Shown here: positions 1-64,000 of the stretch, one piece after another | How positions within the stretch are numbered: position 1 is the first letter of the stretch | Layout of the letters: each line of letters begins with the position of its first letter | Assembly (NCBI GenBank): GCA_028872015.1 | Contig: JAGWLO010000012.1 | Coordinates: 1-64,000, forward strand | Origin: Burkholderiales bacterium | Lineage (GTDB): Bacteria; Pseudomonadota; Gammaproteobacteria; Burkholderiales; Burkholderiaceae_C | Reading direction: 5' to 3' | Length of the DNA: 64,000 bases | Translations under genes and position numbers: made by a program | The notes under the pieces: model-generated | What the model saw: only the letters and a program-made list of their open reading frames with translations | Database searches by the model: none | What the model was told of the DNA's origin: nothing

Positions 1-1646
1 AGCCGGTCGCGCAGCACCTTCAGCGCCTGCGGCTCGGCCTCGGCCAGCACGCCGGCGAAGCCTTCCTCGTGCAGGCCGTAGCGGCCGGCGCGGCCGGCGA
101 TCTGGTGCACCTCGGATTCGTCGAGCAGCCGGTCGGCCGCGCCGTCGTACTTGGTCATGGTGCTGAACAGCACGCGCTGGATCGGCAGGTTCAGGCCCAT
201 GCCGATGGCGTCGGTGGCGACCAGGATGTGCGAGGCCCCGGTGGCGAAGCGTTCGGCCTCGCGCCGGCGCACTTCGGGCGGCAGCGCGCCGTAGATCACG
301 CTCACCGGATGGCCGGCAGCGGCGATCTGGTCGCGCAGCATCAGCACGTCGCGGCGGCTGAAGGCCACCACCGCGTCGCCCAGCTTCAGCGCCGCCACCG
401 GCACCGCGCGCGCCAGCAGCTGCACATGCTGCTTGCGCTCGAAGTGGCGCACCGTGCAGCCTTCGCCGCACAGGCCCAGCAGGTTCTCGATCGCCGGCAC
501 CGCGTAGGCGCTGCAGATGACGATCACTTCCTTCGCCGGCACCGCCACGATGGCCTGCGTCCAGGCCCAGCCGCGCGCCGGGTCGAAGATCATCTGCGCC
601 TCGTCGATCACGGCCACGTCGATCGGCGTGTTGGTGGCCACCATCTCGATCGTGCTGCTGACCACGCGGGCGCCGTCGGCCGGCACGTTCTCCTCGCCGG
701 TGAGCAGCGAGCAGGGCACGCCGCGCGCCACCAGCCGGTCGCGCCCTTCCAGCGCCAGCAGGCGCAGCGGGGCCAGGTAGGCGCCGTCCAGCGCCTGCGC
801 CAGGCGCTCGAAGGCGGCGTGCGTCTTGCCGCTGTTCGGCGGGCCCACGTACAGCGTCACGCGGCGCTGCAGCCGGCGCGCCTTCTGGAAGGTGTCGGGG
901 TAGCCCTGGAAGGCCAGCTCGCTGTTCAGGCTCTGCAGCGTGTCGAGCTCGGCCACCGCGTGCTCCCAGCGTTCCTGGGCCCGGCTGCAGGCCGCCTTCA
1001 GCGCCTCCAGCGGCTGCGGCGTGGCGCATTCGCTCTGCAGCCGCGGCAGCAGCGAGGCCAGGTGCTGCGGACGCACGCGGCGGCTTTGCTCGACCAGCGA
1101 GGCCAGGAAGCCGCCCAGCTCGACCGCCTGCGGGTGCGGCGGCGGGGGGCCGAGCGCGGCGCGCAGCGCGCCGGCATCGCCATCGCGGTAGTAGGCCCAC
1201 ACGGCGTCGGCGTCGATGGCCACGCGGAAGAGCACCGGCACCTTCCAGCCCGGCTCGGGCAAGGTCAGCGCGTGGCTGATCAGGCGCGTCCATTCGCCGG
1301 CACGCCGCTGCACACCCAGGCCCTCGAGCGCGGTGGTCCGCGCCTGCAGCAGCGGCCGCGCCTCGGGGCCGCTGCCGACGGCGTCCAGGTGCGCCAGCGC
1401 GCTGTCGATCAGCGCCGGCGCGATCCAGCGGCTGGGGCGCTGGCCGGGCACGCTCTTCTGCAGCAGCACCAGGCCGAGCCGGTCCAGGTGCTGCTCGAAG
1501 CCCGGGCTGCCCTCGGCCAGGTAGTCGGCCGGCTTGACCACCTGGGGCAGCACGTAGGCGGCCTGGCGCAGGCGGGCGATCTGTTCCTTGGCGATGTGCG
1601 GCGGCAGCCGCTCGGCGTGGCGGGGGGTGGGCAGGGTCAGGGGCAT
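1..1646 (-). CDS. SUV3-type DEAD/DEAH-box RNA helicase (partial, 3' end outside window)
   Basis: I translated the complement of the left edge: an open frame of 548 codons begins at an ATG at 1646 and runs off the window. Residues 268-275 read GPPNSGKT (Walker A) and 348-351 DEAQ (motif II). A helicase C half follows, with a VATDAIGMGLN block and a QIAGRAGRYG motif VI. This layout, with a roughly 250-residue N-terminal region before the P-loop, is that of the SUV3/mitochondrial degradosome helicase family, which in bacteria is a probable RNA unwindase. Its start lies 47 bp from that of dbpA on the other strand, so the two share a promoter region. The C-terminus cannot be judged. The long + strand ORF over it (69-1697) is a GC shadow. 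Confidence 0.85.
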   Translation of the reverse strand, partial: MPLTLPTPRHAERLPPHIAKEQIARLRQAAYVLPQVVKPADYLAEGSPGFEQHLDRLGLVLLQKSVPGQRPSRWIAPALIDSALAHLDAVGSGPEARPLLQARTTALEGLGVQRRAGEWTRLISHALTLPEPGWKVPVLFRVAIDADAVWAYYRDGDAGALRAALGPPPPHPQAVELGGFLASLVEQSRRVRPQHLASLLPRLQSECATPQPLEALKAACSRAQERWEHAVAELDTLQSLNSELAFQGYPDTFQKARRLQRRVTLYVGPPNSGKTHAAFERLAQALDGAYLAPLRLLALEGRDRLVARGVPCSLLTGEENVPADGARVVSSTIEMVATNTPIDVAVIDEAQMIFDPARGWAWTQAIVAVPAKEVIVICSAYAVPAIENLLGLCGEGCTVRHFERKQHVQLLARAVPVAALKLGDAVVAFSRRDVLMLRDQIAAAGHPVSVIYGALPPEVRRREAERFATGASHILVATDAIGMGLNLPIQRVLFSTMTKYDGAADRLLDESEVHQIAGRAGRYGLHEEGFAGVLAEAEPQALKVLRDR

Positions 1647-1656
1647 CGGGGGTGGA

Positions 1657-1688
1657 TTGTCGGGCCAGCCGGGCGGGGCGCCGACAAT
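1657..1688 (+). promoter_or_regulatory. Candidate promoter of dbpA
   Basis: TTGTCG at 1657-1662 and GACAAT at 1683-1688 are spaced 20 bp apart. The -10-like hexamer ends 5 bp before the ATG at 1694, so a transcript from it would be almost leaderless. Similar ACAAT hexamers sit just before other starts in the window (8497, 61621, 63364). Weak -35; prediction by eye only. Confidence 0.3.
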
Positions 1689-1693
1689 CGAGC

Positions 1694-3127
1694 ATGAGCA
1701 CCACCGACCGCGCCACCCGCACCGACGGCCCCGCCCCGTTCACCAGCCTGCCCCTGTCCGCGGCCATGCAGCACAACCTGCAGCAGCTGGGCTACGCCAC
1801 GATGACGCCGATCCAGGCCGCCACGCTGCCGCTGGCCCTGGCCGGGCACGACCTGATCGCGCAGGCGCGCACCGGCAGCGGCAAGACGGCGGCGTTCTCC
1901 ATCGCGCTGCTGATGCGGCTGGTGCCGCGCCGGGCCGAGACGCCGGGGCCGGCGAGCGTTCAGGCGCTGGTGCTGTGCCCCACGCGCGAGCTGGCCGACC
2001 AGGTGACGCACGAGCTGCGCCGCCTGGCGCGCGCCGAGGACAACCTGAAGGTGCTCACGCTGTGCGGCGGCGCCACGATGCGGCCGCAGCTGGCCAGCCT
2101 GGCCCATGGCGCGCAGGTGGTGGTGGGCACGCCGGGACGCATCCTGGACCACCTGGCGCGCGGCAGCCTGGATCTCGCGGCGCTGAACACGCTGGTGCTG
2201 GACGAGGCCGATCGCATGCTCGACATGGGTTTCCACGACGACATCGCGGCCGTGGCCCGGCAGTGCCCGGCGCAGCGCCAGACGCTGCTGTTCTCGGCCA
2301 CCTACCCCGAAGGCATCGCCCGGCTGAGCGCGGCCCTGATGCGCCAGCCGCGCGAGGTCAAGCTCAGCCAGGCGCCCGCCGCGACCCAGATCCGCCAGCG
2401 CTTCTACGAGGTGCGCGAAGACGAACGGCTGCACGCCGTGGGCCTGCTGCTGGACCACTACCGCCCGGTGGGCACGCTGGCCTTCTGCAACACCAAGCAG
2501 CAGTGCCGCGACCTGATGGCGGTGCTGCGCGCCCAGGGCTACGTGGCGCTCGAGCTGCACGGCGATCTCGAGCAGCGCGAGCGCGACCAGGTGCTGGTGC
2601 GCTTTGCCAACCGCAGTGCCAGCGTGCTGGTGGCCACCGACCTGGCCGCGCGCGGGCTGGACATCGCGCAGCTCGAGGCCGTGATCAACGTCGAGATCAC
2701 GCCCGAGCCGGCCACGCACACGCACCGCATCGGCCGCACCGGCCGCGTCGATGCGGCGGGCTGGGCCTTCAGCCTGGCCAGCCTGGACGAGATGGGCCGC
2801 GTCGGGGCCATCGAGCAGGCGCTCGGCTTCGCCTCCGAGTGGCACCCGCTGGCCGAGCTCACGCCGGCCGGCGGCGCGCCGCTGCAGCCGCCGATGCAGA
2901 CCCTGCAGATCCTGGGCGGCCGCAAGGAGAAGATCCGCGCCGGCGACGTGCTGGGCGCGCTGACCAAGGACCTGGGCCTGGTCGCGGCGCAGGTGGGCAA
3001 GATCAACGTCAACGACTACGCCACCTATGTCGCGGTCGAGCGCGGCGCGGCCGCGCAGGTGCTGCACAAGCTCGCGGCGGGCAAGATCAAGGGCCGCAGC
3101 GTCAAGGTGCGCCTGCTCGAAGGCTGA
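1694..3127 (+). CDS. dbpA: ATP-dependent RNA helicase DbpA
   Basis: A 477-residue DEAD-box helicase that in E. coli acts on 23S rRNA during large-subunit assembly. Visible are a Q-motif region (TPIQAATLP), Walker A ARTGSGKT at 58-65, DEAD within LVLDEADRML, SAT (LLFSATYP), and motif VI HRIGRTGR. The last ~75 residues (GGRKEKIRAGDVLGAL onwards) match the DbpA-specific RRM-like domain that binds hairpin 92 of 23S rRNA, which separates it from RhlE or SrmB. I chose the ATG at 1694. The frame is open 14 codons upstream to 1652, but that extension would overlap the probable promoter and looks non-coding. The gene diverges from the SUV3-like helicase. Confidence 0.92.
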   Translation: MSTTDRATRTDGPAPFTSLPLSAAMQHNLQQLGYATMTPIQAATLPLALAGHDLIAQARTGSGKTAAFSIALLMRLVPRRAETPGPASVQALVLCPTRELADQVTHELRRLARAEDNLKVLTLCGGATMRPQLASLAHGAQVVVGTPGRILDHLARGSLDLAALNTLVLDEADRMLDMGFHDDIAAVARQCPAQRQTLLFSATYPEGIARLSAALMRQPREVKLSQAPAATQIRQRFYEVREDERLHAVGLLLDHYRPVGTLAFCNTKQQCRDLMAVLRAQGYVALELHGDLEQRERDQVLVRFANRSASVLVATDLAARGLDIAQLEAVINVEITPEPATHTHRIGRTGRVDAAGWAFSLASLDEMGRVGAIEQALGFASEWHPLAELTPAGGAPLQPPMQTLQILGGRKEKIRAGDVLGALTKDLGLVAAQVGKINVNDYATYVAVERGAAAQVLHKLAAGKIKGRSVKVRLLEG

Positions 3128-3147
3128 TCGGCTGAAGTGCCGCACGG

Positions 3148-3172
3148 CCGGGCCGGCAGCGGGTCGGCCCGG
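3148..3172 (+). terminator. GC-rich hairpin after dbpA, terminator-like
   Basis: An 8-bp perfect inverted repeat (CCGGGCCG at 3148-3155, CGGCCCGG at 3165-3172) with a 9-nt loop lies 20 bp after the dbpA stop. It has no T-run, so intrinsic termination is uncertain. Confidence 0.35.
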
Positions 3173-3235
3173 GCGCCGCACCCTGCGCGCTGTAGTTAAA
3201 TGGCGCATGTCCCTGCCGCATGCCGCCAGCGCCGG

Positions 3236-6200
3236 ATGAACGGACCCACCGCGCCCCAGGGCGAGATCGCCGCCGTTGCGGACGCCGCCGTTGCGGTCGT
3301 CGCGGCCGGCAGCGGCCGGCGCCACTACCTCACCGTCCTCTTCGCCGACCTGTCCGACTCCACCGAGATCGGCACCGATCTCGAAGCCGAGCTCTACGCC
3401 CAGCTGCTGGGCGAGGTGCGCGGCGCCATGCGCGAGATCGTGGCCCGCCACGGCGGCCGCATCGCGCGGCTGCAGGGCGACGGCGTGCTGGCCGTGTTCG
3501 GCCTGTCGGCGCCGGGCGAGGACGACGGCCGCCGCGCCTGCGAGGCCGCGCTCGACCTGCACGCGGCCGTGGCGCAGATGGCGCTGCGGCTGCCCGGGCG
3601 CGCGCCGGTGCCGCTGGCGCTGCACTCGGGCATCCACGCCGGGCTCACCTACGTGCTGGCCGGCAGCGCCGAGGTGGGCGCGATGGACCTGGTGGGCGAC
3701 GTGCCCAACGTGGCCGCGCGCCTGTCCGGCCTGGCTCGCCGCGGGGAGATCGTGGTCAGCACCCAGACCCTGGGCGCCGCGGTCCACTTCTTCGAGGCCA
3801 CGGCCCCCGAAAGCGCCAGCCTGCGCGGCCGCAGCCGCCCGCTGCCGATCTGCCGCGTGCTGCGCCGGCAGGCGATGCCGCGGCGCTTCGAGGCGCGCGC
3901 GGTGCGCGGGCTGGCGCCCTTCATCGGCCGTGCGGCCGAGACCGCCGACCTCGAGGCGGCGCTGGCCGCCGCCGCTGCCGGCCTGCCGCAATGCGCGGCC
4001 GTGATCGGCGGGCCGGGGCTGGGCAAGACGCGGCTGGTCGAGGAACTGATGCAGGCCGCGCGCGAGCGCGGCCTGACGGTGCTGCACGGCTACTGCGAAA
4101 GCTATCTCGGCGCCGAGCCGCTGCAGCCCTTCCTGCAGATCCTGCGCACCGTGATCGGGCTGGCTCCCGGCGCCCCCGCGGCCGCCGCGGCGCGGCAGGC
4201 CGAGGCGGCGCTGACGACGCAGCTCGGCCTGGGCGCCGACAGCGCCGCTGCGCTGCGGCGCGCGCTGTCGCTGCCGCTGCCGGGCGACGAGGGGCGGCGC
4301 ACCGATGGCGGCAGCACGGTGGCCGCGGTGGCGCGGATGGTCGAGCGGCTGGCCGCGGACGCGCCGGTGCTGCTGGTGCTGGACGACTGGCAATGGGCCG
4401 ACGAGCACAGCCAGCGCGTGCTCGACGGCATCCTGGCCCTGGCCGCGCCGGTCTGCGCCGTGCTGGTGACGCGGCCCGATGGCGAAGCCACCAGCCTGCT
4501 GCCGCACGCCGCCCGGCGCATCGAGCTCGCGCCGCTCGCGCTGGCGCAGACGCAGCAGGCGCTGGCGCACCTGCTGCCCGGCGCCGATCCCTTCGCGGTG
4601 GCCGAGATCCACCGCTACGCCGGCGGCGTGCCGCTGTTCATCGAGGAGCTGTGCCACTCGATGGCGGCGCCGAGGCCGCTGGGCGCGCCGGCCGACACCG
4701 CCGAGCGCGCGGCCTGGCTGGCGGCGCTGGTGGTGTCGCGGGTGGAGCGGCTGCCGGCGCCGCAGCGCCGCGTCGTGCAGGCCGCGGCCGTCATCGGCAC
4801 GCTGTTCCCGGTCTGGCTGCTCGAGCGGCTCACCGGCTGCGGCGAGGACGCGCCGGTGCTGCGCTCGCTGGCGGCCGCCGACCTGGTGTTCCCGTCGGCG
4901 CAGGCCGGGGTGCTGCGCTTCAAGCACGGCGTCACGCGCGACGTGATCTACGAGGCCGTGGGCCTGCACGAGCGCCAGGCCCTGCACCTGCAGGTGGCAC
5001 AGGCGCTGCGCGAACGCGGCGAGGACGGCAGCCAGGAAGACCTGTTCGAGGCCCTGGCCTACCAGTACGCCGCCGGTGGCCAGCCGGTGGAGGCGGCGAG
5101 ATTCGCCGAGCTGGCCGGCGACAAGGCGGCCGCGGCCTTCGCGCTCGATCGCGCGCGGGCCCAGTACGCGGCGGCGCTGCAGGCGCTGGACGCGCTGGCC
5201 CCCTTGTCGCGCGCCGACCGGCTGCGCTGGTGCCGGCTGGCCGAGAAGCTGGGACTGGCCTGCGTGTTCGATCCGCTGGCGCTGGCCGACGGCGTGAGCC
5301 TGTTCGAGCGCAGCCTGGCCCTGGCCGAGAGCACCGGCGATGCGCCTGCCGTCGCCCGCGCCCGCTACTGGCTGGGCTATCTGCACTACGCCCGCGGCCA
5401 GACGGTGGCCGCACTGGCGCATTGCCAGGCCGCGCTGGCGATGGCCGAGCAGCTGGGCGACGAGCGCCTGGCCGCCCAGGTGCGCGCCACCCTGGGCCAG
5501 GCGCTGCAGTGCGCCGCCGACTACGAGCGCGCCCTGCCGCTGATCGACGCCGCGCTCGACCTCAAGCGTGCCCGCGGCCGCCCCGGCAGCAGCATCGCCG
5601 TGGGCTCGGCCTATGCGCTGGCCTGCAAGGGCGCGATGCTGGGGGACCGCGGGCATTTCGGTGCCGCCGACGAGTGCTTCGCCCAGGCCCTGGAGCTGCT
5701 GGGTGACAGCACGCACCTGGTCGGCAGCTCGGTGCGCAACTGGGCCAGCTGCACCTGGCAATGGCAGGGCCGTTGGGCCGATGCCGAGCGCATCGCCGCC
5801 GACTCCATGCGTGTGGCCGAGCAGGGCAAGAGCCGCCAGCTGCTGGCCATGAGCCGGGCCCTGTGGGGCCATGCCCAGTGGATGGCGCAGGCCGAGCGTG
5901 GTGACGATGGCGAACCCGGTCGCGCCGACGCTGACGGGGGCCTGCAGGCGGTGCTGGACGCCACGCGCTGGATCGAAGAGCGCCGCGGCGCGCTGGTCAC
6001 CTCGCTCAACTACGGCTACCTGGTCAACGGCGCGGTGGCCGAAGGCCGGCTGGCCGATGCGCGCCGGCACGCCGCGCGGCTGTGGCAGCGGGCGCGCCAG
6101 CGCGACCGCCTGGGCGAGGCCATGGGCTGCCGCGCCCTGGCCCGGCATGCGGCTCGGCAGGGCGATTTCGCCCGTGCCGAGCGCTGGCTGGCGCAGGCCG

Positions 6201-6397
6201 CGCGCGCCGCCACCGCACGCGGCTCACCGCACGAACAGGCCGCCAACACTCTGTACCGCGCCGAAGTGCTGGCGCTGCGCGGCCCGGGCCATCGCGGGCC
6301 GGCGCAGCGCGCGCTCGACGAGGCGCAGGCCGCGTTCGAGGCGTTGGGCATGGCCTGGCACCGGCTGCAGGCCGAGGCCTTGCGCGCGCGCCTGTAG
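3236..6397 (+). CDS. Class III nucleotide cyclase domain-AAA ATPase-TPR signalling protein
   Basis: A 1053-residue cytoplasmic protein. Residues ~31-200 form a class III adenylate/guanylate cyclase homology domain: LFADLSDS with metal-binding Asp at 38, and GDG at 81-83 with the second Asp at 82. A STAND/AAA_16-like ATPase follows, with Walker A GGPGLGKT at 258-265 and a Walker B-like LLVLDDWQWAD. From about residue 600 to the end it is alanine-rich helical repeats of TPR character. This architecture is common in Burkholderiales and actinobacteria, where it is assumed to couple peptide or protein sensing to cyclic nucleotide signalling; substrate and trigger are unknown. I prefer ATG 3236 over the in-frame ATG at 3200, which overlaps an AT-rich promoter-like patch (TAGTTAAAT, 3193-3201). 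Confidence 0.85.
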   Translation: MNGPTAPQGEIAAVADAAVAVVAAGSGRRHYLTVLFADLSDSTEIGTDLEAELYAQLLGEVRGAMREIVARHGGRIARLQGDGVLAVFGLSAPGEDDGRRACEAALDLHAAVAQMALRLPGRAPVPLALHSGIHAGLTYVLAGSAEVGAMDLVGDVPNVAARLSGLARRGEIVVSTQTLGAAVHFFEATAPESASLRGRSRPLPICRVLRRQAMPRRFEARAVRGLAPFIGRAAETADLEAALAAAAAGLPQCAAVIGGPGLGKTRLVEELMQAARERGLTVLHGYCESYLGAEPLQPFLQILRTVIGLAPGAPAAAAARQAEAALTTQLGLGADSAAALRRALSLPLPGDEGRRTDGGSTVAAVARMVERLAADAPVLLVLDDWQWADEHSQRVLDGILALAAPVCAVLVTRPDGEATSLLPHAARRIELAPLALAQTQQALAHLLPGADPFAVAEIHRYAGGVPLFIEELCHSMAAPRPLGAPADTAERAAWLAALVVSRVERLPAPQRRVVQAAAVIGTLFPVWLLERLTGCGEDAPVLRSLAAADLVFPSAQAGVLRFKHGVTRDVIYEAVGLHERQALHLQVAQALRERGEDGSQEDLFEALAYQYAAGGQPVEAARFAELAGDKAAAAFALDRARAQYAAALQALDALAPLSRADRLRWCRLAEKLGLACVFDPLALADGVSLFERSLALAESTGDAPAVARARYWLGYLHYARGQTVAALAHCQAALAMAEQLGDERLAAQVRATLGQALQCAADYERALPLIDAALDLKRARGRPGSSIAVGSAYALACKGAMLGDRGHFGAADECFAQALELLGDSTHLVGSSVRNWASCTWQWQGRWADAERIAADSMRVAEQGKSRQLLAMSRALWGHAQWMAQAERGDDGEPGRADADGGLQAVLDATRWIEERRGALVTSLNYGYLVNGAVAEGRLADARRHAARLWQRARQRDRLGEAMGCRALARHAARQGDFARAERWLAQAARAATARGSPHEQAANTLYRAEVLALRGPGHRGPAQRALDEAQAAFEALGMAWHRLQAEALRARL

Positions 6398-6470
6398 CGA
6401 TCGCGGCGGTGGCGTGCGGCGCGCTGGCGCCCGCATCCCCCAACCTTGCACGTAGATCCGAATTAGGGCA

Positions 6471-6499
6471 TTGACACCCCCGCACCGCGGGAATTCACT
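6471..6499 (+). promoter_or_regulatory. Possible promoter upstream of the 6629 gene
   Basis: A perfect TTGACA lies at 6471-6476, in a 231-bp gap after the cyclase gene. The matching -10 is poor (TTCACT at 6494-6499, 17-bp spacing). It would give a leader of about 120 nt containing the tandem hairpins at 6557-6587. Confidence 0.35.
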
Positions 6500-6556
6500 G
6501 CGCCCACCCGTCGGCAACCGACCCGCGCACCCGTTGCAGCACGCTCCGCGGTGCAG

Positions 6557-6587
6557 GCCCGGCAGCCGGGCACGGCCGCGAGGCCGT
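6557..6587 (+). other. Tandem hairpins in the leader of the 6629 gene
   Basis: Two perfect stem-loops lie back to back: GCCCGG/CCGGGC around CAG (6557-6571) and ACGGCC/GGCCGT around GCGA (6572-6587). They lie roughly 25 bp before an AAAGGA ribosome-binding site. They could be a terminator/attenuator pair or simply GC-rich chance; there is no T-run. Confidence 0.35.
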
Positions 6588-6628
6588 CACGGGACGTTCG
6601 AGGACGCGTCCGTCAAAGGAGTGTTTGC

Positions 6629-6910
6629 ATGGCAACGAGAAAGAGTTCCGCCAACGCGGCACGCACCGGCAGCAAGCGGGCCGGCACGCCCACCGACGCC
6701 AGCGCCGGCGGCACCCGCGCGGCCGCCCGGGCCGACCACACGCCCAGTGCGGCCGACCTCGATCTGCGCGACCGCCTGAAGGCCGGGCCGCGACGACCGG
6801 CCGGGCCGCCGCTGGTGGGCGACATCCTCACCCGCGCCGCGATGGATGCCCTGCGCGACGAGGTCGTGCCCGAGCCCACCGATCCCAAGAACCGCCGCGC
6901 GAGGAAGTGA
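6629..6910 (+). CDS. Small basic protein of unknown function
   Basis: A 93-residue protein starting at ATG 6629, 7 bp after an AAAGGAG-type ribosome-binding site; this decides the start over the in-frame ATG at 6551. The first 50 residues are low-complexity, rich in Ala, Arg, Ser and Thr. The second half (LVGDILTRAAMDALRDEVVP) looks like a short amphipathic helix followed by a charged tail. I do not recognise a family and see no signal peptide or membrane segment. It ends 2 bp before the next ATG, so it is almost certainly co-translated with the beta-propeller-like gene downstream. The function may depend on that partner. Confidence 0.6.
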   Translation: MATRKSSANAARTGSKRAGTPTDASAGGTRAAARADHTPSAADLDLRDRLKAGPRRPAGPPLVGDILTRAAMDALRDEVVPEPTDPKNRRARK

Positions 6911-6912
6911 CC

Positions 6913-8121
6913 ATGGCCCTCACCCTGCTTCAGAACATCGGGCTCGGCGATGCCGCCACCAGCCAGACCACGTCCTCGGTCTGCGAGCCCACGGCCGCGG
7001 CCAACGAGCGCCAGCTCTTCATGACGGGCAACTGGTTCGCCAGCAGCTCGGCCGACGGCGGCGCCAGCTGGAACTTCGTCAACCCCTTCAACCGCTTCCC
7101 GGCCAGTGCCGGCGGCTTCTGCTGCGACCAGGTGGTGCTCTACAACGCGCGCCACCGCATCTGGATCTGGCTGCTGCAGTACTCGCAGGGCAGCAACGGC
7201 GAGAACCTGTTCCGGCTGGCGATCTCGCGCGAGGCCAGCTTCGGCAGCTGGTACTACTGGGACTTCACGCCGCGTGGTGTCAGCAGCACTTGGGCGGGCA
7301 ACTGGTTCGACTACCCCGACATGGCCTGCACCGACGCCCACCTCGGCGTCAGCTTCAACATGTTCAAGGGCAACGCCTGGCAGCGGGCGGCGGTGTTCCG
7401 CTTTCCACTGGCCACGCTGGCCGCCGGCACCTCGCTCGGCTATCGATCGTGGGCCACCACCGGCAACGGCTCGATCCGCCTGTGCCGAGGCCCCGGAGCC
7501 ACCCTGTTCATGGGCAGCCACAACAGCGCCAGCCAGATCCGGGTGCTGCGATGGCCCGACAGCAGCACCGGCATCAGCTGGAGCGACGTGAACGTGCGCT
7601 CGTGGTCGGGCGGCGCCTACGCCGCCCCCGGACCGGGCGGCGTCAACTGGCTGGGGCGGCTCGACCCACGCATCACCGGGGCCTGGGTCGGGGCCGGCAC
7701 CCTGGGCTTCATGTGGTCGGCCAATCGCGACGGCAGCCACCCGCTGCCGTACATCCGGGTCGCGCGCATCCGGCAGTCGGGCTTCACGCTGCTCGACGAG
7801 CCCGACATCTGGAGCCGCACCTCGGCCTGGGCCTACCCCGCGGCGGCGGCCAACGCGGCGGGCGCGGTAGGTTTCAGCGCCTTCTACGGGGGTGGCGCGC
7901 GCCACCCCGGGCATGTGGTGGGCGTGAAGTCGGCCACCGGCTGGGATACCACGCTCACCAGCACCAGCACCCACAGCCCGCCCGACCAGGCCTGGGGCGA
8001 TTACCTGTCATGCACGCCGCACAACGCCAGCAGCGCGCAGTGGGTGGCCTCGGGCTACACGCTGCGGGGCGGCACCGCGCGACGCAACATCGAACCTCGC
8101 TACGTCCGCTTCCGTGCCTGA
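6913..8121 (+). CDS. Unknown protein, probable beta-propeller (sialidase/BNR-like repeats)
   Basis: A 402-residue protein rich in Trp, Gly, Ser and Asn, with recurring short strands. Its N-terminal part reads like a sialidase-type blade (SSADGGASWNFVNPF, compare the Asp-box S-x-D-x-G-x-x-W). Further Trp-containing blade-like segments recur through the length (for example SSTGISWSDV). I see no signal peptide of standard form, although export cannot be excluded. Catalytic residues of sialidases are not evident, so this is more likely a binding or structural propeller. It sits 2 bp after the 6629 gene and 13 bp before a small membrane protein, and shares strand with the DyP-P450 fusion 0.4 kb downstream. 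Confidence 0.6.
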   Translation: MALTLLQNIGLGDAATSQTTSSVCEPTAAANERQLFMTGNWFASSSADGGASWNFVNPFNRFPASAGGFCCDQVVLYNARHRIWIWLLQYSQGSNGENLFRLAISREASFGSWYYWDFTPRGVSSTWAGNWFDYPDMACTDAHLGVSFNMFKGNAWQRAAVFRFPLATLAAGTSLGYRSWATTGNGSIRLCRGPGATLFMGSHNSASQIRVLRWPDSSTGISWSDVNVRSWSGGAYAAPGPGGVNWLGRLDPRITGAWVGAGTLGFMWSANRDGSHPLPYIRVARIRQSGFTLLDEPDIWSRTSAWAYPAAAANAAGAVGFSAFYGGGARHPGHVVGVKSATGWDTTLTSTSTHSPPDQAWGDYLSCTPHNASSAQWVASGYTLRGGTARRNIEPRYVRFRA

Positions 8122-8134
8122 GGAGAGCCGAACC

Positions 8135-8353
8135 ATGTACGACCTGATCTCCAGACTGCCGGCGCGCCAGCTGCTGCTGCGCCAGGCCCCCACGCTCGTC
8201 GGTGCGCTGGCCATCGCCGAGATGTTCTACAAGTGGCACAGCTTCCTGCTCGAGACCGGCGGCTTCCTGCTCACCTGGTTCGTGCTGGATGCGCTGGTCA
8301 GCGTGATCGAGCGCGCCTTCGCCCGCGGCGCGCGCACCGGGCCGCCACGCTAG
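8135..8353 (+). CDS. Small membrane protein of unknown function
   Basis: A 72-residue protein (ATG 8135, preceded by GAGGAG) with two hydrophobic stretches: roughly residues 20-34 (LVGALAIAEMF) and 40-58 (LETGGFLLTWFVLDALV). It ends in a basic tail. It is the third gene of a tight set (13 bp after the beta-propeller-like gene). No family recognised. It could be a small membrane anchor or holin-like protein; nothing in the sequence decides this. Confidence 0.6.
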   Translation: MYDLISRLPARQLLLRQAPTLVGALAIAEMFYKWHSFLLETGGFLLTWFVLDALVSVIERAFARGARTGPPR

Positions 8354-8471
8354 CCCGTGGGGAGCGGCGCGCCGGCCCTCAGATCAAGCCGTGCCGCTTC
8401 AGCCGGTGCGCCGGTGCGCGCGTGAAAGCCCCGGCCGGCGTGCCGCTTCGTCCATCCGCCGGCCCGACGGG

Positions 8472-8502
8472 TTGACTGCGGGCCGTCCCACCCGCACACA
8501 AT
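8472..8502 (+). promoter_or_regulatory. Candidate sigma-70 promoter of the DyP-P450 fusion gene
   Basis: TTGACT (8472-8477) and CACAAT (8497-8502) are separated by 19 bp. Start of transcription would fall near 8509, 40 bp before the ATG at 8549. This also argues that the in-frame ATG at 8501, inside the -10, is not the start codon. Confidence 0.5.
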
Positions 8503-8548
8503 GGCCTGCGCCGTGGGAGCGGCAGCGGCCAGACGGCGGGAGGGCGGC

Positions 8549-11500
8549 ATGCGCAGGGAACTCATCACCAAGTCCAGAAGCCTGGTCGGCACCAGCGACC
8601 TCACCCTGCTGGCGCCGATCACGACGGGACTGGTGCCGGCGCTCGAATCCATCAGCCACAAGTCGCGCATCAAGACGCTGCTGCAGGCGCTGAACACCGG
8701 GCGCAGCACGGCGCACGAGTACGCGCTGCTGCGGCCGTTCTCGGACGCGGTCGAGCGCGTGGGCAAGATCCACTCGGTGCGGGTGGCGGTGCTCGAGCCC
8801 GCCAACCAGGTGCTGCTGGCCGTCACCTTCGATGGCAGCTGGGAGTCGTACCTGCGCGTGCTGTGGCAGAAGGTGGGCACGCTGCTGGACATCATCTTCT
8901 ACGACACCGAAGGCTACGTCTGCGCCTACGACCGCGGCTACGACGAATGGGCCGCCTGGGTGCGCCGGGTGCAGGTGGAGACGCACTTCTTCTACGGCAC
9001 GCCGGCGCTCACCGTGGGCGACGTGCCGCTGCTGCAGGCCGAGGAGCGGCAGCGCCGCAGCTGCCCCTACCGGCCCGGCAACGAGGTGGCCGCGGCGCGG
9101 CGCCACCAGGCCAGTGCCGAGACGCTGGCCTGGCAGCAGGTGACGGCCTCGCCCGCCACCGGCACCGAGACCTTCAAGCAGGGGCTGGAAGCGATGGCCG
9201 CGCTGTACCGGCTGACCGCCCTCTACCAGCCCGGCACCGACGACGGCCAGGTGCTGCTGCGCGCAGTGCGCGACCTGCTGCTCGAGTTCGTGCTGCTGCT
9301 GGAGTCGGGGGCCGTGCCGCCGGCCGCCATGGACGAGGCCCGCCAGCGCTTCGACAAGCAGCTGGTCTGGCTGCAACAGCGGCCCACCGCGCCGCGCGAG
9401 CGCCAGCGCGTGGCCCCGCCGCTGCCGCCCGGGCCGCCGGCCTTCGATGCCGCCGACGTGCAGGCCGGCATCCTGAGCGCGCACGACGGCGTGACCGACG
9501 GCGCGCTGCTGCTGCTGGCGATCGAGGACCGCGTCCGGGCCCAGCCCTTCCTGCACCGCATGGTCGACGCCGTGCGCAAGCACAGCGACCCGCCGGCCAC
9601 GGCCGACGACACGCTGGTGAACGTGGGCTTCAGCTACGAGGGCCTGCGTGCCGCCGGCCTGACCGAGGACGAGCTGGCGCTCTTTCCGCAGGAGTTCCGC
9701 GAAGGCATGGCTGCCCGCGCCAGCCTGCTCGGCGACCACCGGCTGAACCACCCGCGGCGCTGGCGCCTGCCGCCGCGGCGCGGCGCCCATGCCGGGGCCG
9801 ACGGCCAGGTGCCGGCGGTCGAATGGTCGGCCGTGCACCTGGTGCTGCAGCTGCGCTGGGTGGCGCCGCCGAGCGACGACTGGTGCGAGATCGAAGACCC
9901 CCGGCACCCGCTGCATGGCCGCTACAAAGTCTGGGCCGATGCGGCCGAAGGCCACGGCGTGGCGGTGCTGGCGGTGCAGACGCTGCACCGCTACCACCGG
10001 GCCGCCCCCACCGATCCGGCGCCCGGCCCGGCGCCGGCGCTGCAGGTCGAAGAGCACTTCGGCTTCGCCGACGGCAACAGCGACCCCGTGCTCGACCCCG
10101 CCGAGGCCGGCCGCGTCTACCCCAACCGCATCCAGCTCGGCGAGCTGCTGGTGGGCGCCGCCAACGAGGCCGACTGGCCGCTCGACCCCGAGCGCCGCCC
10201 CGACCCCGCGCTCGAGCGCCAGCGCCTGGCGTGGCTGGGCAACGGCAGCTTCCTGGTGCTGCGCAAGCTGGTGCAGAACCGCGCGCGGCTGGACCAGCTG
10301 GTGGCCGATGCGGCCGCCGCCACCGGGCTGGCGCCCGCGCTGCTGCGGGCCAAGCTGATGGGCCGCTGGGACGACGGCACGCCGCTGGTGGGCAGCGGCG
10401 GCCCGGGTGCGGCGCACAACGATTTCGACTACCGCGACGACCCCGACGGCGCGCGGTGCCCCTTCCATGCCCACATCCGCCGCGTCAACCCGCGCCCGCC
10501 GCCGGGCCTGCACGAGCCGGCCGGCCGGCGCACGCCGCGCATCGCGCGCCGCGGCATGTCGTACGGGCCGCGCTACGGCGCCGGCCGGGCCGATGCGCAG
10601 GCCGAGCGCGGCCTCGTCTTCATGGCCTACAACGCCAGCCTGGCCGAGCAGTTCGAAGTGCTGCAGGGCTGGCTGACCGGCGGCAACAGCAGCGGCGCCG
10701 GCTCCGACCCCAGCGATCCCTTCCTGGGCGTGCCCGTCAACGGCCGCCGCCGCGAGTACCGCTTCGAGGTGCCCGGCAGCGACGGCCTGCCCCGGGTCGT
10801 GAGCCTGGCGCTGGACGGCAGCGACGCCTGGCTCGGCGACCCCGATCCGATCGTGCGCCTGGCCTGGGGCGGCTACCTCTTCGCCCCGTCGATGAGCGCG
10901 CTGCGGCGCCTGTGCGATCGCGCCGCGCGCGCTGCGCCGCCGCCCGAGCCGGCGTGGTCGGTGGCCGAGGGCGCGCGGCTCATCGCGGCGCTGCACGACG
11001 CGCAGGCCGCGCACGGCCCCGAGGCGGCGGCCCAGGCCTGGAAGGTGGCGCTCGAAGACCCGGTGGAGCAGCAGAAATTCCGCGCCGCCTCGATCTGGGC
11101 CGCCATCCGCGAGCAGCATGCCGGCGCGCTGCGCACGCCCTACGGCCTGCTGGTGGCCGAGCGCGGCCTGGCGCTGCAGGTGCTGGGCGACGCCGCGCGG
11201 TTCTCGGTGCGCGGCTACCACGCGCGGCTGGCACAGTCGATCGGCGACATCTACCTCGGGCAGGACCCCGATGCGCGCTACGACGCGGTGGCCACCGTGG
11301 TCAACAAGGCCATCGGCGACATCTCGCGCGAGCGGGCCTGCGCGCTCACGCGCCAGATCACCGCCGAGCGCCTCGGCGCCTTCATCGCCGACGCGCGCCG
11401 CCACCCCAACCCGTCGCAGCCGGCGCAATGGGAGCTGATGCTCGAGATCCGCGAACTGATCGAGCCCGTGCTGGGCCGGCTGTGCCAATGGTGGTTCGGC

Positions 11501-12343
11501 ATGCCCGCGCAGGACACGCCCGACGTCCAGCTCTCGGGCCGGCGCTGGGATGCCGACGGCCGGACCGCGTACTACCCGGGCCACTTCACCGCGCCTTCGC
11601 GCTACGTGTTCCAGCCGCTGCCGGGGGCGCAGGCGCAGGCCCTGGGCCGCGACGACGGCCAGGTGCTGACGGCGGCCTTCACGCGCTTCGTGCGCGACCG
11701 CTGCGATCACGGCGGCTGGCCCCTGCCGGCGCCCGACGGCAGCCCGGCGCCGGTGGCGCGGGCCCTCTGGGACGCGTTCGGGGGCCCGCACGCCGACCCG
11801 GCCTTCATCGCCCGCACCCTGGTCGGCGCGATGATGGGCCTGCTGCCCACGCTCGACGGCAACCTGTCGCGCGTGCTCGACCAGTGGCTGGACGAAGGCA
11901 CGCTGTGGTCGCTGCGCGCGCAGTGGCTGGCGCTCGCCCCGGGCGAGCGCAGCGACGCCGCCGCCACGCGGCTGCTGCTGCCGCCGCTGCGCCAGGCGAT
12001 GCAGCTGCGCCCGGTGCCCGAGCTGGTGTGGCGCACCGCCACCGCGGCCTCGACCCTCGGGCCGCTGGTGGTGCAGCCGGGCGAGCGGGTGATCGTGGCC
12101 ATCGTCTCCGCATCGCAGCAGGCGCTGATCGACGGCGACCCCGACCTGGCGCTCAACTTCGGGGGCGACCGCAGCCAGCCCGGGCACCCGCCGCACGCCT
12201 GCCCGGGCCAGGAGGCGGCGATGGGCGTGCTGCTGGGCTTCATCGCCGGCCTGCTGGACACGCCGGGCGCGATGCGCGCCAGCCCGGTGCCGCTGGCGCT
12301 GACCTTCGAGGGGTCGTACCGCGCGCCGACGGCGGCAGCTTAG
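8549..12343 (+). CDS. DyP-type peroxidase fused to a cytochrome P450-like domain
   Basis: A 1264-residue protein with at least three parts. Residues 1-~300 form an N-terminal domain of ferredoxin-like look (VTFDGSWESY, LLDIIFYDTEGY) that I cannot name. Residues ~303-782 are a DyP-type heme peroxidase: start motif DVQAGIL, GFADG with catalytic Asp near 508 (505-509), CPFHAHIRR at 637-645 with the His expected to ligate heme, an ERGLVFMAYNAS block, and the closing WGGYLFAPS. Residues ~830-1264 resemble P450: YGLLVAERG...FSVRGYHARL, and a heme-thiolate loop FGG...HPPHACPG with Cys at 1218. The P450 half is atypical: the I-helix (A/G)GxxT is not seen and the K-helix ExxR is only approximate. No signal peptide. 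Preferred start is ATG 8549 with GGGAGGGCGG upstream. Function would be an oxidative reaction on an unknown substrate. Confidence 0.8.
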   Translation: MRRELITKSRSLVGTSDLTLLAPITTGLVPALESISHKSRIKTLLQALNTGRSTAHEYALLRPFSDAVERVGKIHSVRVAVLEPANQVLLAVTFDGSWESYLRVLWQKVGTLLDIIFYDTEGYVCAYDRGYDEWAAWVRRVQVETHFFYGTPALTVGDVPLLQAEERQRRSCPYRPGNEVAAARRHQASAETLAWQQVTASPATGTETFKQGLEAMAALYRLTALYQPGTDDGQVLLRAVRDLLLEFVLLLESGAVPPAAMDEARQRFDKQLVWLQQRPTAPRERQRVAPPLPPGPPAFDAADVQAGILSAHDGVTDGALLLLAIEDRVRAQPFLHRMVDAVRKHSDPPATADDTLVNVGFSYEGLRAAGLTEDELALFPQEFREGMAARASLLGDHRLNHPRRWRLPPRRGAHAGADGQVPAVEWSAVHLVLQLRWVAPPSDDWCEIEDPRHPLHGRYKVWADAAEGHGVAVLAVQTLHRYHRAAPTDPAPGPAPALQVEEHFGFADGNSDPVLDPAEAGRVYPNRIQLGELLVGAANEADWPLDPERRPDPALERQRLAWLGNGSFLVLRKLVQNRARLDQLVADAAAATGLAPALLRAKLMGRWDDGTPLVGSGGPGAAHNDFDYRDDPDGARCPFHAHIRRVNPRPPPGLHEPAGRRTPRIARRGMSYGPRYGAGRADAQAERGLVFMAYNASLAEQFEVLQGWLTGGNSSGAGSDPSDPFLGVPVNGRRREYRFEVPGSDGLPRVVSLALDGSDAWLGDPDPIVRLAWGGYLFAPSMSALRRLCDRAARAAPPPEPAWSVAEGARLIAALHDAQAAHGPEAAAQAWKVALEDPVEQQKFRAASIWAAIREQHAGALRTPYGLLVAERGLALQVLGDAARFSVRGYHARLAQSIGDIYLGQDPDARYDAVATVVNKAIGDISRERACALTRQITAERLGAFIADARRHPNPSQPAQWELMLEIRELIEPVLGRLCQWWFGMPAQDTPDVQLSGRRWDADGRTAYYPGHFTAPSRYVFQPLPGAQAQALGRDDGQVLTAAFTRFVRDRCDHGGWPLPAPDGSPAPVARALWDAFGGPHADPAFIARTLVGAMMGLLPTLDGNLSRVLDQWLDEGTLWSLRAQWLALAPGERSDAAATRLLLPPLRQAMQLRPVPELVWRTATAASTLGPLVVQPGERVIVAIVSASQQALIDGDPDLALNFGGDRSQPGHPPHACPGQEAAMGVLLGFIAGLLDTPGAMRASPVPLALTFEGSYRAPTAAA

Positions 12344-12400
12344 GGGCCGATCTGCACGCGCCCTCGGTGCCCAGGCCGCGTGGCGGGTCCGGTCCAGATC

Positions 12401-13786
12401 TCAGGCGTCCGGTCCGGCGCCGCCAGCGCGATCGCCGGTCGGGCCAGGCGCCGCCCTCGGAGATGCCTGCTTCGGGAAGTAGTTCCTTTGCGCCATCGCC
12501 TCGTACAGCGGCGGCGCGAACGCTGCCGAGATGCGCGAGGCGAGCAGGGCCGTGGCCATCATCGGGATGACCAGCCCGCCGCCGTCGGTCATTTCCATCA
12601 CGATGACGAAGGCGGTGAGCGGCGACTGGGTGACCGCGGCCAGATACCCGGTCATGCACAGCGCGATGAGCGCAGGCAGCTGCGCCCAGTCAAAGGCCGC
12701 ATGCACCCATTGCGCCAGGCCGGCGCCGATCGACAGCGAGGGCGAGAACAAGCCGCCCGGCATGCCCGCCATGTAGCTGACGACCAGACTGGCCCATTTG
12801 GTCACGGCGTAGCCCTGGCTCAGCGGCGCCGTGCCTTCGAGCAGATGGCGCGCCTGGTCGTAGCCGCTGCCCCAGGTTTCGCCTTCGGTGGCCACGCCCA
12901 GCGCGGCGACGGTCAGTCCGACCACCATCGCGTAGACCATGGGTTTGCGGGAGCGCCAGGCCTGCAGCCGCGCAGGCATCCAGCTGTCCCAGTGCAGCAG
13001 GGCCCCATTGAAGGCGGCCCCGAGCAGCCCGCACAGCAGTGCGCTGACCACCACCGGCAGCACGAAGGCGATACCGATGTGCTGCGGCACGCCCATCTGG
13101 CCGAAGTACAGGTAGTTGCCCGCCAGCGCGAGCGAGGTCAGGCCGGCGAACACCACCGCGGTGATCATGGTGCCGTTGGTTCGGCTCTCGAAATCGCGGG
13201 CCAACTCCTCGATGGCGAAGATGATGCCGGCCAGCGGCGTATTGAATGCCGCCGACAGGCCCGCCGCGGCACCGGCCAGCAGCAATTGGCGCTCCAGCCT
13301 GGGCCCCGCATGCGGGTAGAAGCGTCGCGTCTCGGCCATGATCGCAGCGCCCAGGTGCACCGTGGGCCCTTCGCGGCCGACGCTCATGCCGCCCAGGAAG
13401 CCGAGCAGCGAGACGAACAGCTTGCCCAGGATGACGCGCGGGCCGAACAAGCGTTTCATCAGGGTTTCGTCGCGCGGCGCGTGCAAGGCGGCGATCACCT
13501 GCGGGATCCCGCTGCCCTCGCTGCCGGAGAACCAGCGCCGCGTCAGGGCCACGCCCAGCATCGTCAGGGCCGGGGTGATCAGGAAGGCCAGCCAGGCGCG
13601 GCCCGCGATCCAGCCGACGAACAGCCGGGACGCCGCCGCGCTGGATTCCGCGTAGAGCACGGCCACCAGCCCCACCACCAGGGCGGCACCCCAGGGCAGC
13701 CCGAACTGCAGGAAGAGCCGGCGGCCGCGGCCCTTGGCCAGGCGCGCCCAGGCGCGCCCGCGCGTCGGATCGGTGGGCGGTGTCAT
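12401..13786 (-). CDS. ClC-family chloride channel/antiporter
   Basis: A 461-residue integral membrane protein with all ClC signature loops: GSGIPQ at 91-96, GREGP at 137-141 with the gating Glu at 139, and GGLFSP at 344-349. The EE pair at 193-194 corresponds to the internal proton-transfer Glu of E. coli ClcA, so I infer Cl-/H+ exchange rather than a passive channel. No C-terminal CBS domains, which is usual for short bacterial members. It is convergent with the DyP-P450 gene (57 bp between stops) and divergent from nothing nearby; the radical SAM gene lies 61 bp upstream on the same strand. Likely role: acid resistance or charge balance. Confidence 0.92.
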   Translation of the reverse strand: MTPPTDPTRGRAWARLAKGRGRRLFLQFGLPWGAALVVGLVAVLYAESSAAASRLFVGWIAGRAWLAFLITPALTMLGVALTRRWFSGSEGSGIPQVIAALHAPRDETLMKRLFGPRVILGKLFVSLLGFLGGMSVGREGPTVHLGAAIMAETRRFYPHAGPRLERQLLLAGAAAGLSAAFNTPLAGIIFAIEELARDFESRTNGTMITAVVFAGLTSLALAGNYLYFGQMGVPQHIGIAFVLPVVVSALLCGLLGAAFNGALLHWDSWMPARLQAWRSRKPMVYAMVVGLTVAALGVATEGETWGSGYDQARHLLEGTAPLSQGYAVTKWASLVVSYMAGMPGGLFSPSLSIGAGLAQWVHAAFDWAQLPALIALCMTGYLAAVTQSPLTAFVIVMEMTDGGGLVIPMMATALLASRISAAFAPPLYEAMAQRNYFPKQASPRAAPGPTGDRAGGAGPDA

Positions 13787-13847
13787 GGTGCCACGCCAGC
13801 GTCGTACGTCATCGCTGAATTGTGTGTCGAACCGGCCGCGGGGGCGG

Positions 13848-15782
13848 TCAACCCGGTCGCGCGGCCAGCGCGCGCTCGATGCGGCGCCGCGGCACGCCCG
13901 GCTTGGGCACCGGCAGATCGAACCAGCTGCGCACGTCCTCGTCCAGCCCGAGGCCGTGCATGTAGTTGTAGAGCGCCTTCTTCAGGCCCGGCGCCAGCGC
14001 GTCGTGGTCGCAGCCGGTGGGGTCGACGAAGCCGACGTCGTTCTTCGCGAAGCGGCCCGCCGGCAGCGGCAGCAGGCGCACGCCGTAGTCCTGCGGCTGC
14101 CGGCCCACGGGCGAGTGCACGGTGCAGGCGAAGCGGTGCCAGAAGCCCGACTGGATGCAGCCGGCGGCAAAGAGCTGGCGCACGGTCTCCAGCGCGTCCA
14201 CCGTGTCCTGCACGGTCTGGGTCGGGAAGCCGTACATCAGGTAGGCGTGCACCAGGATGCCGGCCTCGCTGAAGGCGTGCGTCACGCGCGCCACCTGCTC
14301 GACCGACACGCCCTTCTTCATCAGCGCCAGCAGCCGGTCGCCGGCCACCTCCAGCCCGCCCGAGATGGCGATGCAGCCGCTGGCCGCGAGCTCGCGGCAC
14401 AGCGCCGGCGTGTAGGTCTTCTCGAAGCGGATGTTGCCCCACCAGCTGATGGCGCTGCCGCGCCGCTGCAGCTCGGCCGCCAGCGCCTTCAGCGACTTCG
14501 GCGGCGCCGCCTCGTCGACGAAGTGGAAGCCGGTCTGCCCGGTCTCGGCCACGATGGCCTCGATGCGGTCGACCAGCGTCGCCGCCGTGGCCGCGTCGTA
14601 GCGGCCGATGTAGTCCAGGCTCACGTCGCAGAAGCTGCATTGCTTCCAGTAGCAGCCGTGGGCCACGGTGAGCTTGTTCCAGCGCCCGTCGCTCCACAGC
14701 CGGTGCATCGGGTTGAGCAGGTCCAGCAGGGAGAGATAGCGCCCCAGCGGCAGGCCGTCCCAGGTGGGCGTGCCCACGTCCTCGAACGGCACGTCGGGCT
14801 CGACGAAGTTGGTGTAGATCACGGCCTGCGACGCGGCGTCGCGCGTGTACGTGCGCACCAGCCGCCGCGCCGAGCGCCGGCCCTGCAGGTGCTCGGTCAG
14901 GGCCAGCAGCGGCCGCTCGCCGGCGTCCAGCGTGACGTAATCGAAGTAGTCGAACACGCGCGGCTCGGCCAGCTCGCGCAGCTCGGTGTTGACCCAGCCG
15001 CCGCCGAGCACGGTGACGATCCCGGGCCAGGCCGCCTTGATGGTCTGCGCGATGCGGAAGGCCGCGTACACCGCGCCCGGGAACGGCACCGACACCAGCA
15101 CCAACGTGGGCTGGTGGCGAGAGATCGCGTCGCGCGTGAGCGCGGCCAGGGTGCGGTCGATCAGGTTGGCGGGCGCCGCCAGCGCCGCGGCCAGCGGATC
15201 GAAGTGCGGCTGACTCTGTGCCAGGCTCTCGGCGTAGCGCACGAACTCGAAGCGCGGGTCGACGGCATCGCGCAGCACGTCGGCGATGTCGTTCAGGTAC
15301 AGCGTGGCCAGGTGGCGCGCGCGGTCCTGCACGCCCAGGGCGCCGAAGGCCCAGGCCAGCGCATCGCCCGTGCCGCCCTCGGGGTCGACGTACACCGCCA
15401 GCGCCGCGAAGCGCGGGCCCTCGGGCAGGAAGGCGCGGCCGGCGATGCGGTGCGCCAGCGTCGGGTCGCGGCCCTGCAGGAAGGCCAGCGTCGGCGCGAT
15501 GGTGGCGCGGTAGCGCTCGAAGTGCCGTTCGAACGCCGCCACGCGCGGCGTGCGCGCCGCCGCCGGCAGCGCCGCGATGGCGTCGCGCACCGACGCCAGC
15601 CCGGCCGGCGAGAGCAGCTCGAGGATCAGCGCCAGCGCCAGGTCTTCCTGCCCCGCCGCGATGCCGCGCGAGCGCAGGAAGCCCGTCAGGTAGGCGGTGG
15701 ACGGGTAGGGCGTGTTCAGCTGCGTCATCGGCGGGATGAGCGAGAGCACGCGCAGCGGCGCGGCGACTTCGGTGGCGGGCAT
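13848..15782 (-). CDS. B12-binding domain radical SAM protein
   Basis: A 644-residue protein. The N-terminal half resembles a cobalamin-binding domain of the B12-radical SAM class (VLSLIPPMTQLNTPYPS at the start; VTVLGGGWVNTEL later). The radical SAM core carries a cysteine cluster at 377, 382 and 385 (CYWKQCSFC, a CX4CX2C spacing seen in this subgroup) followed by GGLEVA and YGFPTQT motifs. Members ligate a 4Fe-4S cluster and AdoMet; the substrate of this subgroup is not known to me. Start ATG 15782; an in-frame ATG at 15809 adds nine residues and is possible. It diverges from the patatin-like gene, 99 bp apart, so the two may be co-regulated. Confidence 0.85.
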   Translation of the reverse strand: MPATEVAAPLRVLSLIPPMTQLNTPYPSTAYLTGFLRSRGIAAGQEDLALALILELLSPAGLASVRDAIAALPAAARTPRVAAFERHFERYRATIAPTLAFLQGRDPTLAHRIAGRAFLPEGPRFAALAVYVDPEGGTGDALAWAFGALGVQDRARHLATLYLNDIADVLRDAVDPRFEFVRYAESLAQSQPHFDPLAAALAAPANLIDRTLAALTRDAISRHQPTLVLVSVPFPGAVYAAFRIAQTIKAAWPGIVTVLGGGWVNTELRELAEPRVFDYFDYVTLDAGERPLLALTEHLQGRRSARRLVRTYTRDAASQAVIYTNFVEPDVPFEDVGTPTWDGLPLGRYLSLLDLLNPMHRLWSDGRWNKLTVAHGCYWKQCSFCDVSLDYIGRYDAATAATLVDRIEAIVAETGQTGFHFVDEAAPPKSLKALAAELQRRGSAISWWGNIRFEKTYTPALCRELAASGCIAISGGLEVAGDRLLALMKKGVSVEQVARVTHAFSEAGILVHAYLMYGFPTQTVQDTVDALETVRQLFAAGCIQSGFWHRFACTVHSPVGRQPQDYGVRLLPLPAGRFAKNDVGFVDPTGCDHDALAPGLKKALYNYMHGLGLDEDVRSWFDLPVPKPGVPRRRIERALAARPG

Positions 15783-15881
15783 GGCCCGGGCATTGTCACC
15801 GCGGGTCATCAGCCGGGCCGGCCGACTTGGGGACTGTGCCGAGGCGTCGCCCGGACGCCGTCGGTTACATTGGCGCCCGCC

Positions 15882-17750
15882 ATGCGACAGCCGTACCAGG
15901 ACGAACTGCTCGAGCAACACCTGCGTGCGGTCCTGGGCGACCTGCCGGCCGAAGTGTTGGACCCGCTGCGTCGGGAACTGAGCTGGGTCGAGCTCGCCGG
16001 CGGCGAGACGCTGATGACGCAGGGCGAGCCCGGCGACTGCCTGTTCCTGTCCATCAGCGGCCGCCTGCGCGCCTATGTGCGCGACGACGAGGGCCAGGAG
16101 CGCGCGGTGCGCGAGATGGCGCGTGGCGAGGTCATCGGCGAGATGGCCCTGTTCACCGACGAGCCGCGCTCGGCCACCGTGGTGGCGATCCGCGACTCGG
16201 TGCTGGTGCGGCTGAGCAAGGCCGCCTTCGAGCGCCTGCTGGGCGCCAGCGCGCAGGCGTCCATCGCGCTCACGCGGCGCGTCATCCAGCGCCTGCAGAA
16301 GCCGCAGTCGGCGGCCGACTTCGCGCGCCCGGTCACGCTGGCGCTGCTGCCGATCACGCCCGGCATCGACGTGCCGGCCCTCGCGCAGGCGCTGGCCGGG
16401 CAATTGCGCCGCCTGCCCGGCGCCAGCCGGGTGTGCGTGGTCGACGCCGCCGGCGTCGAGGCCGCGCTGCAGGCCAGCGCCGACAGCGAGCTCGACGCCG
16501 AGCGCCGCATCGCGCTGTACCTGGACCGCATCGAGGCCACGCACGAGTTCGTGCTGCTGGTGGGCGACGAGCAGCCCACGCCCTGGACCCGCCGCTGCTG
16601 CCGCCGCAGCGACGAGATGCTGCTGCTGGCCGATGCCGACCAGCCCGCCGTGCTGCACGCCACCGAGACCGAGGTGCTGATGCCGCGGCCCGGCCGCAGC
16701 GAGGCGGCCGAGATCCTGGTGCTGCTGCACCCGGCCGGTCGGCGCTGCCCGCAGGGCACGCGGGCCTGGCTCGATCGCCGGCCGCTGACCGACCACGTGC
16801 ACATCCGCCCGGCCCTGGAGCGCGATCTGGCCCGGCTGGCGCGCCTGCAAAGCCGCAACGCGATCGGCCTGGTGCTGGCCGGCGGCGGCGCGCGCGGGCT
16901 GTCGCACCTGGGCCTGCTGCAGGCGCTGCACGCGCAGGGCATCGAGATCGACTGCGTGGGTGGCACCAGCATCGGCGCGGTGATGGCAGCGCTGATCGCG
17001 TCCGACCAGCCGCCCGAGACCGTGATCCCGATCGCGCGCAAGGCCTTCATCCGCAACCCCACGGGCGACTTCAACCCGGTGCCGCTGCTGTCGCTGATCC
17101 GCGGCCGGCGCCTGAAGCGCGTGATCGACACCGCCACGCGCGAGCTCTTCGGCACGCTGCCCGACATCGAAGACCTGTGGAAGACCTGCTACTGCGTGGC
17201 CAGCAACTACTCGCAGGCGCACGAGGCGGTGCTGCGCCGCGGCAGCCTGTCGTGGGCGCTGACCGCGAGCACCGCGATCCCGGGTGCGCTGCCGCCGGTG
17301 CTGCACGCCGGCGAGCTGCTTTGCGACGGTGGCACCTTCAACAACTTCCCCGTCGACGTGATGCGTGCGCAGCGCGGCGTGGGCCGCGTCATCGGCGCCG
17401 ACCTGAGCTACCGCAAGCTGCGCCGCATCGAGCTCGACGAAGTGCCCTCGTCCTGGGCGCTGCTGCTCGACCGCCTGCGCCCGCGCCGGTACCGGCGCTA
17501 CAAGCTGCCCTCGCTGGTGGCCTACCTGATGAACGTGAGCGTGCTGTACAGCGCCTCGCGCCAGCGCCACGCGCGCGCCCTGGCCGACCTGTACTTCAAC
17601 CCCCACCTGCCCAGGGTGGGCATGCTGCAGTGGCGCCGCTTCGACCACATCGTGCAGCAGGGCCGCACGCACGGGCAGGAGGTGCTGGCCGCGCTCAGCC
17701 CGCAGGCGCTGGGCCTGTACCGCGACGTGCGCGCGCCGGCCGAAGGCTGA
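15882..17750 (+). CDS. Patatin-like phospholipase with cyclic nucleotide-binding domain (NTE/RssA-like)
   Basis: A 622-residue protein. Residues ~15-135 are a cNMP-binding domain (GEPGDCLFLSISGRL and a GEVIGEMALFTDEPRSATV cassette). A Rossmann-like middle section follows, as in neuropathy-target-esterase homologues. The patatin domain has GGGARG at 334-339 (oxyanion hole), GTSIG at 361-365 with nucleophile Ser363, and a DGG triplet with catalytic Asp482. It should hydrolyse phospho- or lysophospholipids, possibly gated by cyclic nucleotide; a class III cyclase is encoded 9 kb away. The CoA-transferase-GNAT gene begins 15 bp downstream on the same strand, suggesting co-transcription. Confidence 0.9.
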   Translation: MRQPYQDELLEQHLRAVLGDLPAEVLDPLRRELSWVELAGGETLMTQGEPGDCLFLSISGRLRAYVRDDEGQERAVREMARGEVIGEMALFTDEPRSATVVAIRDSVLVRLSKAAFERLLGASAQASIALTRRVIQRLQKPQSAADFARPVTLALLPITPGIDVPALAQALAGQLRRLPGASRVCVVDAAGVEAALQASADSELDAERRIALYLDRIEATHEFVLLVGDEQPTPWTRRCCRRSDEMLLLADADQPAVLHATETEVLMPRPGRSEAAEILVLLHPAGRRCPQGTRAWLDRRPLTDHVHIRPALERDLARLARLQSRNAIGLVLAGGGARGLSHLGLLQALHAQGIEIDCVGGTSIGAVMAALIASDQPPETVIPIARKAFIRNPTGDFNPVPLLSLIRGRRLKRVIDTATRELFGTLPDIEDLWKTCYCVASNYSQAHEAVLRRGSLSWALTASTAIPGALPPVLHAGELLCDGGTFNNFPVDVMRAQRGVGRVIGADLSYRKLRRIELDEVPSSWALLLDRLRPRRYRRYKLPSLVAYLMNVSVLYSASRQRHARALADLYFNPHLPRVGMLQWRRFDHIVQQGRTHGQEVLAALSPQALGLYRDVRAPAEG

Positions 17751-17765
17751 TCCCGCCCCGCGCCC

Positions 17766-19727
17766 ATGGCCGACGCGCCCGCCCCGAATCCGCTGCTCCA
17801 TCCGCTGCTGCAGCCGCATGCCCACAAGGTGGCCAGCGCCGCCGAGGCGGTGCGCGCGGTGCGGCCGGGCGACCACGTGTTCGTGGGCACGGCCTGCGCC
17901 ACGCCGCGCGCGCTGGTGGCCGCCCTGGAGGCCTGGGAGTTCGGCCCTGCCGACGTCGAGCTGCTGCACTTCCTGACCGACCATGCCGTGCCGCACGATG
18001 CCCAGGGCCGGGCGACGACGCGGCTGCGCCACCGCTGCTTCTTCGTCGGTGCCGACATGCGCGCCGCGGTGCGCCAGGGGCTGGCCGAATACGTGCCGCT
18101 GTCGATCGCGCGCGTGCCGGGGCTGATCGCGCTCGGCCGCATCCCGGTCGACGTCGCGTTCATCCAGGTCTCGCTGCCCGACGCCTTCGGCTACGTCAGC
18201 CTGGGCGTGTCGGTGGACGTGATCCCGGCCGCGGTGGCGCGGGCGCGGGTGGTGATCGCCGAGGTCAACCCCCGCATGCCGCACGCCATGGGCGACAGCC
18301 TGCTGCATGTGAGCCGTATTGACCGCCTGGTGCCGGTGGACACGCCCGTGATCGAGTACGCGCACCCGCCCACCACCGAGGCGGCCATGGAGCAGATCGC
18401 GCGCTACATCGGCGGCATCATCGAGGACGGCTCGACGCTGCAGATCGGCCTCGGTCGGGTCGCCAACGAGGCGCTGAAGTACCTGGCCGACCGGCACGAC
18501 CTGGGCATCCACTCCGACGTCGTCACCGACGCCATCCTGCCGCTGCTGGCGCGCGGCATCGTCACCGGCCGGCGCAAAACGCAGCAGCCGCACAAGATCG
18601 TGGCCAGCTTCGCGATGGGCAGCCGCGCGCTGTACGACCTGATCGACGGCAACCCGCTGTTCGACTTCCAGCCCATCGAGCAGGTGTGCGACGCCGCCAC
18701 GCTGGCGGCACAGCACCAGCTGGTGTCGGTGACGCAGGCCTTCGCCATCGACCTCAGCGGCCAGGTCTGCGTCGACCAGGAAGGCGGCGGCTTCTACGGC
18801 GGCCTGGCCGCCCAGGTCGAGTTCCACGCCGCCGCGGCGCGCTCGCCCGGGGGCAAGGCCATCATCTGCCTGGCCTCCACCGAGACGGCCACCGAGACCG
18901 CCACCGAGCCGGGCGAAGCCGGCCGGCCGCGCTCGCGCATCCGGGCCCAGCTCGGGCCGGGCGAGGGCGTGGCCGTGCCGCGCAGCGAGGTGCACTACGT
19001 CATCACCGAGTACGGCATCGCCTACCTCTTCGGCAAATCGGTGCGCGAGCGCGCGCTGGCGCTGATCGGCATCGCCCACCCGCAGCACCGCGCGGCGCTG
19101 CTGGCGCAGGCGCAGGCACTGGGCTGGGTGCCGGCGTCGCAGACGCTGAAGAACCTGCACGCCTACCCGGTGCACGAGGAGCAGGCCGCGACGCTGAAGG
19201 ACGGCCGCGCCCTGCTGCTGCGGCCCGCCACCGCGAGCGACGGCGAAGGCATCCGGGCGCTGTTCCACGGCCTGTCCGAGCGCGACATCTACACCCGCTT
19301 CTTCCGCAAGCTGCGCGGCCTGTCCGACCGCGACGTGCAGCGGCTGTGCAACGTGGATTTCGACAACGAGGTGGCCTTCGTGGCCGCTGCCGGCACGCGC
19401 GAGAACCCGCGCATCGTGGGCCACGCGTTCTACTTCGTCGATCCTTCCACCAATCTGGCCGAGACCGCCTTCATGGTCCACCCCGAGTGGCGCGGCTCGG
19501 GCCTGGGCGGCCTGCTGCAGCGCCGCCTGGCCGCGCATGCCCGCGGCCGCGGCGTGCGCGGCTTCGTGGCCGAGCTGCTGGCCAGCAACGAGCACATGCT
19601 GCACCTGGCGCGCGGTGGGCCCGCCGGCGGCGAGGACGGCGGCACCGTGCAGATCGAGGACCAGGGCGGCACGCTGCGCGTGACGCGGCTGTTCGGCGAC
19701 GGCCCGCGCAGCGAGCTGGGGGAGTGA
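17766..19727 (+). CDS. Acetyl-CoA hydrolase/transferase fused to a GNAT acetyltransferase domain
   Basis: A 653-residue fusion. Residues 1-~470 are an acetyl-CoA hydrolase/4-hydroxybutyrate CoA-transferase-type module (VNPRMPHAMGDS, LQIGLGRVANE, GLHSD-like GIHSDVV, CVDQEGGGFYGG, TEYGIAYLFGKS). Residues ~475-640 are a GNAT domain with HPEWRGSGLGGLL as the acetyl-CoA-binding motif A and an FFRKLRGLSDRD segment similar to Pat-type protein acetyltransferases. The fusion could use or control the acyl-CoA pool, but whether both domains are active is unknown. The stretch encoding ETATETATE near residue 380 is a small internal repeat. It is followed by a strong hairpin at 19729-19758. Confidence 0.85.
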   Translation: MADAPAPNPLLHPLLQPHAHKVASAAEAVRAVRPGDHVFVGTACATPRALVAALEAWEFGPADVELLHFLTDHAVPHDAQGRATTRLRHRCFFVGADMRAAVRQGLAEYVPLSIARVPGLIALGRIPVDVAFIQVSLPDAFGYVSLGVSVDVIPAAVARARVVIAEVNPRMPHAMGDSLLHVSRIDRLVPVDTPVIEYAHPPTTEAAMEQIARYIGGIIEDGSTLQIGLGRVANEALKYLADRHDLGIHSDVVTDAILPLLARGIVTGRRKTQQPHKIVASFAMGSRALYDLIDGNPLFDFQPIEQVCDAATLAAQHQLVSVTQAFAIDLSGQVCVDQEGGGFYGGLAAQVEFHAAAARSPGGKAIICLASTETATETATEPGEAGRPRSRIRAQLGPGEGVAVPRSEVHYVITEYGIAYLFGKSVRERALALIGIAHPQHRAALLAQAQALGWVPASQTLKNLHAYPVHEEQAATLKDGRALLLRPATASDGEGIRALFHGLSERDIYTRFFRKLRGLSDRDVQRLCNVDFDNEVAFVAAAGTRENPRIVGHAFYFVDPSTNLAETAFMVHPEWRGSGLGGLLQRRLAAHARGRGVRGFVAELLASNEHMLHLARGGPAGGEDGGTVQIEDQGGTLRVTRLFGDGPRSELGE

Positions 19728-19728
19728 G

Positions 19729-19758
19729 GTTCCGGAGCCGGGTCTCCCGGTCCGGAAC
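19729..19758 (+). terminator. Strong bidirectional hairpin between convergent genes
   Basis: GTTCCGGA-G-CCGGG, loop TCT, CCCGG-TCCGGAAC: a 13-bp stem with a single bulged G. It lies 2 bp after the GNAT-fusion stop and before the convergent DUF1345 gene. No T-run, as is common in GC-rich genomes. Confidence 0.6.
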
Positions 19759-19762
19759 GCGC

Positions 19763-19797
19763 CCCCTCGGGGGGCCGCGAGCGCAGCGAGCTGGGGG
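19763..19797. repeat. REP-like gene-end element
   Basis: CCCCCTCGGGGGG followed by GCGAGCGCAGCGAGC and GGGGG. Runs of C and G bracket a GAGCGCAGCGAG core. Elements of this look occur scattered at gene ends in many Burkholderiales genomes. The last part (GCGCAGCGAGCTGGGGG) also occurs at the end of the upstream CDS near 19706-19722, as a short direct repeat. Confidence 0.45.
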
Positions 19798-20466
19798 CTA
19801 GAACAGCCCGGCGGCGATGTTGATCGTCAGCGCCAGGACGGTGGTGTTGAAGAAGAACGCCAGGATGCAGTGCAGCACGCCCACCGGGCGCAGATCCCCC
19901 CCGTTGAAGGCCACGTCGGCGGTCTGGCCCGAGGTGCCGATGATGCTGGCGAAGTAGAAGAAGTCGCCGTAGCCCGGGTCGGTGGTGCCGGGAAAGTCCA
20001 GCGGGTCGGGCCGGCCGCGGCTGCGCGCGAGGTAGAAGTCGTGCGCGTAGTGCAGCGCGAACAGCACTTGCGTGAACATCCACGAGGTGAACACCGTCAG
20101 CGCCGCCAGGCCCATGTGCCAGCGCTTGGCGCTGCCCTGCAGATCCTTGACCCCGCCCAGCTGCGAGGCCACCGCCAGCAGCACCGCCACCGCCGCGAAC
20201 ACCACCAGCGACAGCACGATGAGCCGGCCGTCGTCCTCGCGCAGGGCGCGGCGGTGCATCCGGGTCGCGCTCGAGGCCAGCCCCATCTCGAGCGCCAGCG
20301 CCAGGTACAGCAGCGCCCCGGCGTTCCAGGCCAGCAGCGCGCGCGTGGGCGTGCGCACGGCCACCGTGGTGGGCAGCCAGAGGTAGACCGCCACGCCCAG
20401 CAGCACCGAAAACCACAGCCGCGGCCGGCTGTGGACCATGACGGCGATGCGGCGCAGGGATGACAT
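19798..20466 (-). CDS. DUF1345 family membrane protein
   Basis: A 222-residue protein with five or so hydrophobic segments: VMVHSRPRLWFSVLLGVAV, ALLAWNAGALLYLALAL, IVLSLVVFAAVAVLLAV, LAALTVFTSWMFTQVLFAL, and the C-terminal ILAFFFNTTVLALTINIA. The motif DPGYGDFFYFASIIGTSGQTADV fits the conserved block of DUF1345. No characterised role. Start ATG 20466, preferred over longer frames because the conserved family begins there. It is convergent with the GNAT-fusion gene and ends inside the GC-rich terminator/REP region. Confidence 0.85.
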   Translation of the reverse strand: MSSLRRIAVMVHSRPRLWFSVLLGVAVYLWLPTTVAVRTPTRALLAWNAGALLYLALALEMGLASSATRMHRRALREDDGRLIVLSLVVFAAVAVLLAVASQLGGVKDLQGSAKRWHMGLAALTVFTSWMFTQVLFALHYAHDFYLARSRGRPDPLDFPGTTDPGYGDFFYFASIIGTSGQTADVAFNGGDLRPVGVLHCILAFFFNTTVLALTINIAAGLF

Positions 20467-20513
20467 CGTTCGATTCTGCCGCGGCGCTGCGCCGGGCCGC
20501 GCAGCCGCCCGCG

Positions 20514-22382
20514 TCACGCTTCCAGCGCCGCCACCTCGGCCGTGAGCTGCACCGCCGTGAGCGTGGCGTTGGCCAGCAGGTTGTGCAGCAGCCGGATCAT
20601 CAGGCTCGGTCGTTCGGCTTCCAGCCGTGCCAGGGCGGTGGTGGGCAGCGCGCAGCACTCGACCTGGGTGTCGGCCCGCACGTCGGCCGAGCGCAGGCCG
20701 CCGTTGACGAGCGCCAGCTCGCCGAAGCTCATGCCCGCCGTGAGTGTGGACAGCCGCTTGTGGCCGCCGCCGGGCAGCTCGACGGTGACGCTGACCTCGC
20801 CGCGCAGCAGCAGGTAGAGCGCGTCACCCGGGTCGCCGCGGCGCAGGATGGGCATGCCGGCGTCGAACTGGTGCGGCTCCACGCAGGCCTGCAGCAGGGC
20901 CAGGTCGGCCGGCGACATGCCGGCGCACAGCCCGTGTTCGGCCAGGCTGCAGCGTGCGCCCGCCGTACCCGCCATACCTGCCGCACCGTGGCGTTGCAGC
21001 AGTCCGCGCTCGCACCATTCGAGGCCGAGGTCGAGCTGCGGCTGAAAGCTCACCGAGCGTGCGCACTGCGGATCGAGCTCATTGCCGAAGGCGGCCAGCA
21101 GCTCGCCGCGCCGCACCCGCGTCAGCACCAGGTTCAGCCCGTGCGCGGCGCCGTAACCCACCAGCTGCGCGAGCAGCCGCGTCGCGGCCTGGTCGGCATG
21201 GCTGACGCGCTTGAAGTCGAGCACCGCGAAATCCAGGCCCGCGGGCGCCGCCTCGGTGATCTCGCGCACCACCTGCTCGATGGTGGAGAAGCGCAGGTCG
21301 CCCTGCAGCTCGTAGACCGCGGCGCGCCGGCCGTGCTCGTCGAGCACGCGGCGCTCGGCGTCGCCGCGCCGGCGCTTGCTGCGCACCTCGGCCAGCGTGT
21401 AGCGCGCGCGCACGGTCGCGGCCGAGGGCCGCGGCGGCTGCAGGAAGTGCAGCGCCAGCTCGCTCGACAGCGTCTCGCAGACCTGGACCCCGCGCACGCT
21501 GTTGCCGCGCTCGTCGAGCGCGGGCGAGAAGACGCCGATGCCGAGCTGGCCCGGCAGCACGGCCAGCACGCCGCCGCCGACGCCGCTCTTGGCCGGCAGG
21601 CCGACGTTGAAGACCCAGCCGCCGGTGAAGTCGTAGACGCCGCAGGTCGTCATCACGCTGAGGATCGCGGTGATGTACTCGGCGCGCACCGCGCGCCGGG
21701 CGGTCAGCGGGTTGACGCCGCCGTTGGCCAGGGTCGCAGCGATCAGCGCCAGATCGCGGCAGTCGACCTGCACCGAGCATTGCTGGAAGTACAGGTCCAG
21801 CGCCAGCTCGGGGTCGTCCTCGATGATCCCGTAGTTGCGCAGCATGTGGCCGATCGCCCGGTTGCGGTGACCGGTGGCGCGCTCGGACTCGAACACCGCC
21901 TCGTCGATCGCGAGCGGCCGCCCGGCGTAGGCCGAAATGGCGTCGAGCACGCGCGCACGCCGCGCCTGGGCGCTGGCCCCGGCGACGAGCGACGAGCAGG
22001 CGATGGCACCGGCGTTGATCATCGGATTCATCGGCCGGCCGGTGCCGGGCTCGAGGCTGATGGCGTTGAAGGCCTCGCCCGAGGGCTCGACGCCGACCGC
22101 CCGGTGGACCCTTTCGGTGCCCTGATCCTCCAGCGCCACGCCGTAGACCAGCGGCTTCGAGATCGACTGCAGGGTGAACGGAACCCGCGTGTCGCCGACC
22201 TCGTACAGGCGGCCGTCGACGGTGGCGATCACGATGCCGAACAGCGCCGGGTCGACCTTGGCGAGTTCGGGGATGTAGGTCGCCACCTGGCCGGCGGTGA
22301 GGTCGGCGAGCCGCGCATGAAGCTGCTCCAGGCAGGCCTGGACCGGCGAGCGGATGGCGGAGGACGCGTCGGCGTATGTCAT
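20514..22382 (-). CDS. glsA: Glutaminase A with C-terminal STAS and cyclic nucleotide-binding domains
   Basis: A 622-residue fusion. Residues 1-~315 are a serine-dependent glutaminase (glutamine to glutamate and ammonia): SISK at 73-76 gives the Ser73/Lys76 pair, with RPMNPMINAGAIA at 116-128 and YDFTGGWVFNVGLPAKSGVGGG near 250-271. Residues ~354-455 are a STAS-like domain, but where STAS proteins carry the phosphorylated Ser this one reads HADQAAT, so it is probably not a phospho-switch. Residues ~488-600 are a cNMP-binding domain (RRGDPGDALYLLLRGEV, SFGELALVNG). Most glutaminases are about 310 residues and lack both. It is divergent from a STAS gene 305 bp away. Confidence 0.92.
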   Translation of the reverse strand: MTYADASSAIRSPVQACLEQLHARLADLTAGQVATYIPELAKVDPALFGIVIATVDGRLYEVGDTRVPFTLQSISKPLVYGVALEDQGTERVHRAVGVEPSGEAFNAISLEPGTGRPMNPMINAGAIACSSLVAGASAQARRARVLDAISAYAGRPLAIDEAVFESERATGHRNRAIGHMLRNYGIIEDDPELALDLYFQQCSVQVDCRDLALIAATLANGGVNPLTARRAVRAEYITAILSVMTTCGVYDFTGGWVFNVGLPAKSGVGGGVLAVLPGQLGIGVFSPALDERGNSVRGVQVCETLSSELALHFLQPPRPSAATVRARYTLAEVRSKRRRGDAERRVLDEHGRRAAVYELQGDLRFSTIEQVVREITEAAPAGLDFAVLDFKRVSHADQAATRLLAQLVGYGAAHGLNLVLTRVRRGELLAAFGNELDPQCARSVSFQPQLDLGLEWCERGLLQRHGAAGMAGTAGARCSLAEHGLCAGMSPADLALLQACVEPHQFDAGMPILRRGDPGDALYLLLRGEVSVTVELPGGGHKRLSTLTAGMSFGELALVNGGLRSADVRADTQVECCALPTTALARLEAERPSLMIRLLHNLLANATLTAVQLTAEVAALEA

Positions 22383-22687
22383 GCCATGTCATTGCAAGAC
22401 CCATGCAGGGGCACGGTCGGCGTCGAAGGCGGCCTGACCGGCCGGCCGGGCCCGGATCGCTGCACCAGCCTGGGCCTGGGTCCCCGGGCGGCGGGCGGCG
22501 CCTGCCCCAGGGTAGTGCCGTGCAGGGCGCCATCCCGGGGATGCGGGCCGGCGCGAGGTCGGCGCGGCGGTGGCTGTCACGACGCTGTGATCTGCGGCGC
22601 CTACCCTTGCCGGAAAGCCGGGGTGCGGCCGCAACGGCGCCGTGCCCGCCGGCCCTGGACGGCAAGCCGGAGAATCTGCCCGTGGAC
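22383..22687. other. Divergent intergenic region, glsA fusion / STAS gene
   Basis: 305 bp without a gene I can support. Open frames cross it but their composition (long Arg/Pro/Gly runs) is not protein-like. It must hold the promoters for both flanking genes. I found no convincing -35/-10 pair, hairpin or repeat in it. Confidence 0.5.
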
Positions 22688-23029
22688 ATGTCAGTGACCG
22701 AACTCGATGGCCCCATCGTCTGCGTCCGCCTGCAGGGCCGGCTCGACGCGCCCGGGGCCGACCGCATCGGCGTGCGCTTCACGGCCGGCGTGGTCGCGCG
22801 CCAGATGCACGCGATCGTCGACCTGTCGGGCGTGAGCTTCGTCGCCTCGATGGGCCTGCGCCTGCTGATCTCGGCGGCGCGCAGCGTGTCCCAGAAAGGG
22901 CACGTGCTGGCGCTGTTCGGCGCCAACGAGGCGGTCCAGGGCGTGCTGGACGATGTCGCGCTGGACCAGATCATGCCCATCGTCGCCACCGAGGCCGAGG
23001 CGATTGCCGCCGTCACCGCCGCCGGCTAA
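22688..23029 (+). CDS. STAS-domain anti-sigma factor antagonist
   Basis: A 113-residue SpoIIAA/RsbV-type protein made of one STAS domain. DLSGVSFVASMGLRLL spans 45-60, and Ser54 occupies the position phosphorylated by the partner kinase. I chose ATG 22688; a GTG six bases upstream is an alternative. An RsbW-like ATPase gene starts 28 bp downstream, giving a partner-switching pair. Neither a PP2C phosphatase nor a sigma factor is next to them, so the final target is unknown. The divergent glutaminase carries a STAS domain of its own. Confidence 0.88.
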   Translation: MSVTELDGPIVCVRLQGRLDAPGADRIGVRFTAGVVARQMHAIVDLSGVSFVASMGLRLLISAARSVSQKGHVLALFGANEAVQGVLDDVALDQIMPIVATEAEAIAAVTAAG

Positions 23030-23057
23030 GCCGCACGCCGGGCCGGCTGCCGGGCCG

Positions 23058-23465
23058 ATGCTCGCGCTGCAACTCGCCAACCAGCTCGCCGCGCTGGAGC
23101 CGGCGCGGCAGGCGGTGCTCGACTTCGTCGACGGCCAGGGCCTGTCGGTGCGCGCGCGCTACCGGCTCGAACTCGTCCTCGAGGAGGTGCTGATGAACCT
23201 CGTCTGGCATGCCTTCCCCGAGGGCGGCTCGCATGCGATCGATCTGACGCTGCAGCTCGAGCCGGACACGCTGCGGCTCGGGTTCGAGGATGACGGCGCG
23301 CCCTTCGATCCGCTGGCGGCGCCGCTGCCGGTGGCGCCGCGGTCGCTGGCCGAGGCCGTGCCCGGCGGGCTCGGGCTGGCGCTGGTGCGCAAGGCCGTGC
23401 GCGAGGCCCGCTACGAGCGGGTCGGCGGCCGCAACCGGCTGACGCTCGCGCTCGACCGCGGCTGA
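23058..23465 (+). CDS. RsbW-like serine kinase / anti-sigma factor (HATPase_c)
   Basis: A 135-residue GHKL ATPase. The N-box is LVLEEVLMNLVWHAF, the G1 box FEDDGAPFDP and the G2 box GGLGLALVRKAV. There is no histidine-phosphotransfer domain, so it fits RsbW/SpoIIAB kinases that phosphorylate a STAS antagonist and sequester a sigma factor or another target. Start ATG 23058; the reading frame is open upstream through the end of the STAS gene, but that part is Pro/Arg-rich and unlike the family. It ends 22 bp before the convergent VWA gene. Confidence 0.88.
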   Translation: MLALQLANQLAALEPARQAVLDFVDGQGLSVRARYRLELVLEEVLMNLVWHAFPEGGSHAIDLTLQLEPDTLRLGFEDDGAPFDPLAAPLPVAPRSLAEAVPGGLGLALVRKAVREARYERVGGRNRLTLALDRG

Positions 23466-23487
23466 GTCGCGGTCCGGCGTCCGGCCT

Positions 23488-24741
23488 TCAGGCGGCCCGG
23501 GCCACCGCTGCGGCGGGCTGCCCGGCGCCGCGGCCGGCCAGCACCTGCGCCAGCGCTTCCAGGCTCTCGAGGTTGTGGGCCGGCAGGAACAGGTCGACCT
23601 GCGGCAGCATCGCCTTGATGCCGGCAGCGCGCGGCTGGAAGGCGTCGAAGCGCAGCAGCGGGTTCAGCCACACCAGCCGGCGGCAGCTCTTGTGCAGCCG
23701 CTCCATCTCGAAGCGCAGCTGCTCGCAGCGCGGGTCGTCGGGGGTGCCGTGCTCCAGGCCGTCGGAGATCAGCAGCACGGTGGCCCGCCCGCTCAGCACG
23801 CGGCGCGCCCAGCGCTGGTTGAACTCGCGCAGGCAGGCCGTGATGCGGGTGCCGCCCGACCAGTCGGCGACGTCGCGCACCACGCGCGCCACCGCGATGT
23901 CGGGGTCGCGCTGGCGCAGCGCGCGCGTGGTGCGCGTGAGGCGGGTGCCGAAGACGAAGCTCTCCACCCGCGCGTCGGCGTGGCCGATGGCGTGCGTGAA
24001 GTGCAGCAGCATGCGCGAGTAGCGGCTCATCGAGCCCGAGATGTCGGCCAGCACCACCAGCGGCGCCGGCTTGGTGGCCGGGCGACGCCAACGCAGCTGC
24101 CAGAGCTCGCCGCCCTGGCGCGCCAGGGCCTGCAGCGTGGCGCGGCCGTCGATGCGGGCCTGGCGGCCGGGGCCGGGGGCGCGTTCGCTGCGGCGCGTGG
24201 TGATGGGCTCGAACAGCGGCCCCATCCGGCGCAGCAGGGCCTGCGCGGCGCGCCATTCGTCGGCCGTCATGGTCTCGAAGTCGGCCTTCTGCAGCAGCTC
24301 GCGCTCGTTCCAGGTGAGCGTGGCGTCGACGTCGAGTTTCTCGGGCGGCGGCGGGTGCGGCGCGTTCGGCGGGTGTGGAAACAGCGCCTCGCCCAGGCGC
24401 CGGTTCTCGGGCGGCGGGGCCTGCTCGGTCTTGGCCTGCACCCGCGGCAGCAGCATCGCCATCATGCGGCCGGCCAGGTCGGGGTCGCGCCAGAACAGCG
24501 CGAAGGCCTGGTCGAACAGCTCGCGGTGCTCCACCCGGTCGAGCAGGCAGGCGGCCAGCGTGGCGTGGAAATCGCGCCGCGACTCGAGCCCCGCCACCTG
24601 CAGCGCGGTCAGCGCGAGCTGGATGCGGTCGGTGGGCAGCGGCATGCCGGCCTGGCGCAGCACGCGGCCGAAGTGCATCACGTTCTCGGCCAGGTGGCCG
24701 GGCAGGGTGGCGGCGTCGGGGGCGCGGAGCATGGAACGCAT
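23488..24741 (-). CDS. CoxE-like von Willebrand factor A domain protein
   Basis: A 417-residue protein. The first ~220 residues are the helical N-terminal part seen in CoxE/YehP-type proteins, with a proline-rich linker (PHPPNAPHPPPPEK) at ~122-135. The C-terminal VWA domain has the MIDAS start DISGS at 233-237, then GGTRI and LLISDGLEHG. Such proteins normally work with a MoxR AAA+ ATPase as a metal-insertion chaperone pair; no MoxR gene lies next to it here. Start taken at ATG 24741 (a second ATG at 24732 is equally possible). It diverges from the dienelactone hydrolase gene. Confidence 0.85.
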   Translation of the reverse strand: MRSMLRAPDAATLPGHLAENVMHFGRVLRQAGMPLPTDRIQLALTALQVAGLESRRDFHATLAACLLDRVEHRELFDQAFALFWRDPDLAGRMMAMLLPRVQAKTEQAPPPENRRLGEALFPHPPNAPHPPPPEKLDVDATLTWNERELLQKADFETMTADEWRAAQALLRRMGPLFEPITTRRSERAPGPGRQARIDGRATLQALARQGGELWQLRWRRPATKPAPLVVLADISGSMSRYSRMLLHFTHAIGHADARVESFVFGTRLTRTTRALRQRDPDIAVARVVRDVADWSGGTRITACLREFNQRWARRVLSGRATVLLISDGLEHGTPDDPRCEQLRFEMERLHKSCRRLVWLNPLLRFDAFQPRAAGIKAMLPQVDLFLPAHNLESLEALAQVLAGRGAGQPAAAVARAA

Positions 24742-24908
24742 TGTGTCGCGCCGCGACGACGCTGCATCGACGCCGTGAAGGCGCTGCGACGGCGCCACGG
24801 CAGCACCGGCCGCGAAGGCCCTGGTGCCCATGCCGACGCGCCGGCGCGGTAGGCTCATGGGCTTTCGCCAACCCTTCCATCCAACCCCAGAGCACAAGGA
24901 GCCCGACC

Positions 24909-25601
24909 ATGGGAACCACCATCACTTTCAACCGACCCGACGGCCAGCCCGCACAGGGCTACCTGGCCGAGCCCGCCCAGGGCGCGGGCGCGCCGGCCAT
25001 CGTCGTGATCCAGGAATGGTGGGGCGTGAACGACCAGATCCGCGGCGTGGCCGACCGCCTGGCGCTGGCCGGCTACCGCGCGCTGGTGCCCGACCTGTAC
25101 CGCGGCAAGAGCACGGTGGAGGCCGAGGAGGCGCACCACCTGATGAGCGGCCTGAACTTCGCCGATGCCGCCTCGCAGGACATCGCCGGCGCCGTGCGCC
25201 ACCTCAAGGTGGGCGACGCCAAGGTCGGCGTCACCGGCTTCTGCATGGGCGGCGCACTGACGCTGCTGGCCGCCTGCTTCGTGCCCGAGGTGGATGCGGC
25301 CGCGGTCTGGTACGGCTGCCCGCCGCTGGAGTACATCGACGCCGGCAAGATCAAGGCGCCGCTGCTCGGCCATTGGGCCACGCAGGACGAGTTCTTCAAG
25401 ATCGACACCGTCGACGCGCTGGAAGCCAAGCTCGAGGCCGCCGACGTGCACTTCCAGTTCCACCGCTACCTGGCGCACCACGGCTTTGCCAACGAGACCG
25501 CCGTCGGCCCCGGCCGCATCCCGGCCACGCAGTACGACCCGGTCTGGGCCCAGCAGGCCTGGGACCGCACGTTCACGTTCTTCGGGCAGCGGCTGCGCTG
25601 A
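24909..25601 (+). CDS. Dienelactone hydrolase family protein
   Basis: A 230-residue alpha/beta hydrolase of the dienelactone hydrolase type. The catalytic set is visible: Cys112 in GFCMGG, Glu36 in QEWWG, Asp in the ATQDEFF region and His in AHHGFAN. A clean AAGGAG ribosome-binding site lies 8 bp before ATG 24909. Classical members open dienelactone in chlorocatechol degradation, but single-copy genes outside catabolic operons, as here, are usually of unknown substrate. The 169-bp gap to the convergent tatC contains only a weak 6-bp hairpin (25663-25679). Confidence 0.9.
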   Translation: MGTTITFNRPDGQPAQGYLAEPAQGAGAPAIVVIQEWWGVNDQIRGVADRLALAGYRALVPDLYRGKSTVEAEEAHHLMSGLNFADAASQDIAGAVRHLKVGDAKVGVTGFCMGGALTLLAACFVPEVDAAAVWYGCPPLEYIDAGKIKAPLLGHWATQDEFFKIDTVDALEAKLEAADVHFQFHRYLAHHGFANETAVGPGRIPATQYDPVWAQQAWDRTFTFFGQRLR

Positions 25602-25770
25602 GGGCGTTGGGAGCCGGTGAGCCGCATCGACTGGCTCGCCGCGCCTCCCCTCGAGCCGATCCGCCGGTGCACGACCGGCAGGTCCGTTCTCGATCGGTGA
25701 CAGCAGGGCTGGCCCCGTCCGGGCGCCCGCTCGGGCACGTCGAGCAGCAGCCCGAGCCGCCAGGCCGCGC

Positions 25771-26577
25771 TCAGGCCGCCGGCTTGTCGACCGGCTCGCT
25801 GTCGGGCGCCTTGGTGTGCTTGATGAAGAAGCCGGCGGCGATGATGCCGATCTCGTACAGCAGGCACATCGGAATCGCCAGCGACAGCTGCGAGATCACG
25901 TCCGGCGGGGTGACGACGGCCGCCACGACGAAGGCGCCGACCACGAAATAGCCGCGCACCTTGCGCAGTTGCGCCACCGTCACCAGGCCGATGCGGGCCA
26001 GCACCACCACGGCCACCGGCACCTCGAAGGCCACGCCGAACACCAGGAACAGCGTGAGCACGAAGCTGAAGTACTCCTCGATGTCAGGCGCCGCGGTGAT
26101 GGTGACGGGGGCGAAGGCCTGGATGAAGCGCGACATCGCCGGAATCACCAGGAAGTAGCAGAACCCCACGCCCACCACGAACAGCACGGTGCTCGACACC
26201 ACCAGCGGCAGCACCAGCCGCTTCTCGTGCGCGTACAGCCCCGGGGCGACGAAGGCCCACACCTGGTACAGCACCACCGGCAGCGCCACCATCAGCGCCG
26301 CCATCAGCGTGATCTTCAGCGGCACCAGCACGGGCGAGATCACGTTGGTGGCGATCAGGTGCGCACCCGCCGGCAGGTGGTGCACCAGCGGCGCGGCGAG
26401 CAGGTCGTACAGGCCCGAGGGGCCGGGGTAGATGCACAGCGCGACGAAGGCGATGCCGATGGCGATGGCCGAGCGGATGAGCCGGTCGCGCAGCTCGATC
26501 AGGTGCGAGACGAACGGCGCCTCGGTGCCGTCGAGTTCGTCGGCGCCGCTCTTGGCGTCCGGCTTGGCCTCGCTCAT
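25771..26577 (-). CDS. tatC: Sec-independent protein translocase TatC
   Basis: A 268-residue inner-membrane protein, the signal-peptide receptor of the twin-arginine export system. It has six hydrophobic segments and the family blocks [15 protein letters not shown] near the N-terminus and FGVAFEVPV in the fourth membrane region. The start overlaps the end of tatB by 4 bp (ATGA), so the two are translationally coupled. Likely cargo encoded in this window includes the YedY-like oxidoreductase (57200) and the peptide-binding protein (43639), both with twin-arginine signals. Confidence 0.97.
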
Positions 26578-27074
26578 GGCCGCGACGACTTGAAGCCCGG
26601 CGGCCGGAAGCGTGCCACCCGCGCCGCGCCCGACTGGGCGTGGGTGCGCACGCCCTGGCGTCGCTTGTACCACTGCGGGGTGGCACCGCGCTTCAGGCGC
26701 CAGTTCTTCTTCGGGTGCCGGTAGCTGGGCGGGGGCGGCTCGTAGCCGCTCTCGCCGCCAGGGCCGCTGCCGCCGCCCAGCGACTCTTGCGCGCCGCGCC
26801 ACTCGTCGGCGATGGCGCTGCCGGCCTGCGCCACGCCGCTGCGCACGGTCTGCTCGACGTTGCGCGCGGCATCCTCGAACTCGGTCTTCATCTTCTTGAG
26901 CTCATCGAGCTCGATCGACCGGTTCACCTCGGCCTTGACCTCGGCCACGTAGCGCTGCGCCTTGCCGAACAGGTGGCCCATGGTGCGCGCCACCTTGGGC
27001 AGCTTCTCGGGCCCGATGACGATCAGCGCGACCGCGCCGATGAGCGCGATCTTGTCGAAGCCGAAGTCGAGCAC
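26574..27074 (-). CDS. tatB: Sec-independent protein translocase TatB
   Basis: A 166-residue protein with the Tat A/B fold: an N-terminal membrane helix ([19 protein letters not shown]), the [12 protein letters not shown] hinge and a long amphipathic helix, with Glu in the helix as in TatB. The C-terminal ~70 residues are a Gly/Pro/basic tail of no clear role. It lies 6 bp after tatA and overlaps tatC by 4 bp. Confidence 0.96.
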
Positions 27075-27080
27075 TGCGCG

Positions 27081-27317
27081 TCAGGACTTGGTCTTGGCTT
27101 CGACGTCGACCGTGTTGCTGTCGGCCGTGCGCTGCGCCGTGACCTGCTGCGCCGGCGCCGCGGCGGTGTCGGATTCGCTCGCGCCCTTGACGCCGTCCTT
27201 GAAGCCCTTGACGGCCTCGCCGAGGTCGGTGCCGATGTTCTTGAGCTTCTTGGTGCCGAAGATCAGCACCACGACGAGCAGAACAATCATCCAGTGCCAA
27301 ATGCTCAAACCACCCAT
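27081..27317 (-). CDS. tatA: Sec-independent protein translocase TatA
   Basis: A 78-residue pore-forming subunit. The start is [21 protein letters not shown], then the [20 protein letters not shown] block typical of TatA. A TAGGAGAT ribosome-binding site precedes the ATG. It is the first gene of tatABC, 58 bp after the HIT gene. Confidence 0.97.
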
Positions 27318-27343
27318 GATGGATCTCCTACGGGGAACCCCAT

Positions 27344-27349
27344 ATTCTA
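27344..27349 (-). promoter_or_regulatory. -10-like element upstream of tatA
   Basis: On the minus strand this reads TAGAAT (5 of 6 to consensus), 27 bp before the tatA start codon, in the only sizeable gap of the his-HIT-tat train. No good -35 was found. It lies between short C and G runs (CCCC...GGGG), so it could also be the loop of a small hairpin. Confidence 0.33.
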
Positions 27350-27375
27350 GGGGAGGGACAAGGGCCCGACGACCG

Positions 27376-27723
27376 TCAGCCGCGGGCCCAGGGTCGGGGG
27401 CCGCCCATCACGTGCAGGTGCAGGTGGTAGACCTCCTGGCCGCCGTCGCGCCCGCAGTTGATGAGGGTTCGGAACCCGTTGTCGACGCCGAGTTCCCGCA
27501 TCAGCCGGGGTGCCAGGCCCAGCATGCGGCCCAGCAGCGCGTCGTGCTCGGGGCCGACGTCGGCCAGGGTGGCGATGTGGGCCTTGGGGATGACCAGCAC
27601 GTGCACCGGCGCCCAGGGCGCGATGTCGTGGAAGGCGAGCACCTGGTCGTCCTCGTAGGCCTTGCGGGCCGGGATCTGCCCGGCCACGATCTTGCAGAAG
27701 ATGCAGTTCGGATCGGCGCTCAC
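27376..27723 (-). CDS. HIT family (HinT-like) nucleotide-binding protein
   Basis: A 115-residue protein with [13 protein letters not shown] at the N-terminus and the histidine triad HLHLH at 100-104, followed by VMGG. Hint-type enzymes hydrolyse adenosine 5'-phosphoramidates and aminoacyl-AMP. It sits 7 bp after the small membrane protein gene and before tatA, the order found across Burkholderiales. Confidence 0.95.
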
Positions 27724-27730
27724 GGCAACC

Positions 27731-28093
27731 TCAGGCGGGCATCGGCATGGGGCGGCGATCGCTGAAGGCGAGCCAGCCGCGGATGAATCGGTACAGGTAC
27801 CACAGGCTGATCAGGAACCAGGCCGCCACGCCCGGGAACCAGAACGCCAGCCACAGCGGCCCGCTCAGCAACAGCCACAGCAGCGTGAACCAGAAGCTGC
27901 GCGCCTGCCAGCGGAAGTGGCTGCGGTAGAAATCGTCGGGCAGGTCGGGCCGCTTGACGTAGTTGATGATCATGGCGATCACCGAGAAGATGCCGCCCGA
28001 GAACCAGGACAGCGTGTGCAGCCCGTAGAGCACATGGGTCAGCAGCCGCAGGTCGGACTGCGAGGGACTGGCCGGCATCACGACGTCGTTCAT
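27731..28093 (-). CDS. Small DUF4870-type membrane protein
   Basis: A 120-residue protein with three hydrophobic segments: a [23 protein letters not shown] region, [19 protein letters not shown], and [18 protein letters not shown]. The pattern of [14 protein letters not shown] and [10 protein letters not shown] fits the DUF4870/YidH-like families that follow hisE in this order. Function unknown. The start overlaps the hisE stop by 4 bp. Confidence 0.85.
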
Positions 28094-28461
28094 CCGCGTT
28101 CTCCTTCCCGTTGCTGCGCCTTGCGCAGCGCGAATTCTTCCAGGCCCGAGAGCCCCTCGCGGCGCCGCAGCTCGGCCAGCACCTGCTCGGGCGACAGGCC
28201 GAACTGCGCCAGCGCCACCAGGCAATGGAACCACAGATCGGCCACTTCGGCCACGATGCGATCGGGCGCGCCGTCCTTGGCCGCCATCACCACCTCGGTG
28301 GCTTCCTCGCCCACCTTCTTCAAGATGGCGTCGGTGCCCTTGGAAAACAAGCGCGCGACGTAGCTCTTGCCGGGGTCGCCGCCGGCAGCGGGCTTGCGCG
28401 ATTCGATCACGGCCGCCAGCCGCGCCAGGGTGTCGTCGCCGTTCATCGGGGCCGCGCTCAT
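28090..28461 (-). CDS. hisE: Phosphoribosyl-ATP pyrophosphatase HisE
   Basis: A 123-residue all-alpha NTP pyrophosphohydrolase for step 2 of histidine biosynthesis. Visible are [24 protein letters not shown] and the metal-binding [13 protein letters not shown] 28461 overlaps the hisI stop (ATGA), which decides this start over the internal ATG at 28446. hisE and hisI are separate genes, as is usual in betaproteobacteria, not fused as in E. coli. Confidence 0.96.
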
Positions 28462-28847
28462 CGGTACAGGCTCGCGGGGTCTTCGAGCACCGGCTCGACC
28501 GCCTGCCAGGCGCCGTTGTCGTAGCGCTGGTAGAAGCAGCTGTGGCGGCCGGTGTGGCAGGCGATGGTGGGGTCGTGGCCATGCTGCGTCACCTTCAGCA
28601 GCACGACGTCGTTGTCGCAGTCCAGACGGATGTCGTGCACGGTCTGGGTGTGGCCGGACTGCTCGCCCTTGCGCCACAGCCGCCCGCGCGAGCGGCTCCA
28701 GTACACGGCCTGGCGCTGCTCGGCGGTGGCGGCCAGGGCCTCGCGGTTCATCCAGGCGAACATCAGCACGTCGCCGCTGCCCAGTTCCTGCGCGATCACC
28801 GGCACCAGGCCGTCGCGGTCCCACTTGACGCTGTCGAGCCAGTCCAT
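28458..28847 (-). CDS. hisI: Phosphoribosyl-AMP cyclohydrolase HisI
   Basis: A 129-residue enzyme for step 3 of histidine biosynthesis. It has the signatures [29 protein letters not shown] and the zinc-binding [10 protein letters not shown]. hisF, hisA and hisH, which normally precede it, are not here; the gene upstream is a Nudix hydrolase ending 9 bp away. hisG lies 35 kb away on the other strand at the right edge. Confidence 0.96.
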
Positions 28848-28856
28848 GGCGCGAGT

Positions 28857-29276
28857 CTAGTGGGTCGCCCCCGCAAAGCCGCGCTCGGCCGCCAGCCAGC
28901 CCAGCACCGGCACCGTGCCGGGCAGCACCGGCGCCACCTGCACCGGCAGCGTCTGCCAGGCCATCTGCTGGCCTTCGCGCATCTCGAGGCTGCCCTCCCA
29001 CGCGAAGACCTTGCAGAAGTGCAGCCGCACGCGGGCATGCGGGTAGTCCATCAGCGTCACCTTCCAGGGCTGCACGGCGCCCAGGGCGATGCCCAGCTCT
29101 TCGTGCAGCTCGCGCCGCAGGGCCTGCTCGATGCTCTCGCCCGGCTCGACCTTGCCGCCCGGGAACTCCCAGTGGCCGGCGTAGACCTTCCCCCCGGGGC
29201 GCGAGGTGAGCAGGAAGCGCTGCCCGGCGTCGATGAGGATCCCCACCGCCACATCGACCGGCACGCGCTCAGTCAC
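28857..29276 (-). CDS. Nudix hydrolase (MutT-like)
   Basis: A 139-residue protein with a full Nudix box starting at residue 40 ([12 protein letters not shown], then [10 protein letters not shown]). Its length and the VAVGILID...[18 protein letters not shown] region fit MutT (8-oxo-dGTP pyrophosphatase). It overlaps the end of the DUF815 ATPase gene by 8 bp, so the two are co-translated. Confidence 0.92.
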
Positions 29277-30153
29277 CGGCGTGCCGTCCGGCGTAGTCGC
29301 GCGCGAACTGCTGCGCCACCCGGCCCGAGCGCGAGCCGCGCTCGAGCGCCCACACCAGCGATTCCTGCCGCGCCGCGGCGATCGCGGCCTCGGCCACGCC
29401 GAACGAGCGCAGCCATTGCGCCACGATGGCCAGGTACTCGCCCTGCGTGAACGGGTAGAAGCTGATCCACAGGCCGAAGCGCTCGGACAGCGAGATCTTC
29501 TCTTCCACGCCCTCGCCCGGGTGCACCTCGCCGTCCTCGGTGTGCTGGTAGCTCAGGTTCTCGTGCATGTACTCGGGCAGCAGGTGGCGGCGGTTGCTGG
29601 TGGCGTAGATGAGCAGGTTGTGGCCGGCCTGCGCCACGCTGCCGTCGAGCACGCTCTTCAGCGCCTTGTAGCCGGGCTCGCCCTCGTCGAAGCTGAGGTC
29701 GTCGCAGAAGACGATGAAGCGCTCGGGTCGCGGTGCCACCAGGTCGATCAGGTCGGCCAGGTCGACCAGGTCGGCCTTGTCGACCTCGATCAGGCGCAGC
29801 CCGCGCGGCGCGAACTCGTTCAGCACCGCCTTGACCAGGCTGCTCTTGCCGGTGCCGCGGGCCCCCGTCAGCAGCACGTTGTTGGCGCCGTGGCCGGCCA
29901 CGAACTGCGCGGTGTTGCGCAGCAGGCGCTCTTTCTGCGGCTCGATCTCTTGCAGGTCGGCCAGGCGGATGGTGGCCACCTGGCGCACGGGCTCGAGCAC
30001 GCCGGCCCATAGGCCCAGGTTCGCCCGGCGGCGGTAGCGGAAGGCGATGGAGGCGCCCCAGTCGGGCGCCGTGGGGGCGTGCGGCAGCACCTGCTCCAGC
30101 CGGGCCAGCAGGGCCTCGGCACGCAGGAGCAGGGCTTCGAAGGCGGCGTTCAT
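29269..30153 (-). CDS. DUF815 AAA+ ATPase
   Basis: A 294-residue ATPase with Walker A GARGTGKSS at 97-105, Walker B-like FIVFCDDLSFDEGE and a LLIYATSNRRHL sensor block. The length and these blocks match the DUF815 family, often found next to mutT in Burkholderiales and without a known substrate. Start ATG 30153; the stop overlaps the Nudix gene. Confidence 0.92.
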   Translation of the reverse strand: MNAAFEALLLRAEALLARLEQVLPHAPTAPDWGASIAFRYRRRANLGLWAGVLEPVRQVATIRLADLQEIEPQKERLLRNTAQFVAGHGANNVLLTGARGTGKSSLVKAVLNEFAPRGLRLIEVDKADLVDLADLIDLVAPRPERFIVFCDDLSFDEGEPGYKALKSVLDGSVAQAGHNLLIYATSNRRHLLPEYMHENLSYQHTEDGEVHPGEGVEEKISLSERFGLWISFYPFTQGEYLAIVAQWLRSFGVAEAAIAAARQESLVWALERGSRSGRVAQQFARDYAGRHAGD

Positions 30154-30163
30154 GGCATCGAGT

Positions 30164-30826
30164 TTAGAGGGCGCGCACCGCGTCGCCGGCGATGGCGTAC
30201 ACGCGGTCGGCCGGGCCGCGCGCCAGCACCTGCATGCCCGTGAAGGCGCCGAAGGCGGGCAGCACGCCCACCGCCGGGCCGAAGTGGAAGCAGGGCAGTC
30301 GCAACCGGTCCCTGGCGCGCCCGGGCCCGCCACCGCCCCCGACCACCACCGCCGGGTGCAGGTGCCCGGCCAGCACGTAGGCGCCGGGTCGCGGCTCGGG
30401 GTGGTGAGCCAGGGCCAGGCCGCCCAGCGGCAGCGCGTCATCCACGCAGCGCACGCCCCAGGCCGGCGGGGGGTCGCCGGCGTGGCGGTCGTGGTTGCCG
30501 CGCACCAGCGTCAGCTCCAGCGCCGCGTGCGCGAGGCGCCAACGCGCCACCGTGTCCAGCGTGGCCGCGGCGCGGCCGCGCGCCGAGTGCAGCAGGTCGC
30601 CCAGGAAGACGATGCCGCGCGCGCCGGTGGCGGCCAGTGCGGCATCGAGCCGGGCCAGCGTCTCGCCGGTCGTGCCCTCGGGCACCGGCACCCCCAGGCG
30701 CCGGAAGGACGCCGCCTTGCCGACATGGGCATCGGCCACCAGCAGCCAGCCGGTCTCGGGCAGGAAGGCGGCACGCTCCGGCAGCAGCCGCAGCCGCATG
30801 CCGCCGACCAGGATCTCGGCCGTCAC
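30164..30826 (-). CDS. pdeM: Metallophosphoesterase, PdeM-like (ligase-associated)
   Basis: A 220-residue calcineurin-type phosphoesterase with the metal-binding motifs DAHVGK, GDLLHS, GNHD and GHLHP in order. The short size and the LLVADAHVGKAASFRRLG start are typical of the family named PdeM, which in many genomes lies next to a DNA ligase, exonuclease and helicase. Those partners are not in this neighbourhood; the flanking genes are a POT transporter and DUF815, so the DNA-repair link is only by family. Confidence 0.85.
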   Translation of the reverse strand: MTAEILVGGMRLRLLPERAAFLPETGWLLVADAHVGKAASFRRLGVPVPEGTTGETLARLDAALAATGARGIVFLGDLLHSARGRAAATLDTVARWRLAHAALELTLVRGNHDRHAGDPPPAWGVRCVDDALPLGGLALAHHPEPRPGAYVLAGHLHPAVVVGGGGGPGRARDRLRLPCFHFGPAVGVLPAFGAFTGMQVLARGPADRVYAIAGDAVRAL

Positions 30827-30863
30827 CGGGGCGCGTGCGGGGGAGCCCGATTCATGCCGCGTG

Positions 30864-32384
30864 TCATGCCGCCAGCGCCGCCGCCGGCCGGTCGTGCCCT
30901 TGCACGATCCGCTGCAGCGGCCGCCCCATGGCGTACAGCACCGCGCCCGCGGCCACGCCGATGGCGGTGAGCATCGCGAAGAACGCCGGGTGCGACATCG
31001 TGCCGTAGAAGCTGCCCAGGTAGCCGCTCATGTAGCCGCCGATGAAGTTGGCCAGGAACCACAGGCCCATCATCATCGAGACGATGCGCGCCGGCGCCAC
31101 CTTGGTCACGAACGACAGGCCGATGGGCGAGAGGTAGAGCTCGCCAAGGGTGAAGACGGCGGTGGACGCGAGCAGCCACAGGATGCTGCGCTTGTCGCCG
31201 GGTGCCAGGCCGGTGGCCGCGACGATCATCACCACGAAGCCCAGCCCCAGCAGCACGCAGCCCAGTGCCATCTTGGTCAGGCTGCTGGGCTCGCGCCCGC
31301 GCCGCGCCTGGCGCGCCCACACCGCGTTCAGCAGCGGCACGAACAGCGCGATCATGAAAGGGTTGAAGGCCTGGTACCAGGTCGAGGGCAGGGTGAAGCC
31401 GAAGACGCTCGGCCAGACCGTGCTCTGGTCGGCCCAGAGCTGCATCGTGTTGCCCTGCTGCTCGTAGACGGCCCAGAACGCGGCCGAGATGAGGCAGGCC
31501 ACCGCCAGCGCCACCACGCGCGGGCGTTCGTCGGCCGGCAGCCGCAGCATCCACGCCAGGCCCGCGCCCACCACCGCCAGCGCCAGCCCGAGCGACAGCG
31601 CCTGCGGCAGCGTCAGCAGCGCCAGCAGCGCCAGCACCACCAGCGGCATGCCCGCCAGGTAGGCCAGCACGCCCAGGCCCGGTGCCGTGCGCGAGGCCGT
31701 GGGCGGCGGCTCCACCGGCAGCCGGTGCTGGTTGAGGACGTAGAACAGCAGGCCCAGCAGCATGCCCACGCCGGCGGCGCCGAAGCCGTAGTCCCAGCCC
31801 AGCGTCTGGCCCAGCGTGCCGCAGATCAGCGGCGCAATGAAGGCGCCCAGGTTGATGCCGACGTAGAAGATCGAGAACGCCCGGTCGCGCCGCGGGTCGC
31901 CCGGGGCGTACAGGCCCCCGACCTGCGTCGACACATTGGGCTTGAAGCAGCCGTTGCCCAGGATCAGCACCAGCAGCGCGACGAAGAACAGGTGCTCCGA
32001 GGCCATCAGGAAGTGCCCGATCGCCATCAGCACGCCGCCCAGCACCACCGCCTTGCGGCGCCCGATCAGGCGGTCGGCGAGCAGGCCGCCGAACAGCGGC
32101 GAGAGGTACACGAAGCCGGTGTACAGGCCGTACACCTGCGACGACAGCGCCTGCGTGGACAGCGGGCCGAAGGCGGTCTGCAGCGCCTGCGACAGCGCGT
32201 CGTAGCCCCAGACGCCGGCCGCGTGGTCGGCCCGCACGAACAGGTGCTGGATCATGTACAGCACCAGCAGCGAGCGCATGCCGTAGTAGCTCATGCGCTC
32301 CCACATCTCGGCCACGAACAGCACGACCAGGCCGCGCGGGTGGCCGAGCCAGGTGGGCTCGGCGGTGGAGGTCGGGTTCGGCAT
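30864..32384 (-). CDS. POT family proton-dependent peptide transporter
   Basis: A 506-residue major-facilitator protein of the PTR2/POT family that imports di- and tripeptides. Family marks include ERMSYYGMRSLLVLYM in helix 1, LSPLFGGLLADRLIGRRKAV, FSIFYVGINLGAFIAP and AFWAVYEQQGNT. ATG 32384. It heads the long minus-strand train and ends 37 bp before the PdeM-like gene. A second peptide uptake system (ABC) is encoded at 43639-56398. Confidence 0.93.
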   Translation of the reverse strand: MPNPTSTAEPTWLGHPRGLVVLFVAEMWERMSYYGMRSLLVLYMIQHLFVRADHAAGVWGYDALSQALQTAFGPLSTQALSSQVYGLYTGFVYLSPLFGGLLADRLIGRRKAVVLGGVLMAIGHFLMASEHLFFVALLVLILGNGCFKPNVSTQVGGLYAPGDPRRDRAFSIFYVGINLGAFIAPLICGTLGQTLGWDYGFGAAGVGMLLGLLFYVLNQHRLPVEPPPTASRTAPGLGVLAYLAGMPLVVLALLALLTLPQALSLGLALAVVGAGLAWMLRLPADERPRVVALAVACLISAAFWAVYEQQGNTMQLWADQSTVWPSVFGFTLPSTWYQAFNPFMIALFVPLLNAVWARQARRGREPSSLTKMALGCVLLGLGFVVMIVAATGLAPGDKRSILWLLASTAVFTLGELYLSPIGLSFVTKVAPARIVSMMMGLWFLANFIGGYMSGYLGSFYGTMSHPAFFAMLTAIGVAAGAVLYAMGRPLQRIVQGHDRPAAALAA

Positions 32385-32423
32385 GGGGCGGGCGGGTCCG
32401 GAGCGTCAAAACCCGAAACGGTA

Positions 32424-33395
32424 TCAGGCCGCGCCGGAGGCCCCGGCCGCGCCCGCCACCGCGGCGGCCGGGCCCAGCAGCGGCGCGTCGTGCGCCTGCA
32501 GGAAGCCCTGCCCCTGCTCGATCAGGAAGTAGCGGAAGGCCTCGGCCGCCGGCGAGAGCACGCGCGATCCCAGGTGCACCACGTTCCACATCCGCATCAC
32601 CGGCGTGCCGGCCACGTCGAGCACCTGCAGCAGCCCGGTCTTGAGTTCCAGCCCCACCGTGTGCAGCGAGAGGAAGCTCAGGCCCAGCCCGGCCATCACG
32701 GCCTGCTTGATGGTCTCGTTGCTGCTCATCTCCATGGCGATGCGCGGCTCGAAGCGGTGCTCGGCGAAGAACCCGGCCATCGCGTTGCGCGTGCCCGAGC
32801 CGTGCTCGCGCGCGATGAATTCATACGGCCCCAGCGCCGTCACCGGCGCCTGCGCATGGCGCAGCAGCGGGTGCCCGGGCGGCGCGATGAAGACCAGCGG
32901 ATGGCGTGCGAAGGCCTCGGCCCGCGCGGCCAGCTCGCGCGGCGGCCGGCCCATGATCGACAGGTCGGCCTCGCCGGCCTGCATCAGCGCCACCAGCTGC
33001 TCGCGGTTGCCCACCACGCGCAGCCGCAGGTCCACGCCGGGGTGGTCCTGGTGAAAGCGCGCCAGCAGATGCGGCACGAAGTACTTGGCCGTGCTGACCA
33101 TGCCGATGGTGAGCAGCCCGCGCTCCACGCGCTTGAAGCGCGCCATCGCATCGTCGGCCTCCTTCAGGGCCGCCAGCAGGCGCCGGGCGTGGACCAGGAA
33201 GTACTCGCCCGCGGTGGACAGGACCACGGCGCGGCCCTGGCGGTCGAACAGCGGCAGGCCGACCTGGGCCTCGAGCTCCTTGACCTGCATCGACACCGCC
33301 GGTGGCGTGAGATGCAGCGCCTCGGCCGCGCGCGCCATGCTGCCCTGCTGGGCGACTTCGGTGAATACCCGGAGTTGGCGGAACGTGATGTTCAT
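32424..33395 (-). CDS. cbbR: LysR-type regulator CbbR
   Basis: A 323-residue LysR-type protein. The N-terminal helix-turn-helix is FTEVAQQGSMARAAEALHLTPPAVSMQVKELE (shown in part: residues ~11-42), followed by a substrate-binding domain. Its position divergent from cbbL, 112 bp away, and similarity to known CbbR (start MNITFRQLRVF) identify it as the activator of the Calvin cycle operon, likely sensing metabolites such as phosphoenolpyruvate or RuBP. Confidence 0.94.
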   Translation of the reverse strand: MNITFRQLRVFTEVAQQGSMARAAEALHLTPPAVSMQVKELEAQVGLPLFDRQGRAVVLSTAGEYFLVHARRLLAALKEADDAMARFKRVERGLLTIGMVSTAKYFVPHLLARFHQDHPGVDLRLRVVGNREQLVALMQAGEADLSIMGRPPRELAARAEAFARHPLVFIAPPGHPLLRHAQAPVTALGPYEFIAREHGSGTRNAMAGFFAEHRFEPRIAMEMSSNETIKQAVMAGLGLSFLSLHTVGLELKTGLLQVLDVAGTPVMRMWNVVHLGSRVLSPAAEAFRYFLIEQGQGFLQAHDAPLLGPAAAVAGAAGASGAA

Positions 33396-34995
<1,600 letters not shown>

Positions 34996-35032
34996 GCCTG
35001 CGCCCGAGTCCCCGCCCGAAGGAGCCCCCACC

Positions 35033-35467
35033 ATGATGACCAACCACGGCAACCGCCTGACGCAAGGGCAGTTCTCCTACCTGCCCGACCTGACCGACGC
35101 CCAGATCGGCCGCCAGATCGAGTACGCGCTGAAGCACCAGTACGCCGTCGGCATCGAGTACACCGACGACCCGCACCCGCGCAACACCTACTGGGAGATG
35201 TTCGGCAACCCGATGTTCGACCTCAAGGACCCCGCGGGCATCCTGATGGAGATCAACCACTGCCGCAAGACCTTTCCCCGCCACTACATCCGCGTCACCG
35301 CCTTCGATTCGACCCGCGGCGTGGAGACGCCGCGCATGTCCTTCATCGTCAACCGGCCGTCCAAGGAGCCGGGCTTCGGCCTCGCGCGAGAGGAAGGGGC
35401 AGGGCGCCAGGTGCATTACCGCATCTCGTCCTACGCCACCGACAAGCCCGAAGGCGAGCGGTACTAG
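35033..35467 (+). CDS. cbbS: RuBisCO small subunit, red-type
   Basis: A 144-residue small subunit. It begins [22 protein letters not shown] and has [16 protein letters not shown]. The C-terminal extension ([18 protein letters not shown]) is the long tail characteristic of red-type small subunits. GAAGGAG lies upstream of the ATG. It follows cbbL by 37 bp. Confidence 0.97.
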
Positions 35468-35481
35468 GGCCGGGCCGACCG

Positions 35482-36390
35482 ATGAGCGCCGTGCAAGCCG
35501 TTCCCGACACCGCCCCCGCCCGCACCGTGGGCGAGGTGCTGGCCCAGAGCCAGGTGGCCGAGGTCATGGACGAGCTCGACCGCGATCTCATCGGCCTGCT
35601 GCCGGTGAAGCAGCGCATCCGCGACATCGCGGCACTGCTGGTGATCGACAAGCTGCGCGCCAACCTGGGCCTGCAGGCGAACAACCCCAGCCTGCACATG
35701 AGCTTCACCGGCAACCCCGGCACCGGCAAGACCACGGTGGCCATGCGCATGGCGCAGATCCTGCACCGCCTGGGCTATTCGAGAAGGGGTCATCTCGTGG
35801 CCGTGACGCGCGACGACCTGGTGGGCCAGTACATCGGCCACACCGCGCCCAAGACCAAGGAGGTGCTGAAGAAGGCGATGGGCGGCGTGCTGTTCATCGA
35901 CGAGGCCTACTACCTCTACCGGCCCGAGAACGAGCGCGACTACGGGCAGGAGGCGATCGAGATCCTGCTGCAGGTGATGGAGAACCAGCGCGACGACCTG
36001 GTGGTGATCCTGGCCGGCTACAAGGGCCGCATGGACACCTTCTTCCGGAGCAACCCGGGCATGAGCAGCCGCATCGCGCACCACATCGACTTCCCCGATT
36101 ACGCGCAGGGCGAGTTGCTGCAGATCGGCGACCGCATGCTCGGCAGCATGAACTACCGCTTCGGCGAAGGCAGCCGCGAGGCCTTCGAGCAGTACCTGGC
36201 GCGGCGCCTGGCGCAGCCGCATTTCGCGAACGCGCGCAGCGTGCGCAACGCGCTCGACCGCGCGCGCCTGCGCCAGGCCAGCCGCCTGTTCGCCGAGCGC
36301 GAGCGCGTGCTCACCGAAGCCGACCTGGTCACCATCGCGCCGGCCGACATCCTGGCCAGCCGCGTGTTCCAGGCCGCGCCGGCCGCCTGA
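35482..36390 (+). CDS. cbbX: Red-type RuBisCO activase CbbX
   Basis: A 302-residue AAA+ ATPase that removes inhibitory sugar phosphates from RuBisCO, stimulated by RuBP. Walker A GNPGTGKT spans 77-84, Walker B VLFIDEA 135-141; the pore loop region has [14 protein letters not shown]. It lies 14 bp after cbbS, the standard order for red-type operons. Confidence 0.97.
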
Positions 36391-36412
36391 CCCGCATCCT
36401 CGCGAGGCCGCC

Positions 36413-37507
36413 ATGCCCCTGTCCAACCGCCGCACGCTGACGCAGTACCTGATCGAGCAGCGCCGCCGCTTCCCCGGCGCCAGCGGCGAGCTCAACGCCC
36501 TGATCCTCGACGTGTCGATCGCCTGCAAGGCCATCGCGCGCTCGGTCGGCTTCGGCGCCCTGGGCGACCCGAGCACGCGCGAGATCCTGGGCGCGGCCGG
36601 CACGGTCAACGTGCAGGGCGAGGTGCAGCAGCCGCTGGACGTGATCAGCAACGAGATCTTCATCCGCACCACCGAATGGAGCGGCAACCTCGCCGGCCTG
36701 GCCTCGGAAGAGATGGCCAGCGCGCGCCAGATCCCGCCCAGCTACCCCCGCGGCAAGTACCTGCTGGTGTTCGATCCCCTGGACGGCAGCAGCAACATCG
36801 ACGTCAACGTCAGCGTCGGCAGCATCTTCTCGATCCTGCGCCTGCCCGGCCATGACGAGGCGCCGGGCCGCGACGTCACCGAGGCCGACTTCCTGCAGCC
36901 TGGCAGCGAACAGGTCGCCGCCGGCTACGCGATCTACGGCCCGACGACGATGCTGGTGCTGACCGTGGGCGACGGCGTGGCCGGCTTCACGCTCGACCCC
37001 AACCTGGGCGAGTTCAAGCTCACCCACCCGAGCGTCCGGGTGCCCGAAGACACGCACGAGTTCGCGATCAACAGCAGCAACAGCCGCTTCTGGGAGCCGC
37101 CGGTCAAGCGCTACGTCGACGAGTGCCTGGCCGGCAAGACCGGGCCGCGCGGCAAGGACTTCAACATGCGCTGGATCGCCAGCCTGGTGGCCGAGGCGCA
37201 CCGCATCCTGATGCGCGGCGGCGTCTTCCTGTACCCGCGCGACACCAAGGACCCGGGCAAGCCCGGCCGGCTGCGCCTGCTGTACGAGGCGAATCCGGTG
37301 GGCTTGCTGATGGAGCAGGCCGGCGGCCGCGCCAGCACCGGGCGCCAGCCGGTGCTGGGCGTCAAGCCGGGCGCGCTCCACCAGCGCATCGGCCTCGTCT
37401 TCGGCAGCAGGAACGAAGTCGAACGCATCGAGCGCTACCACCGCGACCCAGCCACGCGCGAGGCCGCCAATCCGCTGTTCGCCGAGCGCAGCCTCTTCCG
37501 GGACTGA
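36413..37507 (+). CDS. cbbF: Class I fructose-1,6-bisphosphatase (CbbF)
   Basis: A 364-residue sugar bisphosphatase, acting on fructose-1,6- and probably sedoheptulose-1,7-bisphosphate in the Calvin cycle. The metal/phosphate-binding [10 protein letters not shown] spans 121-130, with GKYLLVF before it and the YDEC-like [10 protein letters not shown] and [16 protein letters not shown] blocks near the end. It lies 22 bp after cbbX and 3 bp before cbbP. A separate housekeeping fbp may exist elsewhere. Confidence 0.95.
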
Positions 37508-37510
37508 GCC

Positions 37511-38395
37511 ATGTCGGAACGCCACCCCATCATCGCGATCACCGGCTCGTCAGGCGCCGGCACCAGCTCGGTCACGCGCACCTTCGAGGACATCTTCCGG
37601 CGCGAGAACGTGCGCGCCGTGGTGATCGAAGGCGACAGCTTCCACCGCTACGACCGCGCCGAGATGCGCGTGCGCCAGGTCGAGGCCGAGCAGGCGGGCA
37701 ACAAGAACTTCAGCCATTTCGGGCCCGAGAACAACCTGTTCCCCGAACTCGAGCAGCTGTTCCGCAGCTATGCCGAGAGCGGCACCGGCCGGCGCCGCAA
37801 GTACCTGCACGACGCCGCCGAGGCGCGGCCCCACGGCCAGCCGCCCGGCACCTTCACGGCCTGGGAGGACGTGTCGGCGGACACCGACCTGCTGTTCTAC
37901 GAGGGCCTGCACGGCGCCGTCGTCACCGACGCGGTGGACGTGGCGCGCTACCCCGACCTGCTGATCGGCGTGGTGCCGGTGATCAACCTCGAGTGGATCC
38001 AGAAGCTGTGGCGCGACAAGCATGTGCGGGGCTACTCGGCCGAGGCCGTCACCGACACCATCCTGCGCCGCATGCCCGACTACGTGCACTACATCTGCCC
38101 GCAGTTCGCGCACACCCACGTCAACTTCCAGCGCGTGCCCTGCGTGGACACCAGCAACCCCTTCATCGCGCGCGACATCCCGGCGCCCGACGAGAGCATG
38201 GTGGTGATCCGCTTCGCCAAGCCCAAGGGCATCGACTTCCCGTACCTGCTGCAGATGATCGACGGCAGCTTCATGTCGCGCGCCAACACCGTGGTCGTGC
38301 CGGGCGGCAAGATGGAACTGGCGATGCAGCTCATCTTCACGCCCTTCATCTGGCGGATGATGGAGCGGCGCCAGCGCGCGCTCGGGGCGCTGTGA
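37511..38395 (+). CDS. cbbP: Phosphoribulokinase CbbP
   Basis: A 294-residue class I (bacterial) phosphoribulokinase, which makes ribulose-1,5-bisphosphate from ribulose-5-phosphate and ATP. The P-loop reads GSSGAGTSS at 12-20, the GxGT form usual for this enzyme. VIEGDSFHRYDR and LLFYEGLHG blocks are present. The last bases overlap the GTG start of cbbY (GTGA), so the two are coupled. Confidence 0.96.
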   Translation: MSERHPIIAITGSSGAGTSSVTRTFEDIFRRENVRAVVIEGDSFHRYDRAEMRVRQVEAEQAGNKNFSHFGPENNLFPELEQLFRSYAESGTGRRRKYLHDAAEARPHGQPPGTFTAWEDVSADTDLLFYEGLHGAVVTDAVDVARYPDLLIGVVPVINLEWIQKLWRDKHVRGYSAEAVTDTILRRMPDYVHYICPQFAHTHVNFQRVPCVDTSNPFIARDIPAPDESMVVIRFAKPKGIDFPYLLQMIDGSFMSRANTVVVPGGKMELAMQLIFTPFIWRMMERRQRALGAL

Positions 38396-39147
38396 GCGCG
38401 CTGCAGGCCTTGATCTGGGACGTGGACGGCACGGTGGCCGAGACCGAGCGCGACGGTCACCGCGTGGCCTTCAACGCAGCGTTCGAGGCCGCGGGCCTGC
38501 CCTGGCGCTGGGGCGTGGCCGAGTACGGCGCGCTGCTGCAGGTGGCCGGCGGGCGCGAGCGGCTGCTGCACGACATGGCGCGCCGCCCCGACGCGCCCGC
38601 CGACACTGCGGCGCGCGAGGCCCTGGCGCTCGAGCTGCACGCGCTGAAGAACCGGTGCTATGCCGCGCTGGTGGCCCGCGGCGGCATCGCCGCCCGGCCC
38701 GGGGTGCTGCGCCTGATGGCCGAGTGCCGGCAGCAGGGCGTGGCACTGGCGGTGGCCACCACCACCGGCCGCCGCAATGTCCAGGCCCTGTTCGACCTGC
38801 TGATCGGGCCCGCCTGGCCGGAGCACTTTGGCGCCGTGGTCTGTGCCGAGGATGCCCCGGCCAAGAAGCCCGACCCGCAGGCCTACGACATCGCGCTCGA
38901 CCGCCTGGGCCTGGCGCCGGCGCAGGCGCTGGCGCTGGAGGATTCGCCCAACGGCCTGCGCGCCGCCCGTGCCGCCGGCATCGCCTGCGGCATCACGCGC
39001 AGCGCCTACTTCGCCGACGCCACCTTCGAGGGCGCGGCCTGGGTGCGCGACGACCTCGAGGCGCCACCGGCCATCACCCTGGCCGGGCTGAGGCGCGCGC
39101 ACTCTGGCAGCATCGCGGCTCCTTCGCTGTCCACTGCCCGACCATGA
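38392..39147 (+). CDS. cbbY: HAD phosphatase CbbY
   Basis: A 251-residue haloacid dehalogenase-type phosphatase. The first motif WDVDGTVAETE gives nucleophile Asp10 and Asp12; KPDPQAYDIAL and LEDSPNGLRAA are the later motifs. CbbY removes xylulose-1,5-bisphosphate, a RuBisCO inhibitor formed by misfire, which fits its place beside CbbX. The start is GTG 38392, chosen because of the GTGA overlap with cbbP. It ends in an ATGA overlap with the peroxidase gene. Confidence 0.93.
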   Translation: MSALQALIWDVDGTVAETERDGHRVAFNAAFEAAGLPWRWGVAEYGALLQVAGGRERLLHDMARRPDAPADTAAREALALELHALKNRCYAALVARGGIAARPGVLRLMAECRQQGVALAVATTTGRRNVQALFDLLIGPAWPEHFGAVVCAEDAPAKKPDPQAYDIALDRLGLAPAQALALEDSPNGLRAARAAGIACGITRSAYFADATFEGAAWVRDDLEAPPAITLAGLRRAHSGSIAAPSLSTARP

Positions 39148-39755
39148 AGCTGTTGACCGTCCGCCTCGCCACTTTTGCAGCCGCGGCCGCCGCGTTCTTC
39201 GTTGCCGCCGCCCTGTTCGCCGCCCCGCCGGCCCGCGCCGCGAGCCCGGCGGCGGCCCCGGCCGCCGGCTGCCCGGCGCTGCTGAACTACACCTTCCCGC
39301 GGCTGCAGGACGAGAGTCCGCAGTCGCTGTGCCAGTACGCGGGCAAGGTGGTGCTGGTGGTCAACACCGCCAGCTACTGCGGCTTCACGCCGCAGTACAA
39401 GGGGCTGGAGGCGATGTACGCCAAGTACGGGCCGCAGGGTCTGGTGGTGCTGGGCTTCCCGTCCAACGACTTCGGCCAGCAGGAGCCGGGCAGCGGCAAG
39501 CAGATCGCCGACTTCTGCTACAACACCTACGGCGTCAAGTTTCCGATGTTCAGCAAGACCGAGGTCGTGGGCCCGCGCACCGCGCCGCTGTTCATGGCGC
39601 TGGCCCGGGCCACCGGCCAGCGGCCGACCTGGAACTTCCACAAGTACCTGATCGGCCGCGACGGCCGCGTGATCGCCAGCTTCGACAGCGAGGTCACGCC
39701 CGACAGCCCGACGCTGGTGGCCGGCGTCGAGAAGGCCCTGGCCGCCGCGCACTGA
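39144..39755 (+). CDS. Periplasmic glutathione peroxidase-like protein
   Basis: A 203-residue thioredoxin-fold peroxidase. An N-terminal signal peptide (hydrophobic Ala/Phe run, cleavage likely after ARA at 30-32) sends it to the periplasm, which is not usual for the family. Active-site block NTASYCGFTPQY has Cys79 instead of selenocysteine, then GFPSNDFGQQEPG and WNFHKYLIGRDG. It overlaps the cbbY stop by 4 bp and is therefore read as the last gene of the cbb operon. Function is probably peroxide reduction with an unidentified thiol donor. Confidence 0.9.
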   Translation: MKLLTVRLATFAAAAAAFFVAAALFAAPPARAASPAAAPAAGCPALLNYTFPRLQDESPQSLCQYAGKVVLVVNTASYCGFTPQYKGLEAMYAKYGPQGLVVLGFPSNDFGQQEPGSGKQIADFCYNTYGVKFPMFSKTEVVGPRTAPLFMALARATGQRPTWNFHKYLIGRDGRVIASFDSEVTPDSPTLVAGVEKALAAAH

Positions 39756-39757
39756 GC

Positions 39758-39781
39758 GGCCGGCGGCGCGGGCCGCCGGCC
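39758..39781. terminator. Perfect 10-bp hairpin ending the cbb operon
   Basis: GGCCGGCGGC (39758-39767), loop GCGG, GCCGCCGGCC (39772-39781). It starts 3 bp after the peroxidase stop and lies between convergent genes, so it could serve both. No T-run. Confidence 0.55.
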
Positions 39782-39800
39782 CGGCTGCTGCAGTGGCGGC

Positions 39801-40949
39801 TCAGTGGCGCACCTTGCCGTCGCCGGTGAGCATCGACAGGTCGACGAAGGTCGAGCCGTTGTGGTTGTGCGGCCCGAAGTTGACCGTGTAGCCGCCGACA
39901 TCGAAGCGCTGCAGCGTCTCCAGCGCCTTCATCAGGCCTTCGCGCGTGGGGTTGGCGCCGGCCCGGCGCAGCCCCTCGGTGAAGACCTTGGCGCAGATGT
40001 AGCCCTCGATGCTCGAGTAGTTGGGCTGGTTGTTGCCGCCGGCGCGCTGCACCGCATCCAGGTACTCGCGCGAGATCGGCGTGGTGGTGCTGAAGGGGTA
40101 GGGCATGACCTGGCTCACCACCACGCCCAGCGCCTCCTTGCCCAGCTCGTCGGCCAGGGCCTGCGTGCCCACGAACGAGACGTTGTAGAAGCGCCCGCCG
40201 TAGCCCGCCGCGCGTGCCGCGCGGATGAACGCGGCGCACGACTTGTAGGCGCTGATCTGCACCACCGCGTCGGGCCGGGTGGGCACGATGGCCTGCACCG
40301 CCGCAGCCACGTCCACGGTGTTGCGCTTGACCAGCCCGATCGACACCGGCTCGAGCTGGCGCGCCCGCAGCGCCCGCGTCACGCCGTTCAGGCCGGCCTG
40401 GCCGTAGGTGTCGTCCTGGCGGAACACGGCGATCTTGTTCAGCCCCAGCGCCGTGAGGTCGCGCACGATGAGCGCCGTCTCGTCGTAGTACGAAGCGCGC
40501 ACGTGGAACGCATAGCGGTTGAACGGGTCGCGCAGGGCCTCGGCGCCGCTGAGCGGGCCGAAAAAGGGCAGCCCGGCCGCGGTGGCCAGCGGCAGCGCGG
40601 CCAGGGAGGTCGGCGTGCCCAGGTAGCCGAAGAGCGAGAACACGTCGCCGCGGGCGATGAACGACTCGGTGTTGGCGCTGCAGCGGTCGGGCTCGTAGCC
40701 ATCGTCGAGTGCGCGCAGCTCCACCGCGCGGCCGCCCACGCCACCTTCGGCGTTGAGGCGATCGAAGTACAGCCGCGCGCCGCGGTTGAACTGCAGGCCC
40801 AGCTGCGAGGCCGGCCCGGTGAGGGCACAGGACTGGCCGAGCACGATGCGCCGCTCGGCCTGGGCCCGGGCGGGCAGGGCGAGGCTGGCCGCAGGGGCCA
40901 GCACCAGGGGCGAGACCAGGCGGGAGAGGGCGCGGCGGCGGTTCATCAT
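39801..40949 (-). CDS. ABC transporter substrate-binding protein, branched-chain amino acid (LivJ-like) type
   Basis: A 382-residue periplasmic-binding protein. The signal peptide is MMNRRRALSRLVSPLVLAPAASLALPARAQA with cleavage around residue 30-31. The mature start ERRIVLGQSCALTGPASQLG is typical of type I (Leu/Ile/Val/amide) receptors, and KIAVFRQDDTYGQAGLNG fits too. No permease or ATPase lies beside it, so it is an orphan; the ligand is unknown. The signal contains RRR but lacks a clear Tat consensus. Confidence 0.9.
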   Translation of the reverse strand: MMNRRRALSRLVSPLVLAPAASLALPARAQAERRIVLGQSCALTGPASQLGLQFNRGARLYFDRLNAEGGVGGRAVELRALDDGYEPDRCSANTESFIARGDVFSLFGYLGTPTSLAALPLATAAGLPFFGPLSGAEALRDPFNRYAFHVRASYYDETALIVRDLTALGLNKIAVFRQDDTYGQAGLNGVTRALRARQLEPVSIGLVKRNTVDVAAAVQAIVPTRPDAVVQISAYKSCAAFIRAARAAGYGGRFYNVSFVGTQALADELGKEALGVVVSQVMPYPFSTTTPISREYLDAVQRAGGNNQPNYSSIEGYICAKVFTEGLRRAGANPTREGLMKALETLQRFDVGGYTVNFGPHNHNGSTFVDLSMLTGDGKVRH

Positions 40950-41148
40950 CGGGCGGGCAGGTTGGCGGACGGGCGGCAGGGGCCTCGGGACGAAGCCGGC
41001 GGAGGCGCGAGGTGCGGCAAGCCGCGAGCATAGGCAGCGGCGCGCCCGCGCCGGGCCTGAATTCACCGCGGCCGCGCGCAAGCCGCGGGTTCCTGTGCAA
41101 GGCTGCACGCGCGCCGCGGCCGGCGCCGGCGCCGGCCGCGGCGCGGCG

Positions 41149-41403
41149 CTACTCCAGCGACTCGATGAGGTCGATGTAGCCCTGCATCGCGGTCTCCGCG
41201 CTCTGGCCCTGGACGGCGGCCCAGGCGTCGTGCTTGGCGCGGCCCACCAGGTCGGCGAAGCCCGGCCGCTTGCCCTCGACATCGCCGGCCGTGGCCTGCT
41301 TGTACAGGGCGTAGAGCTTCAGCAGCGTCATGTTGTCGGGCTTTTCCGGCAACTGCTTGCTGCGGGCCACGGCTTGCTCGAATCGGGTCTTCAGGTCGGA
41401 CAT
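41149..41403 (-). CDS. Acyl-CoA-binding protein
   Basis: An 84-residue ACBP. The family blocks KPDNMTLLKLYALYKQATAGD and a KHDAWAAV segment are present, with Lys and Tyr at the acyl-CoA contact positions. ACBPs buffer long-chain acyl-CoA in the cytosol. It is divergent from the wax ester synthase gene (79 bp between starts), an arrangement that suggests joint control of acyl-CoA use. About 200 bp without a gene lie between it and the binding-protein gene; I see nothing firm there. Confidence 0.93.
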   Translation of the reverse strand: MSDLKTRFEQAVARSKQLPEKPDNMTLLKLYALYKQATAGDVEGKRPGFADLVGRAKHDAWAAVQGQSAETAMQGYIDLIESLE

Positions 41404-41481
41404 GGCGCGGGGCCTCGGGCGGTTCGTGGGTGGAAGTCCTTGGTTGACGGGCCGGATGTTACCCAGCATCGTGGTCCGGCC

Positions 41482-42978
41482 ATGCGCGCCCCCAGCCCTG
41501 CCAGCCCACCCGACCTCGCCCGCACCGCCCCCGACCCCGAAGCCCCCGAGCGCATGTCGCGCGTGGACACCGCGTGGCTGCGCATGGACAGCGACGTCAA
41601 CCTGATGATGATCGTCGGCGTGTGGCTGCTCACGCCGGCGCTGACGCTGGCGGCGCTGCGCGAGCGCATCGCCGACAAGCTGCTGAAGTACCCGCGCTTC
41701 CGCCACAAGGCGGTGGCCGATGCGATGGGGGCGAGCTGGGTGCCCGACGCCGGCTTCGACATCGCCCGCCACGTGGTCGCGACGAAGCTCCCGCGGCGGC
41801 GCGGCGAGAGCCAGCGCCAGGCGCTGCAGCGCCTGTGCGGCGAGCTCGCCAGCACGCCGCTCGACCCCGCGCGCCCGCTGTGGCAGTTCGCGCTGATCGA
41901 GCACTACGAAGGCGGCAGCGCCGTGATCGCCCGCGTCCACCACTGCATCGGCGACGGCATCGCGCTGATCTCGGTGATGCTGTCCATCACCGACGGCGGC
42001 GCCGATCCGCCGCGCCGGCAGGGCGCGCCGGCCGCCGATGGCGACATGGATGCGCTGTTCAAGCCGCTGGGCGACCTGACGGCCAAGGCCATCGGGCTGT
42101 ACGGCGCAGGCCTGGCCCGCTCGATCGAGATGCTGGCCAGCCCGCAGCAGCCGCTGCTGGGCGGCCTGGCGATGGCGCGCACGGGCGCGAAGGTGGCGGG
42201 TGACATCGCCGCGCTGGCGCTGATGAGCGACGACTCGCCCACGCTGCTGAAGGGCCGGCCGTCGGGCCGCAAGGCGGTGGCCTGGAGCGAGCCGATGCCG
42301 CTGGACGACGTGAAGGCCGTGGGCAAGGGCCTGGGCTGCACCGTCAACGACGTGCTCCTGGCCTGCGTGGCCGGCGCCATCGGCGGCTACCTGCGCGAGC
42401 GCGGCGACGACCCCGCGGGCAAGGAGATCCGGGCCATGGTGCCGGTGAACCTGCGCCCGCCCGAGCGCGCCTGGCAGCTGGGCAACCACTTCGGCCTGGC
42501 GCCGCTGGTGCTGCCGATCGGCATCGCCAACCCGGTGGCGCGGCTGGCCGCCGTGCGGCTGCGCATGGCCGCGCTGAAGGACAGCTACCAGCCAGTGCTG
42601 GCCTTCGCCATCCTCTCGGTCACGGGCCTGTTCATCAAGCCGGTGCAGGACCTGGTGCTGGGCCTGTTCGCGAAGAAGACCACCGCGGTCATGACCAACG
42701 TGCCCGGCCCGGCGCAAGCCCTGAAGCTGTGCGGCGCCACGCTGCGCCAGAGCATGTTCTGGGTGCCGGCCTCGGGCGACGTGGGCATGGGGGTGTCCAT
42801 CCTCAGCTACGGCGGCGGCGTGCAGTTCGGCCTGGTCACCGATGCAGCGCTGTGCCCCGAGCCGCAGGCCGTCATCGACCGCTTCGCGCCGGAGTTCGAC
42901 AAGCTGCTGTACCTGGCGCTGATGCTGCCCTGGGGCGGCTCCGCGGCGGGGCCGGCCGGGGCCCTGGGGCGGGAATGA
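41482..42978 (+). CDS. Wax ester synthase / diacylglycerol acyltransferase (WS/DGAT)
   Basis: A 498-residue acyltransferase that makes storage wax esters or triacylglycerol from acyl-CoA. The catalytic HHxxxDG motif is HHCIGDG at 153-159. A second family block (NDVLLACVAGAIGGYLR) and the C-terminal VMTNVPGPAQALKLCGA are visible. The first ~24 residues are Pro/Ala-rich; the family begins near MSRVDTAWLRMD, so the true start could be ATG 41554. It is divergent from the acyl-CoA-binding protein gene. Confidence 0.9.
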   Translation: MRAPSPASPPDLARTAPDPEAPERMSRVDTAWLRMDSDVNLMMIVGVWLLTPALTLAALRERIADKLLKYPRFRHKAVADAMGASWVPDAGFDIARHVVATKLPRRRGESQRQALQRLCGELASTPLDPARPLWQFALIEHYEGGSAVIARVHHCIGDGIALISVMLSITDGGADPPRRQGAPAADGDMDALFKPLGDLTAKAIGLYGAGLARSIEMLASPQQPLLGGLAMARTGAKVAGDIAALALMSDDSPTLLKGRPSGRKAVAWSEPMPLDDVKAVGKGLGCTVNDVLLACVAGAIGGYLRERGDDPAGKEIRAMVPVNLRPPERAWQLGNHFGLAPLVLPIGIANPVARLAAVRLRMAALKDSYQPVLAFAILSVTGLFIKPVQDLVLGLFAKKTTAVMTNVPGPAQALKLCGATLRQSMFWVPASGDVGMGVSILSYGGGVQFGLVTDAALCPEPQAVIDRFAPEFDKLLYLALMLPWGGSAAGPAGALGRE

Positions 42979-43143
42979 GGCGGGCGCTCGGGTGCGAGGC
43001 GCCTCGCCCCGCGGCCCGCGGTGCCTTGCGGCTGCCGGTCCGCGCCTGGGTCCCGAGCCCCCATGCACGCGTGCCTTCGCCGCACCGCCAGCCTTTTCAT
43101 TGGCATCATCATCACCGACCGCGCCCAGCGCAGGGAAGCCACC

Positions 43144-43617
43144 ATGACCATCACCGTCGCCATCGACCTGGGCTATGAATTCAAGGTCAAGGCGCCTTTC
43201 AAGGAAGTGTTCGACCTGCTGTCCGACGTACCCGCGTCGGTGAGCCACTTTCCCAAGGTGCAGCGGCTCAGCGACGAGGGCGGCGGCGTCTACCGCTGGG
43301 AGATGGAGAAGGTGGGCCCGGCGCAGGTCAGCCTGCAGACCGTCTACGCCTGCAAGTACGCCAGCAACCGCGCCAAGGGCAGCGTGGTCTGGACGCCGGT
43401 GCCGGGCGTGGGCAACGCGCAGGTGGGCGGCAGCTGGAAGCTCAGCGACGGCAAGACCCACACCGCGCTCGTGTTCAAGGTGCAGGGCACGGTGGACGTG
43501 CCGCTGCCCGGGATGATGCGCATGGTGGTGGGGCCGGTCGTCAAAGGCGAGTTCGAGGGGCTGGTCGAGAAGTACATTGCCAACCTCATCCAGCGCTTCG
43601 GCGGCGAGGTCGATTGA
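43144..43617 (+). CDS. SRPBCC (START-like) domain protein
   Basis: A 157-residue protein of the Bet v 1/polyketide cyclase fold: an FKVKAPFKEVFDLLSDVP start, strands around GGGVYRWEMEKVG and a long C-terminal helix. It resembles CoxG-type and lipid-binding SRPBCC proteins; ligand unknown. Start ATG 43144 follows GGGAAG. It lies 21 bp before the peptide-binding protein gene, on the same strand, so it may belong to that transcript. Confidence 0.8.
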   Translation: MTITVAIDLGYEFKVKAPFKEVFDLLSDVPASVSHFPKVQRLSDEGGGVYRWEMEKVGPAQVSLQTVYACKYASNRAKGSVVWTPVPGVGNAQVGGSWKLSDGKTHTALVFKVQGTVDVPLPGMMRMVVGPVVKGEFEGLVEKYIANLIQRFGGEVD

Positions 43618-43638
43618 GCCGACCCGCCGCACCCCACC

Positions 43639-45270
43639 ATGACCCCGCCTTCCGACCGCCGCCCCCCACGAACCCCCCACCTCACCCGGCGCCAGCTCGG
43701 CCTGGCCACCGGCGGCGCGCTGCTGGCGCAGGCCCTGCCGGCCCGCGCCGGCACGCCGGCGGACACGCTGGTCGTGGCGCTGGCCTTCGACGACATCATC
43801 TCGCTCGACCCGGCCGAGGCGTTCGAGCTCTCGGCCGGCGAGATCATGGGCAACGGCTACCAGCGCCTGCTGCGCTACGACGTGGCCGACCCGAGCCGGC
43901 TCGTCCCCGACCTGGCGCAGCGCTGGACGGTGGCCCCCGACGGGCTGCACTACAGCTTCGAGCTGCGGCCCGGCCAGCGCTTCGCGTCGGGCAACCCGCT
44001 GACGGCCGACGACGTGGCCTTCTCGTGGCAGCGTGCGGTGCTGCTGGACAAGACGCCGGCCTTCATCCTGACCCAGTTCGGCCTGAGCAAGGCCAACGTG
44101 CGCGAGCGCGTGCGCGCCACCGGCCCGCTGACGCTGACGCTGCAGACCGACAAGCCCTACGCGCCCAGCCTGGTGTTCAACTGCCTCACCGCCAACGTGG
44201 CGGCGGTGGTGGACCGGAAGCTGCTGCTGGCCAACGAGGTGGCGGGCGACTTCGGCAACGCCTGGCTGCGCACGCGCTTCGCGGGCTCGGGGCCGCTGAA
44301 GGTGCGCGAGTGGCGCGCCAACGAGATCCTGGTGCTGGAGCGCAACGAGTTCCACCGCGCCACGCCTGCGCGCCTGGCCCGCGTGATCTACCGCCACATC
44401 AAGGAAGCGGCCACGCAGCGCCTGCTCCTGGCCAAGGGCGACATCGACATCGCGCGCAACCTGGCGCCGCAGGACCTGGCCGCGCTGGCCGCGAACCCGG
44501 CCATCCGCACCACCGCCACGCCCACCGGCACGGTGTACTACATCAGCCTGAATCAGAAGCACCCGATACTGGCCAAGCCCGAGGTGCGCGAGGCCTTCAA
44601 GTGGCTGGTCGACTACGACGCCATCGGCGCCACGCTGATCAAGGACATCGGCGTCGTCGACCAGAACTTCCTGCCCCGGGGCCTGCTGGGCGCCAGCACC
44701 GAGCAGCCCTACAAGCTCGACGTGGCCCGGGCCAAGGCGCTGCTCGCCCGGGCCGGGGTACCGGGGGGCTTCAAGGTCACGATCGACATGCGCTCGATCC
44801 AGCCCGTGCAGGGCATCACCGAGGCCGTGCAGCAGACCCTGCGCCGGGCCGGCATCGAGCTCGAGATCCTGCCCGGCGACGGCAAGCAGACGCTGACCAA
44901 GTACCGCGCGCGCCAGCACCAGCTCTACATCGGCAACTGGGGCGCCGACTACTGGGATCCGCACACCAACGCCGACACCTTCGCGCGCAACTCCGACAAC
45001 AGCGACGACGCGAAGGACAAGCCGCTGGCCTGGCGCAACGCCTGGAACATCCCCGAGCTGACGCGCAAGACCGACGCCGCCGCGCTGGAGCGCGACACCG
45101 CCAGGCGGGTGCAGCAGTACCGGGCCATCCAGGCCGAGTTCCGCCGCACCAGCCCCTTCGTGATGCTGTACCAGCAGACCGAGGTGGCGGCCTTCCGCGC
45201 CAACGTGCAGGGGCTGCGCCTGGGCCCGACCGCGGACACCACCTACCTGTTCGCGGTGAGCAAGGCCTGA
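43639..45270 (+). CDS. Peptide ABC transporter substrate-binding protein (DppA/OppA type)
   Basis: A 543-residue type II (family 5) extracytoplasmic solute receptor. The N-terminus has a twin-arginine-type signal (LTRRQLGLATGGALLAQALPARA), so it may use the TatABC encoded in this window. The block SLDPAEAFELSAGEIMGNGYQRLLRYD and GNWGADYWDPHTNADTF near residue 433 are typical of oligopeptide receptors. It heads a cluster with two permeases; spacing to the next gene is 8 bp. Confidence 0.92.
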   Translation: MTPPSDRRPPRTPHLTRRQLGLATGGALLAQALPARAGTPADTLVVALAFDDIISLDPAEAFELSAGEIMGNGYQRLLRYDVADPSRLVPDLAQRWTVAPDGLHYSFELRPGQRFASGNPLTADDVAFSWQRAVLLDKTPAFILTQFGLSKANVRERVRATGPLTLTLQTDKPYAPSLVFNCLTANVAAVVDRKLLLANEVAGDFGNAWLRTRFAGSGPLKVREWRANEILVLERNEFHRATPARLARVIYRHIKEAATQRLLLAKGDIDIARNLAPQDLAALAANPAIRTTATPTGTVYYISLNQKHPILAKPEVREAFKWLVDYDAIGATLIKDIGVVDQNFLPRGLLGASTEQPYKLDVARAKALLARAGVPGGFKVTIDMRSIQPVQGITEAVQQTLRRAGIELEILPGDGKQTLTKYRARQHQLYIGNWGADYWDPHTNADTFARNSDNSDDAKDKPLAWRNAWNIPELTRKTDAAALERDTARRVQQYRAIQAEFRRTSPFVMLYQQTEVAAFRANVQGLRLGPTADTTYLFAVSKA

Positions 45271-45278
45271 GCGCCCGC

Positions 45279-46315
45279 ATGGCCGCCCCCCGTCGCCCGC
45301 TGCGCCGGACGGCCGCCGTCGCGCGCTTCGGGCTGTCGCTCGCGCTGACGCTGCTGGGCCTGCTGGCGGTCACGTTCTTCATCGGCCGCGTCATCCCCAT
45401 CGACCCGGCGCTGGCCGCAGTAGGCGACCGCGCCGACGAGCAGCAGCTGCAGCGCGTGCGCCAGGCGATGGGGCTGAACGATCCGCTGCCGGTGCAGTTC
45501 GTGCACTACGTGGGGCAGGCGCTGCATGGCGACTTCGGACGCTCGGTGCTCACCGGCAACCCGGTGGCGCAGGACATCGCGAGCGCCTTCCCGGCCACGC
45601 TCGAGCTGGCCACCTGCGGCATCCTCCTGGGCGCCGGCCTGGGCGTGCCGCTGGGCGTGTGGGCGGCCGTGCGGCGCGGCGGCGCGGTCGACCACGCGGT
45701 GCGGGTGCTGGGCCTGGTGGGCTACTCGGTGCCCATCTTCTGGCTCGGGCTGATGGCGCTGGTGCTCTTCTATGCCAAGCTCGGCTGGGTGGCGGGGCCG
45801 GGGCGCATCGACGTCGCCTACGAGTTCTCGTTCGACCGCAGCACCGGGCTGGTGCTGCTGGACGCCGCCCGCGCCGGCGCCTGGGATGCCTTCCGCAATG
45901 CGCTCAGCCACCTCGCGCTGCCGGCGGCGCTGCTGGGCGGCTTCTCGCTCGCCTACATCAGCCGGATGACGCGCTCGTTCATGCTCGGCGAACTCGGCGC
46001 CGAGTACATCGTGGCCGCGCGCGCCAAGGGCCTGTCGGAGGCGCGCATCGTCTGGCGCCACGCCCTGCGCAACGCCCTGGTGCCGCTGGTCACGGTGATC
46101 GCGCTGTCGTACGCGGGGCTGCTGGAAGGCAGCGTGCTCACCGAGACCGTGTTCGCCTGGCCGGGGCTGGGCCTGTACATCACCAACTCTCTGCAGAACG
46201 CCGACATGAACGCGGTGCTGGGCGGCACGCTGGTGGTGGGCAGCGTGTTCATCGGGCTGAACCTGCTCAGCGATCTGCTGTACCGGCTGCTGGACCCGCG
46301 CACGCGGGACACGCG

Positions 46316-46319
<4 letters not shown>
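45279..46319 (+). CDS. Peptide ABC transporter permease (DppB type)
   Basis: A 346-residue inner-membrane permease with about six hydrophobic segments. The N-terminal signature VTFFIGRVIPIDPA and the cytoplasmic EAA loop (EYIVAARAKGLSEARIVWRHALRNALVPLV) are characteristic of DppB/OppB. It ends in an ATGA overlap with the next permease gene. Confidence 0.94.
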
Positions 46320-47226
<907 letters not shown>

Positions 47227-47230
<4 letters not shown>

Positions 47231-48426
47231 AGGTCCTGCGCGCACCCGCAGCCCCCGACGCCGGCGCCGCGCCGACCACCCTGCGCGAGGGCGTGCGGGC
47301 CGTGCTGCGCGGCCTGCGGGGGGACCACTTCTTCCTCGTGCTGCTGGCGGTGCTGGCGGCGCTGGCGCTGCTCGGGCCGGCACCCGTGGCCAGCTACCCC
47401 GGCCTGGTGGACTGGTCCACCATCGCCGCCCTGACCGGGCTGCTGGCGCTGACCCAGGGCCTGGACAGCAGCGGCGCGCTGCAGCGCCTGGGGCGCTGGC
47501 TGATCCGCTTCATGGCCACCGAGCGCGCCGCCGCGCTGTGCCTGGTGCTGGCCGCGGCGCTGCTGTCCACCGTGCTCACCAACGACGTGGCGCTGTTCGT
47601 CGTGGTGCCGCTCACGCTGGGCGTGTGCAGGCTGGCCGGCGTGGCGGCCACCCGCTACGTGGTCTTCGAGGCCCTGGCGGTGAACGCGGGCTCGGCGCTC
47701 ACACCCATCGGCAACCCGCAGAACCTGTTCCTGTGGCAGCGCTCGGGCATCTCGTTCGGCGGCTTCGTGGCCCAGATGCTGCCGCTGGTGGCGCTGATGA
47801 TGGGGGCGCTGCTGCTGCTCACGGCGCTGGCCTTCCGCGGCCGGCCGCTGCGCACGCCGCCGGCCGCGGCGATGCCGCCGCTGGATCGCCCGCTGCTGGC
47901 CCTGGCGCTGCTGCTGTACGGGCCCTTCCTGGTGGCGGCCGACCTGCACCGCGCGGGCTGGGCCCTGGCCGCCGTGCTGGGCGCGCTGCTGGCGCTGCGC
48001 CCGCGCGTGCTGCTGCGGCTGGACTGGGGGCTGCTGCTGGTGTTCGTGCTCATGTTCGTCGACCTGCGGCTGCTGGCCGCGCTGCCCGCGGTGCAGGCGG
48101 CGATCCCGGCGCTGGGCCTGGGCCAGCCGCGCCACCTGTACCTGGCGGCCATCGCGGCCTCGCAGGTGGTGAGCAACGTGCCGGCGGCCATCGCGCTGGC
48201 CGAGTACTCGCGCGACTGGCGCGTCATGGCCTACGGCGTCAGCGTGGGCGGCTTCGGCTGGATGGTGGGCTCGCTGGCCAACCTGATCGCGCTGCGGCTG
48301 GCCGGCGACCGCAAGGCCTGGTTCGTGTTCCACCTCGTGGCCGGCCCCTTCCTGGCCCTGGCCACGGCGATGGGCTGGGTGCTGCTGTTCGGCCTCGGCC
48401 CGTTCGGCCCGTTCGGCCCGGGTTGA
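47227..48426 (+). CDS. Ion transporter of the ArsB/NhaD/SLC13 (citrate-transporter-like) superfamily
   Basis: A 399-residue membrane protein with about ten hydrophobic segments. Two repeats carry the family marks: STVLTNDVALFVVVPL then GSALTPIGNPQNLFLW in the first half, and SQVVSNVPAAIAL then VGSLANLIALRLAG in the second. These match the IT superfamily, which exports arsenite or moves Na+/dicarboxylates; the ion cannot be told from sequence. GTG 47227 overlaps the dppC stop (GTGA), so it is translationally coupled to the peptide permeases, an unusual pairing. Confidence 0.85.
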
Positions 48427-48446
48427 CCCGGGCCCGGCCTGCCTGC

Positions 48447-49916
48447 ATGAACGCCCGACCGCCGCTGGCCCAGCTCGGCCGCTACCGCATCGTGCAGGTG
48501 CTGGGTCGCGGCGCGATGGGCGTGGTCTACGAGGGGCTCGACCCGCGGCTGGGCCGCGCGGTGGCGATCAAGACCATCCTCAAGGGCCACCTCGTGGACT
48601 CGACGCTGGCCGACGAGTACTCGGCCCGCTTCGAGCGCGAGGCCCAGGCCGCGGCGCGGCTGAACCACCCGAACATCGTCACGGTGTTCGACTTCGGCGA
48701 GCAGGACGAGGTCGCGTACCTGGTGATGGAGTTCATCCGCGGCCGCGAGCTGGCGCAGGCCTTCGCCGCCGGCGAGCCGTTCACGCTGGCGCAGGCGCTG
48801 CGCATCACTGCCGAGTTGCTGGACGCGCTGGCCTACGCCCATGCGCAGGGCGTGGTGCATCGCGACATCAAGCCGGCGAACGTCATGCTCGACGCCGCGG
48901 GGCACGTCAAGCTCACCGATTTCGGCGTCGCGCGCCTGGCCGAGGCGGGACAGGACCGCACCGCGCCCGGCACCATGGTCGGCACGCCGAGCTACATGTC
49001 GCCCGAGCAGATCCTGGGGCTGGCGGTGGGCTCGCGCGCGGACCTGTTCGCGGTCGGCATCATCCTGTACCAGTTCCTCACCACGCAGCGGCCCTTCGTC
49101 GGCGCCGGACCGTTCGCGGTGCAGAAGCAGATCGTGCACGACGACCCGATGCCGCCGACGCAGCACGATCCCTCGCTGCCGCCGGTGCTCGACGGCATCG
49201 TGGCGCGCGCGCTGGCGAAGTCGCCCGAGGACCGCTATCAGACGGCGGGCGACTTCGCGGCCGTGCTGCGCGAGGTGCTGGCCTCGGAATCCATCGCGCC
49301 GACGCCGACCCGGCCCGCGGCCGCATCGAAGACGGCGCCGCTGCCCGACCCGGAGGCGACGGTGGTGGACCGACCGACCGCCGCCAGGCAGCCGGCGACC
49401 GCCACCTTGCCGACCCCCGCCCCGGATCCGGCGCCTGCGAGGAGCCGGGCCCCGGTGCCGGCCGTGGCGTCATCGGGCCCCGGCCGGGGCGTCGTGCTGG
49501 CAGCGGTCGGCGCCATCGGCGCACTGGGTCTCGGCGCCTGGTTCCTGCTCGCCGGCCGCGCGCCTGCGCCGGCCCTGCCAGCCGCGCCACCCACGCCGGC
49601 CGCGACCGCCGCGGCGCCGCCCGCGGAACCCGCCAAGCCCGCGGCCGCGCCAGCTTCAACGGACACCACGTTCACCGCCGCGCCGACGGCCAGGCCCACC
49701 GCCTCAGCGCCCACGCCGGCGCCTGCGCCTGCGTCCGTTCCGTCCGCCCGTCTGTCGATGCACAAGCCAGCGGAAACGCCGCGCAGCGAACCGATCGTGG
49801 CACCATCGGCAGCGCGCGCCGACGCGCGCTGCAGCGACCTGCGGGTGCGGATGCAGCTCGGCGAGCCGCTGTCGCCCGACAACCAGGCCTTCTTCGACAA
49901 GGAGTGCAAGCGATGA
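48447..49916 (+). CDS. Transmembrane Ser/Thr protein kinase (Hanks type)
   Basis: A 489-residue protein. Kinase domain ~12-275: Gly loop GRGAMGVVYEG, Lys42 in AIK, catalytic Asp140 in HRDIKPAN, DFG Asp158, and GTPSYMSPEQ. A Pro/Ala/Thr-rich linker leads to a single membrane helix at ~349-371. The outside part is low-complexity Ala/Pro, ending in a conserved-looking CSDLRVRMQLGEPLSP...EC block with two cysteines. No PASTA repeats. It overlaps the next gene (ATGA), an OmpA-like lipoprotein, suggesting they act together at the envelope. Confidence 0.93.
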   Translation: MNARPPLAQLGRYRIVQVLGRGAMGVVYEGLDPRLGRAVAIKTILKGHLVDSTLADEYSARFEREAQAAARLNHPNIVTVFDFGEQDEVAYLVMEFIRGRELAQAFAAGEPFTLAQALRITAELLDALAYAHAQGVVHRDIKPANVMLDAAGHVKLTDFGVARLAEAGQDRTAPGTMVGTPSYMSPEQILGLAVGSRADLFAVGIILYQFLTTQRPFVGAGPFAVQKQIVHDDPMPPTQHDPSLPPVLDGIVARALAKSPEDRYQTAGDFAAVLREVLASESIAPTPTRPAAASKTAPLPDPEATVVDRPTAARQPATATLPTPAPDPAPARSRAPVPAVASSGPGRGVVLAAVGAIGALGLGAWFLLAGRAPAPALPAAPPTPAATAAAPPAEPAKPAAAPASTDTTFTAAPTARPTASAPTPAPAPASVPSARLSMHKPAETPRSEPIVAPSAARADARCSDLRVRMQLGEPLSPDNQAFFDKECKR

Positions 49917-51208
49917 ACCAGCAAAGCGGTGTGGTCGGTGGGCTGACCCTGCTCGCCGTGTTCGGCCTGGCCGCCTGCAGCGACCTCCTCAACCGCCCCC
50001 ATCCCGACGCCGCGACGGCCCGGCCGGCCGCCGCCAGCGCGCCGGTGGTCGCGGTGGCGCAAGCCGCCCCGGCGTCGGCTGCCACGCCGCCGGCGCCGCC
50101 ACCGCCGCCGCCCATCCTGCCCTACGACGATGCGGTGCTGAGCGCCGCCAACAACCTGCTCGGCAAGGCGCAGCTGCCCGTCGTCCCGGGTCGGCGCTAC
50201 ACCGTGGTCATCGACCCGCTGATCGACGGCATGACCGGCGGCCAGTCGGTCGCCACGCAGGCCATGGGCGCCCGCATCGTGGCCTTGATCCGGGAGCGCT
50301 ATCCGCAGTACGACGTGCAGCCCTTCACCCCGGGCAGCGTGGCGCAGTCGCCCCTGGTGCTCGTGGGCACCTTCACCGGCGTCGACAAGAACCGCAAGAC
50401 CGAGGGCCCGCGGGAGGCCTACCGCATCTGCCTCGGTCTGGCCGACCTGAAGACCGGCAAGCTGGTCAGCAAGGGACTGGCCTTTGCCAGTGCGGGCGGT
50501 GTCGACACCACGCCGACGCCGCATTTCCGTGACGCGCCCGTGGTGGCGGACGACCCCGCGACCACGGGCTACATCAAGACCTGCCAGGGCACCAAGGCGG
50601 GCGACCCGATCAACCCGCTGTACGTGGATCGCATCCTGGCCGCCACCATCATCAGCGAGGCGATGGACGCCTACGGCGCCGGCCGCTACAAGCAGGCGCT
50701 GTCGCTGTACGAGAACGTGCTCGAGGTGCCGTCCGGCCGCCAGCTGCGCACCTACACCGGCCTGTACCTGACGAACTGGCGCCTGGGCCGCAAGGAGGCC
50801 GCCGCGAAGGCCTTCGGCGCCATCGTCGACCAGGGGCTGGACGGCAGGCGCCTGGGGGTGAAGTTCCTCTTCAGGCCCGGGTCGACGGCCTTCTGGTCCG
50901 ACCCCAGGGGCGGCGAGACGCCGTATCCGCTGTGGCTCAAGGCCATCTCCACCGAAGCCGGCAAGCGCCAGGCCTGCCTCGAGGTGGTCGGCCACACCAG
51001 CCCCACCGGGCCCGAGCCGCTGAACGAGCGGCTCTCGCTGCGCCGCGCCGAGTTCGTGATGCACCAGATCGCCGACGAGGCGCCGGTGCTGGCCAGGCGG
51101 CTCATCGCCTCCGGCGCCGGCTCGCGCGAGACCCTGGTGGGCAACGGCCGCGACGACGACTCCGACGCGCTCGACCGGCGCGTCGAGTTCAAGGTCGTCG
51201 GCTGCTGA
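49913..51208 (+). CDS. OmpA-like lipoprotein with CsgG/FlgO-like and TPR-like parts
   Basis: A 431-residue lipoprotein: signal MNQQSGVVGGLTLLAVFG and lipobox LAAC with Cys22. A Pro/Ala linker follows. The first globular part (VVIDPLIDGMTGG...ARIVALIRERYPQYDV) looks like a periplasmic FlgO/CsgG-type domain, then a helical region resembling one TPR (AYGAGRYKQALSLYENVLEV). The C-terminus is an OmpA peptidoglycan-binding domain (VVGHTSPTGPEPLNERLSLRRAEFV, ending RRVEFKVVGC). Start ATG 49913 within the stop of the kinase gene. It probably links the outer membrane or cell wall to kinase signalling. Confidence 0.85.
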   Translation: MNQQSGVVGGLTLLAVFGLAACSDLLNRPHPDAATARPAAASAPVVAVAQAAPASAATPPAPPPPPPILPYDDAVLSAANNLLGKAQLPVVPGRRYTVVIDPLIDGMTGGQSVATQAMGARIVALIRERYPQYDVQPFTPGSVAQSPLVLVGTFTGVDKNRKTEGPREAYRICLGLADLKTGKLVSKGLAFASAGGVDTTPTPHFRDAPVVADDPATTGYIKTCQGTKAGDPINPLYVDRILAATIISEAMDAYGAGRYKQALSLYENVLEVPSGRQLRTYTGLYLTNWRLGRKEAAAKAFGAIVDQGLDGRRLGVKFLFRPGSTAFWSDPRGGETPYPLWLKAISTEAGKRQACLEVVGHTSPTGPEPLNERLSLRRAEFVMHQIADEAPVLARRLIASGAGSRETLVGNGRDDDSDALDRRVEFKVVGC

Positions 51209-51231
51209 GGACCCCCGGGCCCGGGCTGCGC

Positions 51232-54200
51232 TCAGGGCTTCAGCAACTCCTTCACCGCCGCCTCGAGCTGCTGGTCGCGGCCGGTGACGATGACGGCGGG
51301 GTCGTTGGGGACCTGGATGTCGGGCACGATCAGCGCCTTCTCCATGTACTGGCCCTGGGCGTCGCGGAAGCCCACCTCGGGGATGCCGAAATACAGCGTG
51401 CGGTCCTGCAGCGTCTCCCACCAGACGGCGGTGCCGGTGCCGGCCACCGGCATGCCCAGCAGCTTGCCGATGCCCAGGTGCCGGTACACCCACGGGAAGA
51501 GGTGGGCGTCGGAGTAGTTGCTCTCGCTGATGACCACGATCGACGGCTTGGTCCACTTGCCCGTGGGCTCCCAGCCCAGCGACTGGCCGCGCGGCACGAA
51601 CTCGAGGTAGCGCTTGCCACTGAGCAGCGTGGCCAGCTCGTCGTGCAGGTTGCCGCCGCCGTTGAAGCGCGTGTCCACGATCAGCGCCTGCTTGCCGCTG
51701 TCGCGGCCCAGGATCTCGGCGTAGGTGTCGCGGTAGCTCCGGTCGTCCATGGCGCGCACGTGCACGTAGCCCAGCCGACCGCCCGAGAGCCGGTCCACCG
51801 TCTCGCGCTCGGTCTTCACCCAGCGCTTGTAGAGCAGCTCGTTCTGCTCGCCTTGCGTGATCGGCCGCACCACCTGGTCGCTGCGCTGGCCGCTGGCCGG
51901 GTCCAGCACCGACAGCAGCACGCGCTGGCCCGCCTTGTGGTTGAGCAGGGTGTCGAACTCGGCCCCCGGGGCGATGGCCTGGCCGTCGATCTTCTCGATC
52001 ACCATGCCGGCCTTCAGCGGCGTGTCGGCCGCCTGCAGCGGCGAGCCCTCGATCACCTCGGCCACCTTCAGGCCCTCGCCGGTGTAGGCGGGGTCGTAGA
52101 ACGCGCCCAGCGCCGCCGTGGCGTCGCCCCCCGGCGGCGGCACGTAGCCCGAGCCGGTGTGCGAGACGTTCAGCTCGCCCAGCATCTCGCTCAGGCACTC
52201 GGCGAAGTCGTCGTTGTCGGTGATGAAGGGCAGGAAGCGCCGGTACACCCGGCCGTAGTAGGCCCAGTCCACGCCGTTCATGTCGCGCGTGTAGAGCTTC
52301 TCCAGGGTCTGGCGCCACACATGGTCGAACATGGCGCTGCGCTCGGCCGCGGGGTCGAGGTTCATCTCGGCGTTCACCACCACCGGCTGCGGCTTGATGT
52401 CGCCTTCCTCCTTGGGCAGCTTGAAGCGCTGGATCGCGCCGGCCACGAGCACGAAGCCGCTGTCGCCCTTGGCGTCGAGCACCAGGTCGGCCGGCGGCCC
52501 GCCTTCTTCGCCGCCGCCGGGTGGCGCGGCGAAGAAGGCCACCCGCTTGGATTCCTTGGCGCGCAGCCGCGTCTGCCACAGCTCCCAGCCTTCGGCGGTC
52601 TGCTGCAGCGTGTACAGCGTCTCGCCGTCGGGCGTCAGCGCCGAGGCGCCGATGCGCGACGAGTTCAGCGTCAGCCGCGCAGTGCGGTCGTCCAGGCCGT
52701 CGAAATCGATCTTCACCGGCGGCGGCAGCTTGACCGGCTCGGCCTGGCCGGATTTCTCGGCCTGGCCCTCGCCCGGCTTCACGTCACCTTTCTTGGCATC
52801 CCCCTTCTTGGCATCCGCCTCGGCCTCGTCCTCGCGCTGCTTGAGCAGCGCGTAGTCGCTCTTGCTGAGCTGGTAGCGGTCCCAGGCCTGGCGCGTGAAG
52901 AACATCGCGAACACGTCGGTCTGCGCCGCGCCGCCGGTGCCGTGCAGGCCCATCCGGTCGCTGAACCAGGTCATCACCTGGCCGCCGCGCGCCCACACCG
53001 GGTGCAGGTCTTCGTAGCCGCTGTGCGTGAGGTTGCGCAGCGGGCCCTTGCCCTGGGCGTCGATCAGGCCCACCTCGTTGCTCCAGCGGTTGAGGTCGAG
53101 AAAGTTGACCAGCAGCGAGCGGCCGTCGGGTGACCAGTCGAACCACTGGTCGCCATCGGCGTACGAGTAGTTGAGCCGGCCCGGCAGCACCACCCGGGTC
53201 TGGCCGCTGGCGATGTCGAGCACCTTCACCGTGGTGCGGTCCTCGAGGTAGGCCACTTCCTTGCCGTCGGGCGAGAAGCGGGGCTGGAAGTTCTCGTGCC
53301 CGTTCTTCAGCAGCAGGCGCACGGGCACCTGCGCAGCACTGAAGAAGTAGGGCGCGGTCTTGCGCGTGCCCGGCAGGCTGGCCTCGTACAGGTTCCACGA
53401 GCCTTCGCGCTCGCCGGCGAACACCAGGTGCCGGCCATCGGGGCTGAAGCTGACCGAGCGCTCCTGCTCGGGCGTGTCGGTGATGCGCTTGGTGTCGCCG
53501 AACTCGGTGGAGGCGACGAAGACCTCGCCGCGGGCCACGAACGCGATCTCCTTGCCGTCGGGGCTGGGCGCGATCTCGGTCACCTCGGGTCCGAGCCTGA
53601 TGTGGCGCACCGCCTCGGGCCGGGTGTCGGCCTCGATCTGCACCGCCAGCTGGCGCGGCTCGCTGGCGCCCGGGGCCAGCGTGTAGAGCCGGCCGTCGTG
53701 GCCGAAGGCCAGCGTGCCGTCGGCGGCGATGCTGAGGAAGCGCACCGGGTTGCGCTTGAAGTGCGTGAGCTGCACCGGGGCCTGCGGCCTGTCCAGGGGC
53801 AGCTTCCAGACGTTGAAGTCGCCGCTCTGCTCGCTGAGGTAGAGCACCGACTTCTCGTCCGGCGACCAGACCGGGTTGCGGTCCTCGCCGCCGAAGGTGG
53901 TCAGGCGCCGGTGCTGGCCGCTGGCGGCGTCGTAGAGCCAGATGTCGCGCGCCACGGGCGAGATCTGGTGCTTGCGCCATTCGTTCTCGTAGCCCTTCCA
54001 GTCCTCGTACAGCAGGTGCCGGCCGCTGCGGTCGTACTGGGCGTGCATGACCGGGATGCTCAGCACCTGGTGTGGCCGGCGCCCGCCTTCCACGCCGACG
54101 GCGTACAGCTGGCCCACCGGGCGCACCGGAAACATCGCGTCGCTGCGCGCATCGCCGCGCTGGGCCCGGAACAGCACCTCGCGTCCATCGGGCGTGAAGC

Positions 54201-54570
54201 CCAGCGGCACCTCGGGCACCGAGTTGGCGGTCAGCCGGCGCGAGGCGCCGCCGTCGGCCGAGACGATGAAGACGTCGAAGTTGCCGAACACGTCGGACGC
54301 GTAGGCGATGCTGCGGCCGTCGGGCGACCACATGGGCTGGAAGCTGTGGTGCCCGTTGCCCACCAGCAGCCGCGCCGGCCCGCCCTGGGTGGGCACGACG
54401 AACAGGTTGCCCTCGAACGCGAAGGCCACCTGCCGGCCGTCGGGCGAGATCGCCGGGTAGCGCATCCACAGCGGGTCGGTGATCGGCCCCAGCGGTGCGG
54501 CGATCGCCGGCCACGCCAGCAGGGCGAACAGGCCGGCGGCCAGCCAACGGGCAGGTGATGGCAACTTCAT
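51232..54570 (-). CDS. Tricorn-type S41 peptidase
   Basis: A 1112-residue protein with a signal peptide (MKLPSPARWLAAGLFALLAWPAIAA), so it is periplasmic. The N-terminal ~570 residues are TolB/WD-like beta-propeller repeats with recurring SPDG motifs. A Lys/Glu/Asp-rich low-complexity linker lies at ~580-612. The C-terminal part holds a PDZ-like domain and an S41 protease core with nucleophile Ser1020 in NYSDAH and GTGTAVWWETLQDR. Tricorn proteases degrade peptides released by larger proteases. It lies between the two halves of a peptide ABC transporter, on the opposite strand. Confidence 0.9.
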   Translation of the reverse strand: MKLPSPARWLAAGLFALLAWPAIAAPLGPITDPLWMRYPAISPDGRQVAFAFEGNLFVVPTQGGPARLLVGNGHHSFQPMWSPDGRSIAYASDVFGNFDVFIVSADGGASRRLTANSVPEVPLGFTPDGREVLFRAQRGDARSDAMFPVRPVGQLYAVGVEGGRRPHQVLSIPVMHAQYDRSGRHLLYEDWKGYENEWRKHQISPVARDIWLYDAASGQHRRLTTFGGEDRNPVWSPDEKSVLYLSEQSGDFNVWKLPLDRPQAPVQLTHFKRNPVRFLSIAADGTLAFGHDGRLYTLAPGASEPRQLAVQIEADTRPEAVRHIRLGPEVTEIAPSPDGKEIAFVARGEVFVASTEFGDTKRITDTPEQERSVSFSPDGRHLVFAGEREGSWNLYEASLPGTRKTAPYFFSAAQVPVRLLLKNGHENFQPRFSPDGKEVAYLEDRTTVKVLDIASGQTRVVLPGRLNYSYADGDQWFDWSPDGRSLLVNFLDLNRWSNEVGLIDAQGKGPLRNLTHSGYEDLHPVWARGGQVMTWFSDRMGLHGTGGAAQTDVFAMFFTRQAWDRYQLSKSDYALLKQREDEAEADAKKGDAKKGDVKPGEGQAEKSGQAEPVKLPPPVKIDFDGLDDRTARLTLNSSRIGASALTPDGETLYTLQQTAEGWELWQTRLRAKESKRVAFFAAPPGGGEEGGPPADLVLDAKGDSGFVLVAGAIQRFKLPKEEGDIKPQPVVVNAEMNLDPAAERSAMFDHVWRQTLEKLYTRDMNGVDWAYYGRVYRRFLPFITDNDDFAECLSEMLGELNVSHTGSGYVPPPGGDATAALGAFYDPAYTGEGLKVAEVIEGSPLQAADTPLKAGMVIEKIDGQAIAPGAEFDTLLNHKAGQRVLLSVLDPASGQRSDQVVRPITQGEQNELLYKRWVKTERETVDRLSGGRLGYVHVRAMDDRSYRDTYAEILGRDSGKQALIVDTRFNGGGNLHDELATLLSGKRYLEFVPRGQSLGWEPTGKWTKPSIVVISESNYSDAHLFPWVYRHLGIGKLLGMPVAGTGTAVWWETLQDRTLYFGIPEVGFRDAQGQYMEKALIVPDIQVPNDPAVIVTGRDQQLEAAVKELLKP

Positions 54571-54731
54571 GGGCGTGGGGCGGGTGGATTGGGTGGATCG
54601 GGTGGCGCGCATTATTTGGGGCGGCCCGGGCGATGTCTAATCGCGCTTGCCCTCCGATTCTTTCACCGCATGACCTGCTGCCGTACCTGCCCGTCCCGTT
54701 GCCTGTGGGCCTTCCGCCGGGCCCGCGCCGC

Positions 54732-55573
54732 ATGACGGCGCTGCTGACGGTGCAGGACCTGCGCGTGGCCTACCCCGGCGGCCGTGCGCCCGCCAGCGGC
54801 TGGACCGAGGTGGTGCGCGGCGTGTCGTTCACGCTCGGCCGCGAGCGGCTGGGCATCGTGGGCGAATCGGGCTCGGGCAAGAGCCAGACCGGGCGTGCGA
54901 TCCTGGGGCTGTCGGCGCCGGGCGCGCGCGTCACCGCGCAGCGGCTGGAGTTCGACGGCATCGACCTGCTGCACTGCCCGCCGCGCCAGCGCCGCGCGCT
55001 GCGCGGCGGGCGCATCGCCATGGTGCTGCAGGACCCCAAGTTCGCACTCGACCCGGTGATGACGCTGGGGGCGCAGATCGGCGAGACGCTGCGCTCGCAC
55101 CGTCCGCTGCCGGCCCACGCGCTGCGCCAGCGCGTGCACGACGCCCTGGCCGCGGTGGGCATCGACGACCCCGGGCGCGTGGCCCGGCTGTACCCGCACG
55201 AGGTGTCGGGCGGCATGGGGCAGCGGGCGATGATCGCGATGATGCTGATCGCCGAGCCCGACCTGCTGATCGCCGACGAGCCCACCTCGGCCCTGGACGT
55301 GACGGTGCAGCTGCAGGTGCTGGGCGTGCTGGACCGGCTGGTGGCCGAGCGCGGCATGGGGCTGATCTTCGTCTCGCACGACCTGCGCCTGGTCTCGTCG
55401 TTCTGCGACCGCGTGCTGGTGATGTATGCCGGCCGCGTGGTCGAGTCGCTGGCCAGTGCCGACCTCGGGCGCGCGCAGCACCCGTACACGCAGGGCCTGC
55501 TGAACTGCCTGCCGCAGCCGGATCGCCCGCGCCACCCGCTGCCGACGCTGCAGCGGCGGGCCGACTGGGCGGC

Positions 55574-55577
<4 letters not shown>
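54732..55577 (+). CDS. Peptide ABC transporter ATP-binding protein (DppD type)
   Basis: A 281-residue ATPase. Walker A GESGSGKS, signature SGGMGQRAMIAM and Walker B DLLIADEPTSALDV, with the C-terminal YTQGLLNCLPQ typical of DppD/OppD. It is likely the partner of the permeases at 45279-47230. The start ATG 54732 has an upstream reading frame back to 54495 that overlaps the divergent protease promoter and is not protein-like. It overlaps the next ATPase gene by 4 bp. Confidence 0.93.
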
Positions 55578-56398
<821 letters not shown>

Positions 56399-56482
56399 GG
56401 CCGTGCACACCCGACCTGGCGCGGCCGGGCCGGGCGCCCTGACCGGCCGCGTCCCTCGATCGCGGGCGAGCCCGACCAGGGT

Positions 56483-56510
56483 GTAAGGACGCCGCCCCGC
56501 CCGCGACGAA
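56483..56510 (+). promoter_or_regulatory. Possible ECF-sigma promoter before the cytochrome b gene
   Basis: GTAAGG at 56483-56488 and CGAA at 56507-56510, spaced 18 bp, recall ECF-type (-35 GTAA, -10 CGAA) promoters such as those used by SigF-like factors. The -10 ends 8 bp before the ATG at 56519, so the transcript would be nearly leaderless unless the true start is downstream. By eye only. Confidence 0.35.
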
Positions 56511-56518
56511 CCGGGACC

Positions 56519-57184
56519 ATGCCCACCCCTGTGCGCCCCGCCGCGCCCTTGCCGCCCGCCCCGCCCGCCCCGGGGGCCGCTGCGGCTTCTGCGGCGGCCT
56601 CGACCACCGTCCACCCGCCGTGGCTGCGCCTGGCGCACTGGCTGAACGCCATCGCCGTGGTGCTGCTGGTGCTGTCGGGCTGGCGCATCTACGACGCGGC
56701 GCCGTTCCTCGGCTTGCGCATCCCGGCGCAATTCACCCTCGGGGGCTGGCTGGGCGGGGCCCTGCTGTGGCACTTCGCGGCGATGTGGCTGCTGCTCGCC
56801 AACGGCCTGGTGTACCTCGGCCTGAACCTGGCCACCGGCCGTGCCCGGCGCAAGTTCTGGCCGATCTCGGCCCGTGCCGTGCTGGCCGACCTGCGGGCCG
56901 CGCTGCGCGGCCGCCTCTCGCACGCCGACCCGCATACCTACAACGCGGTGCAGCGCGCGGCCTACGTCTTCGTCACCCTGGACACGCTGCTGATCGTGCT
57001 GTCGGGGCTGGTGCTGTGGAAGTCGGTGCAGTTTCCGCTGCTGCGCGAGCTGCTGGGCGGCTACGAAGTCGCCCGGCGGGTGCACTTCGTCGCCATGGCC
57101 GGCCTGGTGGCCTTCGTCGCCGTGCACCTGGCGATGGTGGCGCTGGTGCCACGCACCCTGCTGGCCATGATCCGCGGCCGCTGA
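56519..57184 (+). CDS. Cytochrome b561-type membrane protein (YedZ1-like)
   Basis: A 221-residue diheme-type membrane cytochrome b with four hydrophobic helices. Histidines at 40 (RLAHWLN), 85 (LLWHFAAMW), 189 (RVHFVAM) and 203 (AVHLAMV) are placed as heme ligands. The first ~30 residues are Pro/Ala-rich and look disordered; a downstream start is possible. It lies 15 bp before the molybdopterin oxidoreductase gene and probably passes quinol electrons to it. Confidence 0.88.
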   Translation: MPTPVRPAAPLPPAPPAPGAAAASAAASTTVHPPWLRLAHWLNAIAVVLLVLSGWRIYDAAPFLGLRIPAQFTLGGWLGGALLWHFAAMWLLLANGLVYLGLNLATGRARRKFWPISARAVLADLRAALRGRLSHADPHTYNAVQRAAYVFVTLDTLLIVLSGLVLWKSVQFPLLRELLGGYEVARRVHFVAMAGLVAFVAVHLAMVALVPRTLLAMIRGR

Positions 57185-57199
57185 AACAGGAGCTCACCC

Positions 57200-57982
57200 A
57201 TGCTCGCACGCCCCCAGCGCAAGGCGCCCCTGCGCGCCGACGCCGACCTGATCGTCCGCGAAGCCGTCTCGCGCATCGAGCAGCCCGCGCGCCGCGCCTT
57301 CCTCGGGCGCAGCCTCACGCTCGGCGGCCTGGGCCTGCTGACCGGCTGCAGCCTGGACGACGACGCCGGCGTGGAGACGGCGCTGCGGCGCATCTCGCGC
57401 TTCAACGACGAGGTGCAGGCCCGGCTGTTCGACGGCCGGCGGCTGGCGCCGACCTACCCCGACTCGATGATCACCCGGCCGTTCCCGTTCAACGCCTACT
57501 ACGGCGAGGACGAGGTGCGCGTCGTCGATGGCGACAGCTTCCGCCTGGAAGTGAGCGGCCTGGTGGCCGACCGGCGCCGCTGGACCCTGGCCGAGCTGCG
57601 CGCCATGCCGCAGGCCGACCAGGTGACGCGCCACATCTGCGTCGAGGGCTGGAGCGCCATCGGCAAGTGGGGCGGCGTGCCGCTCGCCAGCTTCCTGCGG
57701 CGCGTGGGCGCCGACACCGGTGCGAAGTACGTGGGCTTCAAGTGCGCCGACGACTACCACACGAGCATCGACATGGCCACCGCGCTGCACCCGCAGACGC
57801 TGCTGGCGCTGACCTACGACGGGCAGGTGCTGCCGCCCAAGTACGGCTTCCCGATGAAGCTGCGCATGCCCACCAAGCTGGGCTACAAGAACCCGAAGCA
57901 CATCCAGGCGCTGTACGTCACCAACACGTTCCCGGGCGGCTACTGGGAAGACCAGGGCTACAACTGGTTCGGCGGCAGCTGA
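57200..57982 (+). CDS. Tat-exported molybdopterin oxidoreductase (MsrP/YedY1-like)
   Basis: A 260-residue protein of the sulfite-oxidase/YedY fold. A twin-arginine motif RRAFLG at 31-36 is followed by a hydrophobic stretch ending in a lipobox-like LLTGC (Cys50). Molybdenum-ligating Cys147 lies in HICVEGWSAIGKWGG. The end (GYKNPKHIQALYVTN and GYWEDQGYNWFGGS) fits the family. Relatives reduce methionine sulfoxide in periplasmic proteins. Its neighbours, a cytochrome b and a secreted Met-rich protein, favour that role here. Confidence 0.88.
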   Translation: MLARPQRKAPLRADADLIVREAVSRIEQPARRAFLGRSLTLGGLGLLTGCSLDDDAGVETALRRISRFNDEVQARLFDGRRLAPTYPDSMITRPFPFNAYYGEDEVRVVDGDSFRLEVSGLVADRRRWTLAELRAMPQADQVTRHICVEGWSAIGKWGGVPLASFLRRVGADTGAKYVGFKCADDYHTSIDMATALHPQTLLALTYDGQVLPPKYGFPMKLRMPTKLGYKNPKHIQALYVTNTFPGGYWEDQGYNWFGGS

Positions 57983-58056
57983 AAGGTTTGCCGCGCCACC
58001 GCGACCCACTGCGGGTCAACCACCGATTCCCCCAACCCTTGCACAAGGACCACACC

Positions 58057-58359
58057 ATGAAGACCCTGACTGCCACCATCGCCTGTGCCTTCCTGCTCGC
58101 CGCCGGCGGCAGCGCACTGGCCCAGGACGCGATGAAGAAGGACGCGATGTCCAAGCCCGACGCCATGAAGCAGGATGCGATGGCCCACGACGGCATGAAG
58201 AAGGGCGCCATGGCCCACGACGGCATGAAGAAGGGCGCGATGGCCCACGACGCCATGAAGAAAGGCGCGATGGCCCACGACGGCATGAAGAAAGATGCCA
58301 TGGGCCACGACGCCATGAAGCACGACGCCATGGGCAAGAAGGACGAGACGACGAAGTAA
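58057..58359 (+). CDS. Secreted Met-rich pentapeptide MXKDX repeat protein (MrpX-like)
   Basis: A 100-residue protein: Sec signal peptide MKTLTATIACAFLLAAGGSALA with cleavage near residue 22-23, then ~78 residues of repeated DAMKK, AHDGM and related units. I count 14 Met, spaced five residues apart, with many Lys, Asp and several His and no Trp or Cys. It matches the MXKDX repeat family. In Azospira a similar periplasmic peptide (MrpX) is oxidised by hypochlorite and repaired by YedY1; metal binding by Met/His is the other option. It lies 74 bp after the YedY-like gene. Confidence 0.9.
   Translation: MKTLTATIACAFLLAAGGSALAQDAMKKDAMSKPDAMKQDAMAHDGMKKGAMAHDGMKKGAMAHDAMKKGAMAHDGMKKDAMGHDAMKHDAMGKKDETTK
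58176..58335 (+). repeat. In-frame tandem repeat (about 30 bp unit) in the Met-rich gene
   Basis: Consecutive near-identical 30-bp units of the form GCGATGGCCCACGACGGCAT-GAAGAAGGGC, each two MXKDX-type pentapeptides. Units differ by a few bases, so the repeat is old enough to have diverged slightly yet could still change copy number. Confidence 0.8.
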
Positions 58360-58381
58360 GGGCGGGGCCGCGGCCCGCCGG
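58360..58381. terminator. Palindromic GC element between convergent genes
   Basis: A self-complementary GGGCCGCGGCCC lies inside a nearly palindromic GGCGGGGCCGCGGCCCGCC, in the 22 bp between the Met-rich gene and the convergent amidase. Terminator-like, no T-run. Confidence 0.35.
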
Positions 58382-59785
58382 CTACCCCAGCCGCGGCCGC
58401 GGCAGCGGCTGCACGCTCTCGAAGGCCCGCGCCGCACGCAGCACCAGCGCGTCGCCGAACATCGGCCCCACGATCTGCAGCCCGATCGGCAGGCCGGCCG
58501 CGGTCAGGCCGCAGGGGATGCTGCAGGCCGGCTGCTGGGTCAGGTTGAAGGGGTAGCTGAAGGGCGTCCACCCCAGCATCTCGGGCTCGCTCAGCACGCT
58601 GTGGCCGGCGGGCCGGGCCTCGAAGGCCGGCACCGCCACGCTGGGCGTGACCAGCAGGTCGTGGCGCTGCATGAACTGGCGCATGTGGGAGCCCAGGGCT
58701 CCGCGGCGCAGGTGCAGGCGCTGCACCGCCAGCGCGTCCAGGCGCGAGCCCAGTTCGGCCTCGGCGGCGAAGTCGGGGTCGGTCAGGGCCTGCTGCGCCG
58801 GCGTGAGCTGGTTCCACAGCGTCCAGGCGCCGACGAACCACAGGCCGCAGGTGATCTCCAGCGGGTCGTCGAAGCCGGGGTCCACCGCCTCGACCTGCGC
58901 GCCCAGCGCGGCCAGCCGGGCCACCGCGGCGGCGCAGGCGGCGGCGACCTCGGGGTGCACGTTCTTCGCATAGCCCAGCGTCGGCGACCACGCCACGCGC
59001 AGGCCCCGGATGCCGTCCTCCAGACCGATCCGGTAGTCGCGGGGGTCGGGCGGCAGCGATGTCCAGTCGCGCGCGTCGGGCTGGCTCAGCACGTTCAGCA
59101 TCAAGGCCGCGTCGGGCACGCTCATCGTGTGCGGACCCAGGTGGGCCACCGTGCCGAAGGGCGAGAGCGGGTAGGCCGGCACGCGGCCGAAGCTGGGCTT
59201 CAGGCCGAAATTGCCGCAGAAAGCGGCCGGGATGCGCACGCTGCCGGCGCCGTCGGTGCCGATGGACACCGGGCCCATGCCCGCGGCCACCGCGGCGGCG
59301 GTGCCGCCCGAGGATCCGCCCGGCGTCTTGCCCGGGTCCCAGGGGTTGCGCGTGATGCCGGTCAGGGGCGAGTTGGTCTCGCCCTTGCAGCCGAACTCGG
59401 GCGTGCAGGTCTTGCCCAGCAGCACGGCGCCGGCCTCGCGCAGGCGCGCCGTGGCGGGCGCGTCGTCGGCCCAGGGCTGCGCCGGGTCGACCGTGCGGCT
59501 GCCGCGCAGGGTGGGCCAGCCGCGGGCGAGGATCAGGTCCTTGATCGAGGCCGGCACGCCGTCGAGCGGGCCCATCGGGGCGCCGCGCTGCCAGCGCGCT
59601 TCGCTGGCGCGTGCGCTGGCCAGCGCCTCGTCGCCGGCGACCCAGCAGTAGGCGTTCAGCGTCGGGTTGTGGCGCTCGATGCGCGCCAGCGCCGCCCGGG
59701 TGGCCTCCACCGGCGAGGCCTGGCCGCTGCGGTACAGCGCCAGCAGCTCGGTGGCGCTGCAGTCGGCAAGATCGGTGGCGGGCAT
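58382..59785 (-). CDS. Amidase signature family protein
   Basis: A 467-residue amidase. The Ser-Ser-Lys triad is visible: Lys82 in SIKD, the GGSSGG block at 156-161 (Ser158/159) and Ser182 in TDGAGS. It is related to GatA and to nylon/aryl-amide hydrolases; the absence of gatB and gatC nearby argues for a catabolic amidase of unknown substrate. Start ATG 59785. Divergent from the oxidoreductase gene, 139 bp apart. Confidence 0.9.
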   Translation of the reverse strand: MPATDLADCSATELLALYRSGQASPVEATRAALARIERHNPTLNAYCWVAGDEALASARASEARWQRGAPMGPLDGVPASIKDLILARGWPTLRGSRTVDPAQPWADDAPATARLREAGAVLLGKTCTPEFGCKGETNSPLTGITRNPWDPGKTPGGSSGGTAAAVAAGMGPVSIGTDGAGSVRIPAAFCGNFGLKPSFGRVPAYPLSPFGTVAHLGPHTMSVPDAALMLNVLSQPDARDWTSLPPDPRDYRIGLEDGIRGLRVAWSPTLGYAKNVHPEVAAACAAAVARLAALGAQVEAVDPGFDDPLEITCGLWFVGAWTLWNQLTPAQQALTDPDFAAEAELGSRLDALAVQRLHLRRGALGSHMRQFMQRHDLLVTPSVAVPAFEARPAGHSVLSEPEMLGWTPFSYPFNLTQQPACSIPCGLTAAGLPIGLQIVGPMFGDALVLRAARAFESVQPLPRPRLG

Positions 59786-59924
59786 GGTCTGTCCTCTTCG
59801 AAGGCGAACGTCGATCTTGCGTCGGCCGGCGCGCGCCATCGGCCCGGGATTGCCCGCAGGCCCGGTGGAGCAGCGACCACGGACCACGGGCCAGAATGCG
59901 GCTCGGTCCGGAGAAACGCCCACC

Positions 59925-60911
59925 ATGCAAGCCGCCTTCTACGAATCCACCGGCCCCGCACGCAGCGTGCTGCGCGTGGCCGAGCAGCCCGACCCGCAGC
60001 CCGGCGCCGGCGAGTTGCGCGTGCGGCTGCGCTGGTCGGGCGTGAACCCGTCGGACGTGAAATCGCGCGCCGGTCTGCGCAGCCGCGAGATGCCGTTTCC
60101 TCGCGTCGTGCCGCACAGCGACGGCATGGGCGTCGTCGATGCCGTGGGCCCGGGCGTGGACGCCGGCCGCCTCGGCCAGCGGGTGTGGGTGTGGAACGCC
60201 GCCTGGGGCCGCGCCGACGGCACGGCGGCGCAGTTCGTCGTGCTGCCGCCAGCGCAGGCCGTGCCGCTGCCCGACCACGTGCCGGACGAGGCCGGCGCCT
60301 GCCTGGGCATCCCCGCGCTCACGGCCTTGCACGCGATGTTGGTGGCGGGCGGCGTTGCCGGCCAGAGCGTGCTGGTGGCCGGGGGCGCCGGCGCGGTGGG
60401 CCACTACGCGGTGCAGTTCGCGCGCCTGCTGGGGGCTGCGCGCGTGCTGGCCACCGCCAGCACGCCGGCCAAGGCCGAGCTGGCCCGGGCCGCAGGCGCC
60501 GACGCGGTGGTCGACTACCGGTCGACCGACGCCGCGGCGCAGTTGCGGCAGGCGAACCGCGGCGCCAGGGTCGACCGCATCGTCGAGCTCGACATCGCGG
60601 CGAATGCCGAGCTCGACCTGGCGCTGCTCAGGCCCGGCGGTGATCTGGTCGCCTACGGCAGCGGCGCGCCGCGCTTGGAGCTGCCGTTCTTTCCGCTGAT
60701 CGCGGGCAACCTGACCCTGCGCTTCTTCATCGTCTACAACCTCGAGCCGGCCGACCGCCGACGCGCCGAAGCCGCGCTCGGCGCCTTCCTCGAGCGCCAG
60801 GCGCTGCGCCACAACATCGCGCTGCGCCTGCCGCTGGCCGAGATCGCGCAGGCCCACGAGGCGGTGGAGCAAGGCCGCGTGGCCGGCAACGTGGTGCTGG
60901 CCCTGCCCTGA
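59925..60911 (+). CDS. NADPH:quinone oxidoreductase (zinc-free MDR family)
   Basis: A 328-residue medium-chain dehydrogenase/reductase of the quinone oxidoreductase class. Visible are GVNPSDVKSRAG, LGIPALTALHAML and the cofactor-binding VAGGAGAVGHYAVQFA. No zinc-ligating Cys set. Start ATG 59925. It is convergent with the TetR gene (9 bp between stops). Confidence 0.9.
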   Translation: MQAAFYESTGPARSVLRVAEQPDPQPGAGELRVRLRWSGVNPSDVKSRAGLRSREMPFPRVVPHSDGMGVVDAVGPGVDAGRLGQRVWVWNAAWGRADGTAAQFVVLPPAQAVPLPDHVPDEAGACLGIPALTALHAMLVAGGVAGQSVLVAGGAGAVGHYAVQFARLLGAARVLATASTPAKAELARAAGADAVVDYRSTDAAAQLRQANRGARVDRIVELDIAANAELDLALLRPGGDLVAYGSGAPRLELPFFPLIAGNLTLRFFIVYNLEPADRRRAEAALGAFLERQALRHNIALRLPLAEIAQAHEAVEQGRVAGNVVLALP

Positions 60912-60920
60912 GCGGGCCGC

Positions 60921-61589
60921 TCAACCGGCCGTGTAGGCCGCGGCCAGGGTCTGCAGGTGGGCGCGCGAGGGCGCGTCCAGGTGCGGCAGCAGCAGCGCCA
61001 GCGCGTGGTAGGCGCCGCGGCCCAGGGCATCGGCGGCGCGCTCGGGCTCGAGCGCGTGGCGCGGGTCGCGCACGTACTCGAAGCTGAGCCAGTAGGTGAC
61101 CAGCACCACCATCGAGGTCGCCAGGGGCGCGGCCTCGGCGCTGTCGATGCGCAGGCCGCCGTGGCGCGCCAGGCCGGCCAGCAGCGCGTGCATGGCGCGC
61201 GCCTTGTCGCGCAGCACGGTCTGGAAGTGCGTCTCCAGCCGGCGGTTCTTGCTCAGCAGGTCGTTCAGGTCGCGGTACAGGAAGCGGTAGCTCCAGACCA
61301 GCTCGAACAGCATGTGGATGAAGAGCCACGCGTCCTCGACGTTCTCGACGCCGTCCGCGGCTTGCAGGATCTCGGCCAGTGCGCGCTCGTAGCGGTCGAA
61401 CAGGCCGTTGATCAGTTCGTCCTTGGCGGGGTAGTGGTAGTACAGGTTGCCGGGGCTGATGCGCAGCTCGGCCGAGATGAGCGTGGTGCTGACGTTGGGC
61501 TCGCCAAAACGATTGAAAAGCTCCAGCGTGGTCTCGAGGATGCGCTCGGCGGTGCGGCGCGGCTTCTTCGGTGCAACCATGCGCGGCAT
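60921..61589 (-). CDS. TetR family transcriptional regulator
   Basis: A 222-residue regulator. The N-terminal helix-turn-helix includes ILETTLELFNRFGEPNVSTT and LRISPGNLYYHYPAKDELI. The C-terminal ligand domain (LFIHMLFELVWSYRFLYRDL) is of the kind seen in fatty acid- or envelope-linked TetR proteins. ATG 61589, or the fourth-codon ATG at 61580. It is divergent from the ABC exporter pair (60 bp), which is its most likely target. Confidence 0.9.
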   Translation of the reverse strand: MPRMVAPKKPRRTAERILETTLELFNRFGEPNVSTTLISAELRISPGNLYYHYPAKDELINGLFDRYERALAEILQAADGVENVEDAWLFIHMLFELVWSYRFLYRDLNDLLSKNRRLETHFQTVLRDKARAMHALLAGLARHGGLRIDSAEAAPLATSMVVLVTYWLSFEYVRDPRHALEPERAADALGRGAYHALALLLPHLDAPSRAHLQTLAAAYTAG

Positions 61590-61620
61590 TGTGGCGCCGG
61601 CACCGGCACGGGCCCCTGCC

Positions 61621-61626
61621 TACAAT
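61621..61626 (+). promoter_or_regulatory. -10 element of the ABC exporter operon
   Basis: TACAAT (5 of 6 to consensus) lies 23 bp before the ATG at 61650, in the 60-bp gap shared with the TetR gene. No good -35 could be assigned. A TetR operator would be expected to overlap it; I saw no clear palindrome. Confidence 0.4.
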
Positions 61627-61649
61627 CCGGCGCCCAACCCGCCCCGCCG

Positions 61650-62582
61650 ATGCTCGCCCCCACGCCGCTGCCCGCCGCCGTCCGATTCGACCAGGTCGGC
61701 AAGGTGTTCCAGGGCGCGCGCGGGGCCTTCACGGCGCTGGACGGCGTGTCGTTCGAGATCGCGCAGGGCGAATTCTTCGGCCTGCTCGGCCCCAACGGTG
61801 CCGGCAAGACGACGCTGATCTCGATCCTGGCCGGCCTGGCCCGCGCCAGCCGCGGCCGCGTCAGCGTGATGGGCCACGACGTGCGGGCCGACTACGCCGC
61901 CGCGCGCCGCGCCCTGGGCATCGTGCCGCAGGAGCTCGTGTTCGACCCCTTCTTCAGCGTGCGCGAGACCCTGCGCATCCAGAGCGGCTACTTCGGCGTG
62001 CGCCACAACGACGCCTGGATCGACGAGTTGCTGGCCGAGTTGGGCCTGGCCGACAAGGCCGGCGCCAACATGCGGCAGCTTTCGGGCGGCATGAAGCGGC
62101 GCGTGCTGGTGGCGCAGGCGCTGGTGCACAAGCCGCCGGTGATCGTGCTGGACGAGCCCACGGCCGGCGTGGACGTCGAGCTGCGCCAGACGCTGTGGCA
62201 CTTCATCGCGCGCCTGAACCGCCAGGGCCACACCGTGCTGCTGACCACGCATTACCTGGAGGAAGCCGAGGCGCTGTGCGGCCGCATCGCGATGCTCAAG
62301 CAGGGCCGCGTGGTGGCGCTGGACCGGACCTCGGCGCTGCTGGCCGGCCGCGCCAGCACGATGCTGCGCTTCAAGACCGACAGCGCGCTGCCGCCGGCGG
62401 TGGCCGCGGTCTCGCGCGTGACCGGCCGCATCGTGCAGGCGCAGGCCCATGACGCGGCCGAGGTCGAGGCGCTGCTGGCCGCCCTGCGCGCCGGCGGCGT
62501 GAAGGTGGAAGACCTCGAGATCGGCCGTGCCGACCTCGAGGACGTGTTCCTCGAGATCATGCAGGAGGGCGCGCCGGCATGA
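61650..62582 (+). CDS. ABC-2 type exporter ATP-binding protein (YadG-like)
   Basis: A 310-residue ATPase: Walker A GPNGAGKTT, signature QLSGGMKRRVLVAQAL, Walker B VIVLDEPTAGVD and HYLEEAEALC, which is the pattern of drug/polysaccharide ABC-2 exporters. The C-terminal extension (~60 residues) ends ADLEDVFLEIM as in YadG/CcmA-type ATPases. It overlaps the permease gene by 4 bp. Confidence 0.93.
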   Translation: MLAPTPLPAAVRFDQVGKVFQGARGAFTALDGVSFEIAQGEFFGLLGPNGAGKTTLISILAGLARASRGRVSVMGHDVRADYAAARRALGIVPQELVFDPFFSVRETLRIQSGYFGVRHNDAWIDELLAELGLADKAGANMRQLSGGMKRRVLVAQALVHKPPVIVLDEPTAGVDVELRQTLWHFIARLNRQGHTVLLTTHYLEEAEALCGRIAMLKQGRVVALDRTSALLAGRASTMLRFKTDSALPPAVAAVSRVTGRIVQAQAHDAAEVEALLAALRAGGVKVEDLEIGRADLEDVFLEIMQEGAPA

Positions 62583-63340
62583 GTTTCGAAGGCGCCGGCT
62601 CGCTGTTCCGCAAGGAGCTGCTGCGGTTCTGGAAGGTGGCCTTCCAGACCGTGGCCGCGCCGGTGCTGACCGCCGTGCTGTACCTGCTGATCTTCGGCCA
62701 TGTGCTGGGCGGGCGCGTGCAGCCGCTGCCGGGCGTGGGCTACGTCAGCTTCCTGGTGCCGGGGCTGGTGATGATGAGCGTGCTGCAGAACGCGTTCGCC
62801 AACAGCAGCAGCTCGCTCGTGCAGAGCAAGATCACGGGCAACCTGGTGTTCCTGCTGGTCACGCCGCTGTCGCACTGGGCCTGGTTCGCGGCCTACGTGG
62901 GGGCCTCGATGGTGCGCGGGCTCATCGTCGGGCTGGGCGTGCTGCTGGTGACGGTGTGGTTCGCGCCGCTGGCGCTGGCCGCGCCGCTGTGGATCGTGGT
63001 CTTCGCGGCGCTGGGCGCCGGCATGATGGGCGCGCTGGGCCTGATTGCCGGGCTGTGGGCCGACAAGTTCGACCAGATGGCGGCGTTCCAGAACTTCGTC
63101 ATCATGCCGATGACGTTCCTCTCGGGCGTCTTCTACTCGGTGCATACGCTGCCGCCGGCGTGGCTGGTGGTGAGCCACCTGAACCCGTTCTTCTACATGA
63201 TCGACGGCTTCCGCAGCGGCTTCTTCGGCACCGGTGATGTCTCGCCCTGGCTCAGCCTGGGCGTGGTGGGCTCGGCCTGCGCCATCGTCTCGGCGATCGC
63301 GCTGCGCCTGCTGGCCAGCGGCTACAAGCTGCGCGCCTGA
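62579..63340 (+). CDS. ABC-2 type exporter permease (YadH-like)
   Basis: A 253-residue membrane protein with six hydrophobic segments. GSLFRKELLRFWKVAFQT at the start, FLVPGLVMMSVLQNAFANSSSS and the late FLSGVFYSVHTLPPAW...NPFFYMIDGFR are hallmarks of the ABC-2 YadH group. Substrate unknown. In Burkholderiales this pair is commonly followed by bolA and murA; here bolA follows. Confidence 0.93.
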   Translation: MSFEGAGSLFRKELLRFWKVAFQTVAAPVLTAVLYLLIFGHVLGGRVQPLPGVGYVSFLVPGLVMMSVLQNAFANSSSSLVQSKITGNLVFLLVTPLSHWAWFAAYVGASMVRGLIVGLGVLLVTVWFAPLALAAPLWIVVFAALGAGMMGALGLIAGLWADKFDQMAAFQNFVIMPMTFLSGVFYSVHTLPPAWLVVSHLNPFFYMIDGFRSGFFGTGDVSPWLSLGVVGSACAIVSAIALRLLASGYKLRA

Positions 63341-63375
63341 AGCGCCCGCACGCCGAAGCCTGAGACAATCCCGCC

Positions 63376-63651
63376 ATGGCCGACCCCACTGCCGATCAGG
63401 TTCGCGACTACATCGCCGCCGGGCTGGCCTGCGAGCGCGTCGAGGTCGAAGGCGATGGCCGCCACTTCTTCGCCACCATCGTGGCGGCCGCGTTCGAAGG
63501 CCTGCCGCGGGTGCGCCGCCACCAGCGCGTCTACGCGGCGCTGGGCGATAGAATGCGTGAGCAGATTCATGCCTTGTCGATGAAGACGCTCACCCCCGCC
63601 GAGTTCGCTGCCGAATCGCCCGCCGGCGCTGCGGCGCCCCACCACCACTGA
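63376..63651 (+). CDS. BolA family protein (IbaG/YrbA-like)
   Basis: A 91-residue BolA-fold protein. The block [19 protein letters not shown] followed by [16 protein letters not shown] and [13 protein letters not shown] is typical of the IbaG/YrbA subgroup, which binds iron-sulfur clusters with monothiol glutaredoxin. A GACAAT hexamer at 63364-63369 lies just before the start. Confidence 0.93.
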
Positions 63652-63742
63652 ACCACCCTGCGGTGCGCCGCGGGGTGCCGCTGCGCGCCGCCGGCGCGTC
63701 GTCGCAGTGGCCCCTTCCCGCGTGCACCGGCCCAGCCCCCCG

Positions 63743-64000
63743 ATGATCACGCTCGCCTTGTCCAAGGGTCGCATCTTCGACGACTCGCTGCCGCTGCTGC
63801 GGGCCGCCGGCATCGAGGTGCTCGACGATCCCGAGCACAGCCGCAAGCTCATCCTGGCCACCAACCGGGCCGACCTGCGCGTGGTGCTGGTGCGCGCCAG
63901 CGACGTGCCCACCTATGTCGAGCACGGCGGGGCCGACCTCGGCGTGGCGGGGCTGGACGTGCTGCTCGAGCACGCGCAGGCCAGCGATGCGGTGGGCGGC
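63743..64000 (+). CDS. hisG: ATP phosphoribosyltransferase HisG (partial, runs off right edge)
   Basis: The first 86 codons of his[20 protein letters not shown], then [30 protein letters not shown]. This is the short (HisZ-dependent) or long form; length cannot be judged. It catalyses the first step of histidine biosynthesis. The 91 bp between bolA and hisG contain no gene, so murA is missing from its usual place. hisI and hisE lie 35 kb away on the other strand. Confidence 0.95.

Follow-up and report, generated by a model that had tools for sequence, protein, structure and literature searches.

A bacterial gene that joins a DyP peroxidase to a divergent cytochrome P450 and is linked to a nucleotidyl cyclase gene

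Some cytochromes P450, CYP152 among them, operate without a reductase. Fusions of a peroxidase to a P450 are known from fungal oxylipin synthesis. In these dioxygenase-P450 (DOX-CYP) enzymes the peroxidase half belongs to the cyclooxygenase superfamily, according to one report (PMC4420034). Another (PMC13049297) presents the fungal fusions as reductase-free and as keeping an HxC motif; in some of them the residue at the distal heme position is nonpolar, as it is in TXS and 8S/9S-AOS. The gene considered here joins a P450 to a peroxidase of a different superfamily, a DyP. A literature search of titles and abstract openings, with most subscription journals outside its scope, found no description of a DyP-P450 fusion.

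The gene lies in the window, the whole 64,000-nucleotide stretch of a Burkholderiales contig that was analysed (Table 1). A preliminary description had claimed a single 1264-residue frame carrying two different heme-enzyme domains. The frame is open through all 1264 codons (the longest ATG frame over the gene starts at 8501), and the pairing is supported by the retained DyP residues and the C-terminal P450 fold described below. Seven relatives cover the whole query at 47-85% identity, one of them (L010) with a broken frame, and the N-DyP-P450 fusion is present in 34 of the 399 genomes sampled from the window's family; G705 and G746 were left out of 36 family matches as short (frames of 389 and 419 aa, that of G746 matching Pfam p450). 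Thus, a frameshift that joins two genes, which the preliminary description had named as a way its reading could fail, is unlikely, and because the fusion recurs in the family it is no assembly artefact. Read from its translation, one bacterial gene joins two unrelated heme-enzyme domains in the three-part architecture N-DyP-P450, and each of these two domains would be expected to bind heme.

Table 1. Features of the fusion gene and its neighbours in the window
Feature	Position	Strand	Evidence
Class III nucleotidyl cyclase-AAA_16-TPR protein, 1065 aa	3200..6397	+	Pfam; near fusion in 31/31 loci
Fusion gene, N domain-DyP peroxidase-P450, 1264 aa	8549..12343	+	Open frame; 7 spanning relatives; ATG behind ggcgggagggcggc
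N domain, residues 1-289 (conserved core ~58-180)	8549..9415	+	Separate genes and profile matches elsewhere
DyP peroxidase domain, ~residues 303-782	9455..10894	+	Pfam, TIGR01413, PDB profile, alignment
Asp508 of GFADG	10070..10072	+	D in 36/37 N-DyP-P450 relatives (1 E), 8/8 P450-X-N-DyP, 13/13 other DyPs
His642 of CPFHAHIRR	10472..10474	+	H in 37/37 N-DyP-P450, 8/8 P450-X-N-DyP, 13/13 other DyPs
Arg667	10547..10549	+	R in 37/37 N-DyP-P450, 8/8 P450-X-N-DyP, 13/13 other DyPs
Divergent P450 domain, residues 786-1264	10904..12340	+	hhalign, AF2, Foldseek, tree
I-helix motif MGLLPTL, residues 1096-1102, Gxx-Pro replacing AGx[DE]T	11834..11854	+	G1097 38/38, P1100 36/38
K-helix ExxR place, residues 1149-1152 (QAMQ), motif lost	11993..12004	+	E with R in 0/38 N-DyP-P450 rows
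Cys1218, expected heme-thiolate ligand	12200..12202	+	C 38/38, HAC 38/38; aligned to P450 cysteine by hhalign
NTE-like ORF, cNMP-binding and patatin phospholipase domains, possible accessory, provisional start	13734..17750	+	Pfam

Against PDB 8re3 the DyP part scores E 3.6e-31, and its His642 aligns with both that chain and 4g2c. The part also passes Pfam Dyp_perox_C (20.9 bits, cut-off 20); TIGR01413 gave 72.2 bits, below its cut-off of 100.5, though with an E value of 4.4e-20. Both motifs reported earlier, GFADG and CPFHAHIRR, are in the translation. We take Asp508 to be the distal Asp of the usual DyP scheme, His642 the proximal His and Arg667 the distal Arg. All the residues that mark DyP membership (the GxxDG Asp, the proximal His and the distal Arg) are present in the fusion and kept across its relatives. 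In the first 300 residues, Pfam recognized no family. Separate genes at L002 and L003 match fusion residues 58-250, and an N-domain profile finds matches at both fused and split loci; the N domain is a third recurring part beside DyP and P450. Kinship of the N domain with DyP or P450 is unsupported (0.1-0.4% by hhalign).

Single-sequence searches with the C-terminal half were negative or marginal: Pfam p450 (PF00067) matched none of eight scanned halves from N-DyP-P450 fusions, its sole match in the own genome was another, ordinary P450, NCBIfam and Pfam gave no specific family, and the PDB profile search was marginal (best E 0.13; 7 of 9 rows P450s). Profile comparison was therefore used instead. 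By hhalign the half matches 28 P450 rows not from DyP loci over 340 columns (98.7%, E 2.9e-16); the comparisons overall reached 98.7-99.1% and the control pairs at most 0.7%. The best 50 of 1362 Foldseek matches to the model of this half were all P450s, and in the cysteine loop FGG and HAC are identical across all 38 aligned fused halves, window included. These comparisons and the model indicate that the half is a divergent P450, in agreement with the P450-like half and Cys1218 loop proposed earlier. Among domain models, Dyp_perox_C matched and Pfam p450 did not, so a missing P450 match, taken beforehand as a sign against the proposal, was seen in single-sequence Pfam searches and not with hhalign, Foldseek or the tree. 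Structure prediction returned a P450 fold (AF2 pLDDT 72.4, pTM 0.70) but modelled the Cys1218 loop poorly (pLDDT <50), and the N and DyP parts together likewise (pLDDT 48.9).

The preliminary description was also right that a clear AGxxT and an exact ExxR are missing. AGx[DE]T, the motif expected of O2-activating monooxygenases, is absent from the I-helix of the fused P450s and present as AGx[DE]T[TS] in 23 of 28 comparison P450s. The reversed fusions described below carry GFxPT there (8/8) and the split-partner P450s Gxx-P (5/5; three GxxPT, two GGPPQ); the proline presumably resembles that of CYP152. PF00067 is passed by two reversed fusions (L160 and L162) and by L120 and L121, with L159 below the cut-off. 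A tree sets the partner P450s of all three arrangements (both fusion orders and split) apart from 31 others (support 99/97); its rows were 27 of the 38 N-DyP-P450 halves, seven of the eight reversed (L166 out), five split, three other and 28 comparison P450s whose neighbours were unscreened for DyP genes. Together these define a P450 branch marked by Gxx-Pro in the I-helix and, in some of its members, by the loss of ExxR. They also bear on whether the half is a conventional O2-dependent monooxygenase served by outside redox partners and joined to DyP by chance, an explanation we consider very improbable. On plasmid pMPPM03 of Methylorubrum, ferredoxin and FAD-oxidoreductase genes do accompany a P450 gene, and catalase, N and DyP genes follow downstream. 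However, the I-helix of the pMPPM03 P450 reads AGHETT, the ordinary form, and this P450 falls outside the partner branch, the fused P450s are without AGx[DE]T, and the annotated stretches of fusion loci L001, L159, L160 and L162 contain no ferredoxin gene.

Beyond what was described before, the parts recur fused in either order and, unfused, in split operons. The reverse order, P450-X-N-DyP, is found at eight loci in other Proteobacteria, three of them named Alphaproteobacteria; elsewhere in this phylum N, DyP and P450 are encoded by separate adjacent genes. Because the two domain orders are opposite, the DyP-P450 pair was probably fused in separate events, and such convergence would be evidence for an advantage in passing a peroxide product inside a single chain, from the peroxidase on to the P450. 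In a class survey with a P450 profile, only the own genome was found among 369 (up to four candidates scored per genome). Among 20 matches listed of 81 plasmid records, one (Sphingopyxis) covers DyP and the P450 half. Viral contigs gave no match to the six peptide patterns used. The N domain, the reverse order, the split operons and the cyclase were absent from the preliminary description because it had no relatives at hand.

A linked neighbour is the cyclase-AAA-TPR gene, which encodes a class III cyclase protein that we take to be sAC-like. Neighbours in other fusion hosts were compared, as suggested earlier: the gene is found no more than 6 kb from the fusion in every one of 31 loci inspected (the window, L001, L005-L008, L010, L065-L084 and L116-L119, leaving out L009, with the same matches as L065, and L004, an 85% relative), at L117 as a 358-aa piece only. 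In the family survey its profile was found in 34/34 fusion genomes and 6/365 others, and it is single copy in its own genome. A TPR protein is encoded directly upstream of all eight reversed fusions, with a cyclase domain recognized in five; at split loci L120, L161, L173 and L174 the queries used found no cyclase. The linkage itself is seen in gene order, and the role in signalling that it may reflect could take several forms. One is a heme-based sensor, in which peroxide, O2, NO or a lipid would bind to the two heme domains and these would regulate the cyclase through protein contact, the P450 being no longer an enzyme. The cyclase linkage, TPR domains that fit protein contacts, and the loss of ExxR (0/38) and of the I-helix motif would suit it. 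However, the catalytic residues of the DyP persist throughout, and the reversed (8/8) and split (5/5) partners retain ExxR, a pattern that suggests selection for catalysis; we regard a sensor as quite improbable.

Other neighbours are less regular. Among the loci tested, only L004 has a full-length relative of the NTE-like ORF, and a patatin/NTE protein as constant partner was rejected. At L070, L073, L082 and L116 a patatin-like gene lies directly upstream, its match narrowly missing the cut-off at L070 and exceeding it at the other three. Crp and LuxR genes flank some loci, and catalase-like genes adjoin N and DyP genes at L002, L003, L169, L170, L171 and L172. These catalase-like genes, the Crp-type regulators and the conserved DyP catalytic residues could speak for peroxide defence or xenobiotic oxidation, in which DyP and P450 would consume H2O2 or organic peroxides in acting on a variety of substrates, with no part for the cyclase and Crp genes beyond control of expression. 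Such a role is unlikely: generic detoxification leaves a fusion in two opposite orders unexplained, as well as a cyclase-TPR gene near 31/31 loci where a plain regulator would suffice.

The explanation we favour, tentatively and at somewhat less than an even chance, is a two-heme, peroxide-driven enzyme tied to cyclic-nucleotide signalling. The N-DyP part would make or activate a peroxide intermediate, which the fused P450 would use without a reductase, in peroxygenase or hydroperoxide-isomerase chemistry; it has lost the residues with which P450s normally activate O2 using electrons supplied by redox partners. The cyclase-AAA-TPR protein would then read either the product, for which an oxidised lipid is the likeliest candidate, or the enzyme's redox state, and relay the signal to cyclic-nucleotide-binding proteins. 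The lipid is proposed because phospholipase genes flank a minority of loci. Counted in favour are the P450 homology, the kept DyP residues, the Gxx-Pro I-helix, the tree branch, the opposite order, the cyclase linkage, the upstream TPR proteins and patatin-like genes, and the fungal DOX-CYP analogue. Counted against are the poor models of N plus DyP and of the Cys1218 loop, the small share of loci with the phospholipase genes that prompt the lipid idea, the six genomes with cyclase and without fusion, the split loci where no cyclase was found, three DyP-operon P450s (L002, L124 and L125) outside the partner branch, of which that of L002 adjoins ferredoxin and reductase genes, and the many DyPs without any P450. 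A bolder form, which seems rather unlikely, would be a bacterial parallel to the eicosanoid and psi-factor cascades, assembled from unrelated components: a phospholipase would release a lipid, the peroxidase-P450, fused at least two times and in opposite orders, would make the mediator from it, and a soluble-type cyclase encoded close by would turn this signal into a cyclic nucleotide. The fusion and its cyclase hint at oxidation-linked signalling of an unstudied kind. They offer a concrete candidate for a bacterial pathway that signals oxidised lipids or peroxide via cyclic nucleotides, and cultured hosts for testing it include Variovorax and Novosphingobium.

Comparison with Pycsar rejects membership of that defence system. 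PADLOC PycC matches the 1065-aa protein (E 1.4e-15) over its cyclase domain only, the fusion protein has no PADLOC match, and the matched PycC models span 226-449 positions, whereas here the protein has 1065 aa and is encoded near an oxidase fusion. The NTE-like ORF has a PycTIR match over its cNMP domain and weak matches to phospholipase effectors; it is no constant neighbour, and the Pycsar arrangement, in which a small cyclase adjoins one of the listed cNMP-gated effectors, was not found. The C/D-type DyPs 4g2c (DyP2) and 8re3 share the Asp, His and Arg motif residues (E 1.8e-26 to 3.6e-31), but their chains have 445-493 residues, whereas here the DyP lies inside a chain of 1264. Like the reductase-free P450s CYP74, CYP5A1/CYP8A1 and CYP152, the P450 half does not keep the I-helix acid-alcohol pair; unlike them, it matches no specific family, and the N-DyP-P450 fusions are without ExxR. 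The fungal DOX-CYP enzymes (linoleate diol synthases, PpoA type) also place a peroxidase-type heme domain before a C-terminal P450 in one chain. They share the HxC cysteine loop and atypical distal residues, and the known ones have no reductase (PMC13049297). The bacterial protein differs in its DyP, its extra N domain, its linked cyclase and its reversed relatives, and membership of the fungal family is ruled out because the peroxidase half is a DyP and not of the cyclooxygenase superfamily. By analogy, the best reading is that the fusion works like the fungal DOX-CYP enzymes without belonging to them.

The preliminary description had presented the fusion as a single 1264-residue frame. That frame is real and encodes an N domain, a DyP peroxidase and a divergent P450, in this order (N-DyP-P450); its ATG at 8549 is preceded by a purine-rich stretch. 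Artefactual joining of two genes by a frameshift was also considered. A related-locus search with the fusion returned 10 loci, 7 of which span the query, one (L004) at 85% identity and the six others at 47-51%; the frame is broken in one of the seven (L010). A C-terminal profile matched 36 of 399 genomes drawn from the window's family; two matches, short and in other P450-sized frames, were excluded, leaving 34 fusion genomes with open frames of 1042-2010 codons, two of which (G524 and G767) carry one stop each inside the profile match. Given the 7 spanning relatives and these 34 genomes, the fusion is not an artefact. In a draw of 369 genomes from the class, the profile matched only the window's own genome, and a phylum draw (n=299) added one N-DyP-P450 fusion, in another class (G954, locus L163).

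Features of the window and of two related loci
Sequence	Coordinates	Strand	Feature
Window	3200-6397		class III cyclase-AAA_16-TPR gene
Window	6625-8121	+	frame of 498 aa, located between the cyclase gene and the fusion gene; 85% identity in L004
Window	8549-12343	+	N-DyP-P450 fusion
Window	17766-19727	+	acetyl-CoA hydrolase/transferase domains and GNAT acetyltransferase domain in one frame
L001 (Sphingopyxis sp. DBS4 plasmid pDB-1)	6941-12391		fusion beginning only in the DyP domain, right after a Tn3 transposase gene
L128	1205-5541		P450-like region, then N-type domain, within a single frame, followed by an overlapping DyP frame

Among solved structures, DyPs match the DyP region (8re3, E 3.6e-31), and the GFADG and CPFHAHIRR motifs claimed for it are present. 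Asp508, His642 and Arg667, in the usual DyP scheme the distal Asp, proximal His and distal Arg, line up with the motif positions in 8re3 and 4g2c. The His and Arg are conserved in 37/37 N-DyP-P450 relatives, 8/8 fusions of reversed order (P450-X-N-DyP) and 13/13 other DyPs; the Asp is equally constant except in one N-DyP-P450 relative, which has Glu (36/37, against 8/8 and 13/13 in the other two groups).

The P450 assignment of the C-terminal half was not borne out by single-sequence searches, but emerges clearly from profile-profile comparison and Foldseek. Pfam and NCBIfam searches of this half named no P450, Pfam found none in the C-terminal halves of 8 fusion members scanned, the sole match of an own-genome Pfam p450 search was another gene, and a PDB profile search was marginal. 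Profile-profile comparison with P450 gave 98.9% (99.1% with cleaned rows) and, against 28 P450 rows not from DyP loci, 98.7% (E 2.9e-16, 340 columns); control pairs gave <=0.7%. With an AF2 model (pLDDT 72.4, pTM 0.70), Foldseek returned 1362 matches, 1022 at E<=1e-3, the best 50 of the 1362 all being P450; the cysteine (model residue 433) sits in a stretch of pLDDT <50.

This P450 had been said to lack the usual I-helix motif and an exact ExxR, and both absences recur among its N-DyP-P450 relatives. At the aligned place ExxR occurs in 0/38 N-DyP-P450 rows, 8/8 reversed fusions and 5/5 partner P450s encoded by separate adjacent (split) genes. In the I-helix, the N-DyP-P450 rows keep Gxx-Pro in place of AGx[DE]T (G1097 in 38/38, P1100 in 36/38); reversed fusions have GFxPT (8/8), split partners GxxPT (3/5) or GGPPQ (2/5), and comparison P450s AGx[DE]T[TS] (23/28), with the GxxPT string also in 1/28. 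According to PMC13049297, the Thr of the acid-alcohol pair has been proposed to deliver protons for O2 cleavage. Its loss suggests that the enzyme may use peroxide rather than O2 plus electrons.

The three domains also occur in other arrangements. Reversed fusions were found in Novosphingobium aromaticivorans (WP_011907039), Pararhizobium qamdonense (WP_276121424) and Sulfitobacter (WP_152553137), and in five further genomes that share the phylum but not the class (L164-L168). The Pfam models p450 and Dyp_perox_C each score above cut-off in two (L160, L162), and p450 falls just under it in L159. In L159, L160, L162 and L164-L168, X comprises ~300-400 residues; Pfam scans of three of these proteins gave it no match. 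At L161, L173 and L174, N, DyP and P450 are encoded by separate genes lying together; L120 and L121 have split sets related to these. L128 represents a third arrangement, with an overlapping DyP frame downstream and a cyclase relative upstream. A plasmid search retrieved the Sphingopyxis pDB-1 fusion with its 5' end cut off, as if a transposon had removed the 5' half, and, in Methylorubrum and Paracoccus, adjacent N and DyP genes next to a catalase-like gene. Such a gene, an alternative heme partner, takes the P450's place beside N and DyP at L002, L003 and L169-L172. A Pfam search of the L002 and L003 N proteins and of whole reversed fusions showed no other family.

In an unrooted 70-row tree (27/38 N-DyP-P450, 7/8 reversed, 5 split, 3 other operon and 28 comparison P450s), the 39 partner P450s were set apart from the remaining 31 at 99/97 support, forming one branch. 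N-DyP-P450 rows group together (100/100), as do reversed rows (92/79), with which the split-gene P450s cluster. Long-branch effects are possible, given that the tree lacks a root and has a long branch (1.81) for the N-DyP-P450 rows. P450s near DyP in L002, L124 and L125 fall outside the partner branch.

The cyclase gene is found no more than 6 kb from the fusion at 31/31 loci. At 23 of the 31 it is convergent, its stop <=~125 bases from that of the fusion; the window has it 2.2 kb upstream, both genes being read in the same direction. Both genes share a contig, within ~6 kb, in 33/34 fusion genomes (different contigs in G839). The cyclase profile matches 40/399 family genomes, including all 34 with the fusion (Fisher 1.8e-43, a value that ignores kinship and assumes the same 399 genomes in both draws). 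The own genome has a single copy, and no DyP or P450 lies near the cyclase in the six cyclase-only genomes (one contig being only 3.5 kb). A related TPR protein stands immediately upstream of 8/8 reversed fusions, its cyclase domain recognized in 5, and cyclase relatives adjoin split or DyP sets at L121, L124, L125 and L128; none was detected with the queries used at L120, L161, L173 or L174.

Among other neighbors, Crp-type genes appear in the annotation of L001 and L160; Pfam confirms the Crp type at L068 and LuxR-type genes at L068, L070 and L119. Frames matching patatin sit directly upstream, scoring over the cut-off at L073, L082 and L116 and just under it at L070 (26.6 bits versus 27.7); downstream of the window's fusion is an NTE-like cNMP-patatin ORF with a whole-length relative, among loci tested, in L004 only. 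The 498-aa frame has no Pfam, NCBIfam or PADLOC match and was not found at the loci tested other than L004. A different frame family (~420-490 aa) adjoins the cyclase at six loci (L077-L080, L083, L119); its L077 member, the one scanned, has no Pfam match.

The fusion is best read as a two-heme enzyme, driven by peroxide and with a tie to cyclic-nucleotide signalling; its lipid substrate and signalling role are inferred, and detoxification or heme sensing are possible, less favored alternatives. In its way of working such an enzyme would resemble the fungal dioxygenase-CYP fusions (linoleate diol synthases), but it is not a member of that family, because its peroxidase half belongs to another superfamily.
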